Of a stretch of 64,000 nucleotides of DNA, positions 1-64,000 are shown one piece after another. The notes beneath the pieces are model-generated. The model was not told where the DNA came from, searched no databases, and worked only from the letters and a program-made list of their open reading frames with translations. The stretch's first letter is position 1. Every line of letters begins with the position of its first letter. Source of the DNA: Blastococcus sp. CCUG 61487 (GTDB taxonomy: Bacteria; Actinomycetota; Actinomycetes; Mycobacteriales; Geodermatophilaceae). The stretch spans positions 1-64,000 of the forward strand of contig NZ_LWUA01000113.1 in the NCBI RefSeq assembly GCF_005222955.1. Reading direction: 5' to 3'. A program made the translations under genes and the position numbers.

Positions 1-545
1 CCACCCCACGGGGCACGGCCGGCCAGGACCTCATGGCTCCGAACCGCCACTGGGCTGCTGTCTTAAGCAAGGCGGCCCTGGACCCACTGCCGGATCCGCA
101 CGTCGCGAGTGCGGCCGCGGTCATCGACGGAGTCACGTACTGCTCGTCCATCCTGCCGTGGCGAAGTTCCGGCGGTGAGCCGACGTGGCCCGGCGCGGAA
201 CCTCCTCGCAATTTGCATGCGGGGCGGACGAAGTACGCGCTCAAGACGCTGCTCGGCGACCTGCCTAGTGGCGACCTGGTCTGGGGAGGGGACTGGAATC
301 ACTCGATGACCGGTCCCGAGAACGCCGGTTCACTCGGTGGGCGCAAGCACCTGCTGGCCGCCGTCGCGGAGCTCGGTCTGCAAGTGCCCACCGCGGACCT
401 ACCGCACCGCCTGGATGGGCTGTTGACCATCGACCACGTCGGTGTCCCGGTGTCGTGGAAGGTGGTCGACGCCCGGCGGCTCGATGCGACCGGGCTCAGC
501 GACCACGACTGCTACGTCGTCGACGTCGAGGTGCCGGCGCCGTGA
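1..545 (+). CDS. Endonuclease/exonuclease/phosphatase-fold protein, 5' truncated by window edge
   Basis: The frame is open from base 3, so the gene begins before the window; the first in-window ATG is at 33. The visible part ends in features typical of the EEP (DNase I-like) fold: a GGDWNHS stretch (metal/phosphate-binding GDWN), then IDHVGV and a C-terminal LSDHDCYVVDVEV, matching the family's final SDH motif. The family hydrolyses phosphodiester bonds in nucleic acids or phospholipids; the substrate here cannot be told. The stop overlaps the GTG start of the next nuclease-like gene (GTGA), so the two are probably translated together. Fold assignment is good; the exact role is unknown. Confidence 0.7.
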   Translation, partial: TPRGTAGQDLMAPNRHWAAVLSKAALDPLPDPHVASAAAVIDGVTYCSSILPWRSSGGEPTWPGAEPPRNLHAGRTKYALKTLLGDLPSGDLVWGGDWNHSMTGPENAGSLGGRKHLLAAVAELGLQVPTADLPHRLDGLLTIDHVGVPVSWKVVDARRLDATGLSDHDCYVVDVEVPAP

Positions 546-1423
546 GCACCGACGACGGCGGCCTGCTGCCGCCTAGAGCGCAGTTGCTGACGGGGGACGA
601 GCCGATCCGGGGCACGCCCGCACGGATTCGCGACTTCTGGGCGTGGGTGCTGTCCGACCTGCGCGGCAACACCGTGCGGCCGATGATGGCCGAGTTCCTC
701 GTCGCGCAGGCGCTCGACGCCGTCGGTCGACCGCGCGTCGAGTGGGAGGCGTATGACGTCGTGACGCCGGATGGCATCCGCGTGGAGGTGAAGTCGAGCG
801 CCTACGTGCAGGCGTGGGCGCAGGCCCGTCCGTCGGAGATCAGGTTCGGCGGCCTCAACGGGCGGACCTGGGACGCAGCCGGATATGCCTCTGGGTCGAG
901 CTATAACGCCGATGTCTACGTCTTCGCGTTGGAGACTGCGCCGGACCACGAGTCCTACGACCCGTTGGATCTCGATCAGTGGAAGTTCTGGGTGCTTCCG
1001 CGGCGAGCCGTGGAAGGGACCGGCCAGAAGGGCTTGGCGCTGTCCCGCGTCGAGGCCATGGCAGGTGAGCCCGTTCCATACAGCGGCCTCAGAGACGCCG
1101 TCCGTGCCGCGGCGGCGATGGCGCAGTCGCCGGTGGAGGGAGTCGACCTGCGAGGCCGCGTCGTGCGCGTGGCAGCGGCGCAGGAGGCACTGCCGGCGGA
1201 AGGGGACTGGCCCGCAGCGGCCCGACGTCCCGAGCCACACTTCGTAGCCGAGTGGCCGGCAACCACATACGGGGGACGACCGGGCAATCGACTTTGCGTC
1301 GCTCGCTCGCTGCGTTGCTCCATGAGCGCGAGGGGTGGCGAAGCCGCTTCACCGACCGCCCCCTGCTCCTGCCCGAGGATGAGTTGCGGCTCAACGACTG
1401 GATGCAGGAGCACCTGGCGCTGA
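542..1423 (+). CDS. PD-(D/E)XK nuclease-like protein, abnormal C-terminus
   Basis: GTG at 542 is chosen because it overlaps the upstream stop as GTGA; an earlier in-frame start only adds low-complexity arginine-rich sequence. The core contains GIRVEVKSSAYVQAW, an E-x-K nuclease signature followed by Q, then a conserved-looking WKFWVLPRRAVE segment typical of small restriction-endonuclease-like proteins. The nuclease-like part ends near residue 190. The remaining ~100 residues have no recognisable fold, and from about base 1204 they are an out-of-frame reading of a GIY-YIG domain (see next entry). The original stop has probably been lost by deletion or frameshift. Likely role: DNA cleavage or defence, by inference from motif and context. 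Confidence 0.6.
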   Translation: MSTDDGGLLPPRAQLLTGDEPIRGTPARIRDFWAWVLSDLRGNTVRPMMAEFLVAQALDAVGRPRVEWEAYDVVTPDGIRVEVKSSAYVQAWAQARPSEIRFGGLNGRTWDAAGYASGSSYNADVYVFALETAPDHESYDPLDLDQWKFWVLPRRAVEGTGQKGLALSRVEAMAGEPVPYSGLRDAVRAAAAMAQSPVEGVDLRGRVVRVAAAQEALPAEGDWPAAARRPEPHFVAEWPATTYGGRPGNRLCVARSLRCSMSARGGEAASPTAPCSCPRMSCGSTTGCRSTWR

Positions 1424-1584
1424 GCTGGGCCGTGCACGAGCAGCCGTGGACCGTCGAGTCGCAGGTGATCGCGGAGCTCAGGCCGCCGCTCAACCAGTCA
1501 GCGAACTCCTCCCACCCGCTGTACCGCGTAGTCCAGGAGGCCCGCCGCCGTTGGCGGACAGCTGCGGAAGATGCTGCAACGTAG
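1204..1584 (+). pseudogene. GIY-YIG nuclease remnant (C-terminal part only)
   Basis: This frame encodes TLRSRVAGNHIRGTTGQSTL, then LRLNDWMQEHLALSW and VIAELRPPLNQSANSSHPLY. These match the C-terminal half of a small actinobacterial GIY-YIG family, including the catalytic-type Glu in the IAELRPPLN segment. The N-terminal part that would carry the GIY and YIG strands is not found in any upstream frame: frame 1 is closed by TGA at 1066, and the other frames encode the PD-(D/E)XK protein or nothing recognisable. The only usable start, GTG at 1252, lies inside the domain. I read it as the decayed end of a GIY-YIG gene fused out of frame to the preceding gene. Confidence 0.55.
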
Positions 1585-1690
1585 GCAGACGGCTGGCGTG
1601 GCAGGACAGCCGTGTCGGCGCCGGCGACAGCGCGGGAAGTCCTTCCCGCTTCGGATCGCTGCCGCCCTCACCTCGGAACGAGTGGGAAGC

Positions 1691-2611
1691 ATGGCGGTGG
1701 CTGCGGCTGTGGTGTTCCGAGAGGGAGAAGTGGCATGGCCTCGACCGAGCGGCGTCCGTTCGGCGCCGCAGAACGTGCTTACGGTCCCCGCCGTGGTCGA
1801 CGACGTGCAGTACGAGTTCACATCGGTTCAGGCAGTGCGGGGCACTGAAACTAAGACGATCGCGAAGTGGCAGAAGGACGGCTGGCAGATCTTCAGCCGC
1901 AACCAGGGCTTGCTGCGCACGGAACTGACCTTCCGCCGCGTCAAGCCAAAGACGGTCGGCACCAGGTTGCTCGCCGCCTTCCGAGGCCTCGAGTCGAGGA
2001 CGCAGCGGGCTCTACTGGCCGGCGCGTCTGCAATGGTCCTGCTCTTGGTCGCCGTCGGCGTCATCGTTGGCATGCAGAGCGGAGGCAGCGCTACCGAGTC
2101 AGCGGCATCAGCGACCGAGGTCGAGGCGGTCGAGCCGAGTAGCGAGCCGGAAGAGGTTTCAACACCCACGTCATCGGCACCCACTTCGTCGGCTTCCGCA
2201 CCCACGACTCCCGCTCCGGAAGCAACACTCACGGTCGAGAACAACGCTGATCTCGCGGCGCTTGTAGCGCTTCGGGACCCGGGCGCGGCCGAAGTCGGAG
2301 AGTTCGCCGCGAAGTATCGCGGGCGAACCATTGAGTTCGACGGAAACATCACAGCCCTCGCGAATCACGGCAGTTACACGACGAGGTATGACCTTCTGAT
2401 CAACACCGGGGACTACAGCACGACGAGCTCGTTGGGACCCAGCTTCAAATTCGAGGACGTCAACATCACGAACGACCTCCACCTGACGGGCCCGGACATC
2501 CCGGACGCCATCGGTGTCGGAGACAACCTTCGAATCATTGCGCGAGTGGTCGAGTACAACAGCAATTCGCAACTCTTCCTTCTCAAGCCGGTATCTACCC
2601 AGGTCAGGTGA
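1691..2611 (+). CDS. DUF4839-type membrane protein
   Basis: The C-terminal ~110 residues (FAAKYRGRTIEFDGNI, YDLLINTGDYS, FKFEDVNI, IGVGDNLRIIARVVEYN) match the actinobacterial DUF4839 domain, which has no known function. Before it are a conserved N-terminal module (YEFTSVQAVRGTE...WQKDGWQIF...LRTELTFRR), one hydrophobic helix (ALLAGASAMVLLLVAVGVIV) and a Ser/Thr/Pro/Glu-rich linker of about 50 residues. It is probably anchored by the helix with the DUF4839 domain outside. The start is uncertain: ATG 1691, GTG 1730 behind GAGAGGGAGAA, and GTG 1805 just before the first conserved residues are all possible. An ATG at 1735 in another frame has the better ribosome site, so a start-proximal frameshift cannot be excluded. 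Confidence 0.7.
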   Translation: MAVAAAVVFREGEVAWPRPSGVRSAPQNVLTVPAVVDDVQYEFTSVQAVRGTETKTIAKWQKDGWQIFSRNQGLLRTELTFRRVKPKTVGTRLLAAFRGLESRTQRALLAGASAMVLLLVAVGVIVGMQSGGSATESAASATEVEAVEPSSEPEEVSTPTSSAPTSSASAPTTPAPEATLTVENNADLAALVALRDPGAAEVGEFAAKYRGRTIEFDGNITALANHGSYTTRYDLLINTGDYSTTSSLGPSFKFEDVNITNDLHLTGPDIPDAIGVGDNLRIIARVVEYNSNSQLFLLKPVSTQVR

Positions 2612-2761
2612 TCGGTCGGTGCGGTGACCCGAACGGGTCTCCAGCTCCTTTCTCGCCGTGGCCTCATACCCGCAGACTCCATGAGACCTGTCAGTGCCGT
2701 TTGATTCGATCCAGGGCGAGGCCACATCAAGGCCTAGGACCACGGCCGACGGAGGCAGGCG

Positions 2762-5700
2762 ATGCAGAGACTCGACGGGCGGCTGGTGCTCAGCCCCACT
2801 GACCTCACGCATCACCAGGAGTGCGCGCACCTGACCCGGCTCGACCTCGGCGTCACCACGGGGGAGTGGGCGGCCTACTCGCACGAGACCCCGGATGACG
2901 TCCAGTTCGTCTTCGACCGCGGGATGGAGCACGAGAAGAAGTACCTCGCCTCGCTCGTGGCTGCCGGGAAGTCCGTTGTCGAAATCGGAGCGGCATACGA
3001 CTTGGACGGCCGCCGGCGCGCGGAGGCCGAGACCGTGGAGGCGATGCGCAGCGGTGCCGACGTCGTCTACCAGGGGACGTTCTTCGACGGTGCCTGGGGC
3101 GGGCAGGCCGACTTCCTGCTGCGGGTGGACAGGCCGTCCCCGGTCTTCGGCGACTGGTCGTACGAGATCGCCGACACCAAGCTCGCGCGGAAGCTCAAGG
3201 TCGCCGCGCTGCTGCAGATGGCCACGTACGCCGAGCGCCTGACGGAGCTCCAGGGCGTGGCTCCCGAGCGGCTGATCGTGGTGACCGGCGACGGCGAGGA
3301 GCGCCCATGGCGGCTGGTCGACGTCGCCGCCTACGCGCGGCGGGCGCGGGCCCGGCTGGAGGCGTTCGTCGCCGCACCGTCGCCGACCGGCCCGTCGCCG
3401 ATCGGCTACTGCAACCAGTGCTCGTGGGCCGAGCGGTGCAACGCCGAGCTGCGGGCCGCCGACGACCTCGGTCTGGTTGCGTTCATGCGCGGCGACCAGC
3501 GGGACGCGCTGAAGGCCGTCGGCATCTCGACGCTCCGCGAGCTCGCCGAGGCATCCCCGGAGCAGCTGAAGAAGTCCGGCATCGGGGCGGACGCACGTGT
3601 GCGGTTGCAGCAGCAGGCGGCCGAGCAGCTGCACGAGCGCCACACCGGCATGCCTTCGCGGACGCTGCTCGCCCCGGTTCCCGGCATGGGCCTGCTGCGG
3701 CTGCCGCCGCCGTCGCCGGGCGACCTGTACCTCGACTTCGAGGGCGACCCGTGGTTCGAGGATGGCAAGGGCATCGAGTACCTCGCCGGGCTGGGCGACC
3801 GGTCAGACGGCTTCACTCCGCTGTGGGCGCACGACCGGGACGCCGAGCGGCAGATGGTCACCGACCTCATCGACCGGATCGTGGTGGCGGCGCAGGCCGA
3901 CCCGGGCATGCACGTCTACCACTACGCGCCGTACGAGGTGACCGCGCTCAAGCGACTGACCGGCACCTACGGCGTCCGCGAGGCGGAGCTCGACCAGCTG
4001 CTGCGCGAGGAGCGGTTCGTCGACCTCTATCCCGTCGTCCGGCAGTCGATGCGGATCAGCAAGGAGTCGTACTCGATCAAGAAGGTCGAGGCGTTCTACG
4101 GGCGGGCGCACGAGGGCTCCGTCGCCAGCGGTCTGGGCAGCGTGCTGGTCTACGAGCAGTGGCTGCTCGACCAGGACCAGCAGAAGCTCGACGACATCGA
4201 GTCGTACAACAAGGACGACGTCGACTCCACCCGCGAGCTGCACGACTGGCTGGAGACCCAGCGCGCCGAGCTCGAGGCGCTGCACGGTCCGCTCGCGCGG
4301 CCGGCGGTGACCGTGGTTGCGCCGGACGCGAAGGTGACCGAGGCGCAGGCCGCCGAGGAGGAGCTGGCCGCGCGGCTGCGCGACGCAGGGCACGACGTCC
4401 TCGGTGACCTGGTCGGCTGGCACCGCCGCGAGGACCGGCCCGACTGGTGGGAGGTCTACCGGCTGCAGGACCTGGACACCGAGGAACTGGAGCGCGACGG
4501 GACCGCGCTGGGCGGGCTGACCTACGTCGGTTACCAGGGGCCGGTGAAGAAGAGCCACCTGTACGAGTACTCGTTCCCGGCGCAGGACACCAAGGTGTCG
4601 GCCGGCGAAGACGCGCTCGACGTGGACACCGCGAAGCGGGCCGGCACGGTGGTCGAGCTCGACATCGCGACATGTCGACTCGTCCTCAAGACGACCGCCA
4701 CGGAGCCGCCCCACCTGCGCGGCCTGGGCCCGGCCGGGCCGCTGAACACCGGCGGGCTGCGGGCGGCGATCGCCGCGACCGGCGACGACGTGCTGGCCGG
4801 CCGCGACTGCCTGGGCCAGGCGCCGGTGGAGCGACGCGTTCCCGCGGGAACGCGGCTGCGGCCCGGTGAAACGACGACCGACGCGATCCTGCGGCTCGGC
4901 CTGGCGCTCGATGGTGAGGTGCTGGCCATCCAGGGCCCGCCCGGAAGCGGCAAGACGACGGCGGCGGCCGCGCTGATCCGGAAGCTGCTGGACGCCAGCA
5001 AGAAGGTCGGGGTCACGGCGACCTCGCACGCGGTGATTGGCAACCTCCTCAAAGCGGTGGGGCGGCCGGCGCTGCAGAAGTGCAAGGAGGACCAGCACTG
5101 CGGTTCGGACCACGTGGCGTGGTCCGACGACAACGACGACGTGACGCGCCGGCTGACGGGTGGCGACGTTCAGCTGGTGGGCGGGACGGCGTGGTTCTGG
5201 ACCCGGCAGACGTCCCCGAGGCGGTCGATGTGCTGGTGGTCGACGAGGCGGGGCAGTTCTCGCTGGCCAACGCGGTCGCGGTGGCGCGGGGTGCGCGGTC
5301 GATGGTGCTGCTCGGGGATCCCCAGCAGCTGGCACAGCCTTCGCAGGCGGTGCACCCGGGCGGCTCGGGCGCCTCGGCGCTGGAGCACCTGCTGGACGGG
5401 CACCCGACGATCCCGGAAGACCGAGGGGTGTTCCTCGACCGGTCCTACCGGATGCACCCGGACCTGACTGCGTTCGTCTCGGAGCTCGCGTATGAGGGCC
5501 GACTCGACCCGGCAGATTGCCGTGAGCGGGTGGCGGTGCTGGGGGAGGGGCCGCTGTCGGGCAGTGGGCTGCGAGCGGTGCTGCTCGAGCATCAGCTGAC
5601 CTGCTCGGACAAGAGCCAGCAGGAGGCCGACGAGGTCGCGCGGCTGTGGCGATCGATCCAGGACTCGACGTGGCGCAATCACCTGGGCGAGGAGGCCCCG

Positions 5701-6045
5701 ATCGGTCCGTCGGACGTGCTGGTGGTGGCGCCGTACAACGCGCAGGTCGCGCTGATCAAGTCGGCGTTGCCGGCGGGTGCCCGCGTGGGGACCGTGGACA
5801 AGTTCCAGGGCCAGGAGGCGCCGATCGTCCTCTACTCGATGACCAGCACGAGTGCTGACGAGGCGCCACGAGGCGTATCGTTCCTGTACGACCTGAACCG
5901 GCTGAACGTGGCGGTGTCGCGGGCGCAGGCGTTGGCGGTGGTGGTGTTGAGCCCGGAGCTGCTGGACGCGCCGGTGCGGACCCCGGAGCAGCTGCGCCGA
6001 GTGAACGCGCTGTGCCGGCTCGTGCAGTCGGCGACCGCCGTCTGA
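2762..6045 (+). pseudogene. TM0106-type RecB nuclease / DNA2-like SF1 helicase fusion, -1 frameshift
   Basis: The first frame (2762 to about 5206) encodes a RecB-type nuclease with Fe-S cysteines (HHQECAHL, and CNQC...C), the nuclease IADTKLARKLK, and a DEDD-type RNase H-like domain (LYLDFEGDPWF, YNKDDVDSTREL). Helicase Walker A (GPPGSGKTTAA) follows. After about 5206 the protein continues in the -1 frame with Walker B VVDEAGQF, LGDPQQLAQ, SYRMHPDLT, DKFQGQE and NVAVSRAQ, ending at 6045. One extra G in CCCGG at 5202-5206 would restore a ~1,095-residue protein. All catalytic motifs of both halves survive, so the break is recent or a sequence error. Start: ATG behind a GGAGG. The family is a putative DNA end-processing nuclease-helicase. 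Confidence 0.85.
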
Positions 6046-6140
6046 CCGGGTCGCGCGGGGCAGCGCAGCGCGTGGTCTGATGCCTGTCAGGTGTTTGTGG
6101 CCGGCGTCGGGGCCGGTCCGCTCGGCAGGAAGGTGGGCTC

Positions 6141-6887
6141 GTGGCCGGATCCGGTGAAGTGCTGCTCGAGGTGGACGGCGGCGTCGCGATCGTGACGCTC
6201 AATGCCCCGGACCGGCGCAACGCGCTCACGCCTGGGATGGCCGACGAGCTGATCGCGACCTTCGACGAGGTGGACGCCAAGCCGGAGGTCGGCGCGCTGG
6301 TGGTACGGGCGGTCGGCAAGTCGTTCTGCGCGGGCGGCGACATCGCGACGCTGACGAACGCCGGCAAGGACCCGGCGACGCCCGACGCCTACGAGGGCAT
6401 GGGCAAGATCTACGACTCCTTCTACCGACTGGGGCAGGTGAAGGTGCCGACGGTGGCGGCGGTGCGTGGCTCGGCCGTGGGGGCCGGCATGAACATGCTG
6501 CTGGCGGCGGACCTGCGGGTCGTCGCGAAGGACGCCCGGCTGCTGGCAGGCTTCCTCCGGCGCGGCATGCACCCGGGCGGCGGGCACTTCGTGATCCTTT
6601 CGCGGCTAATCGGCCGCGAGGCCGCGGCGGCGATGGCGCTGTTCGGCGAGGAGATCAACGGCGACAAGGCCGTCGAGCTCGGTCTGGCCTGGGAGTCCCT
6701 GGATGACGCCGCGGTCGAGGGCCGGGCGATCGAGTTGGCTCAGCGCGTGGCCGCCGACCCGGAGCTGGCGCGCGTGGCCGTAGGCAATTTCCGTAGGGAG
6801 GTTGTCAACGGGGCCGTAGCGTGGGATGTCGCCATGCAATCCGAGCGTCCAGCCCAGATGTGGTCCATGCGCCGCTCGGCTCGGTAG
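6141..6887 (+). CDS. Enoyl-CoA hydratase/isomerase (crotonase) family protein
   Basis: The 248-residue crotonase fold has the CoA-binding DRRNALTPGM, the first oxyanion-hole strand SFCAGGDIA (about 61-70) and the second GSAVGAGMNMLLAAD (about 110-124). The two glutamates of classical hydratases are not visible: the residue after GAGM is Asn instead of Glu, and the following segment (ARLLAGFLRRGMHPGGG) has no Glu. It may therefore act as an isomerase, hydrolase or other crotonase rather than a beta-oxidation hydratase. The GTG start at 6141 has AGGAAGGTGG upstream. It is transcribed alone, away from the island genes, and ends at a strong hairpin at 7002-7048. Confidence 0.9.
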   Translation: MAGSGEVLLEVDGGVAIVTLNAPDRRNALTPGMADELIATFDEVDAKPEVGALVVRAVGKSFCAGGDIATLTNAGKDPATPDAYEGMGKIYDSFYRLGQVKVPTVAAVRGSAVGAGMNMLLAADLRVVAKDARLLAGFLRRGMHPGGGHFVILSRLIGREAAAAMALFGEEINGDKAVELGLAWESLDDAAVEGRAIELAQRVAADPELARVAVGNFRREVVNGAVAWDVAMQSERPAQMWSMRRSAR

Positions 6888-7001
6888 CTCACCCGACCCG
6901 CCTTGGGCCAGCAGGACACCGCGTCCGCCTATCTGCCTCGGGCGGCGAGGCAATCGCTCGGCACTGATGGACTTGCCGCCGGCATGTGCTGTGCTCCGTC
7001 A

Positions 7002-7048
7002 GGGACGGGACTCCGCGCTGCCCTCGTGTCAGCGCGGAGCCCCGTCCC
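7002..7048. terminator. Bidirectional hairpin terminator
   Basis: A 19-base inverted repeat (GGGACGGGACTCCGCGCTG against CAGCGCGGAGCCCCGTCCC, one mismatch) with a 9-base loop lies between the convergent crotonase gene and the minus-strand gene ending at 7065. There is no clear T tract, as is common in high-GC actinobacteria. Confidence 0.75.
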
Positions 7049-7064
7049 CGGGTGACCAGCGTGG

Positions 7065-8483
7065 TCAGGCGGCGCCGCTGGCTTCGTTCACCTGGCTGTC
7101 GGCCCCGGCTGCGTCCAGAGCGGCGAGCGCCAAATCGAGGGAGCGCCGAATCCCGGTGGAGACCTTGGCGCAGTCCCCCTCGATGGCCAGCCCGCTCTTC
7201 TGGATTCCGCTGGCGGCCTTCTTGATGTTGTCGATGACGCTCAGCTGCGCCGTAGCTGCTGCGATGTGCTCTGTCGCCGTCGCGACCTCCGAAGAGCCGG
7301 TTCGCGCGCTGACGGCCAGCGCCGCGGTCCTGAGCAACTGCACGACAGTGCGCAGCAGGTCGGGCTGGTCGTGCTCGGGGTCGAACGCCAATACCACCCG
7401 ACGCGGGCCCAGCACTCTGATGTGCTGCCCGCCGTTCTGCTCTGGGGTGCGGACGACACCGAGCGCGGCCTGCGCGTTGCGGTTCCTCTCTGCCTCGTCC
7501 AGGTAGGGCCCCCACGCGCGCGCCGGGGAGTCGCTCATCTCGATCACCAGCCGGGCAGAACTCCCGCTGATGTGCAGTACGCCATCCCCACGCTTGCTTC
7601 GCGGCAGCAGTCCGACCGTGGACCCCGTGGGCTCATACTCGTCGCCCAACCCGGCGGCGAACTCGTGCATCAGCTCGCCGATCGAGTCCTCGTAGGCCCG
7701 TCCCTTCAGCGGGGTCATCTTCACGACGTTGGACCGCTCCCGGCCAATCTTGACCACGGTTGCCAGCTCGGTAACCGCGGCGGTCAGCTCGGAGTGGTTC
7801 TTGTCCAGCCGGGCGGTGACGACTTCCTGCTGCTGTGCAAGTGCGGTGCTCAGCTTTGCCACCGGGGACGTCGGGTCAGCCGGGTCGAACTGCTTGACCG
7901 CCTGCCGAAGCAGCGCGTCGGTGGCCGCCCGCGCGGACTCGCTCACCGTGGTGCCAAAGCTGTCCAGCAGGGGCCTCAACCGTTCCACCAGGGCGGGGTT
8001 CTCCCCGCCGAGGGTGCGCTGCATCTCCGCGACGATGGCCCTCTGCGCGGCATCCACTGCCGCGGTCAGCTCTCTGCGGCTGCGCTCTTCGGCCTCGGTG
8101 ATCGATCGCTTGGCCGCTGCGGTCGCCTTGTCCATTGTCTCTACAGCAGCCGACACGGTGCGCTGGGTCAGCTGAGCGGCCTCACCCGTGGCAGAGGCCG
8201 TCTTCTCCCCGACCTCCCGCAGCATCGCCTCGACGGCACGGGACTCACCGGAGTGTCCCATCGCCGCCAGGGCCCGCGACCCGAGCACCACGGCCTCGGT
8301 CAGGAACACCGACAAGTCGGCGGTTGGGCTTACGTCCTCGACTGCCGGCCCGCGCCGGCCCGTCGTCCAGTGCCGCGCCTCCCGGACCACGACCTCGTCC
8401 GTCAGGCACATGGCTCGGATGACGAGCGAGGGCCCGCGTAGGTCCAGGTGGACGTTGGGCTCGTACTGCTCGGGCTGGTTCAT
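7065..8483 (-). CDS. Coiled-coil protein with RmuC/DUF2130-like degenerate nuclease core
   Basis: The protein has 472 residues from ATG 8483, which has AGGAGC just upstream. An N-terminal ~80-residue module is followed by a long Ala/Glu/Thr-rich helical region, probably coiled coil. Then comes a block resembling the DUF2130/RmuC nuclease core: LKGRAYEDSIGELM, RGDGVLHISG, ARLVIEMSDSPARAWGPYLDEAERNRNAQAAL. The E-x-K signature expected there reads E-M-S, so the catalytic Lys appears to be missing. The gene is divergent from the type I restriction operon and shares its 176-base control region, which suggests co-regulation. It could be a DNA-end or recombination-limiting factor, or a structural defence component; function unproven. 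Confidence 0.7.
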   Translation of the reverse strand: MNQPEQYEPNVHLDLRGPSLVIRAMCLTDEVVVREARHWTTGRRGPAVEDVSPTADLSVFLTEAVVLGSRALAAMGHSGESRAVEAMLREVGEKTASATGEAAQLTQRTVSAAVETMDKATAAAKRSITEAEERSRRELTAAVDAAQRAIVAEMQRTLGGENPALVERLRPLLDSFGTTVSESARAATDALLRQAVKQFDPADPTSPVAKLSTALAQQQEVVTARLDKNHSELTAAVTELATVVKIGRERSNVVKMTPLKGRAYEDSIGELMHEFAAGLGDEYEPTGSTVGLLPRSKRGDGVLHISGSSARLVIEMSDSPARAWGPYLDEAERNRNAQAALGVVRTPEQNGGQHIRVLGPRRVVLAFDPEHDQPDLLRTVVQLLRTAALAVSARTGSSEVATATEHIAAATAQLSVIDNIKKAASGIQKSGLAIEGDCAKVSTGIRRSLDLALAALDAAGADSQVNEASGAA

Positions 8484-8563
8484 GGCGCGGCTCCTAGCAG
8501 GTGGGGCCACCCGGCGGGCGACCTGGGCAAACCGTCCAAAACAGCGCCGCACCAGTCGACAAG

Positions 8564-8592
8564 AATCCCTGATAACCCGGCTTATCGCGATT
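8564..8592. promoter_or_regulatory. Dyad GATAA-N6-TTATC, probable operator between divergent genes
   Basis: The site reads AATC CCT GATAA CCCGGC TTATC GC GATT, with nested arms GATAA/TTATC and AATC/GATT. It lies 68 bases before ATG 8660 and 80 bases before the divergent start at 8483. A closely similar site occurs before hsdR (13372-13389) at almost the same distance from its ATG, so both are likely targets of one regulator. Confidence 0.55.
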
Positions 8593-8659
8593 CATTGGGT
8601 GGCCGACGCTGCCCAGTCCGGTACGGTCTCGCCACCGATGCCAGCCAAGGAGGTGCCCG

Positions 8660-10519
8660 ATGTCGACGTCCGACGCAGCGCGCCTGCTCACCCTGCCTGA
8701 CATCGCGGCCCTGGCCGGCGTGCAACGCCCGGTGGTATCGATGTGGCGTACCCGGACCTCCGTCCGCGGTGTCGCCGTCTCGTTCCCGGCCGCTGTCGAC
8801 GTCATCGACGGTGTCGAGTACTTCGCGATGGACGCCGTCCTCGCCTATCTGGCCGCCACCGGCCGAGGCCGCAACCCGGAGTCCGCGCTGGACGCCGCGA
8901 CGTTCACCGCGCCGGTTGATGCCGACCACATTTCGGCGGAGACGCTGCTGACGCTGGCTCTGCTCACCGACGAGGACCTGACCGGCGCCGACCTGACCGC
9001 CCTGGCCACCGCAATCGACCCGGACGACGAATTCTTGCTCACCGAGGTACGAGAGGGAGACTGGGCTGCTGAGCTCGCGAGCTACATCGACGAGCTGGTC
9101 GCGGCCTCCTTTGGCCCCGAGGACGCGCTGAACCGCCTGGACGGTGGCCGTCTCGCCCGTAGGGTCGGCGCCCGCGGCTGTACCAAGGATCTGGTCGACC
9201 TGGTCGCCAGTGTTGCCGCCGCTGGGCGAAGCGACGCCGTCCTCGACCCGAGCGGTGACCCGTTGCTGGACCGAGCGCTGGCGCCGCTCTTCACCGCTCT
9301 GCTAGCTGATGACCGTCGGATTCGCCGCCACGCCGCCATCCTGGGTTGGGCCGTAGCGGACGGCGGGACCGCCAGCCCTGTTGTCCGGGTGCGGTCGCTG
9401 CTCGGTCAGTCGAGGGACGACGTCCTGGATGCCTTGGACCGCTTGACGGTGAGCCTCGGGCCCGAGGATGTCGCCGTCGCGCTCGGACCCGCGGCGACCA
9501 TGACCGACGCGCTGACCGGAGAGGCCGAGAAGCTACGCGCCCACACCTTGCGCCCCGGGCCGTTGGTTGCTGCGCTTCGCCTCCCTCGAGGGATGTGGCG
9601 CACCGCCCATCGGCAGAGTCCGGCGGTCTGGGTCCTGAGCGGAGGCGACGGTCGCAAGGAGGTTTGTCTGGCAGACCTGGACAACGGCGGCGGTATCGAT
9701 CTGACCGACCTGTCCGCCGACACCGCTCAGGCGGTGACGCCGATGGGCAGCGGCAGGACCGAGGCCCGCGCCTACCGTTACCTGCGCCCTCGCGAACTCA
9801 AGCAGGTGCTGGCCGGTGGCTCGTTGGTGCCGCGCGGCACCCGGGCTCAGCACTTGTCTGTCGAGGACGGAGTGCTGGACCGTGCGTACGCCGCGGCGAG
9901 TGTGCTGGTCGAGCCGCTGCCCGAGGTCACGACGTCGCTGACGGCCGGGAGCGAGCGCCCGGTCGTGAGTTCCGTGTCGCTGGGTGAGCTCGTCGCCGCC
10001 AAGAGACTCAGGCTGCGTCAGGGGCGCCGGATAGCGCTCGGGGACGGTCACCCCGCCGGCACGGTCGATGTCGTTACCGCTGACGGCAGCCTAGACGGCG
10101 TCCTGCTCGACCCATTCGATGCCCGCGTCCGCAGCGGCGGCTGGACGGAGCCAGGCGACGTCGTCTTCCTGGAGAAGCCCCAGCCCCGAGCTGTGGTAGA
10201 CAGCCGCGGCGGCAACCTGGTTGGTACGCCAAGTCGCATCCTGCGCCTGGCCGAGAACGCGCCGGTCAGTGCACACGTACTGGCCGAGCGGATCAACCAG
10301 GCCCGGCCGGGCACTGAGTGGCGGACCTGGGAGGTGCCCGCGCTTCCCCGCGCCGAGGCTGAGTCACTAGGCACCCGGCTGGCCGAGGTCAACCGGTATC
10401 GCACCGAACTCCGTCGGCGGGAACAGGCCCTGAACGCCTGGGCCGACGCGCTTGTTACCGGGGTCGCGGCGGGTTCGCTCGCTATCCCCGACGCCACTAC
10501 AACTCTCGAGAACAGGTGA
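8660..10519 (+). CDS. HTH / catalytically dead N6-methyltransferase / specificity-like protein of a type I R-M locus
   Basis: ATG 8660 has a perfect AAGGAGGT. Residues about 10-31 form a helix-turn-helix (LTLPDIAALAGVQRPVVSMW). Residues about 170-330 follow the layout of an N-6 DNA methylase, but the SAM-binding motif reads VLDPSGDPLL where DPxxGxG is expected, and the catalytic (N/D)PPF position reads ALGPAA. The methylase-type tail LRLPRGMWRTAHRQSPAVWVL is preserved. Residues about 445-610 resemble an HsdS half: GDVVFLEKPQPRAVVDS, WRTWEVPALPRAEAE, then a helical end. The gene overlaps hsdM. Inferred role: a non-catalytic DNA-binding subunit or autoregulator. The degenerate methylase reading rests on motif alignment by eye. 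Confidence 0.7.
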   Translation: MSTSDAARLLTLPDIAALAGVQRPVVSMWRTRTSVRGVAVSFPAAVDVIDGVEYFAMDAVLAYLAATGRGRNPESALDAATFTAPVDADHISAETLLTLALLTDEDLTGADLTALATAIDPDDEFLLTEVREGDWAAELASYIDELVAASFGPEDALNRLDGGRLARRVGARGCTKDLVDLVASVAAAGRSDAVLDPSGDPLLDRALAPLFTALLADDRRIRRHAAILGWAVADGGTASPVVRVRSLLGQSRDDVLDALDRLTVSLGPEDVAVALGPAATMTDALTGEAEKLRAHTLRPGPLVAALRLPRGMWRTAHRQSPAVWVLSGGDGRKEVCLADLDNGGGIDLTDLSADTAQAVTPMGSGRTEARAYRYLRPRELKQVLAGGSLVPRGTRAQHLSVEDGVLDRAYAAASVLVEPLPEVTTSLTAGSERPVVSSVSLGELVAAKRLRLRQGRRIALGDGHPAGTVDVVTADGSLDGVLLDPFDARVRSGGWTEPGDVVFLEKPQPRAVVDSRGGNLVGTPSRILRLAENAPVSAHVLAERINQARPGTEWRTWEVPALPRAEAESLGTRLAEVNRYRTELRRREQALNAWADALVTGVAAGSLAIPDATTTLENR

Positions 10520-10524
10520 GCCCC

Positions 10525-12126
10525 ATGCCTCCCCGTGCCAAGCAGTCTTCGGCTCCTTCGACGATGAAGGAGCTCAAGGACACCCTGTGGAAGGCCGCTG
10601 ACAAACTGCGCGGCTCGTTGTCGGCGCACCAGTACAAGGACGTCATCCTCGGGCTGGTGTTCCTGAAGTACGTGTCCGACGCCTACGACGAGCGGCGCGA
10701 GCAGATCCGCGCCGAGGCCGAGGCCGACGGGTGGACCGAGGACCAGATCGCCGGGCTGATCGACGATCGGGACGAGTACCAGGGGTACGGGGTGTTTGTT
10801 GTCCCGCCGGTGGCGCGGTGGGCTTACCTGGCGCAGTACGCCAAGGGCAAGCCGGCCGAGGGCCACGAACCCGATCGCACGATCGGTGAGCTGGTCGTGG
10901 CGGCGATGGACGCGCTCATGGTGGCCAACGAGAACCTGCGCGGCACGCTGCCCCGGCTCTACAACAACGACAACATCGACCAGCGCCGCCTGGGCGAGCT
11001 GATCGACCTGTTCAACAGCGCCAGGTTCAGCCGGCAGGGCGAGCACCGGGCCCGGGACCTGATGGGCGAGGTCTACGAGTATTTCCTGGGCAATTTCGCG
11101 CGGGCGGAGGGCAAGCGCGGCGGGGAGTTCTTCACCCCGCCGTCGGTGGTGAAGGTGCTGGTTGAGGTGCTGGAGCCGACCAAGGGCCGGGTCTATGACC
11201 CGTGCTGCGGGTCGGGCGGCATGTTCGTGCAGACGACGAAGTTCCTGCGCGAGCACGACGGCGACCCGAGCGAGGTGGCGATCTTCGGTCAGGAGTCCAT
11301 CGAGGAGACCTGGCGGATGGCCAAGATGAACCTGGCCATCCACGGCATCGAGAACAAGGGCCTCGGTGCGCGGTGGGGTGACACCTTCGCGCGCGACCAA
11401 CACGGCGATGTGCAGATGGACTACGTGCTCGCCAACCCGCCCTTCAACGTGAAGGACTGGACGCGCAGCACTGACGACCCGCGCTGGGTATATGGGGTGC
11501 CGCCGGCGAGCAACGCCAACTACGCGTGGATCCAGCACATCCTGTCCAAGCTGGCGCCGGGCGGTCAGGCCGGCGTGGTGATGGCCAACGGGTCGATGTC
11601 CTCGCAGAGCAACGGTGAGGGCGAGATCCGGGCGGCGATTGTCGAGGCCGACTTGGTGTCGTGCATGGTGGCGCTGCCGACGCAGCTGTTCCGCTCGACC
11701 GGGATTCCGGTGTGCCTGTGGTTCTTCGCCCGCGACAAGGGCGCCCGCGCAGGCGAGGTGCTGTTCATCGACGCCCGAGAGCTGGGCTACATGGTCGACC
11801 GCGCCGAGCGGGCGCTCACCGACGAGGAGATCGTGCGGATCGGCGACACCTTCCACGCCTGGCGCGGCTCGCCATCGGCGGCGACCAAGGGCCTGTCGTA
11901 CGAGGACGTGCCCGGCTTCTGCCGCTCGGTGCCATTGGCCGAGATCAAGGAAGCCGACTACGCGCTGACACCCGGCCGGTACGTCGGCTCCGCCGCAGCC
12001 GAAGACGACGGCGAACCACTCGACGCGAAAATCGAACGGCTGCGCGGCGAGCTCCTGGCCGCCTTCGACGAGTCGAACCGCCTCGAACAGCTCGTCCGCA
12101 ACCAGCTGGAGCGCCTCCATGCCTGA
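10525..12126 (+). CDS. hsdM: Type I restriction-modification methylase subunit HsdM
   Basis: The 533-residue modification subunit transfers methyl groups from SAM to adenine N6 in the site chosen by HsdS. The N-terminal helical HsdM domain (KELKDTLWKAADKLRGS...LKYVSDAY) is followed by GEFFTPPSVV, SAM motif I DPCCGSGGMF (about residue 225) and catalytic motif IV NPPF (about 304). ATG 10525 is preferred because AGGTGA stands five bases upstream; a GTG at 10516 overlaps the previous stop and is the alternative. The hsdS gene starts eight bases before the hsdM stop. All catalytic motifs are intact. Confidence 0.96.
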   Translation: MPPRAKQSSAPSTMKELKDTLWKAADKLRGSLSAHQYKDVILGLVFLKYVSDAYDERREQIRAEAEADGWTEDQIAGLIDDRDEYQGYGVFVVPPVARWAYLAQYAKGKPAEGHEPDRTIGELVVAAMDALMVANENLRGTLPRLYNNDNIDQRRLGELIDLFNSARFSRQGEHRARDLMGEVYEYFLGNFARAEGKRGGEFFTPPSVVKVLVEVLEPTKGRVYDPCCGSGGMFVQTTKFLREHDGDPSEVAIFGQESIEETWRMAKMNLAIHGIENKGLGARWGDTFARDQHGDVQMDYVLANPPFNVKDWTRSTDDPRWVYGVPPASNANYAWIQHILSKLAPGGQAGVVMANGSMSSQSNGEGEIRAAIVEADLVSCMVALPTQLFRSTGIPVCLWFFARDKGARAGEVLFIDARELGYMVDRAERALTDEEIVRIGDTFHAWRGSPSAATKGLSYEDVPGFCRSVPLAEIKEADYALTPGRYVGSAAAEDDGEPLDAKIERLRGELLAAFDESNRLEQLVRNQLERLHA

Positions 12127-13315
12127 CTGGCTGACTGCCCCCCTACACGAGGTACTCGAGTTTCGAGAGGGCCCGGGAATCATGGCGGTTGATTTCCGCA
12201 GCCACGGAGTGCCGCTGATTCGTCTCGCTGGCTTGAAGCGAGGCAGCGACTTGCTCACGGGGTGCAACTATCTCGACCCCGTCGAGGTTGAGCGTCGCTG
12301 GAAGCAGTTCCGGGTCAAGGAGGGCGATGTCCTTCTCAGCACGTCGGCCTCACTTGGCGAAGTTGCTGTGGCGGGGAAGAGTCACGAGGGGGCAGTGCCC
12401 TATACGGGCATAATCGCTTTCCGCCCCCGGGACGAGCGAATTCTGCCGGAATTCATACCTCACATGCTCACGAACGTCACGTTTGTGCAGCAGATACAGG
12501 CCATGGGTGTGGGCTCCGTCATGAAGCACTTCGGTCCATCGCATTTGCGCAAGATGACTGTGACGTTTCCCGCAAGCGTCCGCGACCAGCGGGCGATCGC
12601 GGAAGTGCTGGCCGCCCTCGACGACAAGATCGCCGCGAACGCGCTCGTGGCCAACGCGGCCACGTCCTTAGCGGCGGCGCACTACGAGGCGTTGGCAGAA
12701 AGGTCGACGGATGTCCGCGCCCTAGGCGAGGTGGCTTCTACGGCGCTCGGCGGAACACCGAGTCGCTCGGTGCCTGAATTCTGGGTCCATGGCACAGTCC
12801 CATGGCTGGCGTCAGGGAAAGCAAACGAACCCAGGGTTCTAACGCCTACTGCTTGGATCACGGCAGAGGCGTTGGCTTCTAGTGCCTCCAAAATGATGCC
12901 CAAAGGGGCCACGCTGCTCGCGATCACTGGAGCGACTCTTGGTCAGGTTGCCCGGCTCGAGATCGACGCCTGTGGGAATCAGTCCCTCATTGGGATCTGG
13001 CACGAGGATCAAGGGATGAATGATTGGTTGTACTTCGCCGTCCAGCAGCAACTTCCTGAGCTGCTGAAGCATGCAACCGGCGCAGCGCAGCAGCATGTCA
13101 ACAAGCAAAATGTCGAGCGGCTGCTAGTCCCATTACCCGCAACTGACGTTCTCGAGTTGTGGGGCCAAGTCGCCCGGCCTCTTCTGGACACAGCTGCAGC
13201 AATGGATCAGCAGGCGTTACACCTGGCGCAAACGCGGGACGAACTGCTGCCCCTGCTGATGTGTGATCGGATCACCGTCCGCGGTGTCGAAGACAGCGCG
13301 GCGGCCATGACATGA
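12119..13315 (+). CDS. hsdS: Type I restriction-modification specificity subunit HsdS
   Basis: The 398-residue HsdS has two target-recognition domains, each followed by a conserved helix. The first module ends with VRDQRAIAEVLAALDDKIAAN; the second starts LGEVASTALGGTPSRS and includes GDTLL-type strands (GATLLAITGATLGQVA) and QQHVNKQNVERLLVPLP. The two half-sites predict a bipartite recognition sequence that cannot be read from the protein. Base composition is visibly less GC-rich than in hsdM and hsdR, as expected for specificity subunits, which exchange recognition domains by recombination. Eight-base overlap with hsdM. Confidence 0.94.
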   Translation: MPDWLTAPLHEVLEFREGPGIMAVDFRSHGVPLIRLAGLKRGSDLLTGCNYLDPVEVERRWKQFRVKEGDVLLSTSASLGEVAVAGKSHEGAVPYTGIIAFRPRDERILPEFIPHMLTNVTFVQQIQAMGVGSVMKHFGPSHLRKMTVTFPASVRDQRAIAEVLAALDDKIAANALVANAATSLAAAHYEALAERSTDVRALGEVASTALGGTPSRSVPEFWVHGTVPWLASGKANEPRVLTPTAWITAEALASSASKMMPKGATLLAITGATLGQVARLEIDACGNQSLIGIWHEDQGMNDWLYFAVQQQLPELLKHATGAAQQHVNKQNVERLLVPLPATDVLELWGQVARPLLDTAAAMDQQALHLAQTRDELLPLLMCDRITVRGVEDSAAAMT

Positions 13316-13371
13316 CCCGGACCGACCGCCCGCTGGATCCCAGTACGCCTGACCCCACGGTCGCAAGCCCT

Positions 13372-13389
13372 CGATAGGGCGCCTTATCG
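13372..13389. promoter_or_regulatory. Dyad CGATAGGGCGCCTTATCG upstream of hsdR
   Basis: This 18-base near-palindrome (16 of 18 positions symmetric) lies 75 bases before the hsdR ATG in the 149-base gap after hsdS. It repeats the GATAR-N6-TTATC design of the site at 8564-8592. Both are followed within three bases by the nine-mer ATTCATTGG, in opposite orientations. It suggests that hsdR has its own promoter, regulated together with the modification operon. Confidence 0.5.
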
Positions 13390-13464
13390 GCCAATGAATG
13401 CCTGCGCCGCGAGCTCGCAAGGCACGATCAGAACAGACACCGCTACCGTCCACGGGGAGCCGAA

Positions 13465-16400
13465 ATGACCTTCAGCGAGTCTGACTGGGAGATCATCGCG
13501 ATCGAGCAGTTCGCCGAGCACGGCTGGGCCCCGCTCAGCGGCGCCGCCATCGCGCCGGGCACGGAGGACGGCCGGTCTAGCTGGGCCGACCTCTTCTGCC
13601 GGGGGCGCCTGCTGGCCGCGGTCCATCGGCTCAATCCGCACGTGCCGCTGGAGTACCGCGAGCAGGCCGTCGCCGACATCCTGGCGCCGAAGTCGGCGGA
13701 TGCGATCGCCGAGAACTACCGGATGCACCAGATCATGGTGGGCGGCTTCCGTGGTCTGACCTACACCGACTCCGCCGGTGTCGAGCAGAACCCAACCATC
13801 CGGGTGGTTGGCCATCGGGTCGAGGACAACGACTACTTCGTCGCGTCACAGGTCACCATTCGCGATCACGACATCGAACGACGATTCGACGTCGTCGGTT
13901 ACCTGAACGGCATCCCCGTCCTGATTGTCGAACTCAAGCGGGCCGACGGCGACCTGTCCCAGGCTTACGGCCAGCTGGCCACCTACCTGCGCGAGTTCCC
14001 GTTGGCCTTCCGTGGCTGCGCGCTCACCATCATCAGCGACGGTCTGACCGCGGCGTACGGCACGCCGTTCACGCCCCTCAACCACTACGCACCATGGAAC
14101 GTCGACGATGACGGAGCCGTCGTCGCCACAGGCAGCAACCCGGCGGATGTCGACGTCCAGATCGCCCTCGATGTGCTGATCGCCGGGCTGGGAAACCAGG
14201 AGCGGTTCGGGCAGCTGCTGCGCAACTTCATCGCCTTCGACGAGCTCGGGGACGGTTGGCTCAAGCGGGTCGCCAAGCCGCACCAGTACTTCGCCGTCAC
14301 TAAGGCCGTCGGGAGCACGGTGGACGCTGTGCGGACCGACGGACGGGCCGGCGTTGTCTGGCACACGCAGGGCTCAGGCAAGTCGATGGAGATGGAGCTC
14401 TACGCCCACGCTGTGGCGGACCATCCGGCGCTGGGCAACCCCACCCTTGTCGTCGTAACCGACCGAACCGAACTCGACGACCAGTTGTTCACCGGTTTCG
14501 CCGTTTCACGGCTGCTCCGCGAAAGCCCCGTACAAGTCAGCAGCCGCGAGGAACTGCGTACCGCACTCGCCGATCGCAACACCGGCGGCATCTACTTCAC
14601 CACGCTGCAGAAGTTCGGCCGCACCGATGCCGAGCGTTCCGGCGGGCAGGCCCATCCACTGCTGTCGGACCGGCGGAACATCATCGTGATCGTCGACGAG
14701 GCGCACCGCAGCCACTACGACGACCTCGACGGTTTTGCCCGGCACATTCGTGACGCCCTTCCGCACGCCACGTTCATCGCTTTCACCGGAACCCCGATCG
14801 CACTCGCTGACCGCAACACGGCGGAGGTGTTCGGGCCGGTCATCGACACCTACGACCTGACCCGTGCAGTCGCCGATGGCGCGACCGTGCCGGTCATGTT
14901 CGAGCCCCGGTTGATCACCGTTGAGCGCACCGAGGACCTCACTGCAGAGCAGCTCGACGCCGCCGCCGACGAGGCGACCACGGGCCTGGACGATGTCGAG
15001 CGCGCCCGAGTCGAATCCGCCGTCGCCGTCCTGAATGCTGTGTACGGCGCGCCCGCACGGTTGAAGGCGCTGGCGGCTGACATCGTCGAGCACTGGGAGC
15101 GCCGTCGAGAAGCTGTCCGGCCGTTCCTCGGTTGGTCCGGACGGGCCATGATCGTCGGAGCCACCCGTGAGATCTGTGCCCGGCTCTATGACGAGATCGT
15201 CGCGCTCAAGCCCGAGTGGGAGTCCGACGCGCTCGATGCCGGCGTGATCAAGGTCGTGTACTCCGGGACGGCAAGCGACCAGCCCCCGATCTCCAACCAC
15301 GTGCGGCGGCAGTCCCAGAACAAGGTCATCCAGGCCCGGCTCAAGGAGGAGTCTGGCGCAGATCCGCTCGAGCTGGTGATCGTGCAGAACATGATGCTGA
15401 CCGGCTTCGACGCACCACCGCTGCACACCCTCTATCTGGATCGCCCGCTCCGTGGAGCGCTGCTCATGCAGACTCTCGCCCGGGTCAACCGCACCTTCCG
15501 GGCCAAGGACGCCGGCCTGCTGGTCGCCTACGCACCGATCACCCAGAACCTCGCCGCCGCGCTGGCCGAGTACACGGAGCGGGACCAGGATGAGAAGCCG
15601 GTCGGCCGCGATGTCGCCGAGTCCGTGCAGCTGACCCGCGATCTGATCGGCCAGCTGGACGACCTGTGCGCCGGGTTCGATTGGCGCTCCAAGCTCACTG
15701 GCGACGCCCGGAGCTACCGCGATGCCCTGCTCGGACTCACCAACTGGGTTCGCTCACCCACGACACCCGGCAATCAGGTCGGCGACAACGAGAAGCCACT
15801 CGTCGACAGGTTCAGGGAGCTGACCAACAACCTGTCCCGAGCCTGGGCGCTGTCCGCCGGCGGGACGAACCTCCCGGAGTTGCGCGCCCCTGCGCAGTTC
15901 TACGAGGAGGTGCGGGTGTGGATGGGCAAGTTCGACGCCGCTGCCCGCCAGGCCGAGGGTCGCCCCGTGCCGGCGGAGATCGAGCTGATGCTGGCCGGGC
16001 TCGTCGCGTCGGCGACGGTCACCGGAGAGATCGTGGACATCTACGAGGCGGCCGGGATGGAGCGGCCCAAGCTGACCGATCTGACCCCTGAGTACACGGC
16101 CTCGGTGCAGCAGGCACCAAACCCGCACCTGGCCATCGAGGCTCTGCGTGACCTGCTGGTCAGTGAGTCGGCCATGGTCACGCAGCACAACCTCGTGCGT
16201 CAGCGGGCGTTCTCGGCCCGGCTTCAGGAGCTGATGAATAAGTACACCAACCAGCAGTTGACGTCGGCCGAGATCATCGCGGCGATGATCGAGATGGCCC
16301 GCGATGTCGCGGCGGAGGCTGCGCGTGGCGCCACCTTCGATCCGCCGCTGAGCTCGGACGAGCTGGCCTTCTACGACGCGGTCAACACCAATGAGTCGGC

Positions 16401-16632
16401 CGTCGAGTTGCACGGCCACGACGTCCTCGCACAGATCGCTCGTGAACTCGTTGCGGTCATGCGTCGCGACGTCAAGACCGACTGGACGGTGCGTGACGAC
16501 GTCCGGGCAAAGCTTCGGTCGTCCATCAAGCGGCTGTTGATCAGCTACAAGTACCCGCCGGACCAGCAGCCTGAGGCTATTCGGTTGGTGATCGAGCAGA
16601 TGGAGGCGATGGCTCCGCGATTCGCCGGCTGA
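13465..16632 (+). CDS. hsdR: Type I restriction endonuclease subunit HsdR
   Basis: The 1,055-residue motor/nuclease subunit translocates and cuts unmodified DNA with HsdM and HsdS. The N-terminal nuclease has FDVVGYLNGIPVLIVELKR (D...E-x-K at about residues 135-157). The SF2 motor has HTQGSGKSMEM (about 300), IVDEAHRSHYD (about 410), FTGTPI, and NMMLTGFDAPPLHTLY with QTLARVNRTF. A helical C-terminal region for HsdM contact follows. ATG 13465 has GGGGAG upstream. It is separated from hsdS by 149 bases containing a dyad, so restriction may be switched on after modification, a common safety design (inference). Confidence 0.96.
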   Translation: MTFSESDWEIIAIEQFAEHGWAPLSGAAIAPGTEDGRSSWADLFCRGRLLAAVHRLNPHVPLEYREQAVADILAPKSADAIAENYRMHQIMVGGFRGLTYTDSAGVEQNPTIRVVGHRVEDNDYFVASQVTIRDHDIERRFDVVGYLNGIPVLIVELKRADGDLSQAYGQLATYLREFPLAFRGCALTIISDGLTAAYGTPFTPLNHYAPWNVDDDGAVVATGSNPADVDVQIALDVLIAGLGNQERFGQLLRNFIAFDELGDGWLKRVAKPHQYFAVTKAVGSTVDAVRTDGRAGVVWHTQGSGKSMEMELYAHAVADHPALGNPTLVVVTDRTELDDQLFTGFAVSRLLRESPVQVSSREELRTALADRNTGGIYFTTLQKFGRTDAERSGGQAHPLLSDRRNIIVIVDEAHRSHYDDLDGFARHIRDALPHATFIAFTGTPIALADRNTAEVFGPVIDTYDLTRAVADGATVPVMFEPRLITVERTEDLTAEQLDAAADEATTGLDDVERARVESAVAVLNAVYGAPARLKALAADIVEHWERRREAVRPFLGWSGRAMIVGATREICARLYDEIVALKPEWESDALDAGVIKVVYSGTASDQPPISNHVRRQSQNKVIQARLKEESGADPLELVIVQNMMLTGFDAPPLHTLYLDRPLRGALLMQTLARVNRTFRAKDAGLLVAYAPITQNLAAALAEYTERDQDEKPVGRDVAESVQLTRDLIGQLDDLCAGFDWRSKLTGDARSYRDALLGLTNWVRSPTTPGNQVGDNEKPLVDRFRELTNNLSRAWALSAGGTNLPELRAPAQFYEEVRVWMGKFDAAARQAEGRPVPAEIELMLAGLVASATVTGEIVDIYEAAGMERPKLTDLTPEYTASVQQAPNPHLAIEALRDLLVSESAMVTQHNLVRQRAFSARLQELMNKYTNQQLTSAEIIAAMIEMARDVAAEAARGATFDPPLSSDELAFYDAVNTNESAVELHGHDVLAQIARELVAVMRRDVKTDWTVRDDVRAKLRSSIKRLLISYKYPPDQQPEAIRLVIEQMEAMAPRFAG

Positions 16633-16916
16633 GCGAAGTCATGAATGACAGCGTTCCGGGCATTCCGTGACGCCACCACAAGTCGGATTCTGCGCGTCCG
16701 CGTCCGCGTGCGCCACGACAACTTGCCTAGGCCGGGGACGCAGGTCGAGACATGAGGCTCCTTCGGGGTCGGTATACCGGAGTCCGTGGACCAAGAGCGA
16801 CTCGGGCGAGCTGGGGCGGTGACCCACTCCTCGGAATGAGTCGCATCCGACGAGAGTGATCCGGGTCGCCTTCTGTGATTTCCTGAGCGCAGTCTGTAAA
16901 CGGGGAGCGAAGAGGA

Positions 16917-19900
16917 TTGTTCGGGTACACGGCGGAGCAGGTCAGGGCGAGTTGCGGGTACCACCCCGAAGTCGCCGACGCTGCCGCTCTCGCTGCAGCT
17001 GTTCCTGGTGTCCAAGCGCTCTTTGTCGGGCCCGCCCGGCTGGAGCACCGAGACATCTTCGGCGAGGTCCGCCAACTCGCGGACCCCGAAGTGGAACTGC
17101 CCGAAGGCGTGTACTGGTTCTCTGAACCCGCGCAGACCCGCGCCATGGTCGTGTCGCGGGGGGCGTCAGCCGGTATGAGCCAGTTCGTAGAGAACAGCAC
17201 GCTCCCCGACGACCACTCCTTGCGGGACGCAGAGGCATGGATGGACCACCTCTGGGCCCTAGGAGCTGACGTCCCTGCCCCGAAATTTGCGATCAACGAC
17301 GACGCAGTCGTCATCAGTACCGGCCGCGACCACCCGGTCCGAGGCCGCCGCTTCTCCGCCGGAAAGTGGATCTACGAACTCCGCGTAGATGGGCGGATGG
17401 TCAGCTTTGGCGAGGACATGCTGACCGGCCTGCACTTCAGTGACACAGTGCACGACTGGATCAAGCAGTCGCCCGATACTGCTCGTCGGCTGAGTGCGAC
17501 CCTGACGAGAGAGAAGCTCGCCGGCGCCTTCACCGACACCCTCTTCTCGTTCCGGGCTACGCGCACCATCTTCCGGGCCTACCAGTTCCGCCCGGTCATC
17601 CGCATGCTCGAATCGGGCAAGTCCCGCATCCTCATCGCTGACGAGGTGGGCCTCGGAAAGACCATCGAGGCGGGCCTCGTGTGGACGGAGCTCGAGGCGC
17701 GGAAGTCCGCTGACCGGGTGCTCGTCGTCTGCCCGGCGTCGCTGGTGGCCAAGTGGCGCCGGGAGATGGAGGACAGGTTCGGATTCCAGCTCGTCGAGCT
17801 ATCGGGCTCAACCGCCACGGACTTCGAGCAGCGAGCGCGGGAACAGCGGCTCCCACGCCGGTTCGCGTACGTCGTCAGCCTCGAGCGGTTCCGCATGTGG
17901 GAGTCGATGGACGAGTTGTCCAGCCTGATAGGGCCATTGAGCCTGGCCATCGTCGACGAGGCGCACAACATGCGGAACGCGAGCACGGCGTCCCACCAGG
18001 CAGGCGCGCTGCTCAGCGACTGGGCTGAAGCGCTGGTCCTGCTCACGGCGACCCCGATCAACCTGCGCAACGAGGACCTCTACAACCTCCTGGAGCTCCT
18101 TGCGCCGGGCGACTTCGGTGACGTGGGGTCGTTGGAGCTGCAACTGGCGCCCAACGTCGTCCTGAATCGCGTCGGTAGCCTCCTCACAGCGCCCGGCGCG
18201 TCCGGCGCGGCTCGGCAGCGCGCCCTGGACGAGATGCGTTCCCTTTCCATGGGACGCCCGCTCATCAGGCGGAGCGAATTCGCGTCACTGCGCGAGCTGG
18301 TCGGCCGTGACCAGTTGAGTGCACGGCAGATCGTGCAGGCACGCCGGTACCTGAACGAGCTCAACGTCCTTTCCTCGGTCTTCACCCGCACCCGACGTAT
18401 GGAGGTGGATGAGAAAAAGGCAGTGCGGCAGGCCACGGACGCCCAAGTGGTGTGGACACCGGCGGAGTCCCGGTTCTACGACGAGTACGTCACGTGGTGC
18501 CGGAACCGAGCCGCGGCCGCTGGTCAGCCGGCCGGCTTCGCGATGCAAATGCCACTTCGTCTGGCCTCGGCCTGCCTTCCGGCCGCCAGAGATGCCGTCC
18601 TGCGGTGGAGCACTCCGGAGGAGGTCACCGACGAGGACTCGACCGCCGTCCCGCTAGCCACCGCGAAGCCGCCGATACTCCGACCCCACGTCGAACTGTT
18701 GAAGGCAGCGGAGGCGATCGCCGGTGTCGACAGCAAGTTCGACACTGTGGTCCCAAAGCTGCTGGAGGTCATCGACTCTGGGCGTCAAGCCCTTCTCTTC
18801 ACCTTCTCTCGGCCGACGCTCGCTTACCTCGAAGCTCGCCTTCGCGACCGCTGCCGGGTCGCAGTCCTCCACGGTGGGATCGACCGCGACCGCAGGAACC
18901 AGGTCATTGCCGACTTCCGTGCTGGTCTGTACGACCTCGTGCTTGCCAACAAGGTGGCCAGCGAGGGCTTGGACTTCGAGTTCTGCTCCGTGATCGTGAA
19001 CTACGACTTGCCGTGGAATCCAATGGAGGTCGAGCAGCGCATCGGACGGATCGACCGTATCGGGCAAGCGGAGGAGAGGATCTCGATCCTCAACGTGTGG
19101 TGCCGTGCCGCGCTGGACGACCGCATCAAGCAGCGACTTCTCGACCGGATCGGCGTCTTCGAGGGGAGCATCGGCGCGCTGGAACCGATCGTCACAGGTC
19201 AGCTCAAGGCACTCCAGGACGTCGTCTTCGACTTCGAATTGAGCGACGAGCAGCGGGCGGCCAAAGCGGACTACGCGCTCGCCGCGATCGAGGAGCAGCG
19301 CAGCAGTCTCGAGGATCTGGCGACGGCGACACCGTTCTTGCTCGGCGCGTCGACGGATGACGTCGCCGGTCTAGAGCGGAACCTCATCGCCTCCGGGCGG
19401 TATGTCGGCGCCGCAGAACTCCGGCACCTTCTCGAGGACTGGGCCACGCTGTGCCAGGCGCCCTCTCCGGTTGTGGTGGACGGTGGCGCGGGGCTGCGCT
19501 TCCGCGGTAACCGCGACATGGCCGACCGGCTGTACCGCCTGGTCGTCGATGAACGGCTGAGCCGCGAAGAGGCGGCTCCTTACGAGCGCGCGCTCCGGAA
19601 CGAGGAGGAGCTGCACCTGGTGCTGGACCAGGAGACCGCGCGGACGAGCCAGACGATGGATCTGCTGTCGGCGCGGCACCCGCTCGTGCTGGCCGCTGCC
19701 AACGTGCCTGAACACCGTCGAGCCCGCTTTGCCGTTGTTCGGGTGACGGCTCAGGGAGAGCTGCCCCCGGGCACCTTCGTCGTCCAGCTCGCGGTGGCGC
19801 GATGGCAAGCCCCCCGCCCCGGGCAGGAGATCTGGGGGACCGCAGTCAACGCAGAGGGCCGTCTCGTGGGGGACGAGTACGTGGACGCGCTGCTCGCACG

Positions 19901-20276
19901 GCTGGCGGCCGGAGAGCTGGCAGAGGGGCGCCAGCCGTTGCCTCAGTCGCTCGACAGGTGCGTACACACCTTGCAGGAGCTGATGGACGACCGCATGCTG
20001 CGCGAGAACGAGCGCCGGCGAAACGAGATCTCCTCGCTGATCGAGTCCCGCCGAGTCCTGCTGGAGAATCAGCACGAGAGGGCGCGTGCGTCGATTCGGG
20101 CCCGCCGTCGGACCGCCCTTGAGCGCGGGAAGACGCGAGGTGTCCAGCTCTTCGACAGTCAGCTGGCGCGCCGCGAAGAGGCCCACCGGCAGACGATGCG
20201 CGACCTCGACAGGACCGCGGCGCCGGACGTGAGCGTCTCGCCGCTCGCCGTGTGCGTGCTCGAGGTGAGCGAGTGA
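16917..20276 (+). CDS. SNF2/RapA-like DEAD-box helicase
   Basis: The 1,119-residue SF2 ATPase starts at TTG 16917 (purine-rich GGGGAGCGAAGAGGA upstream). After an uncharacterised ~240-residue N-terminus it has IADEVGLGKTIEAG (about 240), VDEAHNMRN (about 347), LLTATPIN, HGGIDRDRRNQVIADF, ASEGLDFEF and QRIGRIDRIGQ (about 707). The C-terminal ~120 residues are Arg/Glu-rich and probably coiled coil. The layout resembles the SNF2 helicases of phage-defence islands, including DISARM DrmD, but the other DISARM genes are absent. The stop overlaps the GTG of the next helicase gene, so the two are co-translated. Likely role: ATP-driven tracking or remodelling on invading DNA. Confidence 0.88.
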   Translation: MFGYTAEQVRASCGYHPEVADAAALAAAVPGVQALFVGPARLEHRDIFGEVRQLADPEVELPEGVYWFSEPAQTRAMVVSRGASAGMSQFVENSTLPDDHSLRDAEAWMDHLWALGADVPAPKFAINDDAVVISTGRDHPVRGRRFSAGKWIYELRVDGRMVSFGEDMLTGLHFSDTVHDWIKQSPDTARRLSATLTREKLAGAFTDTLFSFRATRTIFRAYQFRPVIRMLESGKSRILIADEVGLGKTIEAGLVWTELEARKSADRVLVVCPASLVAKWRREMEDRFGFQLVELSGSTATDFEQRAREQRLPRRFAYVVSLERFRMWESMDELSSLIGPLSLAIVDEAHNMRNASTASHQAGALLSDWAEALVLLTATPINLRNEDLYNLLELLAPGDFGDVGSLELQLAPNVVLNRVGSLLTAPGASGAARQRALDEMRSLSMGRPLIRRSEFASLRELVGRDQLSARQIVQARRYLNELNVLSSVFTRTRRMEVDEKKAVRQATDAQVVWTPAESRFYDEYVTWCRNRAAAAGQPAGFAMQMPLRLASACLPAARDAVLRWSTPEEVTDEDSTAVPLATAKPPILRPHVELLKAAEAIAGVDSKFDTVVPKLLEVIDSGRQALLFTFSRPTLAYLEARLRDRCRVAVLHGGIDRDRRNQVIADFRAGLYDLVLANKVASEGLDFEFCSVIVNYDLPWNPMEVEQRIGRIDRIGQAEERISILNVWCRAALDDRIKQRLLDRIGVFEGSIGALEPIVTGQLKALQDVVFDFELSDEQRAAKADYALAAIEEQRSSLEDLATATPFLLGASTDDVAGLERNLIASGRYVGAAELRHLLEDWATLCQAPSPVVVDGGAGLRFRGNRDMADRLYRLVVDERLSREEAAPYERALRNEEELHLVLDQETARTSQTMDLLSARHPLVLAAANVPEHRRARFAVVRVTAQGELPPGTFVVQLAVARWQAPRPGQEIWGTAVNAEGRLVGDEYVDALLARLAAGELAEGRQPLPQSLDRCVHTLQELMDDRMLRENERRRNEISSLIESRRVLLENQHERARASIRARRRTALERGKTRGVQLFDSQLARREEAHRQTMRDLDRTAAPDVSVSPLAVCVLEVSE

Positions 20277-22285
20277 GCGCTCAAGACCCGGCTGTGTTGG
20301 CCGACGAGCGGGCCCGCAACAAGCGGTACGTGCAGACGCTCACGGACAAGGCCAACCGGGCGGTACGGACAGCGAAGCCACGTGTTTCGGTACCGGTCCG
20401 GGGCAGAAAGGGTGTCCCTCAGCTCGAACGCCCGGTCCCGCAACCCTTCGTCGGGCGCATGGCGCTGGCCAAACCTCACGAACTGCTCGACACCGACGAC
20501 GTCTACATCGGGCAATGGTTCGCCCGCGAGCGAGACTTCGTCGTCATCAGCTGGGCCGCGCCTGCGGCCGATGCGTTCTACGGCCATGGAGCAGACGCGG
20601 ACCTGCTAGGTGACGTCCAAGTCACCCGTGCGTTCACGGCGCGCGGCGACGACATCGTGGGCTATGACGACGAACGCCGGGACTCGGGCGAAGGTGAGAC
20701 CGCTTTCGACCGCAAAGTTGCTCTGGTGGTACCGCGACCGCCACAGAGAGCCGTAAGGGCGCAGAGCAACGGCGGACAACCGGCGGTGCCTGCGCCTCGG
20801 GGGGCATCCAGCTTCAAGCCACCCCAGCCGCGGAGCGCGGAACCCGAGCCCGGCGGAGCCGTGACGAGGGCGATCGCGAAGCCGAGCGGTCCCCGCCCCT
20901 CGGATGCGGCGGCCTTGAGGCACAAGAATGCGCTGCTCCGAACGCTGGCCCAACCTCGCCGGGCAGGCTTGGACCAGGTCCTCGCCACACTGCAGCCACG
21001 CCAGCACGACCTCGTCAAGTGGGATGCCGCCCGGCCGCTCGTGGTGCAAGGGCATCCTGGCGCTGGGAAGACGATCGTCGCCGTCCACCGAGCTGCCTAC
21101 CTGGTCCATCCGGACCGAGAAGGCGCAGCGATCAGGGGGCAGGTGCTCCTCCTCGGCCCTACCGACAACTACGTGCAGCACACGGCGCGTGCGGTCCACG
21201 ATCTGGCGCCCCGGGGCGGCGTCATCGTGCGCAGCCTCGACCAGGTGTTCAGGAGGCTGATCCCGGAGCTGGATGTTCGGGGTGGGGCTGGGGATGGCCG
21301 TCCTGAGACGTATCGGGACTTCGACCTGGGGCTGGTCGAGCTGGTCGAGTCGGCTACCGACATGGTGCGCAGGCGCGGCGCGCTCGCCGGCGTCCAGACG
21401 AGGACAGAAGCCGCCCGCGTCATCTACCAGGAGATGGTCGGTAAGGCGCTCGTTGCCCCATCGGATTGGGTCCCGTACTTGCGGTCGCTTCCCGACTGGG
21501 GCACGGCGCTTCGCACCCAGCGCCTGTGGCCGCTGCTGGCCTACTGCGCGCTTGCGTCCGGGATGCACCGCTTCGCGCCGCCAGGGCACGTCATCGTCGA
21601 CGAGGCGCAAGACGTGCGACCGATCGAATGGCGGATCTTGCGCCACTTGGTGCGCGAGGAGGCCGGCTGGACCCTCGTCGGTGACATGAACCAGCGCCGC
21701 TCGGACCACAGCAGCATGTCCTGGCAGCAGAGTCTCGAGCTTCTGGAGCTCCCCACCGACACGCACGTCGAGGACTACAGGAGCGTCTTCCGTTCGACGT
21801 CGGCCATCCACCGGTTCGCGAGCTTCCTCCTACCTCGTCACGAGCGGGACCGCATGACCGTGCAGGAAGAGGGGAGCAAGCCGGTCACCTGGAGGGTTCG
21901 TCCGGCCGACGTGGCGGCGGCCGCTGTCACAGAGGGAGCCAAGCTGGCGCGAGACCACCGAGGCGGGACGGTGGCCGTGATCGGCGTGGGGGTGGGCCCC
22001 ATCCGGTCGGCATTCGCGATGCAAGGCTGGCGGGCTCGCGCTGCGGGGAGCGACGAGTTCTCGGACGGGGAACTGACGGTGCGGGTGCTCGCGGCGGATG
22101 CGGCACGGGGATTGGAGTTCGACGGCGTCGTCGTGGTCGAGCCAAGCGACTTCCCGAAGAACTTGGGCCGCCACGGGCTCTTGTACACCAGCCTGACCCG
22201 AGCCAACCGCTCTCTAGCAGTGGTCCATTCGAAGGCGCTGCCCGACGAGCTGCGTCGCGCCCCGGCCGACCGGCTCGACCAGTAA
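20273..22285 (+). CDS. UvrD/HelD-like SF1 helicase-ATPase
   Basis: GTG 20273 overlaps the SNF2 stop (GTGA). The 670-residue protein has an N-terminal variable part with a Pro-rich linker (about residues 150-220), then GHPGAGKTIVAVHRAAYL (Walker A, about 262), HVIVDEAQDVRPIEW (Walker B, about 442), LVGDMNQR, EDYRSVFRST, ARGLEFDGVVVVEP and LYTSLTRANRSL. These are the order and spacing of HelD/UvrD-type enzymes that unwind DNA or displace proteins such as RNA polymerase. Coupling to the SNF2 gene implies a two-motor unit. A 171-base gap separates it from the lipase gene, so that cluster may have its own promoter. Confidence 0.85.
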   Translation: MSAQDPAVLADERARNKRYVQTLTDKANRAVRTAKPRVSVPVRGRKGVPQLERPVPQPFVGRMALAKPHELLDTDDVYIGQWFARERDFVVISWAAPAADAFYGHGADADLLGDVQVTRAFTARGDDIVGYDDERRDSGEGETAFDRKVALVVPRPPQRAVRAQSNGGQPAVPAPRGASSFKPPQPRSAEPEPGGAVTRAIAKPSGPRPSDAAALRHKNALLRTLAQPRRAGLDQVLATLQPRQHDLVKWDAARPLVVQGHPGAGKTIVAVHRAAYLVHPDREGAAIRGQVLLLGPTDNYVQHTARAVHDLAPRGGVIVRSLDQVFRRLIPELDVRGGAGDGRPETYRDFDLGLVELVESATDMVRRRGALAGVQTRTEAARVIYQEMVGKALVAPSDWVPYLRSLPDWGTALRTQRLWPLLAYCALASGMHRFAPPGHVIVDEAQDVRPIEWRILRHLVREEAGWTLVGDMNQRRSDHSSMSWQQSLELLELPTDTHVEDYRSVFRSTSAIHRFASFLLPRHERDRMTVQEEGSKPVTWRVRPADVAAAAVTEGAKLARDHRGGTVAVIGVGVGPIRSAFAMQGWRARAAGSDEFSDGELTVRVLAADAARGLEFDGVVVVEPSDFPKNLGRHGLLYTSLTRANRSLAVVHSKALPDELRRAPADRLDQ

Positions 22286-22456
22286 GGCTCCCAGTCGGAT
22301 CGTCGCCATCTGGTGCCGGTGACCTCGCGAGGCTGCCGAGCAAGCAGACGCCTCAGAAGCCTCGGACGAGGAAACGGAGCGTGGCGGTTCCTCTCTGTCG
22401 GTGGGCCGTGGCAGTCTGCGGCGGCGGTGAAGCAACTGGTGCGAAGGAGCTGTTGA

Positions 22457-24250
22457 TTGTCTGCGGTGCTCGTATTCCTGCACGGGGTCGGCGATGGCGA
22501 TCCGACCGGATCCTGGCTCAAGGCGCTGAACGACGGCCTTGTGGAGGCAGGGTACGAGCCGCTCGACAAGTCGCAGACAATTGCGCCGCGGTATAGCGAC
22601 CTACTGGAGACCGACGGGATCCGTGCCTCGTTGCCGGCGCGGACGTATTCGGCAAAGGACGAGGACGCTCGCCGACGGGACTACGAACGCCGGCAAGCGC
22701 GGGTGAGTCGGCTCATCGGCCACGATCCTGACGCCTGGGCAACTGGGCTCGAGGCGGTGCCCGAGGTCGTCGTCGACGTGGTGCAGAGGACCATCGTCGA
22801 CCGGCGGCTCGCCCAACTCGGCCAGGTCGATCGGTACATCGACAACGAGGGGCTTCGCGGCGCGATCCTCCGTCGCGTCCTGGAAGCGCTCCCCGCTGAG
22901 GGCGAGATCGTGATCGTCGGTCACAGCCTCGGATCGGTTGTGGCGATCGACCTGCTCGACCACCTGCCGCCGACCCTGCGGGTGCGGCGCTTGATCACTC
23001 TGGGAAGCCCGGCAGGGTCGAGCTTCATTCACAACAAGTGCGAGAGGCTCCTGAAGCGCTTCCCGTACGGCATCGTCGAGGACTGGGCCAATGTCTATGG
23101 GCGCGGAGACGTCGTGACGGCAGGGCGAGGCCTCGCCGGCACTTTCCCCGCCGCACAGGACTTCGTCGTCGCGGTCGGGCCGAGGCACTACGCGAAGGCG
23201 TACTTCGAGCACCCGTCGGTCCGCACCCTCGTCGGCGAGGCGATGCACGGGTTCCAGGACAAGAGCGTCGTGCCGGTCGAGCGCAGCGTCGAACTGCGCA
23301 TCCCGGCGCCGGTCGAGCAGGCGGTCTTCTTCCTCGCGTTCGCGCACCACGTCCGCCGCAAGATCGACGACCGCAAGGTTGCCGAGCGCTACGAGCAGGC
23401 ACTTTCCCTCGTGCAGGAGGACATGGCCAATCGGCTCAAGGTGATGCTGGTCAACGAGGGGAGGCCGGTTCCACCCCTCGTCGACACCTTGGGTGACGGG
23501 AAGCCGCCGCGTTCGCACCGTGACTGGGACCTGGATTCGGCGATCGATCCCCTGGTCCTCTGCGCGCTGTCCAACCTGGTGCAGCCCTACGACATCAACC
23601 CTGGCAAGGCCCCCACCGCGGCGCTTCGGGACATGGCTATCGAGGTCGGCATCCAGCCCGAAAGCGGGACGACGATCGGGAAGGCGATCCAGGAAGTCCG
23701 GGGAGTCCTCGAGGCCAGCTCCGGAGTCCCTTGGACGCGCATCGCCGTCGGTCTCGGGGGCGTCGCTCTCCTCGCGGCCGGCCCTCTGGGCATCGCCCTC
23801 GCAGCGCCCGTCGGGTTGTCGGGAGCGGCCGCGATCACCAGCGCTCTTGCCACCTTCGGGCCAGGAGGCATGGTGGGTGGAATCGCCCTGCTGGGCGGGC
23901 TGGCGTCGACAGGAGCTGCCGTCACCACTGGGGCGGTGGCCGCGGGGGCGGGTGACGCCCCCCTCGAGCAGATCGTCATCGACCTCACCGCCCGCATCTC
24001 CGCCGCCCGCGCCCGCCAGTTGCTGGATCTGTCGATCGATCCGATCCTCTGGTTCCACGTCGTCGCGCTTGAGGCAGAGCTAGCAGCCGAACTCAATCGA
24101 CTCGAGCCGTTGAGCGACAGCAACTCACCACGGCTCAAGGACCTGCGCCGCAAGCGTGATGTCGTTCGTCGTGCGCTCTCATACATGACGTCGAAGAACA
24201 TGCAGCCTCGGCAACTGGAGTCGGGCATAGAGGCAGAGCCGGCTGCCTGA
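22457..24250 (+). CDS. Lipase-like alpha/beta hydrolase with glycine-rich membrane region
   Basis: Starts at TTG 22457 behind AGGAG. The 597-residue protein has an early strand and oxyanion segment (VLVFLHGVGDGD, residues 5-15) and a nucleophile elbow GHSLGS (155-160, Ser157). Residues about 427-500 are a long Gly/Ala/Leu-rich run with GxxxG-type spacing, able to form two or three membrane helices. A Lys/Arg-rich helical C-terminus follows. This combination suggests membrane-directed lipid hydrolysis or pore formation, as in abortive-infection effectors; that role is inference. The last base of its TGA is the first of the DUF6361 ATG (TGATG), so the two genes are coupled. Confidence 0.75.
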   Translation: MSAVLVFLHGVGDGDPTGSWLKALNDGLVEAGYEPLDKSQTIAPRYSDLLETDGIRASLPARTYSAKDEDARRRDYERRQARVSRLIGHDPDAWATGLEAVPEVVVDVVQRTIVDRRLAQLGQVDRYIDNEGLRGAILRRVLEALPAEGEIVIVGHSLGSVVAIDLLDHLPPTLRVRRLITLGSPAGSSFIHNKCERLLKRFPYGIVEDWANVYGRGDVVTAGRGLAGTFPAAQDFVVAVGPRHYAKAYFEHPSVRTLVGEAMHGFQDKSVVPVERSVELRIPAPVEQAVFFLAFAHHVRRKIDDRKVAERYEQALSLVQEDMANRLKVMLVNEGRPVPPLVDTLGDGKPPRSHRDWDLDSAIDPLVLCALSNLVQPYDINPGKAPTAALRDMAIEVGIQPESGTTIGKAIQEVRGVLEASSGVPWTRIAVGLGGVALLAAGPLGIALAAPVGLSGAAAITSALATFGPGGMVGGIALLGGLASTGAAVTTGAVAAGAGDAPLEQIVIDLTARISAARARQLLDLSIDPILWFHVVALEAELAAELNRLEPLSDSNSPRLKDLRRKRDVVRRALSYMTSKNMQPRQLESGIEAEPAA

Positions 24251-25446
24251 TGTCTGGACTGGCGTGGCTCGACTTCTCCGCCGAAGACCAGAGGCGCACC
24301 CGCGAGATCCTCCGCTTGTTCGAGGAGACGGAGAGCCGGGACGAACTGGGCATCGGCCAGGTGCGCGACGCCTTCTCCGACCTCCTCTTCCCCGGGACGT
24401 CGGTGCTGCTCACCCGGGCTCGGTACTTCTTGATCGTGCCCTGGTGCGCTCAACATGCCGAAAAGACCGCGCATCGGGCGAACCCGCTCACGATGGATGC
24501 CGTCGAGCGAAGTGCACTGGTGGCCCTTAAGGCGTCCGCACCGGACGAGCTGGGGATCATCGGCGCACGAGCAGGCGCGGCGGTGAAGAACCTGCCTTCT
24601 GTGATCTATGCGAATGCGTTGGAGACGTACGGCATCGCCCGCAGTCCTGTCGAGTTCGTCGCCGATGACGAGGAGCAGGGCGAACACGTCACTCGGCAAG
24701 CCCTGGGTAGCTGGGTGTCCTCCTTGCCGCCCGCGCCCGTCGGCTTCCCGAAGACCGTCGAAGGAGGGGTGCGCCTCACCCGTGAGGAGGCCGCGTGGCT
24801 GTCGGAGCAGATCGCGTCGAGCACTCCCGGCAGTTACTTCACCCACCTGCTGCAATCCAGGCTTCCTGTCGACGACGTCGACTGGCCGTGGACCCACCCG
24901 GCTCTCGCGACGGCTGCACCGCAGACGCGTGTTCTCGTCCACGACGCCGAGCTGTTCTCGCTGGCCATGCATGGCGCCGCGCTCCTCTACAACCTCCTCA
25001 TCGCCGAGTGGTACGAGAAGGAGGAGCTGACCCGCGTACCGGAGCCGGTGCAGACGTACCGCGAAGCGCTCGACGTCTGGGAAGTAGAGGTGGCGTCGCA
25101 CTCGCGCCGCAGTTCGTGGGACACGAGTGCGATGTGGCAGCGCGTCATCGAGCAGAACCCACGCATCACGGCGAACGTGCGAGCGCGTCGGTTCATCAGC
25201 GACTGGCTCGACGCCTTCGTCCATGAGGAGCTCCGAGAAGTGGCGGACAGCAAAGCGCTGCGTCTCTTGGTCGCTGAGCGCGAGCGTGCGGTGAAGGGAG
25301 CGCAGTCGAGACTTCGCAACGAGAAGCTCTTGCGGAATTGGGCCGGCGCGTCGGGCAGCCGACGATTGGCCTACCGATGGGGCAACGTCGCCACGCTGAT
25401 CCGCGACATCCACGTAGGTCTGGGGGAGACCAGTGCTGGAGCCTGA
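24250..25446 (+). CDS. DUF6361 family protein
   Basis: The 398-residue protein begins with the family hallmark: SGLAWLDFSAEDQRRTREI, then RDELGIGQVRDAFSDLLFPGTS and LTRARYFLIVPW. The remainder is mostly helical with conserved tryptophans (WDTSAMWQ, ISDWLDAF) and no catalytic motif that I can identify. DUF6361 genes are recurrent neighbours of phospholipase-D-like and helicase genes, as here, which suggests a shared complex. Translation is coupled at both ends: TGATG with the lipase gene, and a 14-base overlap with the PLD gene. Biochemical function unknown. Confidence 0.85.
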   Translation: MSGLAWLDFSAEDQRRTREILRLFEETESRDELGIGQVRDAFSDLLFPGTSVLLTRARYFLIVPWCAQHAEKTAHRANPLTMDAVERSALVALKASAPDELGIIGARAGAAVKNLPSVIYANALETYGIARSPVEFVADDEEQGEHVTRQALGSWVSSLPPAPVGFPKTVEGGVRLTREEAAWLSEQIASSTPGSYFTHLLQSRLPVDDVDWPWTHPALATAAPQTRVLVHDAELFSLAMHGAALLYNLLIAEWYEKEELTRVPEPVQTYREALDVWEVEVASHSRRSSWDTSAMWQRVIEQNPRITANVRARRFISDWLDAFVHEELREVADSKALRLLVAERERAVKGAQSRLRNEKLLRNWAGASGSRRLAYRWGNVATLIRDIHVGLGETSAGA

Positions 25447-27190
25447 CGGTCGCACGCTGCTGCTGGATGCACTTCGGGCGCCGGACGGTTACGAACTCGA
25501 CTACGCGGTTGCCACGACGTTCACGCTGCACCTCGACACCGCTCTGTCCGTGCCCCTCTCGTTCCTGCCGCGCCGGCTGGCCGAGTCGGGCGACCCGATC
25601 GCGCTCATGGAAGCAGTCCGTTCCGCAGCCGATCGGCTCGACGTCTTCCACCAGGCTGGCATGGTGTCGATGCCGCCGTCGCGGTCGCCGATCTTCTCCT
25701 TCCTCGAGCCGGTCCTCCACGCCGTACGCCGCCCAAAGGCCGGCCACCTCTTTCATCCGAAGCTGTGGTTGCTCCGCTACACCGCGCCGGAGAGCGATGA
25801 CGTCCACATGCGGCTCCTCGTCCCCAGCCGCAATCTCACGGCGGATCGGAGCTGGGACCTCTGCCTGCAGCTCGACGGCTGGATCGGTAACCAGCCGAAC
25901 GCCCGGAACAAGCCGCTCGTAGACCTGATCCGCGTCCTTCCCGGGATGAGCCTGACGGCGCTGCCACGGGAGCGCGCCACTCGACTGGAGGGACTCACCG
26001 ACGACCTCCGCCGCACCCAGTGGGAATTCCCGGAGAACGTCGACGAGGTGTCCTTCGACGTCCTGGGGCTCGGGAAGCGGCTTCCGGACGACTTCTTCGT
26101 GGGCGACAACCACGTCGTCATCTCGCCGTTCTGCACGGAGGCGGGCCTCGCGACCGTCTCAGGTGGTCGCCGGGCCACCCTGATCAGCCGGCAGGAAACC
26201 TTGGATGCCCTTCCGTCAGGCACGCTCGCCGAGCACAAGGCGTTCGTGCTCGACCCGCTCACCAGCGAGGTGGTGGACCGAGGCGAAGATGCGGGGCCGA
26301 CGGCCACGGGACTCAGCGGCTTGCACGCCAAGTGCTACGTCCTCACCTACAACCGGAGGGCGTGGATCCGCGTGGGATCGCCCAACGCGACGGAGGCGGC
26401 CTTCGGCGGCAACGTCGAGCTACTGGTCTCTCTGGTCGGCTCGGCCGCCAAGCTCGGCGTCGCCGGGTTGACGGCTGAGGACGGCGGTCTGCGAAGCATC
26501 CTCAGTGAGTACTCGCCACAACCGGCAGTCGAGGAGGATGACGTCGGGAAGCGACTCGACCACCTGCTCATCGACCTGGCGTCGCAACCCTTCACCGCCA
26601 CGGTGGAGAACGAAGGTGAGCGGTACCGAGTCGTCCTCGATGGGCCGGTCGTCGTCGCCGCACCGCAGGGCACGCGCATCACCGTCGGACTAGTGACGGT
26701 TCCGCAGCTCACCGCCGACGTCCCGGCCGGGGAAGCCGTCCGAGCCACCTTCCGCCCGCTCAGCATCGACGACATCTGCGCCTTCGTGGTGATCACCGCA
26801 ACCGCGGGCGATGTCACGGCGACCGCCGTCGTCCTGGCCGACTTGATCGGCGCTCCCGCCGACCGCCTCGACGAGATCGTCGCCCGGCAGGTGGACTCCC
26901 CGGAGAAGTTCCTACACTTCCTCGCCCTGCTGCTGGGGATGGGACAGCCCGCCTGGGCACTGGCTTCCGGTCAAGGCGCTGGTGCCCAACAGCGGCCCGG
27001 CTCGACGTTCGAGGCGCCGGGCCTCCTGGAGCTGCTCATGCGCGCCCTCGTCGAGCACCCCGAGCGGCTCGACGACCTCGCGCGCCTGGTCGAGAGGCTC
27101 CAGCAAGGGGCCGGAGCCACGGTCCTGCCGCCGGGCTTCAGCGAGGTCTGGACCGTGGTCGACGCCGTCCGCAGGGAGATCGCCGCGTGA
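25433..27190 (+). CDS. Phospholipase D-like nuclease/phosphodiesterase
   Basis: GTG 25433 follows GGGGAG. The 585-residue protein carries two HxK half-sites typical of the PLD fold: FHPKLWLL (H108, K110) with downstream PSRNLT, and LHAKCYVL (H298, K300) with GSPNATEAAFGGNVE. Both halves keep the HxK and the later Asn, so it should be active as a phosphodiesterase. In defence islands such proteins are usually DNA nucleases paired with helicases. The C-terminal 250 residues form a beta-rich then helical extension. Coupled on both sides (14-base overlap upstream, GTGA downstream with the helicase), consistent with a nuclease partner for that motor. Confidence 0.87.
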   Translation: MLEPDGRTLLLDALRAPDGYELDYAVATTFTLHLDTALSVPLSFLPRRLAESGDPIALMEAVRSAADRLDVFHQAGMVSMPPSRSPIFSFLEPVLHAVRRPKAGHLFHPKLWLLRYTAPESDDVHMRLLVPSRNLTADRSWDLCLQLDGWIGNQPNARNKPLVDLIRVLPGMSLTALPRERATRLEGLTDDLRRTQWEFPENVDEVSFDVLGLGKRLPDDFFVGDNHVVISPFCTEAGLATVSGGRRATLISRQETLDALPSGTLAEHKAFVLDPLTSEVVDRGEDAGPTATGLSGLHAKCYVLTYNRRAWIRVGSPNATEAAFGGNVELLVSLVGSAAKLGVAGLTAEDGGLRSILSEYSPQPAVEEDDVGKRLDHLLIDLASQPFTATVENEGERYRVVLDGPVVVAAPQGTRITVGLVTVPQLTADVPAGEAVRATFRPLSIDDICAFVVITATAGDVTATAVVLADLIGAPADRLDEIVARQVDSPEKFLHFLALLLGMGQPAWALASGQGAGAQQRPGSTFEAPGLLELLMRALVEHPERLDDLARLVERLQQGAGATVLPPGFSEVWTVVDAVRREIAA

Positions 27191-30100
27191 CACGCTTCGA
27201 CGCCGCCCCGGTGCTGGCCGGGCTGAAGGACTTCCAGCGCGCCACCGTGGAGCACGTCACCCGGAGGTTCTTCGTTGATCCCTCGCCGACGCGGCGGTTC
27301 CTGGTCGCGGACGAGACAGGCCTCGGCAAGAGCGTGGTGGCTCGCGGGGTCATCGCCAAGACGTTGGAACACCTTCAGGACGACGACTCGGTCGATCGGA
27401 TCGACATCGTCTACATCTGCTCCAACGCCGACATCGCGCGGCAGAACCTGGCCCGCTTGGAGGTCACGGGGAGCCGAGCCACTCAGATGTCGACCCGGCT
27501 CACGATGCTCGCTCGGCATTCCGCGACGTTGAAGGCCACGGCACCTGACGCACTCGACAAGCCGGTGAACCTGGTGGCATTCACCCCCGGCACCAGCTTC
27601 GAGAGCGGTTGGCGCACCGGGCAGGCGGAGGAACGGGCATTGATCTTCCTCCTGCTGGAGCAGGAGTGGGGCCTGTCCGGCTGGGGGCGACGCAGCGCTC
27701 TGCGCGCGCTCCAGGCGACCACGCGGTCGTTCCACCGCTTCCAGGACGTCGTCTCCTGGGTGCGCGCTTCACTAAAGGGCGACCTCGATCCTGTGATCGC
27801 AGCATCCTTCGCCGAAGCGCTGAGAGTGACGGGGGTGGAGGAGCGCGCACGGCGGCTCTTCGACGACATCGGTCGCAGGGAGCAGTTACCCCACGATCTC
27901 AAGGAAAGGTCGACGAAGCTGATCGGGGAGTTGCGCAGCGCGCTAGCGAAGGCCTCGATCGATTCGCTGCAGCCCGACCTAGTCATCCTCGACGAGTTCC
28001 AGCGCTTCCGGAATCTGCTCTCCGTCGAAGACGGCGGAGAAAGCGCCGAGCTGGCCCGCGAGCTCTTCGACCACGGCCAGTCCAAGGTCCTTCTCCTGTC
28101 CGCGACGCCGTACAAGCCCTTCACCCTCGACCAGGAGACGATCACGGCGGGGGAGAGCCACCACAAAGACTTCCTGGAGACCCTGCGGTTCCTGAACGGT
28201 GATCCGGACTGGCTCAAGACAGTGCAGGACGCTTTGACGGCTTACCGCGGCGCACTGACCCGCGGTCGCTCGGCCGCCGATGCGGCGGCACGTGTCCGCG
28301 AGCTGCTGACCACCGTCATGACTCGGGCCGAGCGCCCTCGGCTACGCGCCGGCGAAATGGTGCAGGAGCGACGTCTGGACATCACCCACCTGCAGACCGA
28401 CGACGTCCGCGGGTATCTTCGGCTCCGCGAGCTCGCCTCAGCGGTCGATGCCAACGCCACGCTCGAGTACTGGAAGTCAGCGCCGTACTTCGTCAACTTC
28501 ACCGATGGTTACCAGCTCGGAGAGAAGCTGAAGAAGGCGCTGGGCGACGGCGGGGCACATGACCTGCGCACGCTAGTGGCGCGGACGCAGCACATCGACG
28601 CGACAGCACTCGCCAGGTTCGGCGAGATCGACATGGGCAATCCCCGGCTCCGGCAGTTGGCCGAGGAGACGGTGGGGCAGGGCTGGTGGCAGCTGCTCTG
28701 GCTGCCACCGTCGATGCCGTACTTCCAGCTGGGGGCGCCGTTCGTCGAGCACGCCGGAATCACGAAGCGGCTGGTCTTCTCTTCATGGTCCGCCACGCCC
28801 ACCGCCATTGCTGGGCTGCTGAGCTACGAGGCCGAGCGCCGGCTCGTCGACGGTCGGCTCCGCGAGAACTCGGCCCCTGCCCGCGCAGCGGTGGCAAGCC
28901 GTCTCGACTACCGCGTCGATGGCGAACGTCCCGCCGCGATGAGTGCGCTCGCCTTGTTCTGGCCGCACCCTGCGTTTGCCGAGCTGGGCGACCCGCTCGC
29001 TGTCGCGCGGAGCCGTCCTGACGAGACGCTCCGACGCGAAGACGTCGAGGAGAACGTCCACGAACGGCTCGTGAGCCGCGCCCCCGACCACCTTGCTCAG
29101 TCGAGCGACCGGGAATCAGCGGCCTGGACGACCGTCTTCGGTTGGCCGGGCGCCGTTCCCGACATGTCTCGAGACGACATGCTCGGGGCGCTGGCCGGGG
29201 GAGCGGAGGCTCAGGACGACGTCGACCGCCCGGCCGCCGAGGGCCACACCGGCTTGGCGGCGCATCTTGACCTCGCTCTCGCCACGGCAGTCGGGACGAT
29301 GACACCGCGTTTGCCGCGCGGGGATGCCCTCCACGACATCGTGCGGATCGCCGTCCATTCCCCAGGCAATATCGCCTGGCGGGCGGTGTCACGGATCCTG
29401 CGGGATGGGGACGCCATCAACCCGCGCGAGCACTGGCGCGCAGCGGCGCACCTCGCTGCCCACCTCCGAGGGCTGTTCAACCGGCTGGAGACGACCCTCC
29501 TCCTCGACCGCGGCGGGGACGACCACGCCTACTGGCGCCTCGTCCTCGACTACTGTGCCGCCGGCAATCTGCAGGCGGTGCTCGACGAATACCTCCACCA
29601 CTTGCGGAGCTCCGTCTCGGATGTGCCGCTGAGCGGTCAGGGCCTCATGGCCCTCGTGGACGACGTGGTGCGAGCGGTCGGCCTCCGACCGGCTTCCTAC
29701 GCGCCTTACTACCCGTTGGACGAGGACGGTCCCCGCCTACGCAGCCGGTTTGCGCTTCGCTACGGCTCACCCCGTGGTGTTGCCACAGACGCCGCCGAGG
29801 GGGTCCAGATCCGACAGCAAGATGTCCGGACGGCGTTCAACAGCCCGTTCTGGCCATTCGTGCTGACGACCACTTCGGCCGGTCAGGAGGGCATCGACTT
29901 CCACTGGTGGTGCTCGGCGATCGTCCACTGGAACACGCCGGCGAACCCGGTGGACTTCGAACAGCGGGAGGGGCGTGTGCACCGCTTCGGCGGCCACGCT
30001 GTCCGTCGGAACGTCGCCGCCGCCCATCGGGCAGACGCCCTGCGCGCTGAGGATGCCGACCTGTGGAAGGCGGCCTACGACGCCGCCGATGCCGCGACGA

Positions 30101-30345
30101 AGGACCAGGGCGACTTCGTGCCGTACTGGGTCTACGGCGGGGAGGCGAAGATCGAGCGTCACGTCTACCCGTACGCACTGAGTCTCGACGGTCCGCGGTA
30201 CGAGCGGCTCAAGCGCGACCTCGCGATGTACCGGTTGGCGTTCGGTCAACCGCGGCAGGAGGACCTGTTGAAGCTCCTCGACCGCAGGACCAACGAGGAG
30301 ATCGACCGCGCCGACGTCATCGATCTGCAGCCGCCGATCTATTGA
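27187..30345 (+). CDS. Large SF2 helicase of the lipase-DUF6361-PLD cluster
   Basis: GTG 27187 overlaps the PLD stop. The 1,052-residue helicase has VADETGLGKSVVARG (about 43), VILDEFQRFRN in place of a DEAH box (about 268), LLSATPYKP, then a long insertion, TTTSAGQEGIDFHWW and QREGRVHRFGGHAVRRN (about 927). The large insertion between the two RecA lobes (about residues 310-860) and the DEFQ Walker B set it apart from SNF2 and type I motors. The last ~100 residues include the cluster's conserved-looking YRLAFGQPRQEDLL. Ends 17 bases from the convergent nuclease gene with no visible terminator. Confidence 0.86.
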   Translation: MTRFDAAPVLAGLKDFQRATVEHVTRRFFVDPSPTRRFLVADETGLGKSVVARGVIAKTLEHLQDDDSVDRIDIVYICSNADIARQNLARLEVTGSRATQMSTRLTMLARHSATLKATAPDALDKPVNLVAFTPGTSFESGWRTGQAEERALIFLLLEQEWGLSGWGRRSALRALQATTRSFHRFQDVVSWVRASLKGDLDPVIAASFAEALRVTGVEERARRLFDDIGRREQLPHDLKERSTKLIGELRSALAKASIDSLQPDLVILDEFQRFRNLLSVEDGGESAELARELFDHGQSKVLLLSATPYKPFTLDQETITAGESHHKDFLETLRFLNGDPDWLKTVQDALTAYRGALTRGRSAADAAARVRELLTTVMTRAERPRLRAGEMVQERRLDITHLQTDDVRGYLRLRELASAVDANATLEYWKSAPYFVNFTDGYQLGEKLKKALGDGGAHDLRTLVARTQHIDATALARFGEIDMGNPRLRQLAEETVGQGWWQLLWLPPSMPYFQLGAPFVEHAGITKRLVFSSWSATPTAIAGLLSYEAERRLVDGRLRENSAPARAAVASRLDYRVDGERPAAMSALALFWPHPAFAELGDPLAVARSRPDETLRREDVEENVHERLVSRAPDHLAQSSDRESAAWTTVFGWPGAVPDMSRDDMLGALAGGAEAQDDVDRPAAEGHTGLAAHLDLALATAVGTMTPRLPRGDALHDIVRIAVHSPGNIAWRAVSRILRDGDAINPREHWRAAAHLAAHLRGLFNRLETTLLLDRGGDDHAYWRLVLDYCAAGNLQAVLDEYLHHLRSSVSDVPLSGQGLMALVDDVVRAVGLRPASYAPYYPLDEDGPRLRSRFALRYGSPRGVATDAAEGVQIRQQDVRTAFNSPFWPFVLTTTSAGQEGIDFHWWCSAIVHWNTPANPVDFEQREGRVHRFGGHAVRRNVAAAHRADALRAEDADLWKAAYDAADAATKDQGDFVPYWVYGGEAKIERHVYPYALSLDGPRYERLKRDLAMYRLAFGQPRQEDLLKLLDRRTNEEIDRADVIDLQPPIY

Positions 30346-30361
30346 CGGACGCCCGCGATGG

Positions 30362-31705
30362 CTATACAGCGCCCGCCAGGCGCCGGAGATCATCGGCACG
30401 AAGCCGCTGAGCGGGGTCGGCCGCGCCGTTGGTGAAACGGACGCCCTCCTCTGCCAGCACCTCCTCGACCGACTTCGTGAAGCCCGGGTCCGACCAGTTG
30501 AAGCCGGGGGAGGGGCGGCCCGTGCTGGCCAGAACGCGGTAGGCGTTCGTGCACTCCGGGCACTTCATCACGTGATTGCCGAGAGGTTGGGCGGCGGTGC
30601 CCACCAGCTGAGCCAGGTCGCCATAGGTCGTCCAGCGGCCAGCTGGCACGGCGTCCAGCAGCCGGTGCAGGTAAGACCAGTCCTTACGGCCCGAGCCTCC
30701 GTCGGCCAGTTCAGCCAGGTCAGCGCCGGCAGAGGTGACCCACCAAGCAGGACCCCGAACGGCCGCATCAACCCCTGCGGCCTCGAGAAGGATGTGCTTG
30801 GCCAGCGTTGTCGGGCGCCATGGCTGCCCATCAGCCGCCCACACCAGAGGCGATACCGGATCGTTGCGCCATGTCGCGCGTCCGCGGGCGGGGTCCTCTG
30901 CCACCCAATCGGCGATGGCAGCCCGAGTCTGGGCGGTGGTCCCGTGGGTGGGTTGCAGTGTCAAAGCTTCGCCGTTCGAGAGCAGCTCGGCTTCGACGAG
31001 TCGTCGCACCGCGTTGGCTGCCCGGTTCCGCTCAGCCGCCTTCTCCGTGGCGACCCGCGCCTCGGCGCGAGCGGGGGCGAGGGTGAACTCCTCGACCTCG
31101 GCCGTGGGGTAAACCTTGGTGAATCCGGCCACCAGTCGGTTGTCGACCCGCCACACCGTCACCGAGACCAGCGAGATGTCGACCCCCATCTCCGATAACC
31201 ACACCGCCGTGTGGGTCACCTGCCGGGGGAACGAACCCGCGATCAGGACGAGGCGTGGCCGACGGAGGACGTCAGGGTCCAGCTCGCCGCCGACATGCTC
31301 GGCGATGCGGTCCGCCGCCTCGGAGGTGGTCATCGGATCGCCGCGACGGGTGCGGTACTGCGCATGCGCCTCGGCCAACGTCTCCAGCGTGAACCGGGAT
31401 ACGAGCGCCGCATAGGTGATGGCTTGCAGGTGGACGTCCCCGCCCGAGTCGTCTCTTTTCAGCTCGGCGACAACGAGCCGGCCGGCGGCGTCCAAACCCA
31501 GCACGTCGAGCCGGTCGCGTGTGCGAGTGCCGTCGTGGCCCGACCACCGGTCGAACTCCGACGTCACGATGAGCACGTCATCGCCGAGCACCTGCGGCTG
31601 GTCGAGCACCCATTCCTGCAGATGGGCCCGTTCATGGAGGCCCATCTCGGTCAGAGAATGCGTCGCGGCGGGGCGCGCGGTGCTGCCGGCGACCTCGAAG
31701 AGCAT
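30362..31705 (-). CDS. E-x-K nuclease domain fused to alkyltransferase-like (ATL/MGMT) DNA-binding domain
   Basis: ATG 31705 is preceded by GGAGG; longer readings run into the vsr gene. Of 447 residues, the N-terminal 100 carry DRLDVLGLDAAGRLVVAELKR (D67, E81, K83), an RecB/NucS-like nuclease core. A helical middle follows. The C-terminal ~95 residues match the MGMT/ATL winged helix (LLDAVPAGRWTTYGDLAQLVG, then TNAYRVLASTGRPSPGF). The alkyl-acceptor PCHR motif is replaced by TNAYRVL, so it should bind damaged or modified bases without repairing them. Two bases after the vsr stop, so same operon. A damage-directed or modification-directed endonuclease is the reasonable inference. Confidence 0.75.
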   Translation of the reverse strand: MLFEVAGSTARPAATHSLTEMGLHERAHLQEWVLDQPQVLGDDVLIVTSEFDRWSGHDGTRTRDRLDVLGLDAAGRLVVAELKRDDSGGDVHLQAITYAALVSRFTLETLAEAHAQYRTRRGDPMTTSEAADRIAEHVGGELDPDVLRRPRLVLIAGSFPRQVTHTAVWLSEMGVDISLVSVTVWRVDNRLVAGFTKVYPTAEVEEFTLAPARAEARVATEKAAERNRAANAVRRLVEAELLSNGEALTLQPTHGTTAQTRAAIADWVAEDPARGRATWRNDPVSPLVWAADGQPWRPTTLAKHILLEAAGVDAAVRGPAWWVTSAGADLAELADGGSGRKDWSYLHRLLDAVPAGRWTTYGDLAQLVGTAAQPLGNHVMKCPECTNAYRVLASTGRPSPGFNWSDPGFTKSVEEVLAEEGVRFTNGAADPAQRLRADDLRRLAGAV

Positions 31706-31707
31706 CG

Positions 31708-32259
31708 TCACGCCTCCATGCTGGGGCAAACGTGGACCCGCCCGGAAGCTGACGGGGCCTTCCGCGTGTCCCGCTCTCCCCTGGAGGCGGGCCCTTCCTT
31801 GCCTGTGCCCTCGAGGGCAGCGACGACCTTGCTGACGACGGCGTGGGGATTCTCGTGCTCCCAGACCCGCAGGACGGTCCACCCAAGCCCGGCCAGCTGC
31901 TCGTTGACCGCCGCATCGCGAGCCTTGTTCATGGCGATCTTCCGGGTCCACCAGCCGGCATTGGCCTTCGGGAGGTGGGCATGCTCGGGACAGCCATGCC
32001 AGAAGCACCCGTCGATGTAGATCGCGAAACGCGCCCCCACGAACGCGATGTCGATCGTCCTGCGTCGCTGGCCGGGCACCCGGAAGCAAACGCGGTAGCG
32101 CAAGCCTCGCGCGTAGAGCAGCCTTCTGACCGCCATCTCGGGCTTGTTGTTGCGTCGACGCAGCTTGCTCATGCGACGGGCAACCGCCGAGCTTCTGGCG
32201 CCGGGATGCGGTCCGGGGTCCACGCTCGTTGGGACATCTCTGGTCACGACCGAGCTCAT
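31708..32259 (-). CDS. vsr: Vsr-type very short patch mismatch endonuclease
   Basis: The protein matches Vsr: ARRMSKLRRRNNKPEMAVRR, LRYRVCFRVPGQRRRTIDIAF with the catalytic-type Asp, FAIYIDGCFWHGCPEH, the KIAMNKARD helix and GWTVLRVWEHE. Vsr nicks next to T:G mismatches that arise by deamination of 5-methylcytosine. No C5-cytosine methylase is visible in the window, so here it more likely serves as an island nuclease or answers a methylase elsewhere. The start is uncertain: ATG 32259 is used and GTG 32280 would add seven residues. The ~30-residue C-terminal tail beyond the family core is poorly conserved-looking. Confidence 0.88.
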   Translation of the reverse strand: MSSVVTRDVPTSVDPGPHPGARSSAVARRMSKLRRRNNKPEMAVRRLLYARGLRYRVCFRVPGQRRRTIDIAFVGARFAIYIDGCFWHGCPEHAHLPKANAGWWTRKIAMNKARDAAVNEQLAGLGWTVLRVWEHENPHAVVSKVVAALEGTGKEGPASRGERDTRKAPSASGRVHVCPSMEA

Positions 32260-32320
32260 GGGCGGAGACGTACCAGCCACCGCTGACGCTTCGCCGTCCG
32301 CGGACCCTGCCGTCTAGAGA

Positions 32321-33223
32321 TCACCCAGCTGCGAGGAATTCGTCGTACCGCTGATCAAGACGGTCGGCGTCGGGACGCGCCGCGCGGTGGCTTGGCACGG
32401 TCAGCCGCACGCCGTGCATCGCCTGGATGCCGTGCTTGAGCATCGGCCCATCGATTTCGGTAAGCACGTCGCGTCGCACCTGGACGATGAGATCCGGACG
32501 TACCCCGATGATGTTCCGGTCGTACGCCGCATGATGGATCTTGCAAAGGCTTAGCCCGTTAGGCACCACGGGCAGGCCGCCCTCGTCTGAGTCCCTGACG
32601 ATGTGCGCAGCGTCGAGCAGGTCCGTGTGCTGCAGGCGGCACATGGCGCACTGCTTCTCGTATGCCTGCAGCACCCGGGCGCGGAAAACTGGCTGGTGCA
32701 GCCGTGCGCGGACGAGGCGCTCCAGGTATGACCTTCGATCTGGGGTCAACGAGGCCACCAGATCAGGGTCGACGAGCCTTTGACCCTCATCGACGGCTAT
32801 GAGGAATGCAAGCTCCTCGCGCTGCTCGGCTACCACGTAGACGGGGAACTGGGCTTGGTAGACACCTTTGGCCACGCCGATGAAGTACGCCAGCGGTCGC
32901 TCGTCCTGCATCGCGGTACGGAGGGCACGGTTGTCGGAGTGGTTCGGGTCAGTACCGCGGTAGGCGTACTTCACCAAGCCGCCCGGCGCGATGGCGTCCT
33001 CATACGGAGGTAGCTGGCTCGGAGGCGTGTAAGTGGTCCGGATCGTGAGGGCCGCCTCCAAGGCCGCGGGCTTCCAGATGCCCGGTTGGACGACAAGCTT
33101 CATCGGTTGGCCGGCGACGCTGAACTGGTTGATCTCGGCGGAGGTCACACCCTCGGGATGGAGCGCGCTGACTCGTTCCAGGTGGACGAACATCGCTGCC
33201 CGAACCTGCGCGTCGTCCAGCAT
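32321..33223 (-). CDS. HNH endonuclease (putative restriction-type)
   Basis: ATG 33223 has GAGGAGCGAC, a good ribosome site. The C-terminal part contains an HNH/beta-beta-alpha-metal module: YEKQCAMCRLQHTDLLDAAHIV, then NGLSLCKIHHAAYDRNIIGV, with CxxC and AAHI / IHH metal ligands. The N-terminal ~150 residues (LVKYAYRGTDPNHSDNRAL, PLAYFIGVAKGVYQAQFPVYVV) form the beta-rich domain common to this class of restriction-like HNH proteins, thought to read modified or specific DNA. It sits between addA and vsr on the minus strand, in a run of five nuclease genes in the same direction. Confidence 0.88.
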   Translation of the reverse strand: MLDDAQVRAAMFVHLERVSALHPEGVTSAEINQFSVAGQPMKLVVQPGIWKPAALEAALTIRTTYTPPSQLPPYEDAIAPGGLVKYAYRGTDPNHSDNRALRTAMQDERPLAYFIGVAKGVYQAQFPVYVVAEQREELAFLIAVDEGQRLVDPDLVASLTPDRRSYLERLVRARLHQPVFRARVLQAYEKQCAMCRLQHTDLLDAAHIVRDSDEGGLPVVPNGLSLCKIHHAAYDRNIIGVRPDLIVQVRRDVLTEIDGPMLKHGIQAMHGVRLTVPSHRAARPDADRLDQRYDEFLAAG

Positions 33224-33325
33224 GTCGCTCCTCGATTCAAAGATCCCGGCCACGCCCGTACGGATCAAGCTATTGGCCGACGAGTCCTGGGCGGCTCACG
33301 GCACGCCACGTATCGCCTGGCGGCA

Positions 33326-36300
33326 TCACATCGTGGACGAGACGGCTCGCTCCGGGTGCAGGAAGAGGAGCACCGGGACCGCGTCGTCGCCTGTCGCCGA
33401 TGTGATGCCGTCGACGTACGCGCGAACCTGCGGGGCGTAGTGCTGAGTACGCGCGGCCACCGCTTCAGCCGGGATGGCGTCCGTCTTGTAGTCGACGATG
33501 ACCAGCGATCCGTCGTCCTCGCGGTAGACCAGGTCGACGTAGCCCTCCAGCACGGTGCCGTCGTCCTGCACCGTGCCCATGTACATCTCGCGCCAGTGGG
33601 GCCGGGTTGCAGCTCGCTGCACCGTCTCGGATGCAAGGGCCGACCGCACGAGATCGGTGACGAGGTCGGCAGCGCCCTCGACCCCTTCGGCGACGCACTG
33701 GGCGGTTACAGCCTCTTCTAGGCCGGCGCCGGTAGCGAGGTCGACCGACTGGAGCACCCCGTGCACGGCGCGGCCGATCGCGGTCCCGTACCGACCCTTG
33801 GTCCACGCCGGCAACTCGATGTTCAGCGCACCTTTCGCGCCGCCGGCCGTCTCCTCCGAACCCTCAAGCACCACGGAAGGCTCTGTGCCCTCCAACCCCG
33901 AAGCCGAGACCGCGGAAGGCTGTCGGCTGGCAGCGCGGACGGACTCCATCGCGGCGCTCCATTCCTCGAAATCCTGCGGGCTCGCCGCCTGCGGGGTCGG
34001 GACGGGGGAGAAGGCCCCCGCCGGCGAATCGATGACTGACCACCTCTCCGCAGCCTCCGTCCCGTGACCGTCCTCCGCTAGCAGCTTGGCGCTCGTCACG
34101 GTCTTCGATGCCGCCGAGCGGTGCAGCGACACCACGAGGTGGTCCCTGGCCCGCGTCGCCGCGACGTATAGCAGGCGGCGCCGCTCGCGATCGTCCATCT
34201 GCTCGTCGATGGGTGCGGCCGCCTCGAAGTCACCGGTCGTGACGCCCTGCTTCAGCGATACGGCGTAGCCGCCCTCGCGGGTCCACAGCACGCGCACCCC
34301 GTTGGGTCTGCGCGGCGCCGCGGTCATGCCGCTCATCACCACGATGGGGAACTCCAGGCCCTTGGCGGCGTGCACCGTCATGATGCGCACTGCCTCGGTG
34401 TCGGTTTCCGGCAGTGCTGCCTCGACAACCCGGGATGTCTCCTCGCCCTGCTGAGCCGCCCAGGCCAGGTAGGCCCGCAGGCCGCCGTGCTCCGACTCCG
34501 ACCAGGCGCGTGCCTGATCCACCACGAAGCGCAGCCGGCGCCAGTGATCACGGGCGCGCGGACCCGTGGCGGCGACCTCCAGCATCCGCCGGTCCGCGAC
34601 GATCGCGGCGAGCACCTCGCTGGGTGCCATCCACCGCGCGGCGTAGTGCAGACGCTGCAGGTAGGCGAGCGAACGGCCGACCGGGTGCTCGGCTGGCTTG
34701 TCGTCCAGCGGGGCGATGACGTTGAGCGCTCCGCCAGCCCGCTTCCAGGTCCACAGGTCGTCGTCCCCGCAACCGAACAACGGCGACCGCAAGGCGGTGA
34801 CCAGCGACAGCTGGTCGCTCGGGTCGGCGACTGCGCGCGCTGCGGCCAGCAAGTCCCGGACCTCCTGCGCCTCGTAGACGAGGGAGCTCGACTCGGCCCG
34901 GTACGGGATGCCTGCACGGTCGAGCGCATCCTCGAGAAAGGGAAGGGACGTGCGTGCCGGCACGAGGATCGCCACGTCATCCAGTCGCGCGGCCCGCCAC
35001 GCGCCGTCTACCTGAACCCGCCACTGCTCATCGATGGCTCGGCGGATCACTCCGGCGACGTCGGCTGCCTCGCGCTCGCGCAGCTCGGCCGCCTTGGGCT
35101 TGTCCAGGTGTGCCTCGGCCCCGAGCACGACCACGGGCGGCGACCCAGGCTCCGGTGGCCGGTGCGGGGAAAGAGCCTGAAACGCGGGCTGCCGGTCTTC
35201 CTCGAAGGTGATCAGCCGGCCGAACACGTCGTTGACCCAGGAGACGATCGGGTCGACGGTGCGGAAGTTCGTCGTCAGGCTCACGGGCTCTCCGATGACC
35301 TGCTGCGAGCGCAGGTAAATCGCGATGTCGGCCCGACGGAAGCGGTAGATCGACTGCTTCGGATCACCCACGACGAACAGCGATCCCGGTGGCACGTCGA
35401 CGTCCTCCCAGCGCTCCGCGCTGGCCGCGGCGCCGCCCGCGATGCGGACAGCGAGTTCGATTTGGATCGGGTCGGTGTCCTGGAACTCGTCCAGCAGCAG
35501 CCGCTGGTAACGCTCCTGGAGCGCTGCCCGCACCAAAGCGCCGTTCTCTCCGCGGAGCAGTTCGCGGGCGAGTACGAGCAAGTCGTGGAACTCGAGCCGA
35601 CCAGCGGCCCGTCGCTCTTCCGCCGCCTCGAGGACCCGTGCCGCGATCCACCGGCTCAGCGCGCGCAGGGTCGGCTCGAGCACGGCCTTGACCGCGTCGG
35701 CGGCCTGCTCCTTCACCTGCAGGCAGTCTTCCTTGAGGGCGTCGAGAACCGCCTTCCCGCCCCAGTTGCCTCCCTGCCCGTAGCTGAACTTCAGGTTGGC
35801 TGCCGTCCGAAGCACCTCGAGTTGCTGACCGGGGTCACCTGCGGCGGCGAGCGCGTCAGCCCAGGCGCCGAACTTCTCCAAGTAGGGGAGGAACTTGTCG
35901 TCGGAGGACGTGCACTCGTCGGCGCGCGCGACCAGCTCCGTGGTGCGCTGCACCAAATCGTCGATCCCCCGCAGCTCCGCGCGGCCGAGTTCCTCGCCGG
36001 TGAGCACCCGGTCGGCTACGAGGTCCCAGTCGGCGGTGAAGAGTTTGGCCAGCGAGCGCAGATGCTTCAGCTCGACGCCGGCAGCCATGGCGAGCAGCAG
36101 CGGCTCGGCGATCTCGTCGTCGTCGAGCAACTGTCGTCGCTGCTCGGCCCAGCGCTCCTCGAAGGCGACGGCGGAGCTGAGCTCGTCCGCGACCTCGATG
36201 AGCGGCGGAAGCCCCGCTTCGATCGGGTGCTCGGCGAGGATGCGCTGGGCGAACGAGTGCAGCGTGCCGATCGCGGCGCCGTCCAGGTCGTCGAGCGCCT

Positions 36301-36553
36301 CCTGGGCGCGTTCGCCTTCCTCCTTCTCCAGTGCCTCGCGCAGGCGGTCGCGGAGTTCGGCGCCAGCCTTCTCGGTGAACGTCACCGCGGCGATGCACCG
36401 CAGCGGGACGCCGTCTACGATCACCAGTTGTCGGATCCGGTCGACCAGGCTCTTGGTCTTGCCCGACCCGGCGCCGGCCTCGACGAACAGGGTTGCGTCG
36501 GTGTCCTCGGTGATCCGCCGCCGCGCCTTGGCGTCGACAAGGCTCGTGCTCAT
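33326..36553 (-). CDS. AddA/RecB-like ATP-dependent helicase-nuclease
   Basis: From ATG 36553 the 1,075-residue protein has EAGAGSGKTKSLVDRI (Walker A, about 25-32), LLLDEFQDTDPIQIE, VGDPKQSIYRFRRAD, TNFRTVDPIV, MTVHAAKGLEFPIVVM and LYVAATRARDHLV, a full UvrD-type motor. The C-terminal nuclease has VLEGYVDLVYRED, LVIVDYKTDA (about 1018) and APQVRAYV, complete for RecB-family nucleases. Its start overlaps the addB-like stop as ATGA, the standard arrangement of AddAB subunits that resect double-strand breaks and degrade linear foreign DNA. Its position within a nuclease island suggests an island-borne extra copy; which recombination enzyme the chromosome uses cannot be seen here. Confidence 0.92.
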   Translation of the reverse strand: MSTSLVDAKARRRITEDTDATLFVEAGAGSGKTKSLVDRIRQLVIVDGVPLRCIAAVTFTEKAGAELRDRLREALEKEEGERAQEALDDLDGAAIGTLHSFAQRILAEHPIEAGLPPLIEVADELSSAVAFEERWAEQRRQLLDDDEIAEPLLLAMAAGVELKHLRSLAKLFTADWDLVADRVLTGEELGRAELRGIDDLVQRTTELVARADECTSSDDKFLPYLEKFGAWADALAAAGDPGQQLEVLRTAANLKFSYGQGGNWGGKAVLDALKEDCLQVKEQAADAVKAVLEPTLRALSRWIAARVLEAAEERRAAGRLEFHDLLVLARELLRGENGALVRAALQERYQRLLLDEFQDTDPIQIELAVRIAGGAAASAERWEDVDVPPGSLFVVGDPKQSIYRFRRADIAIYLRSQQVIGEPVSLTTNFRTVDPIVSWVNDVFGRLITFEEDRQPAFQALSPHRPPEPGSPPVVVLGAEAHLDKPKAAELREREAADVAGVIRRAIDEQWRVQVDGAWRAARLDDVAILVPARTSLPFLEDALDRAGIPYRAESSSLVYEAQEVRDLLAAARAVADPSDQLSLVTALRSPLFGCGDDDLWTWKRAGGALNVIAPLDDKPAEHPVGRSLAYLQRLHYAARWMAPSEVLAAIVADRRMLEVAATGPRARDHWRRLRFVVDQARAWSESEHGGLRAYLAWAAQQGEETSRVVEAALPETDTEAVRIMTVHAAKGLEFPIVVMSGMTAAPRRPNGVRVLWTREGGYAVSLKQGVTTGDFEAAAPIDEQMDDRERRRLLYVAATRARDHLVVSLHRSAASKTVTSAKLLAEDGHGTEAAERWSVIDSPAGAFSPVPTPQAASPQDFEEWSAAMESVRAASRQPSAVSASGLEGTEPSVVLEGSEETAGGAKGALNIELPAWTKGRYGTAIGRAVHGVLQSVDLATGAGLEEAVTAQCVAEGVEGAADLVTDLVRSALASETVQRAATRPHWREMYMGTVQDDGTVLEGYVDLVYREDDGSLVIVDYKTDAIPAEAVAARTQHYAPQVRAYVDGITSATGDDAVPVLLFLHPERAVSSTM

Positions 36554-39500
36554 GCAGCACCTCCGTCGGTGTCGGGCAGCGGCTCGATGAGGGCGACCAC
36601 GTCGGCAAGCCGCGGGTCGGACTTCTTCTGCTCCCAGCGGCGGCGCGCCTCCGCGTGGCCGATGCCGTCTGGATTGCAGTAGGCGCACTGGACGTAGGCG
36701 AAATCCGGGTCGACCGGAGACCGGGCCGGGAACAGCCCGCGGCGGATGCCGGTGATGATCGTCTGGAGCGTCTCGGCGTAGGTGCGCTCGACGGCCTCCG
36801 TCAGCGGTACCTCGATGCGCCCCTTGTCGCGTCGGACGAACCAGTACGCGGCCTCGACTTCGGCCTCTGGGTCATAGGCGGCCCGCGCCGCGTGCGCATA
36901 GACGGGCAGCTGGAGCTTGGTCCCACCTGCGACAGGGTTGGCCTCGTCCAGCTCCTGGAAGTCGCGGGCGCTCCCGCTCTTGATGTCGGTGACGTACAGG
37001 CGGCCGTCGACGTCCCGGTCCACCTTGTCTGCGGCCCCCCGCATCAGCACCGTGCCGCCGTCAGGTATCGGGATGGCCACGGGCTCTGCGCCCCGCATGC
37101 CGAAGGCCAGCTCGCTGGCGATGACGGCAGCCCGGTGCTCGGCACGCCACTCGTCGTCCGCGATCAGCATGGCCCGCAGGTCGGCCTTGATGCGGCTCAG
37201 CGTCTGCTCCCACAGCCGGGGGTGGCCGGTGCGGCCCTCGGCGGCGAAGCGGTCGGCTTCCTCCTGCGCAATCGCGGCCAACCGTTGCTGCTGCGCCTCG
37301 GTCCACGGCTCCCCGTAGTCGGGGAGCCGGCCGGCGAACTCGCGCACGAGCCGGTCGAAGCTGTTGTGCATCAACGTCCCGATGTCGGCCGGGCTGATGG
37401 TGATCACGTCTTCGGGCAGCTCGATGGGTGCCACCCCGAGCAGCCGCTCGATGAAGTACGCGTGCGGGCACCGGGCGTACTTCTCGAGTGCGGTGGGGGA
37501 GATGACCGCAGTCCCGTCCGCGTGGTCGGGCAGGTCATCCACACCGGTGAGGTCGCCGTCATACCGGGTGAACTGAGAGCTGGCGCGCGCCCGCAGCAGT
37601 GCGTGCGCCGCCTCGGCCACCGGGTCGGGGGGAGCCGTTCGGGCGTGCGCGGCCTGGGTGCGCCACTCCTGTTCGCTGGCAGGGCGCGGTGTGGTGACCA
37701 GCGAGCCGGCGAACGAGGCGGAGGTGAGCATCCAGTCGGTCGGCTGGGCATCCCACTTGGTCGCCGAGAGATCTGGGCGCCCGGAAAGGGCCTTCATCGT
37801 CGGCAGCAGCCAGCGGCTGGGCAGGTGCTGGCTCTTCGTCCGTAGGTCGCCGCGCGGGAACGATGCCAGGACATCCGGTGCGGCGGCGAAGGCGGCCAGG
37901 AGGTGCCGGTGCTTTTCGTCGAGCCGCTCCCGGTACCCGACGAGTTGGCCTCCAGCCGCCTCGCGAGCACGTTCAGGCAGCAGCGGGTCCTCGCGCAGCC
38001 GTCCGGGGAACGTCGCTTCTGCGAGACCGAGCACGAAGACGGCGTCGGCCTCGAGACCGATGGCCGCGGACACGGGGGCGACGAGGACGCCGTCCCCGAA
38101 TCGTCCGACGCGCGGAAGGGCCGCCTCCAGCTGGCTGGCGACCGTCTCGTGCAGCTCCGTCAAGCCGGCGCGGGCGCCGTCGAAGGAATCAAGGACGGCG
38201 ACGCCGCGCAGTGCCTGCTCGACGGCCACGGCGGCGTACTGCTCCTCAGGCGGGAGCGCTGTGAGCTCCTCGGCCTGCCCGATGAGCTGGTGCATGAGTT
38301 GGAGAGCCCAGTCGCTGAGCTCCCGCCAGCTGGTGAGCCCGCGCGCCGCGGCCAGCCGCTCGCGGAGGTCGGCGACGAAGCTCCTCAGTCGCTCGGCGTT
38401 GATGATGCTCGCGTTCAGCCGCGCGACGACGCCGGGGCGCACGTCGTCTCGGGCCTCCTCGTCGGCGAGCCGGTCGCGCTCCTCCTGGAGGAAGACGGTC
38501 AGCCGTTTGTCCCAGTCCGGCCCGGAGACAACGCCCGCCGAACGGGACAGCCGTTCCCACCGGGCCACGGGCACGCGCTCACCGTCGCGCGCCCGCATGG
38601 GCGCGGTGGCGAGGACGCGGAAGAGGTCACCGCGCGGCACGTCGCGTTCCGGCCCTGTGCCCGCCAGGTCGAGCAGCCCGAGGATCGCGCGGGCGACAGC
38701 GCGCTCATGGATGGGGCGGGTGCCCGGGCCGTTGATCGTGATGCCCGCCGCGCCGAGGTGCTCGTGCAGAAGGCGGGCGTACGGGTTCTGGGCTGAGTAG
38801 AGGACGACCACTCGGTGGGCGGGGTGCCGGGTCAGCGCCTCGACGACCTCGCGTACGACGCAGCGCACCTCGTCGTCGGCGTCCGAGGCGGTGAGGACCC
38901 GGGTGGCCGTAGGGGGACGAGTCGGGGCCGCGGGTGCCGACGCTCCGATGCGGCTCAGCGAGCGGTGCACCGCCGCGTCCGCCTTCGGCTGGCCGGTCAG
39001 ACCGACGACGTGGACGGTGGAGTCCGCCCCGAGTGCCGCGACGAACGCGGACTCTGCCTGGGTCAAGGACTGCGGGAGGTACAGGACGACGGTGCCGATC
39101 TCCGCGGCCTTCTCTGGATGCCTGCGGCAGATCTCTGCCGCCACGTGCAGCAGATCGGTCTGGTCGTACCAACCTGCCGAGAGCTCGGCGACGACCGAGC
39201 GGTGGAGGCGCACCAGGTCGCCGCCAAGAGGCTGGACGGCGCCGAGTGCGTCCAGGGCAGCGGCATCCATGTCACGGAGCTCCCGGCCGGCCCGGACCAG
39301 CGCCTGCACGGTCGCCGGGTGGTCCTTGACGGAGTGGAAAATCCCGGCGTCCTTCTCCAACGCCGAGCGCCACGCGGCGGCGACCACCGGCCCCGTTGCG
39401 GGCCGGCGGTCGTGCAACGAGGGGGCGGCGAGTTGCTCCGCGAGCCGGGCGATGGTCGTCGGGTACAGGGCGGCCACCCCGTGGTGACCGTCGCCCAAGC

Positions 39501-39642
39501 CGCGGGCGAGAAAGCGTCGCGCCACGATGCCGGCGATGTTGCTCGGCACGAGCACTGTCACCGGCGCCAGTGGATCGCCCTGCTTGGCCTCGCGCACGAC
39601 GTCGCGAAGCTCCTCGAGCGCCTCCCGCCCGTAACCAGCCAT
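36550..39642 (-). CDS. AddB-like exonuclease subunit
   Basis: The 1,030-residue partner of the AddA-like protein starts at ATG 39642, or GTG 39648. The N-terminal helicase-like half lacks a clear Walker A Lys (VTVLVPSNIAGIVARRF), as expected of a non-motor, Chi-scanning-type subunit. The C-terminal nuclease has ARCPHAYFIERLL (about 724), IGTLMHNSFDRLV, KVDRDVDGRLYVTDIKSGS (about 886) and QLPVYA. The Fe-S cluster of AddB-type nucleases normally uses one upstream and three downstream cysteines; here only CAYC is seen downstream (about 987), so the third is missing or displaced. The 3' end overlaps addA (ATGA). Confidence 0.85.
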   Translation of the reverse strand: MAGYGREALEELRDVVREAKQGDPLAPVTVLVPSNIAGIVARRFLARGLGDGHHGVAALYPTTIARLAEQLAAPSLHDRRPATGPVVAAAWRSALEKDAGIFHSVKDHPATVQALVRAGRELRDMDAAALDALGAVQPLGGDLVRLHRSVVAELSAGWYDQTDLLHVAAEICRRHPEKAAEIGTVVLYLPQSLTQAESAFVAALGADSTVHVVGLTGQPKADAAVHRSLSRIGASAPAAPTRPPTATRVLTASDADDEVRCVVREVVEALTRHPAHRVVVLYSAQNPYARLLHEHLGAAGITINGPGTRPIHERAVARAILGLLDLAGTGPERDVPRGDLFRVLATAPMRARDGERVPVARWERLSRSAGVVSGPDWDKRLTVFLQEERDRLADEEARDDVRPGVVARLNASIINAERLRSFVADLRERLAAARGLTSWRELSDWALQLMHQLIGQAEELTALPPEEQYAAVAVEQALRGVAVLDSFDGARAGLTELHETVASQLEAALPRVGRFGDGVLVAPVSAAIGLEADAVFVLGLAEATFPGRLREDPLLPERAREAAGGQLVGYRERLDEKHRHLLAAFAAAPDVLASFPRGDLRTKSQHLPSRWLLPTMKALSGRPDLSATKWDAQPTDWMLTSASFAGSLVTTPRPASEQEWRTQAAHARTAPPDPVAEAAHALLRARASSQFTRYDGDLTGVDDLPDHADGTAVISPTALEKYARCPHAYFIERLLGVAPIELPEDVITISPADIGTLMHNSFDRLVREFAGRLPDYGEPWTEAQQQRLAAIAQEEADRFAAEGRTGHPRLWEQTLSRIKADLRAMLIADDEWRAEHRAAVIASELAFGMRGAEPVAIPIPDGGTVLMRGAADKVDRDVDGRLYVTDIKSGSARDFQELDEANPVAGGTKLQLPVYAHAARAAYDPEAEVEAAYWFVRRDKGRIEVPLTEAVERTYAETLQTIITGIRRGLFPARSPVDPDFAYVQCAYCNPDGIGHAEARRRWEQKKSDPRLADVVALIEPLPDTDGGAA

Positions 39643-39934
39643 GCCCACCCCCGTGACTCGGACCGGGTCGGACCGTAACAGCGAGGTGTGACACTTCTCG
39701 TGCCCCAGCTCACAAATGCGCTCGACGGCCCGGCGTGATCAACGGCGGTGCCTGAAGGCTGAGACCCGGTTCGAGCGTTGCCCCGGCGCGTGAGGACAAG
39801 TTGCGTCCTGGGACGGTTGGGGCGGATGCGGGAGGCGTTGGGCTCGGAACCCCGGATATGTCGGCCGGCTGTGGCAGCGTCCGCCGGGCGCCCCCGTTCC
39901 GGCGCACCGAGTCCGCAAGTGTGGAGGACGCCCC
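39643..39934. other. Divergent intergenic control region between addB-like gene and exonuclease operon
   Basis: These 292 bases separate the minus-strand nuclease operon from the plus-strand exonuclease operon and must hold promoters for both. I see no gene in them, no LexA box (TCGAAC-N4-GTTCGA) and no copy of the GATAR-N6-TTATC dyad found at the restriction locus. The last bases supply GGAGG for the GTG at 39935. Confidence 0.5.
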
Positions 39935-41236
39935 GTGACAGTTGCCGTCATCGACGTCGAAACAACAGGGCTGTCCCCGCGCACGGACCGCGTCGTCGAG
40001 GTGGGCGTGGTGCTTCTCGACGCCCGGGGTGACGTCGAGGCGGAGTTCGAGACGTTGATCAACCCCGGTCGCGACGTTGGGCCAACGGGGCTGCACGGGA
40101 TCGCCGCCTCCGACGTCGTCGACGCGCCGCCTTTCTCCGAGGTCGCGCCGCATCTGCGCTCACTCTTGGCCGGCCGGGTCGTTGTCGCCCACAACGCCCT
40201 GTTCGACCTGCGCTTCCTCGCCCGCGAGTTCGCGCGGTCCGGGTTGCGCTTCGACCTGTTCCCGTCCCTGTGCACCATGCGGCTGGCGCCGTCGTTCTTC
40301 GGTTCGGGCACGCGCTCGTTGCAGGCGCTGTGCGGCTTTCTCGACATCCCGCTCGAGCGGGGGCACGCGGCGCTGTACGACGCCCGCGCCACTGCGGAAC
40401 TGATGCTGTCCATGCTGGCCTCCGACCTCGGCCAGGGTTCCCTGGCAGGAGCCGGCGTCCGTGTCGAGTTTGGTGACGACGGGAGCTACCTTGGCTTCGA
40501 GGCCCTCGACGGCGGATGGGCCGATCTCGTCGCGGCCGCCGCCGCCCACGCCGACGACACCCCGGTTGCCCCGTGCCGCAGCCTGCCCCGCGACGCCGCC
40601 ACTGCGGCGGTGCGCGAGCGTGACGGTTACCTCGGCGGACTCGTCGCCGCGTTGCCGCCGCTGGACGACGCGCCGCCGAGCATGGCTCCCTACCTCACCG
40701 TGCTGGATCAGGTTCTCGAGGACCGGTTGGTCAGCGTCACGGAAGCCGATCAACTGATGGCTCTCGCTGAAGAGCTGGGGTGCGGGGGCGACCACGTCTT
40801 CGCGGCGCACCGCATCTACCTGGAGGCGCTCGCCACCGCCGCACATGCCGACGGTGTTGTCACCGATGACGAGCGGGCCGACCTCGACCGGGTCGCGGTG
40901 CTGCTCGGCATGAGCAGCCGCGACGTCGACCTGGCGCTGTCCGTGGTGCGCAGCGGGGCGCAGGTCTCGCTGCCCCGGCGGGCGGACGTCTTCACGTCCG
41001 GAGACAAGGTCGTCTTCACCGGTGCGATGAGCCGCAGCCGGGCCGACCTGGAGCAGGCGGCCCGCGACGCCGGTCTGATTCCGAGCTCGTCGGTCTCGAA
41101 GCAGACCGCCGTCCTGGTCTGCGCGGATCCGCACTCTCAGTCGGGCAAGGCCGCCAAGGCCCGCGCACTCGGCGTGCGGGTCATCAGCGAGGCCGTCTTC
41201 TGGGAGTCACTTCCGGTCGTAGGCGCACCGGCGTGA
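39935..41236 (+). CDS. DEDDh 3'-5' exonuclease with TerB-like and BRCT domains
   Basis: GTG 39935 lies behind GGAGG. The 433-residue protein has an N-terminal DnaQ-type exonuclease: VIDVETTGLSP (DxE), VVAHNALFDLRFLAR and GHAALYDARATAEL (H-x4-D). A middle domain (about residues 215-330) with ATAAHADGVVTDDERADLDRV resembles the TerB fold. The C-terminus is a BRCT domain (GDKVVFTGAMSRSRADLEQAARDAG...VLVCADPHSQSGKAAKARALG) as in NAD-dependent ligases and replication factors. The set suggests an exonuclease recruited to DNA ends or nicks. First gene of a seven-gene coupled operon; its TGA lies within the GTGA start of the NERD-helicase gene. Confidence 0.88.
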   Translation: MTVAVIDVETTGLSPRTDRVVEVGVVLLDARGDVEAEFETLINPGRDVGPTGLHGIAASDVVDAPPFSEVAPHLRSLLAGRVVVAHNALFDLRFLAREFARSGLRFDLFPSLCTMRLAPSFFGSGTRSLQALCGFLDIPLERGHAALYDARATAELMLSMLASDLGQGSLAGAGVRVEFGDDGSYLGFEALDGGWADLVAAAAAHADDTPVAPCRSLPRDAATAAVRERDGYLGGLVAALPPLDDAPPSMAPYLTVLDQVLEDRLVSVTEADQLMALAEELGCGGDHVFAAHRIYLEALATAAHADGVVTDDERADLDRVAVLLGMSSRDVDLALSVVRSGAQVSLPRRADVFTSGDKVVFTGAMSRSRADLEQAARDAGLIPSSSVSKQTAVLVCADPHSQSGKAAKARALGVRVISEAVFWESLPVVGAPA

Positions 41237-42885
41237 CGGCGCGCCTCTTCCCGGACGACCCGCGGTTCGGATCCGCCGCCGAGGCGCTCTTCGTCGAGGA
41301 GGTGCGCGAGCAGCTGCCGGACGACGTCGTCCTCATCTGCAACCTCCGCTTCAGCGACGGCAGGGAGGACAGGGAAGCGGACCTGATCGTTGCGTGGCCT
41401 GGCGTCGGTGTCGCCGTCGTCGAGGTCAAGGGCGGCAGTGTGTCGCTGGACCGAGGGGAGTGGCGGCAGCGCCAGGAGGGCGTCGACCGCGTCATCCACC
41501 CGGTCGACCAGGCGGTGGCTTGCAAGTACCTGCTCTGCGACTACTTGGCCAAGCACTCCCGGTGGTCCGGCGGGCGTCCACGCACCGCCCACCTCGTCGC
41601 CGCGCCGGCGACGACTCTGCCTGCTGACTTCGTCGCGCCCGGCCTCGCCCGCTGGATGGCACTCGACGTCACCGACGTGCCGCATGCCGCCGCGCGCATC
41701 CGGGCGGCGTTGGAGAAGGTCCGCGACGAGCCGGACCCGCCCACCACCGAGGATGTGGAAGAGCTGGTCGACTGCCTGGCGGGGACCGCGATCCCGCAGC
41801 AGCACCTCCTGGCCGAACTGGCCGAGCGCGAAGCCGCCTGCGACTTGCTCACCCGAGACCAGGCCAAGGTGCTCGATCTGCTTGGCGAGTACTCCCGCGT
41901 GGAGATCCGCGGCGGGGCAGGTTCGGGCAAGACCTGGCTGGCGGTGGAGAAGGCCCGACGGCTCGCGGCGGAAGGGCAGCGGGTCGCGCTCATGTGCTAC
42001 TCGCGCGGCCTCGCCGAGTTCCTGAAGCGCCGCGTCGAGAAGCTGCCCAAGCGGCAGCGGCCGGCCTACGTCGGCACCTTTCACTACCTCGGCATCGACT
42101 GGGGAGTGCCCGCCGGCTCCGACGACGACAGCCGCTATTGGGAGGAGTTCTTGCCCGCCGAGATGGTGAAGCTGGCCGGCGCGCTTCCGGAGGAGCAGCG
42201 GTTCGACGCCATCGTCATCGACGAGGGGCAGGACTTCGCGCAGAGCTGGTGGGACGCCGTCGTAGCGGCGCTGCGCGACCCCGAGCGCGGATGCATCTAC
42301 GTCTTCTCGGACGAAGGGCAGCGCATCTTCGCGCGCCAGGGGCGGCCGACCGTCGACCTCATGCCGATCTCGCTCAACGAGAACCTGCGCAACACCAAGC
42401 AGATCGCCGGCACGTTCTCCAGCCTCGCTCCGCAGCAGATGCGGATCCGCGGCTCCTCGGGCGTGCCGGTGCGCTTCGTCCAGTGCTCGCCTGACGAGGC
42501 GGTCGATGCTGCCGACGGTGTCGCCGAGGAACTGCTCGACGAGGGCTGGCCACCGGAGGCTCTGGCGTTGCTGACTACGCACCGCCGGCACCCCGTGCAG
42601 GTGGAGCGGCAGGCCGAGGGCCAGGACGCGTACTGGGCGACGTATTGGGACAACGACGACCTCTTCTACGGGCATGTGCTCGGGTTCAAGGGGCTCGAGC
42701 GGCCGGCCGTCGTCCTGGCGGTCAACGGGTTCCGCGACGAGGCGCGGGCCCGGGAGATGTTGTACGTCGGGTTGTCCCGCGCACGCGACCTGCTCGTCGT
42801 CTGTGGTGACCTCGATTTGATCCGACGAGTCGGCGGCGAGGCGGTCGCCCGTCGGCTGACCGCGGGAACTGGAGAGAAAACGTGA
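41233..42885 (+). CDS. NERD nuclease-related domain / UvrD-like helicase
   Basis: GTG 41233 overlaps the exonuclease stop. In 550 residues the N-terminal NERD domain (about 13-110) shows READLIVAWPGVGVAVVEVKGG with the D and E-x-K of the PD-(D/E)XK fold. The SF1 motor follows: RGGAGSGKTWLAVEKA (about 230), AIVIDEGQDFAQSWWD (about 328), NENLRNTKQI, GFKGLERPAVVLAV and YVGLSRARDLLVV. NERD-UvrD fusions are found in defence and stress islands and are thought to unwind and nick DNA. Overlaps the downstream OGG gene by four bases. Confidence 0.92.
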   Translation: MTARLFPDDPRFGSAAEALFVEEVREQLPDDVVLICNLRFSDGREDREADLIVAWPGVGVAVVEVKGGSVSLDRGEWRQRQEGVDRVIHPVDQAVACKYLLCDYLAKHSRWSGGRPRTAHLVAAPATTLPADFVAPGLARWMALDVTDVPHAAARIRAALEKVRDEPDPPTTEDVEELVDCLAGTAIPQQHLLAELAEREAACDLLTRDQAKVLDLLGEYSRVEIRGGAGSGKTWLAVEKARRLAAEGQRVALMCYSRGLAEFLKRRVEKLPKRQRPAYVGTFHYLGIDWGVPAGSDDDSRYWEEFLPAEMVKLAGALPEEQRFDAIVIDEGQDFAQSWWDAVVAALRDPERGCIYVFSDEGQRIFARQGRPTVDLMPISLNENLRNTKQIAGTFSSLAPQQMRIRGSSGVPVRFVQCSPDEAVDAADGVAEELLDEGWPPEALALLTTHRRHPVQVERQAEGQDAYWATYWDNDDLFYGHVLGFKGLERPAVVLAVNGFRDEARAREMLYVGLSRARDLLVVCGDLDLIRRVGGEAVARRLTAGTGEKT

Positions 42886-43583
42886 CCCGCTCGACCACTG
42901 ATTTGCCCCTTCCGGAGTGGCTCGCAGCCAAGGCCCGAGGCGCATCCGCGGGCGACGTCCTGGGGATGGGTGTGCGGGTGAACCGCGACTGGTGGGTGGC
43001 CGCGCTCGGCGACACGCCCTTCGCCGACGAGGTGTTCGAGACCGACGACGGGAGGCTTCGCCGGACGCAGCTCTTCCGGCTCGGAGAGCGGGCCACCGAG
43101 TCGCCGGAGGACGCCCGACGGCTGCTGTGGGCAAGCGTGGCGTGGGGGACTGGCCGTCGCCACCGACTGAACCGGGCCCGCCTCAGGTCGGTGCTCGGTC
43201 GGCAGGACGACGTCTCGGCGGCGCTGCAGCAGGCCGCCGAAGTCAGCCGCACCGACTCACGGGCCGCGTACCGGCTGATGCGGCCGGGCCGGAACACGGT
43301 GCGGTACCTCGGGCCACCGTTCTTCACGAAGTTCCTGTACTTCGCCGGCGGGGGCAGCCCCGCACACCCCTGTCTGGTCCTCGACTCACTGGTGGCCAAG
43401 GCGTTACGGCAGGACTGCGGTTGGAATGGGCTGACCGGCCGGTACGTCTGGTCTGCAGACGAATACGCGGCCTACTGCGACCTGCTGACGAGGTGGGCCG
43501 ACGAGTTGAACGAGGACGGGGGCGACCCGGTGCGTCCAGACCAACTGGAGTACGCCATGTTCGACCATGGGAGGCATTCGTGA
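42882..43583 (+). CDS. 8-oxoguanine DNA glycosylase OGG-like protein
   Basis: GTG 42882 overlaps the NERD-helicase stop (GTGA). The 233-residue protein has the layout of the bacterial OGG-fold family: helical N-terminus, then MRPGRNTVRYLGPPFFTKFLYFAG with a Lys in the position of the catalytic lysine, and PCLVLDSLVAKALR with an Asp in the position of the catalytic aspartate. Members are predicted to excise oxidised or modified guanine. Embedded between a helicase and a restriction-like nuclease, it may instead recognise modified bases in phage DNA; that idea is inference. Overlaps the next start by four bases. Confidence 0.78.
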   Translation: MTRSTTDLPLPEWLAAKARGASAGDVLGMGVRVNRDWWVAALGDTPFADEVFETDDGRLRRTQLFRLGERATESPEDARRLLWASVAWGTGRRHRLNRARLRSVLGRQDDVSAALQQAAEVSRTDSRAAYRLMRPGRNTVRYLGPPFFTKFLYFAGGGSPAHPCLVLDSLVAKALRQDCGWNGLTGRYVWSADEYAAYCDLLTRWADELNEDGGDPVRPDQLEYAMFDHGRHS

Positions 43584-44518
43584 CGGACCCCGACATCACC
43601 TTCGTCGCCTCGGACAACCCGGTCACCCGGCGGGAGCGGCGTCGACAGTCGGCGTACCGGGAGGAGGTGCTGCGGCTGCCGGCCGGCACCGACGCCCGCG
43701 GCCGCACGTTCGGCAACTACCTGCCGGCAGGCGATCGTCGAAGCAACTTCCTCAGCGACGAGGCCGCGACGTACGCGGCGGCGCGCGCGGATGTTGTCCG
43801 GAACGAGGGCGGCCAACTCGAACAGAACCGGCTGTTCACCAACATGCTGAGCTCGATGCCGCTGGCTTTCAACGTCTTCGGTCACCTTCGCGCTCACCCC
43901 GGTGCGGCGCTCGTCCTGCTGTCCAACCTGTCGGGGAGCACCCTTACCGAGCTGGAGACCGTCGTGGTCGGCTCGCGGACCATCGCGGGGATCGAGTGCG
44001 AATGGGCTCCGACCCGGCGCGACCACCTCGACGACGGCACGGCCTTCGATGCCGTCGCGGCGGCACGGCAGGCGAACGGCCGACGATTGCTCATCGCGGT
44101 CGAGGTCAAGTACATCGACTCGTTCAGTCGAGACCCGGAGAACGCCGAGAAGGACGCCAAGTACCGGAGAATCTGCGAGCGCTTCGGGCTGGCTCCGACC
44201 GCCTTCGAAGCGCTCCAAGGGCCGGCCACGCGCCAGCTGCTGCGCAACGTCCTGCTCACCGAGAGCGTGCGACGGGGTGGTGCGGACGCGGCCGAGCCGC
44301 TGTTCGATGACGCGGTCACCCTTGTGCTGGCGCGGGACGATGACCCAGCGGCGCGCGGTGCCGTGGATGCGGTGCGGCGCCAACGAGGCGACCTGCAGAC
44401 CGACGTGGCCTTCGTCGGGCACGGTGAACTCGCCGATGCAGCGGATGCGGTGGAAGCTCTCGTCCCGTGGTCGGCCCGGTTCCGCCGCCGCTATGTCCCA
44501 CCGGAAGCCCGGCAGTGA
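43580..44518 (+). CDS. PGN_0703-like putative PD-(D/E)XK restriction endonuclease
   Basis: GTG 43580 overlaps the OGG stop; longer readings in this frame are the OGG gene out of frame. The 312-residue protein has NFLSDEAATYAAARADVVRNEGG followed by EQNRLFTNMLSSMPLAFNVFGHLR, the helical N-terminus of the PGN_0703 group, then WAPTRRDHLDDGTAFDAV and LLIAVEVKYIDSFS, giving a D...E-x-K site (about residues 151-178). It is predicted to cut DNA; specificity unknown. The GTGA overlap with the next gene keeps it in the coupled operon. Confidence 0.85.
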   Translation: MTDPDITFVASDNPVTRRERRRQSAYREEVLRLPAGTDARGRTFGNYLPAGDRRSNFLSDEAATYAAARADVVRNEGGQLEQNRLFTNMLSSMPLAFNVFGHLRAHPGAALVLLSNLSGSTLTELETVVVGSRTIAGIECEWAPTRRDHLDDGTAFDAVAAARQANGRRLLIAVEVKYIDSFSRDPENAEKDAKYRRICERFGLAPTAFEALQGPATRQLLRNVLLTESVRRGGADAAEPLFDDAVTLVLARDDDPAARGAVDAVRRQRGDLQTDVAFVGHGELADAADAVEALVPWSARFRRRYVPPEARQ

Positions 44519-45818
44519 CGACCTCCGAGCTCACGATCTGGCAGCTCGTCGCCGAGGCGGCTAGAACGCTGCCCGAGCCGTTCAGCCGTCAGGCCTTGAT
44601 CAGCTGGATCAGCAAGCGGCGCACGGACGTCGAGCTGTCGTCGATCAGCACGCACATCGCCTACGCCGTGGCGGAGACGCCTAACCGCGACCGGCACCCC
44701 CTCGGTTCGCGAGAGCCGCTGCTCGAGCGCGTCGACCGAGGCCTCTACCGGCGCTACCGCGGGGGAAGCGCTGCCTCCCCCTCCCGGCCGGCACACGTTC
44801 CCGCGGGAACGTCGAGCATCCCGTCTGTCCGCCGGCAGGGCACGGCGCACGTCCTCCTGGTCGGGTGCTCCCGCACCAAGGCGTCCGTCGCCGCCCCGGC
44901 CAAGGACCTGTTCCAGGGACCTGGATTCCGACGGGCTCGCCGTACGCGGAGGCGTGCGGTGCGCCGTGGTTCGTGCTGACTGCCAAGTACGGCCTGCTCG
45001 CCCCGGATGACGTCGTCGGCCCCTACGACGTCTATCTCACCGATCAGTCAGGGCAGTACCGGGCTGCCTGGGGGGAGTGGGTGGTCGCCCAGCTCGCCGA
45101 ACGGAGGCTTCTCGCCGGTGTCACCGTCGAGGTGCACGCCAGCGAGGCCTACACCGCTCCGCTGCGCGAGCCACTGCGCCGCCTCGGCGCGACGCTGCAC
45201 GAGCCGCTCGCCGGCTTGCGGCAGGGCGAACGCCTGGCCTGGTACGGCGCCGCACCCGAGCCGGATGAGGACGACGTCCCTGACGTCGCACCGCTCCTCG
45301 ACGCGAGCAACAGCGTCCCGCCGGCCCAGTTCCTGGCCGACGGGCGCACCGCCGCTGCCCGACCAGGTCTCTACAGCTGGTGGGTCGACCAGGCCGGTGC
45401 GCACGACCTGTCCGCGGGCCTCGGTCATCGGGTCACTCCGGGCCTTGTCTACGCGGGTCGCGCGGGTGGCGTGCGCCCCAACGGCGAGGCGTCGGCCAAC
45501 ACGCTGTGGGGCCGCATCGGCGAGATGCACCTGGGCGGCAACCGGCAGTTCTCCACCTTCCGCCTGACGCTTGCCGCTGCTCTCTCCGAGTCACACGAAG
45601 CCCCGGTCGACGAGGCTTCAGTCACCGCTTGGATGCACCGGCATCTGCGCGTTGCTGTCTTGCCACTGCCACCGGAAGCGGTGGCCGCCGGGGAGGCAGC
45701 ACTACTGCGCCTCGCCGACCCGCCGCTCAATCTCCGCGACGTGCCTGCGACGGAGCTGCGCCGCAGCCTCAGCCGTCGCCGCTCCGCTCTGAACGCTGCA
45801 TCGAGAGGAACCGCATGA
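44515..45818 (+). pseudogene. DUF7669 / DUF6884 / GIY-YIG nuclease fusion, -1 frameshift
   Basis: GTG 44515 overlaps the previous stop. The first frame gives a DUF7669-type winged helix (TIWQLVAEAARTLPEPFSRQ...VDRGLYRRYRG), a linker and the start of DUF6884 (HVLLVGCSRTKASVAAPAKD). After about 44940 the protein continues in the -1 frame: YAEACGAPWFVLTAKYGLL (rest of DUF6884), then a GIY-YIG nuclease (PGLYSWWVDQ, PGLVYAGRAGG, LWGRIGEMH, and Glu near AAGEAALLRL). One extra base at 44941-44942 (CGCCG-TAC) would restore ~435 residues. No motif is damaged, so this is a very recent lesion or a consensus error. The end overlaps the next ATG by four bases. Confidence 0.82.
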
Positions 45819-46522
45819 CCCCGCCACCCTTGCCGGCCCGGGTGCCGTCCAGCCCCACGGCAGGCCAGCGCTTCCAGGCGGGCGGCTGGTACTACGTGCT
45901 CACGATCGCCACCGCCGGCCTCCTGGCAGCGGTGCCGTTCTGGCACGCGGCCAGCCGGCTGCGTCGTCGCGACGTCCGGACGCTCGCGCTCGCCTACACG
46001 GCGGCCGACATCTACCTGATCGTCCTGCTGTCGCTCACCCCGCCGCAGCAGCCGGACGGGACGTCAGGAAACGAGACCCTGAGCACCATCGGCGGACTGA
46101 GCGCCGTGTTCGTGATCGTCGTCGCCTGCATCCAGCTGCGCTCCTTGCGTCGTCAGGTGTACGGCGGGGCTGGCGTCGTGCCGGTCCACGACGACCCGGT
46201 CGTCGCCCGCGCCTTGGCCGGACGAGCTCGACGGGAGGAGAGCCGGCAGCTGCTCGCCCGCGAACCGGGTCTGCAGCGGGAGCTGGGTATCGGCCGGCCC
46301 GACCTGCGGAGGGGGTATGACGACGGCGGCTTGATCGACGTCAACACTGCCCCGGCCGAGGTGATCGCGCGCGTGACCGACATCGACCCCGCCCATGCGG
46401 AGGCCATCGTGGCGGCGCGCACCGCGCGCGGCGGCACCTGGTTCAACATCGGTGAACTGCTCGTCGACGTGCCGCTGCCGCCATATGCGCAGGAGCAGCT
46501 ACGCGAGCGGGCGATCTTCTGA
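45815..46522 (+). CDS. Membrane protein with ComEA-type helix-hairpin-helix domain
   Basis: ATG 45815 (ATGA overlap) has GAGAGGAA upstream. The 235-residue protein has two or three N-terminal hydrophobic segments (WYYVLTIATAGLLAAVPFW, IYLIVLLSLT, LSAVFVIVVACIQL). A basic linker follows, then a C-terminal helix-hairpin-helix repeat: GLIDVNTAPAEVIARVTDID and AEAIVAARTARGGTWFNIGEL. This motif binds DNA non-specifically, as in the competence protein ComEA. Orientation is unclear; the DNA-binding end is probably cytoplasmic, tethering the operon's enzymes or DNA to the membrane (inference). Its stop shares a base with the next start (TGATG). Confidence 0.8.
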   Translation: MTPPPLPARVPSSPTAGQRFQAGGWYYVLTIATAGLLAAVPFWHAASRLRRRDVRTLALAYTAADIYLIVLLSLTPPQQPDGTSGNETLSTIGGLSAVFVIVVACIQLRSLRRQVYGGAGVVPVHDDPVVARALAGRARREESRQLLAREPGLQRELGIGRPDLRRGYDDGGLIDVNTAPAEVIARVTDIDPAHAEAIVAARTARGGTWFNIGELLVDVPLPPYAQEQLRERAIF

Positions 46523-47049
46523 TGAGCGGCCCCTCGTACCGCCCCGGCGGGGGAGCGTCGGCGCGGCACTCGCAGCCGTGGTGGCTCGTCGTCGGTGGCC
46601 TGGCCGTGATCGGACTCGGTGGCGCGGCGGTGGGTGGGTTCAGCGACCAACCGGCGTCGTCCTCGCCCGCAGCGGCCTCGTCGTCGCCAGAGACGAGAGC
46701 GGTCACCGAGGCGCCGTCGACGACCTCCAGTCGTCCCGTGCCCACGACCACGTCGTCGGCAGCTCCGACCGTTCCGCCGACGACAGCTCCGCCCACGACG
46801 ACGGCGACCGGTGTGGACTTCGTGATGCCGAACCTGGTCGGCTCGGACCTGCAGTCGGCGCAGGACGCGGTGCAGGAGCTCGACGTGTTCTACAGCGTGT
46901 CGCACGACCTGCTGGGCAGCCGGAACCAGGTGATCGACTCGAACTGGATCGTCTGCGACCAGAACGTCGCTCCCGGCCAGCGCGTCACTGGCGACGTCGA
47001 AGGGCAGATCGACTTCGGCGTGGTCAAGCGCGAAGAGCGCTGCCCGTAG
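46522..47049 (+). CDS. Single-pass PASTA-domain protein
   Basis: ATG 46522 overlaps the upstream stop (TGATG). Of 175 residues, the N-terminus has one hydrophobic helix (PWWLVVGGLAVIGLGGAAVGG), followed by a Ser/Thr/Pro-rich spacer of about 65 residues and a C-terminal PASTA-like domain (FVMPNLVGSDLQSAQDAVQEL ending VAPGQRV). PASTA domains usually bind peptidoglycan fragments or beta-lactams at the cell surface. It is the last gene of the coupled operon, and its extracytoplasmic role fits poorly with the DNA enzymes upstream. Confidence 0.8.
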   Translation: MSGPSYRPGGGASARHSQPWWLVVGGLAVIGLGGAAVGGFSDQPASSSPAAASSSPETRAVTEAPSTTSSRPVPTTTSSAAPTVPPTTAPPTTTATGVDFVMPNLVGSDLQSAQDAVQELDVFYSVSHDLLGSRNQVIDSNWIVCDQNVAPGQRVTGDVEGQIDFGVVKREERCP

Positions 47050-47254
47050 GAAGCGGTCCTCGATCCTGCTGACGCGTCGGTCGCGTCCGGCCTGGTAGGA
47101 ACAGGAGTCCGGCGGACGTGCACCGATGCTGGATGGAGGACGACGACCCGGGCCGGCTCTGGCTGCGGGGGCGGTGAACCTGACCAGCAGGTGTGACATC
47201 CGTGAGCTGTGGAAACCCGGATCGCGGGCGCGTTCGTCCTGCCAGGGTGGCTCG

Positions 47255-48114
47255 ATGCTGACCGACTCCCCCCTCCTGCCACGCCGACCGCAGCGGTCCG
47301 AGCAGCCGGGCCGCATGCCGCCCGCCGGCCCGCTCCGGCTCGGGTCGATCGCCTTCCCCGCTGGACGGGCAGTGATCCCACGCGAGACGGCCGGCGTACC
47401 GCAGCAGTCGGTCGTGTGGATCACGGACGACGAGATCCCCGCGCCGGGTCAGGCGTGGGCCGCCCTCGCCGCGCAATTCCCGTCCACGGGGCTCTGGCCG
47501 CTGCTGCTCTCCGGCCTGTACGACGGTTCCGGGCGGCCGTGGTCCAGCGGAGAGCTGGAGCCGGTCTCCGAAGCGGCGATCGGCGAGCTCGATGCCGAAG
47601 CAGTCCTCCAGGACGGTTGGTCCGGGTGGCTGGTGCCGATCCGCAACCCGTGGCCACCCGGCACCGGACCGCTGGCACCGTTCAATCCCGCCTTCCCGGA
47701 CTGGCCCCGGCACAGCTGCCGTCGCAAGCGGACCTGGCCGCCGAGACATCCGGCAGCGCTCGGCTCGGGCTCGTGGCCTGCCGGCGACCCGTCGACGCCG
47801 TCGGTCTGATGGGCTGGTGCGGGGCGATCAACTACCGGCGGCCGGCCGAGGTCTCGGTCGTGCTTCGGTCCTGGGAGGACCGGCTCGGCGTCATCCCAGT
47901 CGCGCTGGGCTTCGCTTCGCTCACGTTGCTCGTCACCTGTCCGCCCACGAGCCAGGACGACGCCCTGCACGTCGCGGCCGAGGTCGCCGCGCTCTGCCCG
48001 GACGCGCTGTGGCAGCCCGAGTCGCTGCCGCCGTACGTGGAACGCCCCTGCACCCTCGAGGCGCTGGCCGCCGACCTCGTCAAACAGCCAATCTGGCGGT
48101 TGTGGTGGGACTGA
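47255..48114 (+). pseudogene. DUF4253 domain protein, -1 frameshift
   Basis: ATG 47255 has AGGGTGG upstream. The first frame encodes the N-terminal part (QAWAALAAQFPSTGLWPLLL...GRPWSSGEL). After about 47698 the -1 frame continues with LVACRRPVDAVGLMGW, VVLRSWEDRLGVIPVALGFA, HVAAEVAALCPD and the family's closing WRLWWD. A single extra G in CCCGG (47695-47699) would join the halves into about 285 residues. DUF4253 is widespread in actinobacteria with no known function. The same lesion type at the same short motif in two other genes of the window makes a consensus error a real possibility. Confidence 0.78.
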
Positions 48115-48180
48115 CCGGTGAGCCCCCGCGCCAACAGGCGTCCACGCGGCGCCGCTGCACGGCCGCGAGAGAGGCGCGAA

Positions 48181-48197
48181 ATGTACATTCGGTACAT
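48181..48197. promoter_or_regulatory. Palindrome ATGTAC-ATTCG-GTACAT, probable antitoxin operator
   Basis: A perfect six-base inverted repeat with a five-base spacer overlaps the start of the antitoxin gene. It contains TGTACA, the core hexamer of YefM/YoeB-type operators. A site at this position would let the antitoxin-toxin complex block its own transcription or initiation. Confidence 0.6.
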
Positions 48198-48471
48198 GTC
48201 CGAGCCGGTTGAGAAGAGCATCTCCGACGCGCGCCGCGAGCTGCCGGCCGTCATTGATGCAGCTCGCCGCACTCACGAGCCGGTCTGGATCAGCCGCCAC
48301 GGGAGGCGCATCGCAGCGATCATCGACGCCGAGCAACTCGAGCGTCTGCAGGCCCTGGCGGAGGACATGGCGGACGTGCTCGACGCGGAGGCGGCACGCG
48401 CCGAGATGCGCAAGACGGCTGAGGAGCCCGTGCCCTGGGAGCAGGTCAAGGCGGACCTCGGGCTGACGTGA
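48181..48471 (+). CDS. Phd/YefM-family antitoxin
   Basis: The 96-residue protein (91 if ATG 48196 is used) begins KSISDARRELPAVIDAARRTHEPVWISRHGRRIAAII, the DNA-binding fold of Phd/YefM antitoxins, followed by an acidic helical tail that would neutralise the toxin. ATG 48181 is chosen because GAGAGG stands four bases upstream; ATG 48196 matches the usual family start better. The stop overlaps the toxin's GTG (GTGA), fixing the ratio of the two products. It probably represses its own promoter through the palindrome at 48181-48197. Confidence 0.85.
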   Translation: MYIRYMSEPVEKSISDARRELPAVIDAARRTHEPVWISRHGRRIAAIIDAEQLERLQALAEDMADVLDAEAARAEMRKTAEEPVPWEQVKADLGLT

Positions 48472-48731
48472 GGTACGCCGTCCGGCTCGCACCTGCTGCA
48501 GTTCGTCAGCTCCGCAGCCTCGATCCAGCCGGACGTCGCCGCGTCCAGGCCGCCATCGATCTGCTGGCGAATGACCCGCGGCCGCCGTCTGCGCGTCGGC
48601 TCGTCGGCGGCGCGGGGGAGTGGCGGGTCCGCACGGGGGACTTCCGCATCATCTACGAGATCCACGACGCGGAGCTCGTCGTCCTCGTCGTCAAGGTCGG
48701 GCACCGGAGGGACGTCTACGAGCGGCGTTGA
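48468..48731 (+). CDS. RelE/ParE-family toxin
   Basis: The 87-residue protein starts at GTG 48468, inside the antitoxin stop. It shows the RelE pattern: YAVRLAPAAVRQLRSLD, GRRRVQAAIDLLANDPRP, then GEWRVRTGDFRIIYEIHD and VVKVGHRRDVYER with conserved Arg/Tyr/His positions near the C-terminus that suit ribosome-dependent mRNA cleavage. Together with the upstream gene it is a complete type II toxin-antitoxin pair just outside the nuclease island, where such pairs commonly stabilise accessory DNA. Confidence 0.9.
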   Translation: MRYAVRLAPAAVRQLRSLDPAGRRRVQAAIDLLANDPRPPSARRLVGGAGEWRVRTGDFRIIYEIHDAELVVLVVKVGHRRDVYERR

Positions 48732-48892
48732 CTCGTTGTCCGGTCACGCGTAGGAGCGGCCGGATCGCGAGTCGCTCGAGCGCCTCCGCGCAGCGGGGGT
48801 CGTTCGTCCACGAGGCGATCCAGGAGCTCCCGCCCAAGCAGGGTCCTGACTAGGGTCGGGCGGCACCGACGTCGTCCACACCTGGAGGTTTC

Positions 48893-50587
48893 GTGCCGTC
48901 CGCCGACCGCTCGCAGCCGCCGAGCGGAAAGCCGATGACACGCGCCTCCCGGCTCGCCGCGGAAGCCATCCGCCGCCGCTGGGGCCTACCGCCCGCGACC
49001 ACGCAGGTCAGCGCTCTACGCGACGTCGACGTCCCCATGCGCGACGGCGCCGTCCTGAAGGCCGACGTCTACCTGCCCGACACCGGTCAGCAGCACCCCA
49101 CCGTCCTGCTCCGTTCCCCGTACCGGCGCAGCGGCGCGTTCGCCGCCCTGTTCGCGCTGCCCTACGCCCGCCGCGGCTACGCCGTGGTGCTGCAGAGCGT
49201 CCGCGGCACGTTCGGCTCCGAGGGCGAGTTCACTCCCGTCGTCAACGAGGCGCGCGACGGTCAGGACACCGTCACCTGGCTGCGCGACCAAACGTGGTTC
49301 GACGGCCGGCTGGCCACGCTCGGCCCCAGCTATCTCGGCTACACCCAGTGGGCGCTCGCCCTCGATCCGCCGCCCGAGCTGCAGGCGATGGTCGTCCACA
49401 TCGGCCCGCACGACCTCGCCGCGGCCGGCCTGCTCGACGGCGCCTTCCAGCTGCAGAACGTCGCCACCTGGACCGAGCTCGTCGCCCACCAGGAGCTGCT
49501 CGGCCCGGTCCGCGGCGCCACCCGCATGTTCACCGCCGAGCGACGGCTGTCTCCGCACCTGCACGAGCTCCCGGTGAGCGGCCTGCCCGAGCGGCTCGGT
49601 GGCAATCCTGTGCCGTGGTTCGACGAGTGGCTCGAGCACGTCGAGCTCTCGGACCCCTACTGGGAGCGTTACCGCGCCACCGACGCCGTCCACTCGAGCA
49701 CCGTGCCCACCCTGCTGGTCAGCGGCTGGCAGGACTGGTTCGTCGAGCAGACGCTCTACCAGTACGCGGCCCTGCGTGACCGTGGCGTCGACGTCGCGCT
49801 CACCATGGGCCCCTGGACGCACCTGGGCATCGACCCCAAGGTGACCACCGGCGAGAGCCTGGCCTGGCTCGCCACCCACCTGCCGGTTGACGGCGGTGCG
49901 CCGCCGCGCGAGCGCGCCGACCGCGTCCGCATCTACGTCACCGGCGTCGAGAAGTGGCGGTGGCTGCCCGACTGGCCACCGGCCGAGCGCACCGACCGCA
50001 CCTGGTTCCTCGCCCCGGGCGGCTGCCTGGCCGACGAACCCGAGCCCGACGGCGGGACGACGAACTTCCGCTACGACCCCATGAACCCGACCCCGTCGGT
50101 CGGCGGGCGGGTGCTGAGCTTCCGCGCCGGCCGTCGCGACAACCGCCGGCTGGAGCTGCGCGACGACGTCCGCACCTTCACCACCGCGCCGCTCGAGGAG
50201 CCCGTCGAGCTCCTCGGCGGCGCGCGCATCACGCTCTGCCTGGCCTCCGACAACCCCTACGCCGATGTCTTCCTGCGGCTGTGCGACGTCGACAACCGCG
50301 GCCGCTCCATCAACGTCACCGACCGGCTGGTCCGGCTCGACCCGGCCGACGGCGAGACGGCGACGACGGGGGAGCGCCGCATCGAGGCGACGCTGCCCGA
50401 CACCGCGCACCGGTTCCTCGCCGGCCACCGCATCCGGCTGCAGGTCTCCGGCGGCGCGCACCCGCGCTACGCCCGCAACCTCGGCACCGGCGAGCCGCCC
50501 GGCCACGCCACGCGCGGCGTTCCGACGAACCACGTCATCGGGCACTCCGCGGCGTCGCCGTCGGCGATCACCCTGCCGGTCTGCTGA
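48893..50587 (+). CDS. CocE/NonD family X-Pro dipeptidyl-peptidase-like hydrolase
   Basis: GTG 48893 lies behind GGAGG. The 564-residue alpha/beta hydrolase has the CocE signature: VPMRDGAVLKADVYLP near the N-terminus, RGTFGSEGEFTP, the nucleophile elbow GPSYLGY (Ser about 146) and GPWTHLG supplying the probable catalytic His. A C-terminal jelly-roll (VELLGGARITLCLASDNPYADVFLRLCDVD, HRIRLQVSGGAHPRYARN) follows. No signal peptide is seen. The family hydrolyses esters or amides, for example acyl esters and proline peptides; the substrate is unknown. It is transcribed alone and looks like ordinary chromosomal content. Confidence 0.93.
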   Translation: MPSADRSQPPSGKPMTRASRLAAEAIRRRWGLPPATTQVSALRDVDVPMRDGAVLKADVYLPDTGQQHPTVLLRSPYRRSGAFAALFALPYARRGYAVVLQSVRGTFGSEGEFTPVVNEARDGQDTVTWLRDQTWFDGRLATLGPSYLGYTQWALALDPPPELQAMVVHIGPHDLAAAGLLDGAFQLQNVATWTELVAHQELLGPVRGATRMFTAERRLSPHLHELPVSGLPERLGGNPVPWFDEWLEHVELSDPYWERYRATDAVHSSTVPTLLVSGWQDWFVEQTLYQYAALRDRGVDVALTMGPWTHLGIDPKVTTGESLAWLATHLPVDGGAPPRERADRVRIYVTGVEKWRWLPDWPPAERTDRTWFLAPGGCLADEPEPDGGTTNFRYDPMNPTPSVGGRVLSFRAGRRDNRRLELRDDVRTFTTAPLEEPVELLGGARITLCLASDNPYADVFLRLCDVDNRGRSINVTDRLVRLDPADGETATTGERRIEATLPDTAHRFLAGHRIRLQVSGGAHPRYARNLGTGEPPGHATRGVPTNHVIGHSAASPSAITLPVC

Positions 50588-50797
50588 GCTGCCGAACCCT
50601 CGGTCACGGCCGCTCACTCGCGGCAGAGGATCGCCGGACGACGGCCGGCCGCCCGCCTCCCGCAGGACCCGCAGGACCCGCAGCCTTCTCCGCCCCGCCG
50701 CCCGCTGCCAGCGTGATCGGGCTCGACGCCACGGCACACACTCCGGTTCGACGAGCTCCCCGGCCGCGGCGCGAGCCCGACGAGTTGGAGGAGAGCC

Positions 50798-51100
50798 GTG
50801 AAGTTCCTTCTCGCATGGAAGAACCGTTCCGCCGGCTCCGCCGAGGAGAGCCTGGCAGCGGCCAAGCGGTCGCTCGAGCTCTTCAGCAAGTGGCAGCCGA
50901 GCACGACCGTGCACCAGTTCGTCCTGACCGCGGACGCGGAGGGTGGCTACGCCATCGGTGAGACCGACGACGCCGCCGCGATCGCCCGCGACTGCGCCAT
51001 CTTCACCCCGTTCCTCCAGTTCGAGGTGATCCCCGTGGTCGACGTCCAGGAGGGGGTGGCGATCCTCCAGCAGGGGATCGACTTCAACGAGAGCAACTGA
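50798..51100 (+). CDS. DUF3303 family small protein
   Basis: GTG 50798 follows TTGGAGGAG. The 100-residue protein matches the ferredoxin-like DUF3303 family: KFLLAWKNRSAGSAEESLAA, LFSKWQPSTTVHQFVLTADAEGGYAIGETDD and a closing FLQFEVIPVVDVQEGVAI. Function unknown; the family is usually a stand-alone cytosolic protein. A perfect hairpin follows its stop. Confidence 0.85.
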   Translation: MKFLLAWKNRSAGSAEESLAAAKRSLELFSKWQPSTTVHQFVLTADAEGGYAIGETDDAAAIARDCAIFTPFLQFEVIPVVDVQEGVAILQQGIDFNESN

Positions 51101-51110
51101 CGGCGGAGTG

Positions 51111-51142
51111 CCGCCCTCGACCGCACCTGCGGTCGAGGGCGG
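51111..51142. terminator. Bidirectional hairpin terminator
   Basis: A perfect 15-base inverted repeat (CCGCCCTCGACCGCA / TGCGGTCGAGGGCGG) with a two-base nominal loop lies between the convergent DUF3303 gene and the membrane-protein gene. GTTCTC follows on the plus strand. Confidence 0.8.
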
Positions 51143-51146
51143 GTTC

Positions 51147-51857
51147 TCAGCGGCCGGCGGGAACCGGCTCGACCGGGGCACCGACCTCCGCCGGAGCAGC
51201 AGTCCGCACCGCGGCCGCGGCGGCCGGCGCGAAGCCGGCGATCAACGCCACCATCCAGAGCCCGGTGCTCCACGGCGTCGAGCCGACGACCAGGAACACC
51301 AGGGTGCCGGCCAGGACCGAGCCCATCGCCCACGTCGGGATCACCCGTGCCCGCCGCAGCCCGACCGCCTGGGGCACGGCAGCCAGCCAGCCCACGAGGA
51401 ACGGGACGAAGAGCGCCAGGGTGAACGGCTGCTCCTCCAGGGCCATCATCAGCTCACCGGTCCACGGCTGGCCGGCGAACTCCGCGGCCGCCAGGTTGGT
51501 GGCGTAGTAGCCCTGCAGGTGCACCATGTGGCCGAGCACGCCCAGGGTCCCGAGCACCGCACCCGCCCACGCCCACCGCGGTGAGCCGCCCACCGACAGC
51601 CGCCAGATGGTCACCAGCGCGGGCACCAGCAGCAGCGCCCCCGCATAGGTCAGCGCCCCGGCCGCGGTGTACGCCCCCGACGCGGCCGCGACCTGCTCGA
51701 GGTACTCCGCGGCCTGCTCGGCCCCGTACTCGCCCTCCACCATCCTGGCGGACGCCGACGTGTCGACCTCCGCCATGCGCAGCTGATCGCCCAGCCCGAT
51801 CAGCAGCGGCGCCGAGACGATGCTGCCCGCGCCGAACCACGTCGCCTTCCGTCCCAT
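51147..51857 (-). CDS. Polytopic membrane protein of unknown function
   Basis: ATG 51857 opens a 236-residue protein with about six hydrophobic helices: FGAGSIVSAPLLIGLG, AGALTYAGALLLVPALVTIW, WAGAVLGTLGVLGHMVHL, LALFVPFLVGWLAAVPQAV, MGSVLAGTLVFLVVGS and LWMVALIAGFAPAAAAAV. Between helices 1 and 2 is a soluble stretch of about 40 residues. No catalytic motif is visible. It is divergent from the histidine-kinase gene across 178 bases, so it is a candidate target or sensor partner of that two-component pair. Confidence 0.75.
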   Translation of the reverse strand: MGRKATWFGAGSIVSAPLLIGLGDQLRMAEVDTSASARMVEGEYGAEQAAEYLEQVAAASGAYTAAGALTYAGALLLVPALVTIWRLSVGGSPRWAWAGAVLGTLGVLGHMVHLQGYYATNLAAAEFAGQPWTGELMMALEEQPFTLALFVPFLVGWLAAVPQAVGLRRARVIPTWAMGSVLAGTLVFLVVGSTPWSTGLWMVALIAGFAPAAAAAVRTAAPAEVGAPVEPVPAGR

Positions 51858-52035
51858 GACGGCCTCCCTCGTCCTGGCCCGGCGGGCGGTCCGCCGGTGC
51901 AGCACGAAGGCTGTCCGCGGCGGCGCACGTCGCGCGTCCGCCACGAAGCACCGACCTGCTTCGCGGATCGGTGGACCCACGGGTCCGACCGCAGGGGGAT
52001 CCCAGGAGCCGGGCGCACGCCCTACGGTTCCCGGC

Positions 52036-53901
52036 GTGGGCCGGATCCGGGGCTGGGGCGCAGAGATCGCGATCGCGCTCGCCTGCGGGATCTGGGCGGT
52101 CGGGTTCCTGGCTGACCCGGTGCAGGCGCTCGTCCTCGGGCCCGCGACGGCAGCGACCGTCGTCCCGTTCCGTCGCCGGCCACTGGTCGCCGGGCTGGCG
52201 CTGATCGTTCTCCAGGGGATCGCCTGGGCGGTGGATCTTCCACCGGACAGCGTGGCGCTGCTCCCGCCGCTGCTCGTGGTCGTCTTCGCCCTCCGTCGGT
52301 ACGACGCCGGCCGGTGGGGCCTCGCCCTGCTGCCCGCGATCGTGGCGACGGTCGTCGTCCGCGAGCCGGGCCTCCCGGACCTGCTCTTCGTCGGAGTCGT
52401 CGTCGGCGGCACGGCCGCGTTCGGCGCGGCGATCCGCCGGCGGGAGCAGGAGGCGCGCACCGCCCAGGACGCCGCCGCAGAGCTCGGCGCTCGGGACCCG
52501 GCCGAGCTCGCCGCGCGCGTGGTCGCGGAGGAGCGCTCCCGGCTGGCCGGCGAGACGCTCGACGTCGTCCGCCAGGCGGTCCGGACGATGCGCGGGCACG
52601 CGGCTGCCGCCGAGCAGTCCCTCTCCGTCGCGGATCTGGAGGCCGTCGGCAGCGAGGGACGGCGGGCGGTCGGCGAGTTGCGGCGGCTGCTCGGCCTGCT
52701 GCGTGAGGTGCCCGAGCCGCGGTCGCCGGAGGAACCGCCCCCGACGCCCACCAGGGCCCGCTGGGTGGACGTCGGCACCGCGCTGGCGCTGGCCGCCCTG
52801 GCCGCGGGCGAGGCGCTCACGCTGACCGAGGCCGGAGAGATCCCGGAGACCGGCGTCCTCGGGGTGCTGCTCGTGGCGGTGATCGGTGGCTCTGTGGCAC
52901 TGCGCCGGGTGGACGCCGGCCTCGCCTGCCTGCTCGCCGCGCTCGCCCCGGTGGTGTCGCTGGCCGAGGGGTTCCCGCTGCCCGCCGGCATGGCCACCAT
53001 GGTGGCGTGGGCGCTGCTGTCCTGGTCCGCCGGCACGGACGGCCGCCCGCGGACCCTCGCCGCGCTGGCCGTGCTGGCCGCGACCACCAGCGCTGAGGCT
53101 TACCGGTTCACGCCGGGCAACGTGCCCATCACCGTGGCGACGTTCGCCGTGCCCGCCGTCGCCGGGTTGCTGTGGATCTCCCGCGACCGGGTCGGCCGGG
53201 CGGCCGAGGCCGCCGCCACCACTCTCGAGGCCGCCCAGCGGTCGGCGTCCGAGCAGGCGGTCCGGGCGGAGCGGCAGCGGCTCGCGCGCGAACTGCACGA
53301 CGTGGTCAGCCACGCGATCTCGGTCATGGTCGTCCAGGCCGGGGCGGCGCTCGCCCTGCGCGGCAGCGACCCCGACCGGGCGCGGCAGGCGGTCCGGGCG
53401 GTGACGGACGCCGGCGCCCGGACGCTGGCCGAGCTCGACGTGCTCTTCGGCCTGCTCGACGCGGGAGCCGCCGGCGTGGCCGGCCATGCCCTGCCCGCCC
53501 GGCCGCCGACCCTCGGTCGGGCACTGGGGGAGCTCGCCGCCCGTATCGAGGGCGCCGGCGTCACCGTGCGGTTGCGCGTCCCGGACGACCTGCGCACCGA
53601 CGACGACGTCGCGGAGACGATCCACCGCATCGCGCAGGAGACGCTCACCAACGCCGTCCGGTACGCGCCGGGCAGCTGCGTGGAGGTGACGGTCGGCCGC
53701 GACGGCGACCGGCTCACGATCACCGTGGCCGACGACGGCCCACGCACCCCGCCGCTCGCGCCGCCGTCGTCCGGCTTCGGGCTGGTCGGGCTGAGCGAGC
53801 GGGTGCGGGCGCTCGGCGGCGACCTCGTGGCCGCACCGCAGCCGGACGCCGGGTTCCGGGTGACGGCGACCCTGCCGGCGCCGGTCGGGACGCGGCGATG
53901 A
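52036..53901 (+). CDS. NarL-type sensor histidine kinase with internal degenerate duplication
   Basis: GTG 52036 is chosen because upstream sequence is not protein-like. In 621 residues there are two successive sensor-plus-dimerisation units. The first has membrane helices (about 8-130) and a helix with ERSRLAGETLDVVRQAV, where the phosphorylated His is Leu175. The second has more membrane helices (about 245-380), then ERQRLARELHDVVSHAIS with intact His421 (HisKA_3), and a HATPase domain (HRIAQETLTNAVRYAPG, VADDGPRTPP, GFGLVGLSERV). The active kinase should autophosphorylate His421 and pass the phosphate to the response regulator, whose ATG overlaps this stop (ATGA). Confidence 0.9.
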   Translation: MGRIRGWGAEIAIALACGIWAVGFLADPVQALVLGPATAATVVPFRRRPLVAGLALIVLQGIAWAVDLPPDSVALLPPLLVVVFALRRYDAGRWGLALLPAIVATVVVREPGLPDLLFVGVVVGGTAAFGAAIRRREQEARTAQDAAAELGARDPAELAARVVAEERSRLAGETLDVVRQAVRTMRGHAAAAEQSLSVADLEAVGSEGRRAVGELRRLLGLLREVPEPRSPEEPPPTPTRARWVDVGTALALAALAAGEALTLTEAGEIPETGVLGVLLVAVIGGSVALRRVDAGLACLLAALAPVVSLAEGFPLPAGMATMVAWALLSWSAGTDGRPRTLAALAVLAATTSAEAYRFTPGNVPITVATFAVPAVAGLLWISRDRVGRAAEAAATTLEAAQRSASEQAVRAERQRLARELHDVVSHAISVMVVQAGAALALRGSDPDRARQAVRAVTDAGARTLAELDVLFGLLDAGAAGVAGHALPARPPTLGRALGELAARIEGAGVTVRLRVPDDLRTDDDVAETIHRIAQETLTNAVRYAPGSCVEVTVGRDGDRLTITVADDGPRTPPLAPPSSGFGLVGLSERVRALGGDLVAAPQPDAGFRVTATLPAPVGTRR

Positions 53902-54551
53902 TCCGGCTGGTGGTCGCCGACGACCAGGACCTCGTGCGCGGCGGGCTCGCCGCGATCCTCGCCGCCGAACCGGACATCGACGTGGTGGGGGAGGCGGCCT
54001 CCGGTGCCGAAGCGGTGCGGGAGGTCGTCGCCCGCGAGGCCGACGTCGTCCTCATGGACGTCGAGATGCCCGGCAGCGACGGCATCGCCGCGACCGAGGC
54101 GGTGCTCGCGGCCCGGCCGCAGTGCCGGGTGCTGGTGCTGACCACGTTCGACCTCGACGAGTACGTCGCCGGCGCGCTCCGCGCCGGGGCCAGCGGATTC
54201 CTGCTGAAGACCACCGCTCCGGCGGAGCTGGCCGCCGCGATCCGTGCCTGCGTCGGAGGCGAGCTGCTGTTCTCCCCGACGGTGACCCGCCGCCTGGTCG
54301 AGGCCTACCTCAGCGGACCGGCCGCGCGCACCGGCTCCGCCGACCGGCTGCGGTCGCTCACCGACCGGGAGACCGACGTACTGACCGCCATGGCGCAGGG
54401 CCTCAACAACGCCGAGATCGCGGCGCGGCTGTACCTCGGGGAGGCGACGGTGAAGACGCACGTCACCCGGATCCTGGCCAAGCTCGGCGTCCGGGACCGG
54501 GTGCAGGCCGTCGTGCTCGCCTACCAGTGCGGGCTTCCGCCGGCGCCCTGA
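53898..54551 (+). CDS. NarL/LuxR-family response regulator
   Basis: ATG 53898 overlaps the kinase stop. The 217-residue protein has a receiver domain with VVADDQDLVRGG (acidic pocket), VVLMDVEMPGSDG (phospho-acceptor Asp), LVLTTFDLDEYV and GFLLKTTAPAEL (conserved Lys). A C-terminal LuxR-type helix-turn-helix follows: LTDRETDVLTAMAQGLNNAEIAARLYLGEATVKTHVTRIL. Phosphorylation by the upstream kinase should drive dimerisation and DNA binding. Targets are unknown; the divergent membrane-protein gene is an obvious candidate. Confidence 0.96.
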   Translation: MIRLVVADDQDLVRGGLAAILAAEPDIDVVGEAASGAEAVREVVAREADVVLMDVEMPGSDGIAATEAVLAARPQCRVLVLTTFDLDEYVAGALRAGASGFLLKTTAPAELAAAIRACVGGELLFSPTVTRRLVEAYLSGPAARTGSADRLRSLTDRETDVLTAMAQGLNNAEIAARLYLGEATVKTHVTRILAKLGVRDRVQAVVLAYQCGLPPAP

Positions 54552-54607
54552 CGGGACCCGGACCTCACACCCGCCGAAGTCTGGACCCGACTGGCACGCT
54601 GCGGAAC

Positions 54608-55864
54608 GTGCGCCCTGGTCTTGCCGAGCTGCTCGACGCCCTGCGCCGTACCCGCCGCCCCCGGCTGCTGCGGCTGATCGAGGACGCCGGGCTGGACGCC
54701 GGAGCTCCCGCTCTCGAGCCCGACGTCGTCGAGCCCTACCGGTGGTTCCTCGCCCGCCTCGGTGACGGCGTGAAGCTCACCGGCGCCGGTCACCTGCCTC
54801 CGGCGTTGGTCAGCGAGACGATGCGCTCGCTCGGCTGGGACGCCGACTGGTTCGGCACGGCCAACCGGGAGGTGCACACGGTTCCGGTCGCCGAGCTGCG
54901 CGAATCCGCCCGCCGGCTCGGTCTCGTCCGCGTCTACCGCGGGCGGTTGCTGCCCACCACGGTCGGCCGGCGGCTCGCCGACGATCCGGCGAGCCTGTGG
55001 CATCACATCGCGACCCGGCTGCCGATGGCGCGCGACGACGTCGACCGCACCGCCGGCCTGCTCTGGCTGCTCGCGGTCGCCGCCGGTTCCCGGCAACCCG
55101 AGGTCGCCGTCGCGGAAGGCCTGACCGCGCTCGACTACGTGTTGGGCGTCGACGAGCCCATCGACCGCTGGACCGCTTTCTCGGTGGTCCGGGACACCAC
55201 CTGGGTCGTCTTCGAGCGGCTCGGCCTCCTCGGCCGGCACAGCTATCCGCCGGACCCGCCGACGCCGTCCGCGGTGGCACTGGCCCGCGCCGCCCTGCTG
55301 CACGAGGAACCGCCCGCACCCGTCAAGCGGGTGCCCGCCGTCGAGCTCGCCGTCACCCTCCGGGACGTCGACCCGCCGGTGGAGCGGCGCATCGTCGTGC
55401 CCGAACGGGCCACGCTGACCGACCTGCACGCCCTGCTCCAGGCCGCCATGGGGTGGCAGGACGCGCACCTGTGGCAGTTCGAGCTCGACGGTGTCAGCTA
55501 CGGCGACGTCGAGGACATGGACGACCTCGAGGACCCGCGGTCGGCGTCGGTCGGTTCGATCCGCGACGGCACCGTCTTCCGCTACGACTACGACTTCGGT
55601 GACGGCTGGGAGCACGACGTCCGCGTCGTGGACCACCGCACCGCCGAGGCGCCGACCTGCCTCGACGGGGCCCGCGCCTGCCCGCCGGAGGACTGCGGCG
55701 GTGCGCCCGGGTACGAGCGCCTCCTGGAGGTGCTCGCCGACCCTGCCCACCCCGACCACGCCGACCTCCTGGACTGGCTCGGCGGCCGGATCGATCCCGA
55801 GGCGTTCGACGCTGCCGAGGCGACCCAGCGCATGCGGCGGGCCCGGCCCGGCCGACGCAGCTGA
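54608..55864 (+). CDS. Plasmid pRiA4b ORF-3-like (IS1096 TnpR-like) protein
   Basis: GTG 54608 opens a 418-residue protein. The C-terminal ~170 residues match the pRiA4b ORF-3 family: ERRIVVPERATLTDLHALLQ, AMGWQDAHLWQFELDGVSYG, FRYDYDFGDGWEHDVRVVD, CPPEDCGGAPGYERLLEVL and a closing FDAAEA. The N-terminal ~240 residues are an actinobacterial extension rich in Leu/Arg helices. The family is often called a transposon passenger, yet most copies, like this one, have no transposase or terminal repeats nearby. Function unknown. It ends in a nested hairpin shared with the convergent DUF222 gene. Confidence 0.88.
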   Translation: MRPGLAELLDALRRTRRPRLLRLIEDAGLDAGAPALEPDVVEPYRWFLARLGDGVKLTGAGHLPPALVSETMRSLGWDADWFGTANREVHTVPVAELRESARRLGLVRVYRGRLLPTTVGRRLADDPASLWHHIATRLPMARDDVDRTAGLLWLLAVAAGSRQPEVAVAEGLTALDYVLGVDEPIDRWTAFSVVRDTTWVVFERLGLLGRHSYPPDPPTPSAVALARAALLHEEPPAPVKRVPAVELAVTLRDVDPPVERRIVVPERATLTDLHALLQAAMGWQDAHLWQFELDGVSYGDVEDMDDLEDPRSASVGSIRDGTVFRYDYDFGDGWEHDVRVVDHRTAEAPTCLDGARACPPEDCGGAPGYERLLEVLADPAHPDHADLLDWLGGRIDPEAFDAAEATQRMRRARPGRRS

Positions 55865-55930
55865 CAGCGGTCGACGTCGATGGCCGGAGGACGGCGGGCA
55901 ACCCGCGCCGCCGTCCTCGGTGGCTGTCAG
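55861..55930. terminator. Nested bidirectional terminator enclosing both stop codons
   Basis: The inner hairpin GAGGACGGCGG/CCGCCGTCCTC (55887-55897 with 55908-55918) sits inside outer arms CTGACAGC and GCTGTCAG (55861-55868 with 55923-55930). The outer arms contain the stop codons of the convergent pRiA4b-type and DUF222 genes. Confidence 0.75.
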
Positions 55931-57819
55931 AAGGGGATGTCGGGCGTCCGCGGGACCGGTCGGCTGCTCGCGAGGGTGGCGAGCGCGTCCTCGTAGCGCT
56001 GCCGGCCGGTCCGTCGCGGCGGCGCCTGGGCGCGGGTGTCGCCGTCGTCGGTGCCGAACGCCGGCGGGTAGGTCGTGATCGTCAGCCCGCTGGGCAGCGT
56101 CCACACCAGGCCGCCGTCGGGGTTGCGGTGCAGGCTCCAGCCCGGCGCCTGGTGCGAGAGCCGGTGGTGGTGCTCGCACAGGCAGGCCAGGTTGTCGTGA
56201 GCCGTCTCGCCGTGCGGGTGCGGCACCTGGTGGTCGAGGTCGCAGCACCGCGCGCGCAGCCGGCAGCCCGGGAAGCGGCATCGTCGGTCCCGCAACCGGA
56301 CGAAGCGGTGCAGAGGATCGGTGGGTCGGTAGGCATCCGTGGCGCCCGGTGGTCCCAGCCCCCGGCCGGCGGCGGCCGCCGCGCGCAGTTCGGTGCTGTC
56401 GGTGAGCGCGAGCAGGGAACCGGTGAGCTGGTCGACCACCGCGATCCGCGGCCGCTCGGCGAGCGCGGTGTCGATCAGCCGGCGGGTGTCCAGCAGGCGG
56501 GTGAGCGCCGCTCGGGTCGTCGCCGCCTCCGCATCATCCGTGCCCGAAGGCCGTCCTCGTGCGGCTGCCAGGGCGGTCAGCAGCTCGTCCGCCGCGGCCA
56601 GCTCCTCGTCGCGCAGCGCGGCGAGCCGCGCCTCGTGCTCGTCCTCGGCGGCGCGGTCCTCGGCGGTTCTGTCGGCGGTGGGTGAACCGGAGCCGGCAGT
56701 GGCGGAGTCGGCCTCGGCGGTCTCTCGTTCGGCCGATCCGGAAGCGGCTCGGTCGGCGGCGCCTGCGGGCTTCCGTCGGGGCAGCAGACCGAACTGGCGC
56801 ACCAACTCCCGTACCTGCGCCGCGGAGACCAGGTCGCCCTCGAGCTCACCGGGTTCGTCGGCACCCGGGCCGTCCCCGGTGACGGTGTCCACGCCCGCGA
56901 CGAGGGTGAGCACCACCCGCACCACCGGGTGGTCGGCGTGCGGCCGCAGGATGAGGTCGGCGAGACAGTCGGCCATCCGCTGCTCGTGGGTGCGCGGATC
57001 CGGGTTGCCGGCCTCGTCGAACGCGCACGCCTTGGCGTACTGGCTCAATGCCTCGCGGCAGGCTCGCCCGACCGGCGTCGACAGCAGCGTGGCCAGCGTG
57101 GACATGCCGTCGTCGCGGGCGTCCAACCGGACGTGCCGGTCGCGCACCGCCTTCGCCAGCCGGTCGGCGGCCGCGGCGGCGTCGATCCGGGCGACCGCCC
57201 GCCGTACCGAAGCCCGCAGCGCGGCCGTGGTCTGGCGCGAGGCCCGCGGCAGGACCGCAGCTTCGATCTCCGCGCGCTTGGCCGGATCGGCCACCTGTCC
57301 GGCGACCTCCACCATCACCCTCGCGTGCGCCGGAGAGATGTCGCCTGCCTCGAGGGCGGCGAGGGTGGCCGGCAGGCCTTCCGCCAGGGTCACCGCGTCG
57401 ACCAGCATCTGGGAGGCCGTGCGAGCGGACACCTTCAGCGTGGCCGCGGCCTCGTCGACGGCCCATTCGCTGACCTCGGTGAGTGCGTCCGGCCGGGCCG
57501 CGCGCGACGCCTCGGACGCCGCGCCCCGCTCACCGGGTGCGCGGTCGAACATCGCCGCCGGGCGGCTGCGAGCGAAGGCGGCCAAGGCCCGGACGCGCCG
57601 CGCCTCGCTCCGGGACAGCTGCTTCGCGGCGGCCAGTGCGTCGTCCAGGTGCGCTGCTCCCGAGGTCAGCAGGCGGATCCGCGAGTCCAGGAAGCGCTGC
57701 TGTTCGTCGCGCACGAACAGCGCGGCGTCGGGGTAGTCGTCCCCGAACGGGGTCTCGAGACACGCGTGCAGGTAGTCCGCGTACTCCTCCATGGAGAGGA
57801 CGACCTCAGTGTCGAACAT
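55927..57819 (-). CDS. DUF222 / HNH endonuclease (13E12 repeat family)
   Basis: ATG 57819 starts a 630-residue protein. The N-terminal DUF222 region is helical, with the typical RRVRALAAFARSRPAAMFD, SEWAVDEAAATLKVS and VMVEVAGQVADPAKRAEIEA. A low-complexity Ala/Glu/Asp linker (about residues 370-440) follows. The C-terminal HNH module carries RRCRFPGCRLRARCCDLDH and NLACLCEHHHRLSHQAPGW, with complete metal-binding cysteines and histidines. These proteins are abundant in actinobacteria. A perfect LexA box overlaps the start codon, so expression should be SOS-induced, as shown for mycobacterial 13E12 genes. A nuclease used under DNA damage is the likely role. Confidence 0.95.
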   Translation of the reverse strand: MFDTEVVLSMEEYADYLHACLETPFGDDYPDAALFVRDEQQRFLDSRIRLLTSGAAHLDDALAAAKQLSRSEARRVRALAAFARSRPAAMFDRAPGERGAASEASRAARPDALTEVSEWAVDEAAATLKVSARTASQMLVDAVTLAEGLPATLAALEAGDISPAHARVMVEVAGQVADPAKRAEIEAAVLPRASRQTTAALRASVRRAVARIDAAAAADRLAKAVRDRHVRLDARDDGMSTLATLLSTPVGRACREALSQYAKACAFDEAGNPDPRTHEQRMADCLADLILRPHADHPVVRVVLTLVAGVDTVTGDGPGADEPGELEGDLVSAAQVRELVRQFGLLPRRKPAGAADRAASGSAERETAEADSATAGSGSPTADRTAEDRAAEDEHEARLAALRDEELAAADELLTALAAARGRPSGTDDAEAATTRAALTRLLDTRRLIDTALAERPRIAVVDQLTGSLLALTDSTELRAAAAAGRGLGPPGATDAYRPTDPLHRFVRLRDRRCRFPGCRLRARCCDLDHQVPHPHGETAHDNLACLCEHHHRLSHQAPGWSLHRNPDGGLVWTLPSGLTITTYPPAFGTDDGDTRAQAPPRRTGRQRYEDALATLASSRPVPRTPDIPF

Positions 57820-57827
57820 GTGTTCGA
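57812..57827. promoter_or_regulatory. LexA SOS box TCGAACATGTGTTCGA
   Basis: The site is a perfect match to the actinobacterial/mycobacterial consensus TCGAAC-N4-GTTCGA. It spans the ATG (57817-57819) of the minus-strand DUF222-HNH gene, so bound LexA would block transcription start or early elongation. Confidence 0.9.
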
Positions 57828-57902
57828 GTGTAGCGCATGACCGAGGCGCTGACCAGCTGAAACGGGCGGAAAGGGCCTGGGGCCGCCGGTCGAGTGGTTC
57901 GT

Positions 57903-58349
57903 TCAGACTCGCCGGTCGGGCCAGCGTCGGCGGGGCAACACGGGGACGGCGGTGCGGCCGTTGCCGACGTGCAGGCTGCAGTCCACACCGGCGCGGTCGC
58001 GCACCACTGCCTCGACCGCCGAGCACCAGGCGTGGTCGTCAGGGGACAGCCCGGCCGGGCCACGGCGCTCCAGCAGCAGAGCCAGGTGCAGCTCCCCGGG
58101 ATCGACGTCCTCGGTCTCGGCGAACGTGTCGTGCAGGGCGACCAGATTGCCGAGGGTCGCGCGGTCGGGTTCGAGCGGCACGTCCTCGAACGGCATGAGC
58201 AGCGGGACCATTCTGCCGTCCCGGCGGAGCCAGGCGAGGAAGAGCGTGCGACGGGAGGGCGGGCCGTCGAGCTGCAACAGGGCGCGCCAGCGCTCGGTCA
58301 GCTCGGCGTCGCTGGTGACAGGAACAGTGGGGTGCGGGCGGGTCGACAT
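57903..58349 (-). CDS. Conserved hypothetical protein
   Basis: ATG 58349 opens a 148-residue acidic protein with no motif that I recognise. Visible features: LTERWRALLQLDGPPSRRTLFLAWLRRDGRMVPLLMPFEDVP at the start (read in two parts: a helix, then two strands), a helical LGNLVALHDTFAETEDVD, and DHAWCSAVEAVVRDRAGVDCSLHV near the end. The pattern of alternating strands and helices suggests a small globular cytosolic protein. Codon use matches the surrounding genes. It stands alone upstream of the DUF222 gene on the same strand, 84 bases away. Confidence 0.6.
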   Translation of the reverse strand: MSTRPHPTVPVTSDAELTERWRALLQLDGPPSRRTLFLAWLRRDGRMVPLLMPFEDVPLEPDRATLGNLVALHDTFAETEDVDPGELHLALLLERRGPAGLSPDDHAWCSAVEAVVRDRAGVDCSLHVGNGRTAVPVLPRRRWPDRRV

Positions 58350-58592
58350 GGACCAGGACTCTGGCGCATCGACGGGACCTCAGCTGACGTTGTCCACAGG
58401 CGCGGGCGTCGGTTGCCGCGCCCGGGTCCTAACGAGAAACCAGCGCGGCCATCGCTTACGTGAGCAGTGAGGCGTCGAGGCGCGGCTCCTGAGGCGGTCG
58501 CGCTCGACAGGCGAAGCGTTCTTCCGAGCCTGTCCGGATCAATAAGTCGCCTTCTCTGCCGAAGTCTTCTCGAGCCCGAGCATCGGAGAAAC

Positions 58593-59279
58593 ATGGAGAT
58601 CGCGCCCCCGTGTGCGCAGTGTGGGACGCCGTTGCGCGGCAAGGCGTTCTGCACGACCTGCGGCACGCCTGCGCCGGCGCCCGCGACGGTCGACCAGACC
58701 GCCGGGCACGCGCCTAGCGACGCCCCGGACCGCGTCACGGACGGCGTGCCTGCACTGGCCAGGGCCGTAGCGGCCACCGCCGCGCAGCCCCCCATGGCAG
58801 CTGCCCCGCCGCAGGAGTCGGCTCCGCCGTGGTCAGGTGGACCCACCGTGGCCGCACTCCGCACGAGAACCAACGTCATCGCGCCCCTCGTGCTCGTGGC
58901 GCTGTTGCTCTCTGGGTGGGCCATCTGGCGGGGCGTCGAGCAGCACACGGTGAGCGGCACCGTGCTCCTGGTCGACTCGGCCTACTTCGGTCTCGCTCCC
59001 GGTCGCACCTGCAGCGGTGAGCTGGGATACGACGACCTGCGCGCAGGTGCGCAGGTGATCCTGACCGACGGCGACGGTGAGACGCTGTCCACGGGGCGCC
59101 TGTCGCGCGGCGAGTTCGACGGCCTCGGTTGCGTCTTCTCCTTCGAGGTCGAGGACGTGCCACGTGCGGAGTTCTATGGCGTCAGCGTCGCCAGCGTGTC
59201 GCGGGGACACCTGCAGTACTCGTACGACGAGCTGACCGAGGCCGACTGGTCGCTGCAGCTCTCGATAGGGGACGACTGA
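58593..59279 (+). CDS. Zinc-ribbon membrane protein
   Basis: ATG 58593 follows CGGAGAA. The 228-residue protein begins with a zinc ribbon (CAQCGTPLRGKAFCTTCG, four cysteines), an Ala/Pro-rich linker of about 60 residues, and one membrane helix (VIAPLVLVALLLSGWAIW). A beta-rich domain of about 120 residues follows (VSGTVLLVDSAYF, GRTCSGELGYDDLRAGAQVIL, YGVSVASVSRGHLQYSYDEL), probably outside the membrane. Function unknown. It is the first of three coupled genes: the last base of its stop is the first base of the next ATG (TGATG). Confidence 0.8.
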   Translation: MEIAPPCAQCGTPLRGKAFCTTCGTPAPAPATVDQTAGHAPSDAPDRVTDGVPALARAVAATAAQPPMAAAPPQESAPPWSGGPTVAALRTRTNVIAPLVLVALLLSGWAIWRGVEQHTVSGTVLLVDSAYFGLAPGRTCSGELGYDDLRAGAQVILTDGDGETLSTGRLSRGEFDGLGCVFSFEVEDVPRAEFYGVSVASVSRGHLQYSYDELTEADWSLQLSIGDD

Positions 59280-60220
59280 TGCGCCTGCCCCGAAGGTTCA
59301 CCGCGGACGCCGTGGCCGGCCTGCTGCTCGTCGGGGCGGCAGCTGTCCTGGTCGGCACCCCCTACGACGGCGGCTCATGCACCAACGTCCTCGCCGCCTA
59401 TGCGATGCCGGCAGCCTCGTTGACCGAAGAAGATCGTCCCCAGAAGCCGCGGACTCTCACCGAGGCGCAGCGTGCCGTCACCGAGGCCGGTGCGGCGGTG
59501 GCCGAGCTGGAGTCGGAACGCGCCCAGGTCAAAGATCTCCAAGCGGCGGCCGACGCCGCACGCCAGGCAGCCGCCGACGCGCAGTCCGATCTGTGGGACC
59601 TGCCCTACTCCTCCTACTACTCGGGCTCCTACAGCGCCGAGCTGGAGGTCGACATCGCCGAGAGTGCGGTCGAGTCGGCCGAGAGTTGGCTGGAGTACGT
59701 GCAGGGTCGAGCGGCCGACACCTCCGGCTACAGCTTCTACACGCAAGACGACGTCGTGGACGCTCAGGCCGATCTGGACGAGGCGAAGGCGGAACTCAGC
59801 GACGCGGAATCTGCGCTGGCCGAGGCGGAGGCCGAGGAGGCGGCGAGCGAATCGGAGGCCGAGAACGCGGAGGCCACCGCCGAGCAGCTCGACGCGGCGG
59901 CCGAGGCGGCGGAGCAGGCAGCAGCAGACGCCGCCGCCGACCTCGCGGATCGCGAATTGGCCGCCAATCAGCGCCTGTACTCGGCTCGCGACCGCGTCGC
60001 GGGACTGGAGGCCCAGCACGATCGAGCGATCGCGGAGTGGTTCCACGAACAGCGGGTGGCAGCCGACGAGGTGACGGCGTCGAACAACGTGCGCGAGTCC
60101 TGCCGGGAGAACGGCGCGTGGCGGGTAGGTGTCGCCCTGCTCGACGTCGCCCTCGCCGGGGGTCTCGTGCTCCGCAGGTGGCGCCCCCGCCTGCCACGCT
60201 TCTGGCGGCCTACGCGATGA
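59279..60220 (+). CDS. Coiled-coil protein with N- and C-terminal membrane helices
   Basis: ATG 59279 overlaps the upstream stop. The 313-residue protein has a hydrophobic N-terminus (AVAGLLLVGAAAVLVGTPYD) and two regions of heptad-like Ala/Glu/Asp-rich helix (about residues 60-105 and 155-260), split by a Tyr/Ser-rich segment (LPYSSYYSGSYSAE). A second hydrophobic helix (VGVALLDVALAGGLVLRRW) lies near the C-terminus. It is likely an extracytoplasmic coiled-coil rod anchored at both ends. No enzymatic motif. The stop overlaps the PrsW gene's ATG (ATGA), so the three proteins probably act together at the envelope. Confidence 0.78.
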   Translation: MRLPRRFTADAVAGLLLVGAAAVLVGTPYDGGSCTNVLAAYAMPAASLTEEDRPQKPRTLTEAQRAVTEAGAAVAELESERAQVKDLQAAADAARQAAADAQSDLWDLPYSSYYSGSYSAELEVDIAESAVESAESWLEYVQGRAADTSGYSFYTQDDVVDAQADLDEAKAELSDAESALAEAEAEEAASESEAENAEATAEQLDAAAEAAEQAAADAAADLADRELAANQRLYSARDRVAGLEAQHDRAIAEWFHEQRVAADEVTASNNVRESCRENGAWRVGVALLDVALAGGLVLRRWRPRLPRFWRPTR

Positions 60221-61239
60221 GCCAGCCCTGGCCGTCGGTCAACTTCTGCGGGCAGTGCGGATCGAAGCTGTCCGGCGACGAGCATTTCTGCGGTGACTGT
60301 GGCGCCAGACTCGGCGCGACCGGGGACCCTGTGCCGGTTGACGTGCCGGCCTCTGCGGCACCCTCCTCGGTGCCGGGTGCCCTCGACGGCGTGGTCGCCC
60401 AGTTCCAGCGGCTGCCGTTCGCAGCACTCCTACCGCTGCAGAGCTGGGCGTCGGACGCCTGGTGGCGTCAGGGGAGGTCGGCGCTCTTCCTGCTGATGGC
60501 GCTCGCGCCCTTCGCGCTGCTGCAGGCCACATCGGAGGACGCCGACGTCGAGCGGTCCGCCGTCGGCTTCGCGGTCTACTTCGCCATCCTCTGGCTGGTC
60601 GCCATCCGCGAACTCGTCCAGCCCGAACCACTTGGGTGGTCGGTCGTGGCCGGCATCAGCGCATTCACGGCGATCGCCGGGGTGGCGCTGGCGGTCGCCG
60701 TCGAGGAACAGCTGGGTGCCAGCACGGACGATCCCTTCTCGAGCATCCTGACCGTGGGGCTGCCCGAGGAAGCCGCAAAGGCAGCTGCCGTCCTCATCTT
60801 CCTGATGATCGGGCGGGGGCGATGGAGCCCCCGCACGTACCTCTACGCCGGCGCCGTCAGCGGGCTGGCGTTCGGCGCCGCCGAGGCGGTCACCTACACC
60901 ACCGCCTACGCCTCGTTCCTGGACCTCGAGGGCGGGCTGGCCGTGACGTTATGGCGGCTGCTCTGCGGCAGCCTCTTCCACGCCTGCATGGCCGGGATCG
61001 TCGCGTTCTTCGTCGGGCTCGGCGCGTGGCACCGCGACGTGCTGTGGCACCTGGTCGTCGTCGGTCTTCTGATCGCCGGTGTGCTGCACGGGCTGTACAA
61101 CTACTTCTCCGACGGGTGGGGAGGTGCCGTGCTGGCAGCCCTCACGGTCTTCACGTTCGTCGGCTACGCCCGCACCGGTGATCGCATCGCGGCGAGGCTG
61201 ACCGCGTCCAGCGCAATGCCTACCGCCGCAACTCAGTGA
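60217..61239 (+). CDS. PrsW-family glutamic intramembrane protease with zinc ribbon
   Basis: ATG 60217 overlaps the coiled-coil gene. The 340-residue protein starts with a zinc ribbon (FCGQCGSKLSGDEHFCGDCG) followed by about eight membrane helices. It carries the PrsW signatures LPEEAAKAAAVLIFL (EE..K), GLAFGAAEAVTYT, LFHACMAGIVAFF and VLHGLYNYF, the Glu and His residues proposed as catalytic. PrsW cleaves the anti-sigma factor RsiW within the membrane in Bacillus. No sigma or anti-sigma gene is in this operon; the zinc-ribbon membrane protein or the coiled-coil protein is a possible substrate (inference). Confidence 0.9.
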   Translation: MSQPWPSVNFCGQCGSKLSGDEHFCGDCGARLGATGDPVPVDVPASAAPSSVPGALDGVVAQFQRLPFAALLPLQSWASDAWWRQGRSALFLLMALAPFALLQATSEDADVERSAVGFAVYFAILWLVAIRELVQPEPLGWSVVAGISAFTAIAGVALAVAVEEQLGASTDDPFSSILTVGLPEEAAKAAAVLIFLMIGRGRWSPRTYLYAGAVSGLAFGAAEAVTYTTAYASFLDLEGGLAVTLWRLLCGSLFHACMAGIVAFFVGLGAWHRDVLWHLVVVGLLIAGVLHGLYNYFSDGWGGAVLAALTVFTFVGYARTGDRIAARLTASSAMPTAATQ

Positions 61240-61591
61240 GCGCTACGGCGCTCCGAACGCCCCGGTGAGCTCGCACGGCTCGATGCGGAAGCGCGTGGGG
61301 GGCGGCTCCAATCGTGATGCAGATGGTCCTGCAGGAAGCCGTGAGGCGTGAGTGGTCGCCCAGCGTAGACCCGGCCGTCATCGCTCTCAAGCGATTGAGC
61401 CAGGCAGACGCTGTCCATTATCAGCAACATGGCAACTGCTGCCATGTTGGATAAGTTCCCATGTCAGGCGTCGTAGGTGTTTGGCGCCTTTCCTGCACAT
61501 AGCCTGTGTGACCTATGGCCACGGGTATCCGGGCCGCGCGGACACAGGAAGTCGATGTCCACGCCCAACGTCAGCTATGCATGGGGGATTC
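61240..61591. other. Gene-free interval with a large inverted repeat
   Basis: These 352 bases between the PrsW operon and the DUF4352 gene hold no convincing reading frame. They are less GC-rich than the neighbours and contain the inverted repeat at 61418-61454. The promoter and the GGGGGA ribosome site of the DUF4352 gene should lie in the last 130 bases. Confidence 0.6.
61418..61454. repeat. Extended inverted repeat TTATC..CAACATGGCA-ACTGC-TGCCATGTTG.GATAA
   Basis: Perfect 10-base arms (61425-61434 and 61440-61449) with a five-base spacer are extended by TTATC and GATAA outer arms, with two unpaired bases on the left only. It could form a strong hairpin terminating the PrsW operon. It could equally be an operator for the DUF4352 gene 140 bases downstream. 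Confidence 0.6.
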
Positions 61592-62239
61592 ATGTCTCAG
61601 CCCACTCCTACGCCAGGTCAGTTCACGGACCCCAGGGGTGCGAAGGCGCAGGCGAAGGCCGAAAGGGCCTACCGGAAGGCCAGCAGGCCGTTCTACAAGA
61701 AGAAGCGCTTCATCCTTCTCGCTCTCGTCGCGCTCATCGTCATCATCGTCATCGCGACCAGCGGTGGGAGCGACGATTCCGCGTCGTCCGGCGGCAACGG
61801 TTCTGGCGACGGCGGTTCGTCCTCCGGTGGGTCTGCCGCTGAGGCGGGGCTGAACGAGCCGGTTCGCGACGGCAAGTTCGAGTTCACCGTGAACGGCGTC
61901 GACTGCTCCAAGACGACGCTCGGCACGGGCCCGATCTCCACGCAGGCAAATGGCACCTTCTGTCTGGTGTCCGTGCGGGTGGAGAACATCGGGAACGAGG
62001 CGCAAACCCTCGATTCCACCAGTCAGGTCGCTTACGACGCTCAGGGCAGCAAATACTCGACGGACACTGAGGCAGCGTTTTACCTCGACAACGCCGGCAG
62101 CGCGCTCTTTGAGCAGCTCAACCCGGGGACTGGCGTGGACGGGACGCTCGTGTACGACGTTCCGGTCGGTACGACCCTCACCAAGTTGGAGCTCCATGAC
62201 TCCATGTTCTCGAACGGTGTGACGGTCAATCTCGGCTGA
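61592..62239 (+). CDS. DUF4352-type (telokin-like) membrane-anchored protein
   Basis: ATG 61592 has GGGGGATT upstream. The 215-residue protein has a basic cytoplasmic N-terminus (YRKASRPFYKKKRF), one membrane helix (ILLALVALIVIIVIATSGG) and a Gly/Ser linker of about 30 residues. A DUF4352 immunoglobulin-like domain follows: VRDGKFEFTVNGVDC, NGTFCLVSVRVENIGNEAQTL, QVAYDAQGSKYSTDTEAAFY, LNPGTGVDGTLVYDVP and LTKLELHDS. Such domains are surface-exposed binding modules of unknown ligand. It is followed by a strong terminator. Confidence 0.88.
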   Translation: MSQPTPTPGQFTDPRGAKAQAKAERAYRKASRPFYKKKRFILLALVALIVIIVIATSGGSDDSASSGGNGSGDGGSSSGGSAAEAGLNEPVRDGKFEFTVNGVDCSKTTLGTGPISTQANGTFCLVSVRVENIGNEAQTLDSTSQVAYDAQGSKYSTDTEAAFYLDNAGSALFEQLNPGTGVDGTLVYDVPVGTTLTKLELHDSMFSNGVTVNLG

Positions 62240-62251
62240 TTCGGGGACCAG

Positions 62252-62287
62252 CGCCGCCCCCTCCCTGGCGTCAGGGAGGGGGCGGCG
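62252..62287. terminator. Rho-independent-type hairpin
   Basis: A perfect 16-base inverted repeat (CGCCGCCCCCTCCCTG / CAGGGAGGGGGCGGCG) has a four-base loop GCGT and is followed by TCGTGTTCTCTTA. It ends the DUF4352 gene and may also serve the convergent hydrolase-phosphatase gene. Confidence 0.85.
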
Positions 62288-62362
62288 TCGTGTTCTCTTA
62301 GCCCACCGCAGCCGGCTTTGTCCCATGCTGCGGTGCAAGGCGTTGCGCGGGTGACCTGCCAC

Positions 62363-63763
62363 TCAGCAGCGGGCTCCCATTCGATGCAGTGCTTTCGTGA
62401 AGCTGGCGTTCCACAGACCGAGGTGCGGCCAGCGCTCGGCGACGTGCGCCGTCGCCTCGTCCGCCGTCATCCCCTCCGTGCGCATCAGCCAGGCCCGCAG
62501 CACCAGACCGGTCCGCGAGGCGCCGCCGTGGCAGTGCACCACGAGTCGGTGGCCCTCCGCGCGCAGCGCCGCCATGTCCTCGAGGACGTCGGCCAGCACG
62601 ACATCCAGGTCGCTGTTGTGCTCGTTGTCGGCGACGTAGGCCATCCGCTGCAGCTCGTGCTCGAACGGCTCGCCCAGCCGGCACAGCGAGATCACCGCGA
62701 AGTCTTTCTCGCTGTACCGCGCCCCGTCGAGGTTGGCCGCCCAGATGCCGGGCAGTACCTCCGTCGGCCCGATCCGCGGGATCACGCCCGGGTCGTAGCT
62801 CTGCTGCACCCCGGTGTCCAGCGCCGCCGCGAGCTGCTGCAGGTCCGCCAGCCGCCACACGCGATCGCCGTGCCCGGGCACGCGGCCGTGCACCACCGAG
62901 GCCCACCGGCTCGGGATGCCGCCCATCCCGTAGACCGCACCGGCCAGCCCGCCGGCCACGCAGGCAACGGTGTCGGTGTCCCCGCCCAGGTCGATCACCA
63001 GGCGCAGCACCTCGGCGAAGTCGCGCCCCTCCCGCAGCGCCCACACGGTCTGCCCGAGCGTCGGCCACACCGCGCCGTTCGACTCGGTCGCCCGGTCCGG
63101 CGTCCAGTCCTCGGCCAGCACCGTCGCCCACCGGTCGCGGTGCTCGTCGGCCACCAGCGCCAGCGCCCACGGGACAGCCGCCAGCGGATCCCCGCCGTCC
63201 AGCGCCACCCGCATCAGCTCGTGGAAGATCGCGCAGCCCTCGCCGGCCGCCGGGTCGCCGTGGGTCAGGGCCGAGATCCGCCGCGCGGCGTCCGTCGTCG
63301 CGGCGGTCCCGAACCGCGCGAACCAGATCGCCGCCGGCGTCGTCCGCATCAGCGAGCCGTTGCCCGCCGCGTGCCCGGAACGGGCGAAGTGCTCGGCCGC
63401 GGCGACGTCCCACGGCCGGCCGGAGGAGAGCACCGATCGGGTCTGGTTGCCGATGTCCGGCGGCCCGGCCGCCGCCCACCGGGCGAAGCGGTCGAACACG
63501 TCCACGAGGTCGAGACCGTCGTGCTCGACCAACGACGTCGCCACGAGCAGCGACACCTGGGTGTCGTCGGTGAACTCGCCCGGCGCCCAGCCCAGCGAGC
63601 CACCGCCGCACATCTCGGTCTTCGAACCCCGCGCCGGCACCGGGAAGCGACGGGAGAACTCGCCGGCAGGGCCGAACTCGAACGGCGCCCCAAGCGCGTC
63701 GCCGACGGCCGAGCCGACCAGTGCTCCGGCAACCCGGTGCGAGCGGTGCATGGACGTGGTCAC
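62363..63763 (-). CDS. ADP-ribosylglycohydrolase fused to dual-specificity-type phosphatase
   Basis: GTG 63763 has AGGAGAGCCC directly upstream. The 466-residue protein has an N-terminal ADP-ribosylglycohydrolase of the DraG type (GSAVGDALGAPFEFG, GEFTDDTQVSL, GNGSLMRTTPA, DLGGDTDTVACVAGGLAGAVYG), with the paired aspartates that bind two metals. The C-terminal ~130 residues are a cysteine phosphatase with VHCHGGASRTGLV (Cys about 411, C-x5-R). The first half removes ADP-ribose from proteins or nucleic acids; the second would remove phosphate from protein or a sugar-phosphate product. Both active sites look intact. The gene is single and convergent to the DUF4352 gene. Confidence 0.92.
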   Translation of the reverse strand: MTTSMHRSHRVAGALVGSAVGDALGAPFEFGPAGEFSRRFPVPARGSKTEMCGGGSLGWAPGEFTDDTQVSLLVATSLVEHDGLDLVDVFDRFARWAAAGPPDIGNQTRSVLSSGRPWDVAAAEHFARSGHAAGNGSLMRTTPAAIWFARFGTAATTDAARRISALTHGDPAAGEGCAIFHELMRVALDGGDPLAAVPWALALVADEHRDRWATVLAEDWTPDRATESNGAVWPTLGQTVWALREGRDFAEVLRLVIDLGGDTDTVACVAGGLAGAVYGMGGIPSRWASVVHGRVPGHGDRVWRLADLQQLAAALDTGVQQSYDPGVIPRIGPTEVLPGIWAANLDGARYSEKDFAVISLCRLGEPFEHELQRMAYVADNEHNSDLDVVLADVLEDMAALRAEGHRLVVHCHGGASRTGLVLRAWLMRTEGMTADEATAHVAERWPHLGLWNASFTKALHRMGARC

Positions 63764-64000
63764 GGGCTCTCCTCGATGCGGCGAACTCGACCAACCTCTC
63801 ACGCCTTCCTGGGGTGTTCCGCCCGGCCCGGGCCGCGCTGCGTCGTCCGCCTGCCCCCGCCGTGAATCGCCCGGACCAGCGATGTCCCGCGCCGTCGCAT
63901 CGCGGGCGCCACCAGCGACTGGTGGGGCAGGGCGTCAGCAGTGGGACGACCGCCCGCTCCGACTCGCTGACCCGGGCCGCGGCTTCGACGTCACCGGCTC
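63764..64000. other. Window end, no supported gene
   Basis: These 237 bases include the ribosome site and presumably the promoter of the minus-strand hydrolase-phosphatase gene. Short open frames are present on both strands, but none has a recognisable domain or a convincing start, so nothing further is called. A gene ending or beginning just past the edge cannot be excluded. Confidence 0.4.

Follow-up and report, generated by a model that had tools for sequence, protein, structure and literature searches.

Do seven overlapping genes that bring together a DNA glycosylase, a helicase and several nucleases encode one machine, or something looser? The genes (A-G, positions 39935-47049 of the forward strand; Table 1) lie in a 64,000-nucleotide stretch of Blastococcus sp. 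CCUG 61487 DNA, hereafter the window, and the original prediction had described them as a single translationally coupled system for oxidised-DNA repair or for immunity against base-modified phages. We favor, at a probability of roughly 0.55, the reading that the locus, part of a defence island, offers a slot anchored by a helicase gene, where base-reading nuclease cassettes can replace one another.

Operon layout and gene content

The ORF coordinates agreed with the original prediction in position, strand and overlap lengths: the co-directional genes overlap by 4 bases at A/B, B/C, C/D, D/E first part and E second part/F, and by 1 base at F/G.

Table 1. Genes of the operon, with positions in the window and the basis of each assignment
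Gene	Position	Strand	Feature	Basis
A	39935..41236	+	DEDDh exonuclease - TerB-like - BRCT, 433 aa; PADLOC defence candidate PDC-S48	Profile matches and motifs
B	41233..42885	+	NERD nuclease domain and UvrD-like helicase, 550 aa; most constant gene of the locus	Pfam
C	42882..43583	+	OGG-like helix-hairpin-helix DNA glycosylase, 233 aa	Pfam, model, conserved residues
D	43580..44518	+	PD-(D/E)XK nuclease, PDDEXK_13, 312 aa	Pfam PF20796, REase-ARP
E, first part	44515..44979	+	DUF7669 (winged helix) and start of DUF6884; early frame end	Pfam
E, second part	44865..45818	+	Other frame: remaining DUF6884 (YaaA/DpdC-like) and GIY-YIG nuclease	Pfam
F	45815..46522	+	Membrane-type protein, C-terminal helix-hairpin-helix, 235 aa	Pfam T2SSK, HHH_3
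G	46522..47049	+	Small protein, weak PASTA-like C-terminus, 175 aa	Sub-cut-off Pfam

Such overlaps are ordinary here: of the other 28 same-strand neighbour pairs of the window, 5 overlap by 4 bases, and so do 66 of 329 same-strand pairs from 31 related loci, where cassette pairs were counted too; both figures depend on the start codons assigned by the gene caller used in the analysis. Corresponding junctions in relatives differ, with gaps of 23 (B-C), 163 (D-F), 10 (B-E) and 85 bases (F-G), and since they vary, the fixed stoichiometry that had been read from the regular coupling does not follow. The operon corrects a tempting misreading, namely that neat overlaps mean one machine. A consensus scan for an operon promoter or terminator revealed no promoter-like site and one terminator-like site, which was antisense (shuffled mean 2.0).

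The predicted domain names held for B, C, D, F and, as regards RNase_T and BRCT, for A; TerB in A and PASTA in G (14.8 bits; cut-off 23.2) fell below cut-off. A matched the PADLOC profile PDC-S48 over its full length (E = 5e-132, 438.9 bits, residues 3-426 on profile positions 6-405 of 411) as well as RNase_T (7.5e-25) and BRCT (1.2e-5), and contained the motifs DVETTG, HNALFD and HAALYDA. Ter-dependent DNA processing has reportedly been the subject of a proposal. B matched NERD (7.6e-10) and UvrD_C_2 (2.9e-7), with EADL, EVK and GGAGSGKT motifs, while F matched T2SSK (1.2e-7) and HHH_3 (3.2e-6) and showed hydrophobic stretches when judged by eye. G is a doubtful member of the system. The island around the operon holds type I restriction-modification genes, PDC-S11, HNH, A itself as PDC-S48, and ZacA, ZacB and ZacC (7.8e-120, 2.6e-159 and E = 0, respectively).

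Cargo genes are exchanged around the helicase gene

Relatives of B (at least 46% identity) were found in 32 of the 66 family genomes, and the cargo at these 32 loci varied: A was present at 8 and absent from 24, C-D was present at two and, interrupted, at a third, E at five and F at four. All seven genes occurred together only in the window, and 21 loci had no gene with a C, D, E or F label within ~7 kb. One locus (G053) carries A, B, C, D and F in window order and lacks E, another (G490) lacks C-D, and in L088 B is followed by DUF7662 and a relative of D. Beside the nearest B (L072, same genus, 93-94%), the visible stretch holds none of A and C-F, its contig starting 2 kb upstream. C occurred in 6 of 57 family genomes and PF21790, its Pfam family, in 16 of 396 genomes of the phylum. 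A, C-D, E and F are swapped around B, and the locus is not the one fixed system that had been proposed.

Linkage of the cargo to B is far above chance. Across the 66 genomes, 8 of 13 matches to A, 5 of 9 to D, 5 of 7 to E and 4 of 10 to F (relatives of which occur in 10 genomes) lay within 5 kb of B, with naive binomial P values of 8e-19 to 5e-9 that ignore kinship; these counts took A rows of at least 62% and E rows of at least 60% identity and all D and F matches, limits chosen after seeing the lists. The rows left out were DnaQ-like matches to A (52% or less) and 21 of 28 E rows, mainly DUF6884-only or GIY-YIG-only, including one (G496) that lies no more than 5 kb from B. Of the seven E rows counted, two (G055, G500) are partial, with a stop, and two of the five D matches near B are not same-strand downstream cargo, being upstream in L079 and on the opposite strand in L073. 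On a tree of the B proteins (31 of 32, the fragmented B of L099 left out), the fewest changes were 4 for A, 3 for C, 5 for E and 4 for F. The cargo labels clustered on this tree (11 changes versus a shuffled mean of 14.3; as low in 0 of 200 shuffles), indicating that part of the pattern is inherited.

The most serious competing explanation, which we consider possible and clearly the less probable of the two, is crowding in a defence island: A, B, C-D, E and F-G would be independent defence or hotspot genes that share only a transcript and are functionally uncoupled from B. The 21 loci without cargo C-F and the commonness of 4-base overlaps in this genome agree with crowding, as does the ADP-ribosylglycohydrolase gene that lies near B at 20 of its 32 loci in the family and, at a distance of up to 5 kb, at 6 of 34 in other families, as at a fixed hotspot. 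Crowding would also fit the other-family loci checked, where B, C, D and E stood apart and C and D were without B or E in nearly all cases. Thirty-eight B loci were fetched from other families, and in the 34 where B was recovered no immediate neighbour bore a C, D or E label; in one (L128) C lay ~8 kb from B. C was recovered in 23 of 28 OGG-family loci: D adjoined it only in L017, B was present once, ~8 kb away, and A and E were in none. In a further 17 D loci, 11 of them with D recovered, none of A, B, C or E was labelled. Ten neighbours of D comprised two unnamed genes and eight of other families (one an AAA_5 ATPase).

C and E are similarly separate on plasmids, C being found on 24 plasmid records, of which 11 were typed as conjugative; a plasmid search with D gave four records, none covering 80%. 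A 3.3 kb recombinase module, 88% identical, adjoins E on pLW3 and C on pRpMTN (both Rhodococcus plasmids), and among the plasmids read the recombinase pair adjoins C on one of nine and E on one of three. The locus illustrates the exchange of cargo next to a helicase gene, and the plasmids show either C or E adjoining the same recombinase pair.

Several arrangements argue against crowding. In L077, L079 and L085, which carry three different genus codes, E follows B with an identical 4-base overlap (in L063 there is a 10-base gap). Of the 13 copies of A, 8 sit no more than 25 bases upstream of B, and L149 and L150 have a distant DEDDh exonuclease immediately upstream of B. Away from B, an A-like exonuclease adjoins DUF7669-DUF6884 without GIY-YIG at five loci (L111-L115; exact DxETTG pattern in two of the five A-like proteins), and a full-length A is directly upstream of C on the Arthrobacter plasmid pZXY22.

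C resembles OGG glycosylases and is paired with a nuclease gene

C matched Pfam PF21790 (OGG) at 6e-61 (206 bits versus a cut-off of 27), which places it in the OGG/HhH-GPD family. Its model (pLDDT 93.9, nearly all-helical), compared using VIA-align 2, gave Z scores of 10.5 to T. maritima Ogg (rmsd 3.6, 167 aligned) and 10.2 to M. jannaschii Ogg, to be read with the tool's warning that Z below ~13 for helical models, or below 8 for others, may mean a mere common arrangement; the top rows were all DNA glycosylases with HhH enzymes on top, and no uracil-DNA-glycosylase row was among them. Among 21 relatives, at least 90% keep K150 and all keep D168; the two residues are 18 apart, the same spacing as K129 and D147 in M. 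jannaschii Ogg. The model and the conserved Lys150/Asp168 pair thus point to an OGG-like glycosylase. When Foldseek was used by itself, neither C nor E had a PDB match below 0.001, so that the fold assignments, which we consider likely for both models, derive from VIA-align 2 and Pfam; searching PDB sequences with the alignment of C returned nothing up to E = 10.

D matched PF20796 (PDDEXK_13) at 9.5e-77 (258.6 bits versus a cut-off of 27) and REase-ARP at 4.1e-24; in 11 relatives D157 is invariant and K177 kept in at least 90%, the E of D...ExK being replaced in some. Profile, motif and model bear out the restriction-like nucleases of the original prediction in D and E. A PADLOC search with C and D gave no matches up to 0.05. 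The C-D pairing was found in three genomes, C being cut in one of them: in Geodermatophilus chilensis (G496, counted once because L017 and L117 are the same contig) C is broken at codons 141/142, its two pieces lying on different contigs, and an insertion element may be the cause. A phylum-wide conserved C-D pair was considered and rejected, as PF20796 was present in only 3 of 26 OGG-positive genomes and adjoined C in two; in G049 it lies on a different contig from C.

E is a candidate modification-dependent restriction enzyme

Gene E had been taken for one ORF, and in the window it is split over two frames that diverge near 44930-44945. The first part matched DUF7669 (3.2e-24) and DUF6884 positions 1-34; the second, whose first ~25 residues are out of register with relatives, matched DUF6884 positions 31-133 (2.5e-29), GIY_YIG_2 (6.4e-10) and PADLOC PDC-M57A (DUF6884; 3.2e-16), and over 309 positions shares 73% identity with an intact relative. 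In four relatives (L063, L077, L079, L085) E is a single ORF of 426-439 aa, and the frameshift in the window may be a real mutation or a sequencing error (296-contig assembly).

Intact E of L063, L077 and L079 scored 141-146 bits against DUF6884 (cut-off 30) with CxxxK and [IVL]SAxxG motifs, which in the window are divided between the two frames, the second motif reading LTAKYG; one intact E also matched PADLOC DpdC (1.5e-7). CxxxK is absent from the DUF6884 proteins of L111-L115, L119 and L120 and from the GIY-YIG fusion of L100, and DpdC chemistry is therefore not to be assumed. Under the same warning on low Z scores, the E model (pTM 0.45) gave 8.2 to YaaA over 135 residues, 7.1 to R.Eco29kI for the GIY-YIG part, and up to 8.3 for the winged helix (7.0 to that of DpnI). 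The N-terminus is swapped, being DUF7669 in L079 and L085, a domain without Pfam match in L063 and L077, and DUF7662-like on two Rhodococcus plasmid proteins. Since DUF6884 is the family of DpdC, which concerns 7-deazaguanine in DNA, E is a candidate modified-base-dependent restriction enzyme; its probable target would be a 7-deazaguanine or another altered base of phage DNA. Phages escape restriction by altering guanine, and E, which joins a family handling 7-deazaguanine in DNA to a nuclease and a DNA-reading domain, offers a concrete candidate enzyme against this escape. We know of no characterised bacterial enzyme that acts against 7-deazaguanine in phage DNA. In mycobacteriophage Rosebush, dPreQ0 is reported at ~28% of Gs (PMC6884629).

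Proposed mechanism

The C-D and E modules appear suited to flipping altered bases out of DNA, reading them and then cutting. In the slot that we propose, a helicase core B (with exonuclease A in a quarter of loci) would be followed by exchangeable cargo cassettes. In one, the OGG-fold enzyme C would flip a guanine-like base from DNA and excise it, and D would cut near the damaged or abasic site; the other, E, would join a winged-helix DNA reader and a YaaA/DpdC-like base-binding domain to a GIY-YIG nuclease. B would unwind the DNA, and A and the NERD domain of B would degrade what had been cut. We infer the antiviral role, the base specificity and the service of B to the cassettes. Of the original prediction, the OGG-like fold and Lys/Asp pair of C, the restriction-like nucleases and the defence setting hold without the seven-gene system, and the DpdC family of E's DUF6884 fits immunity against base-modified phages. 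More speculatively, and in our estimate rather improbably, NERD-UvrD and the DEDDh exonuclease would form a plug-in platform against such phages with interchangeable base-flipping cassettes, E being a new restriction architecture (winged helix, DpdC-like 7-deazaguanine pocket and GIY-YIG, with the reader swapped) and C-D turning modified guanines into double-strand breaks.

Repair of oxidised DNA, the other function originally suggested, would have C remove 8-oxoguanine, D or E nick the abasic site, and B and A process the patch. The OGG-like fold and catalytic Lys/Asp of C would suit it, and YaaA, a relative of DUF6884, is described as having a role in oxidative stress, with YfjM identified as an interactor of abasic sites and RNA-base lesions (PMC11701544). 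We judge it improbable given the patchy occurrence of C and PF21790, the carriage of C on plasmids (11 of 24 records typed as conjugative), the defence-island setting, and nucleases that are of restriction type and not AP endonucleases. A single fixed machine of set stoichiometry, for which the six coupled junctions and the shared gene order at G053 speak, is very improbable in view of the broken frame of E in the window, the absence of E at G053, of C-D at G490 and of A at 24 of 32 loci, and a full set confined to the window.

Comparison with known systems

As originally stated, no published description of this gene combination was found, in a search with subscription literature mostly outside its range; full-text searching gave no mention of DUF7669, PDDEXK_13, REase-ARP or PGN_0703, mentions of DUF6884 in two papers, and no occurrence of PDC-S48 or PDC-M57 among the 15 of 321 matches listed. 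Gabija was rejected as an identity for the operon, with only weak GajB matches to B and no GajA among the matches listed for the operon ORFs. B resembles NERD-UvrD defence helicases, matching RTasNERD-Hel (3.1e-35), yet no reverse transcriptase is among the Pfam matches of the operon.

Brig1 and Brig3 are likewise glycosylases in a defence setting, and C may, like them, be aimed at modified phage bases (PMC11078745, PMC13160076); these are described as members of the uracil-DNA-glycosylase superfamily that act on modified cytosine, whereas C models as OGG-like and is accompanied by a nuclease gene. The R.PabI family restricts via base removal and AP-site cleavage, as C-D may, but is reported to have a HALFPIPE fold and to act on adenine in GTAC (PMC10273834).

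The central domain of E, with a YaaA-like fold, belongs to DUF6884, given as the domain of dpdC in Dpd systems (PMC11888242), from which E differs in carrying a winged helix and a GIY-YIG nuclease in the same protein. Neither DpdA nor DpdB was among the PADLOC matches listed for 22 window ORFs, and on a Variovorax plasmid a DUF6884 gene overlaps DpdB. Elsewhere in the window, an SNF2 gene at 16917 has DpdE matches weaker than those to DrmD. DpnI and R.Eco29kI likewise combine a reader domain with a nuclease, the GIY-YIG of E resembling R.Eco29kI and its winged helix that of DpnI; E, whose role is predicted, differs in having a DpdC/YaaA-like middle domain and a swappable N-terminal reader.

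The seven-gene stretch and the split gene E

As originally predicted, the stretch holds seven co-directional genes joined by overlaps of 4, 4, 4, 4, 4 and 1 bases: A (DEDDh exonuclease-TerB-like-BRCT), B (NERD-UvrD helicase), C (OGG-like glycosylase), D (PDDEXK_13 nuclease), E (DUF7669-DUF6884-GIY-YIG), F (membrane-type HhH protein) and G (small protein with a weak PASTA-like end). Most of the domain calls were confirmed by Pfam, with TerB and PASTA being sub-threshold matches. Gene E had been read as a single open reading frame; we found it spread over two frames, and a single frame of 426-439 aa was present in four relatives. The split could be either a mutation or a sequencing error (the assembly is in 296 contigs). 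The overlaps had also been taken to imply a fixed stoichiometry, a conclusion that we do not retain because 4-base overlaps are common here: of the other same-strand pairs in the window, 5 of 28 show one, as do 66 of 329 pairs across 31 related loci.

Coordinates of the features discussed (window positions unless a locus is named)
Feature	Position	Strand	Basis
Genes A to G	39935-47049
E, first part: DUF7669 and DUF6884 profile positions 1-34	44515-44979		Pfam
E, second part (other frame): DUF6884 positions 31-133 and GIY_YIG_2	44865-45818		Pfam
Divergence of the E frames	around 44930-44945		alignment with relatives
Possible extended Zac system	16917-30345
Protein in that region, no Pfam match	22457-24250		Pfam
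AddA- and AddB-resembling genes	33326-39648	minus
DEDDh exonuclease with fused WYL domain	L149:8189-9022

Genes accompanying B

Relatives of B with at least 46% identity were found in 32 of the 66 related genomes (the family), one of them broken (35 at an E-value of 0.001). At eight of these 32 loci A lies directly upstream of B (window, L034, L074, L075, L080, L081, L083 and L096). C-D follows B in the window and at L034 (G053); in Geodermatophilus chilensis C is divided between two contig ends, one with codons 8-141 after B (L076) and the other with codons 142-227 together with D (L117). G. chilensis, whose contig is identical to G496:C342 over the 10,449 bases compared, belongs to the family of the window genome (code f1). 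E comes directly after B at L063, L077, L079 and L085, whereas the window has C-D in between; L088 has B followed by DUF7662 and a D relative, and F was found in the window, L034, L063 and L064. The window alone of the 32 loci carries the complete set, at 21 no gene within ~7 kb bears a C, D, E or F label, and L072, from the same genus and with the closest B, is without A and C-F on a contig that starts 2 kb upstream.

The linkage of A, D, E and F to B NEVERTHELESS is real. Across the 66 genomes, matches lay within 5 kb of B in 8 of 13 cases for A, 5 of 9 for D, 5 of 7 for E and 4 of 10 for F, with identity limits for A (at least 62%) and E (at least 60%) that were chosen after the lists were seen. 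The naive binomial chance of such linkage was 8e-19 to 5e-9, or 2e-16 to 9e-7 with the window excluded, uncorrected for kinship. On a tree built from 31 of the 32 B proteins, at least 4 changes were needed for A, 3 for C, 5 for E and 4 for F; therefore, the cargo has been gained or lost repeatedly. Cargo labels required 11 changes on this tree against a shuffled mean of 14.3, a value as low being reached in 0 of 200 shuffles, and part of the pattern is therefore inherited.

Other neighbors of B were also observed. A family of 435-459 aa proteins, another cargo, comes next after B at L072, L074 and L075; Pfam gave no match for the copy at L072, in which hydrophobic stretches can be seen by eye. 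Upstream of B at L076 and L086 are 226-259 aa proteins without a Pfam match that resemble the GIY-YIG part of E and are perhaps degenerate GIY-YIG partners of B. An ADP-ribosylglycohydrolase-phosphatase gene lies within a few kb of B at 20 of the 32 family loci and within 5 kb at 6 of 34 loci from other families (L128, L129, L130, L133, L159, L164), and many of these loci also have an NrtR-type Nudix-winged-helix gene near B (Pfam was run on 9 of these proteins). The window has neither gene within 6.5 kb of B. Such neighbors may mark a fixed hotspot or reflect a functional link with NAD/ADP-ribose.

Pairings elsewhere and the limits of generality

At L111-L115, away from B, an A-like exonuclease adjoins a DUF7669-DUF6884 protein without GIY-YIG whose CxxxK motif has been lost; only two of the five A-like proteins have the exact DxETTG pattern. 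Two further DUF6884 genes of that kind (L119, L120) are without an A-like neighbor. Beside or near the DUF6884 genes of L111, L113, L114, L119 and L120 is a 5.9 kb gene, the L113 copy of which matched PDC-S37 (1.7e-269) and Hhe in PADLOC, whose PDC- names denote defence candidates. Two loci of another family (L149, L150) have a DEDDh exonuclease immediately before a distant B; in L149 this exonuclease carries a fused WYL domain. The Arthrobacter plasmid pZXY22 carries a C relative directly downstream of a full-length A; the pair comes from one of the 24 C-bearing plasmid records, 9 of which had their surroundings read. Rhodococcus plasmids pLW3 and pRpMTN share a tyrosine recombinase pair (3,304 bases, 88% identical) that adjoins E on the former and C on the latter, and that was not seen in the stretches read of the other two E plasmids and other eight C plasmids. 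Near E on pLW3, and near C on pMYC1, there are genes annotated as uracil-DNA glycosylases (L183, L190).

In other families, no C, D or E was labelled directly beside B at the 34 loci with B recovered (38 fetched). Of 28 OGG-family loci, 23 of which yielded C, only the one in G. chilensis had D beside C. A further 17 D loci, 11 of which yielded D, had no gene labelled A, B, C or E, and ten neighbors of D lacked a name or belonged to other families. Since the gene caller was trained on the window genome and labels were assigned with small home-made profiles, loci that are distant or AT-rich are under-read. B-plus-cassette therefore seems to be a trait of a single family, its parts being more widespread and mobile.

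Predicted activities of C, D and E

A model of C (AlphaFold2 on 21 relatives, mean pLDDT 93.9) placed archaeal and bacterial Ogg enzymes top in VIA-align 2 (Z 10.5, 10.2 and 9.0; other HhH glycosylases ~5-7), Z values of a size that by itself is weak for helical models. The match of C to the Pfam OGG family (206 bits) agrees with this result; Foldseek alone gave no match below 0.001. K150 is present in at least 90% of the sequences and D168 in all. We infer that C very probably has glycosylase activity and may be bifunctional. In D, D157 and K177 are retained in nearly all of 11 relatives.

The model of an intact E relative from L079 (pLDDT 83, pTM 0.45) has an N-terminal winged helix (best Z 8.3; 7.0 vs that of DpnI), a middle resembling YaaA (Z 8.2 over 135 residues) and AF0587 (7.8), and a C-terminus resembling the GIY-YIG domains of R.Eco29kI and UvrC (Z 7.1), middling values with which Pfam concurs for the middle and C-terminal end. 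At its N-terminus E carries DUF7669 in L079 and L085 (by alignment in L085), a domain unmatched by Pfam in L063 and L077, and a DUF7662-like domain in two Rhodococcus plasmid proteins. Judged by sequence, the putative N-terminal reader of E is exchanged and the predicted base domain and nuclease are constant. DUF6884 is identified as the domain of dpdC (excerpt of PMC11888242), and DpdC is described as hydrolyzing dPreQ0 to dADG (excerpt of PMC12839542). Intact E matched the PADLOC DpdC (1.5e-7), and on a Variovorax plasmid DpdB is overlapped by a DUF6884 gene. Pfam's authors relate DUF6884 to YaaA with a flipped nucleotide modelled in the pocket, and the same excerpted source (PMC11701544) names YfjM as one of the proteins that interact with abasic and RNA-base lesions. 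These family ties thus suggest a flipped-base pocket in E, for which 7-deazaguanine or a damaged base would be the leading ligands. The DNA of mycobacteriophage Rosebush contains dPreQ0 (excerpt of PMC6884629), so that targets of this kind do exist for actinobacteria; PMC6884629 also describes Escherichia phage CAjan, with dPreQ0 in the wild type, and a dpdA deletion of it. Relatives of DUF6884 occurred in 58 phage records (50 mycobacteriophages), none with 80% coverage of E.

Setting, proposed mechanism and known systems

The surroundings of the operon are a defence island. Upstream are the type I RM genes HsdM, HsdS and HsdR, an SNF2 helicase, a UvrD-like gene, a PDC-S11 protein, an HNH protein, and ZacA, ZacB and ZacC (E=7.8e-120, 2.6e-159 and 0); A itself matched PDC-S48 (E=5e-132). 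A tightly spaced run of a DrmD-like SNF2 helicase, a UvrD-like gene, the protein without a Pfam match and then ZacABC may be an extended Zac system. The large AddA- and AddB-resembling genes, overlapping and divergent from the operon, scored far under the equivalog cut-offs.

In the most probable reading, C-D and E offer two routes, alternative or stacked, by which an altered base would be recognized and the DNA then cut, and B (with A) would widen the break; we infer the steps after recognition. If the frameshift in E is real, C-D would be the window's working cassette. The searches made turned up no description of the DpdC-like GIY-YIG fusion, of its swapping reader or of the exchange of cassettes anchored at a helicase. 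The parts of the operon are of known kinds, and a phage-defence glycosylase is already known, Brig1 and Brig3 being described as such in excerpted sources.
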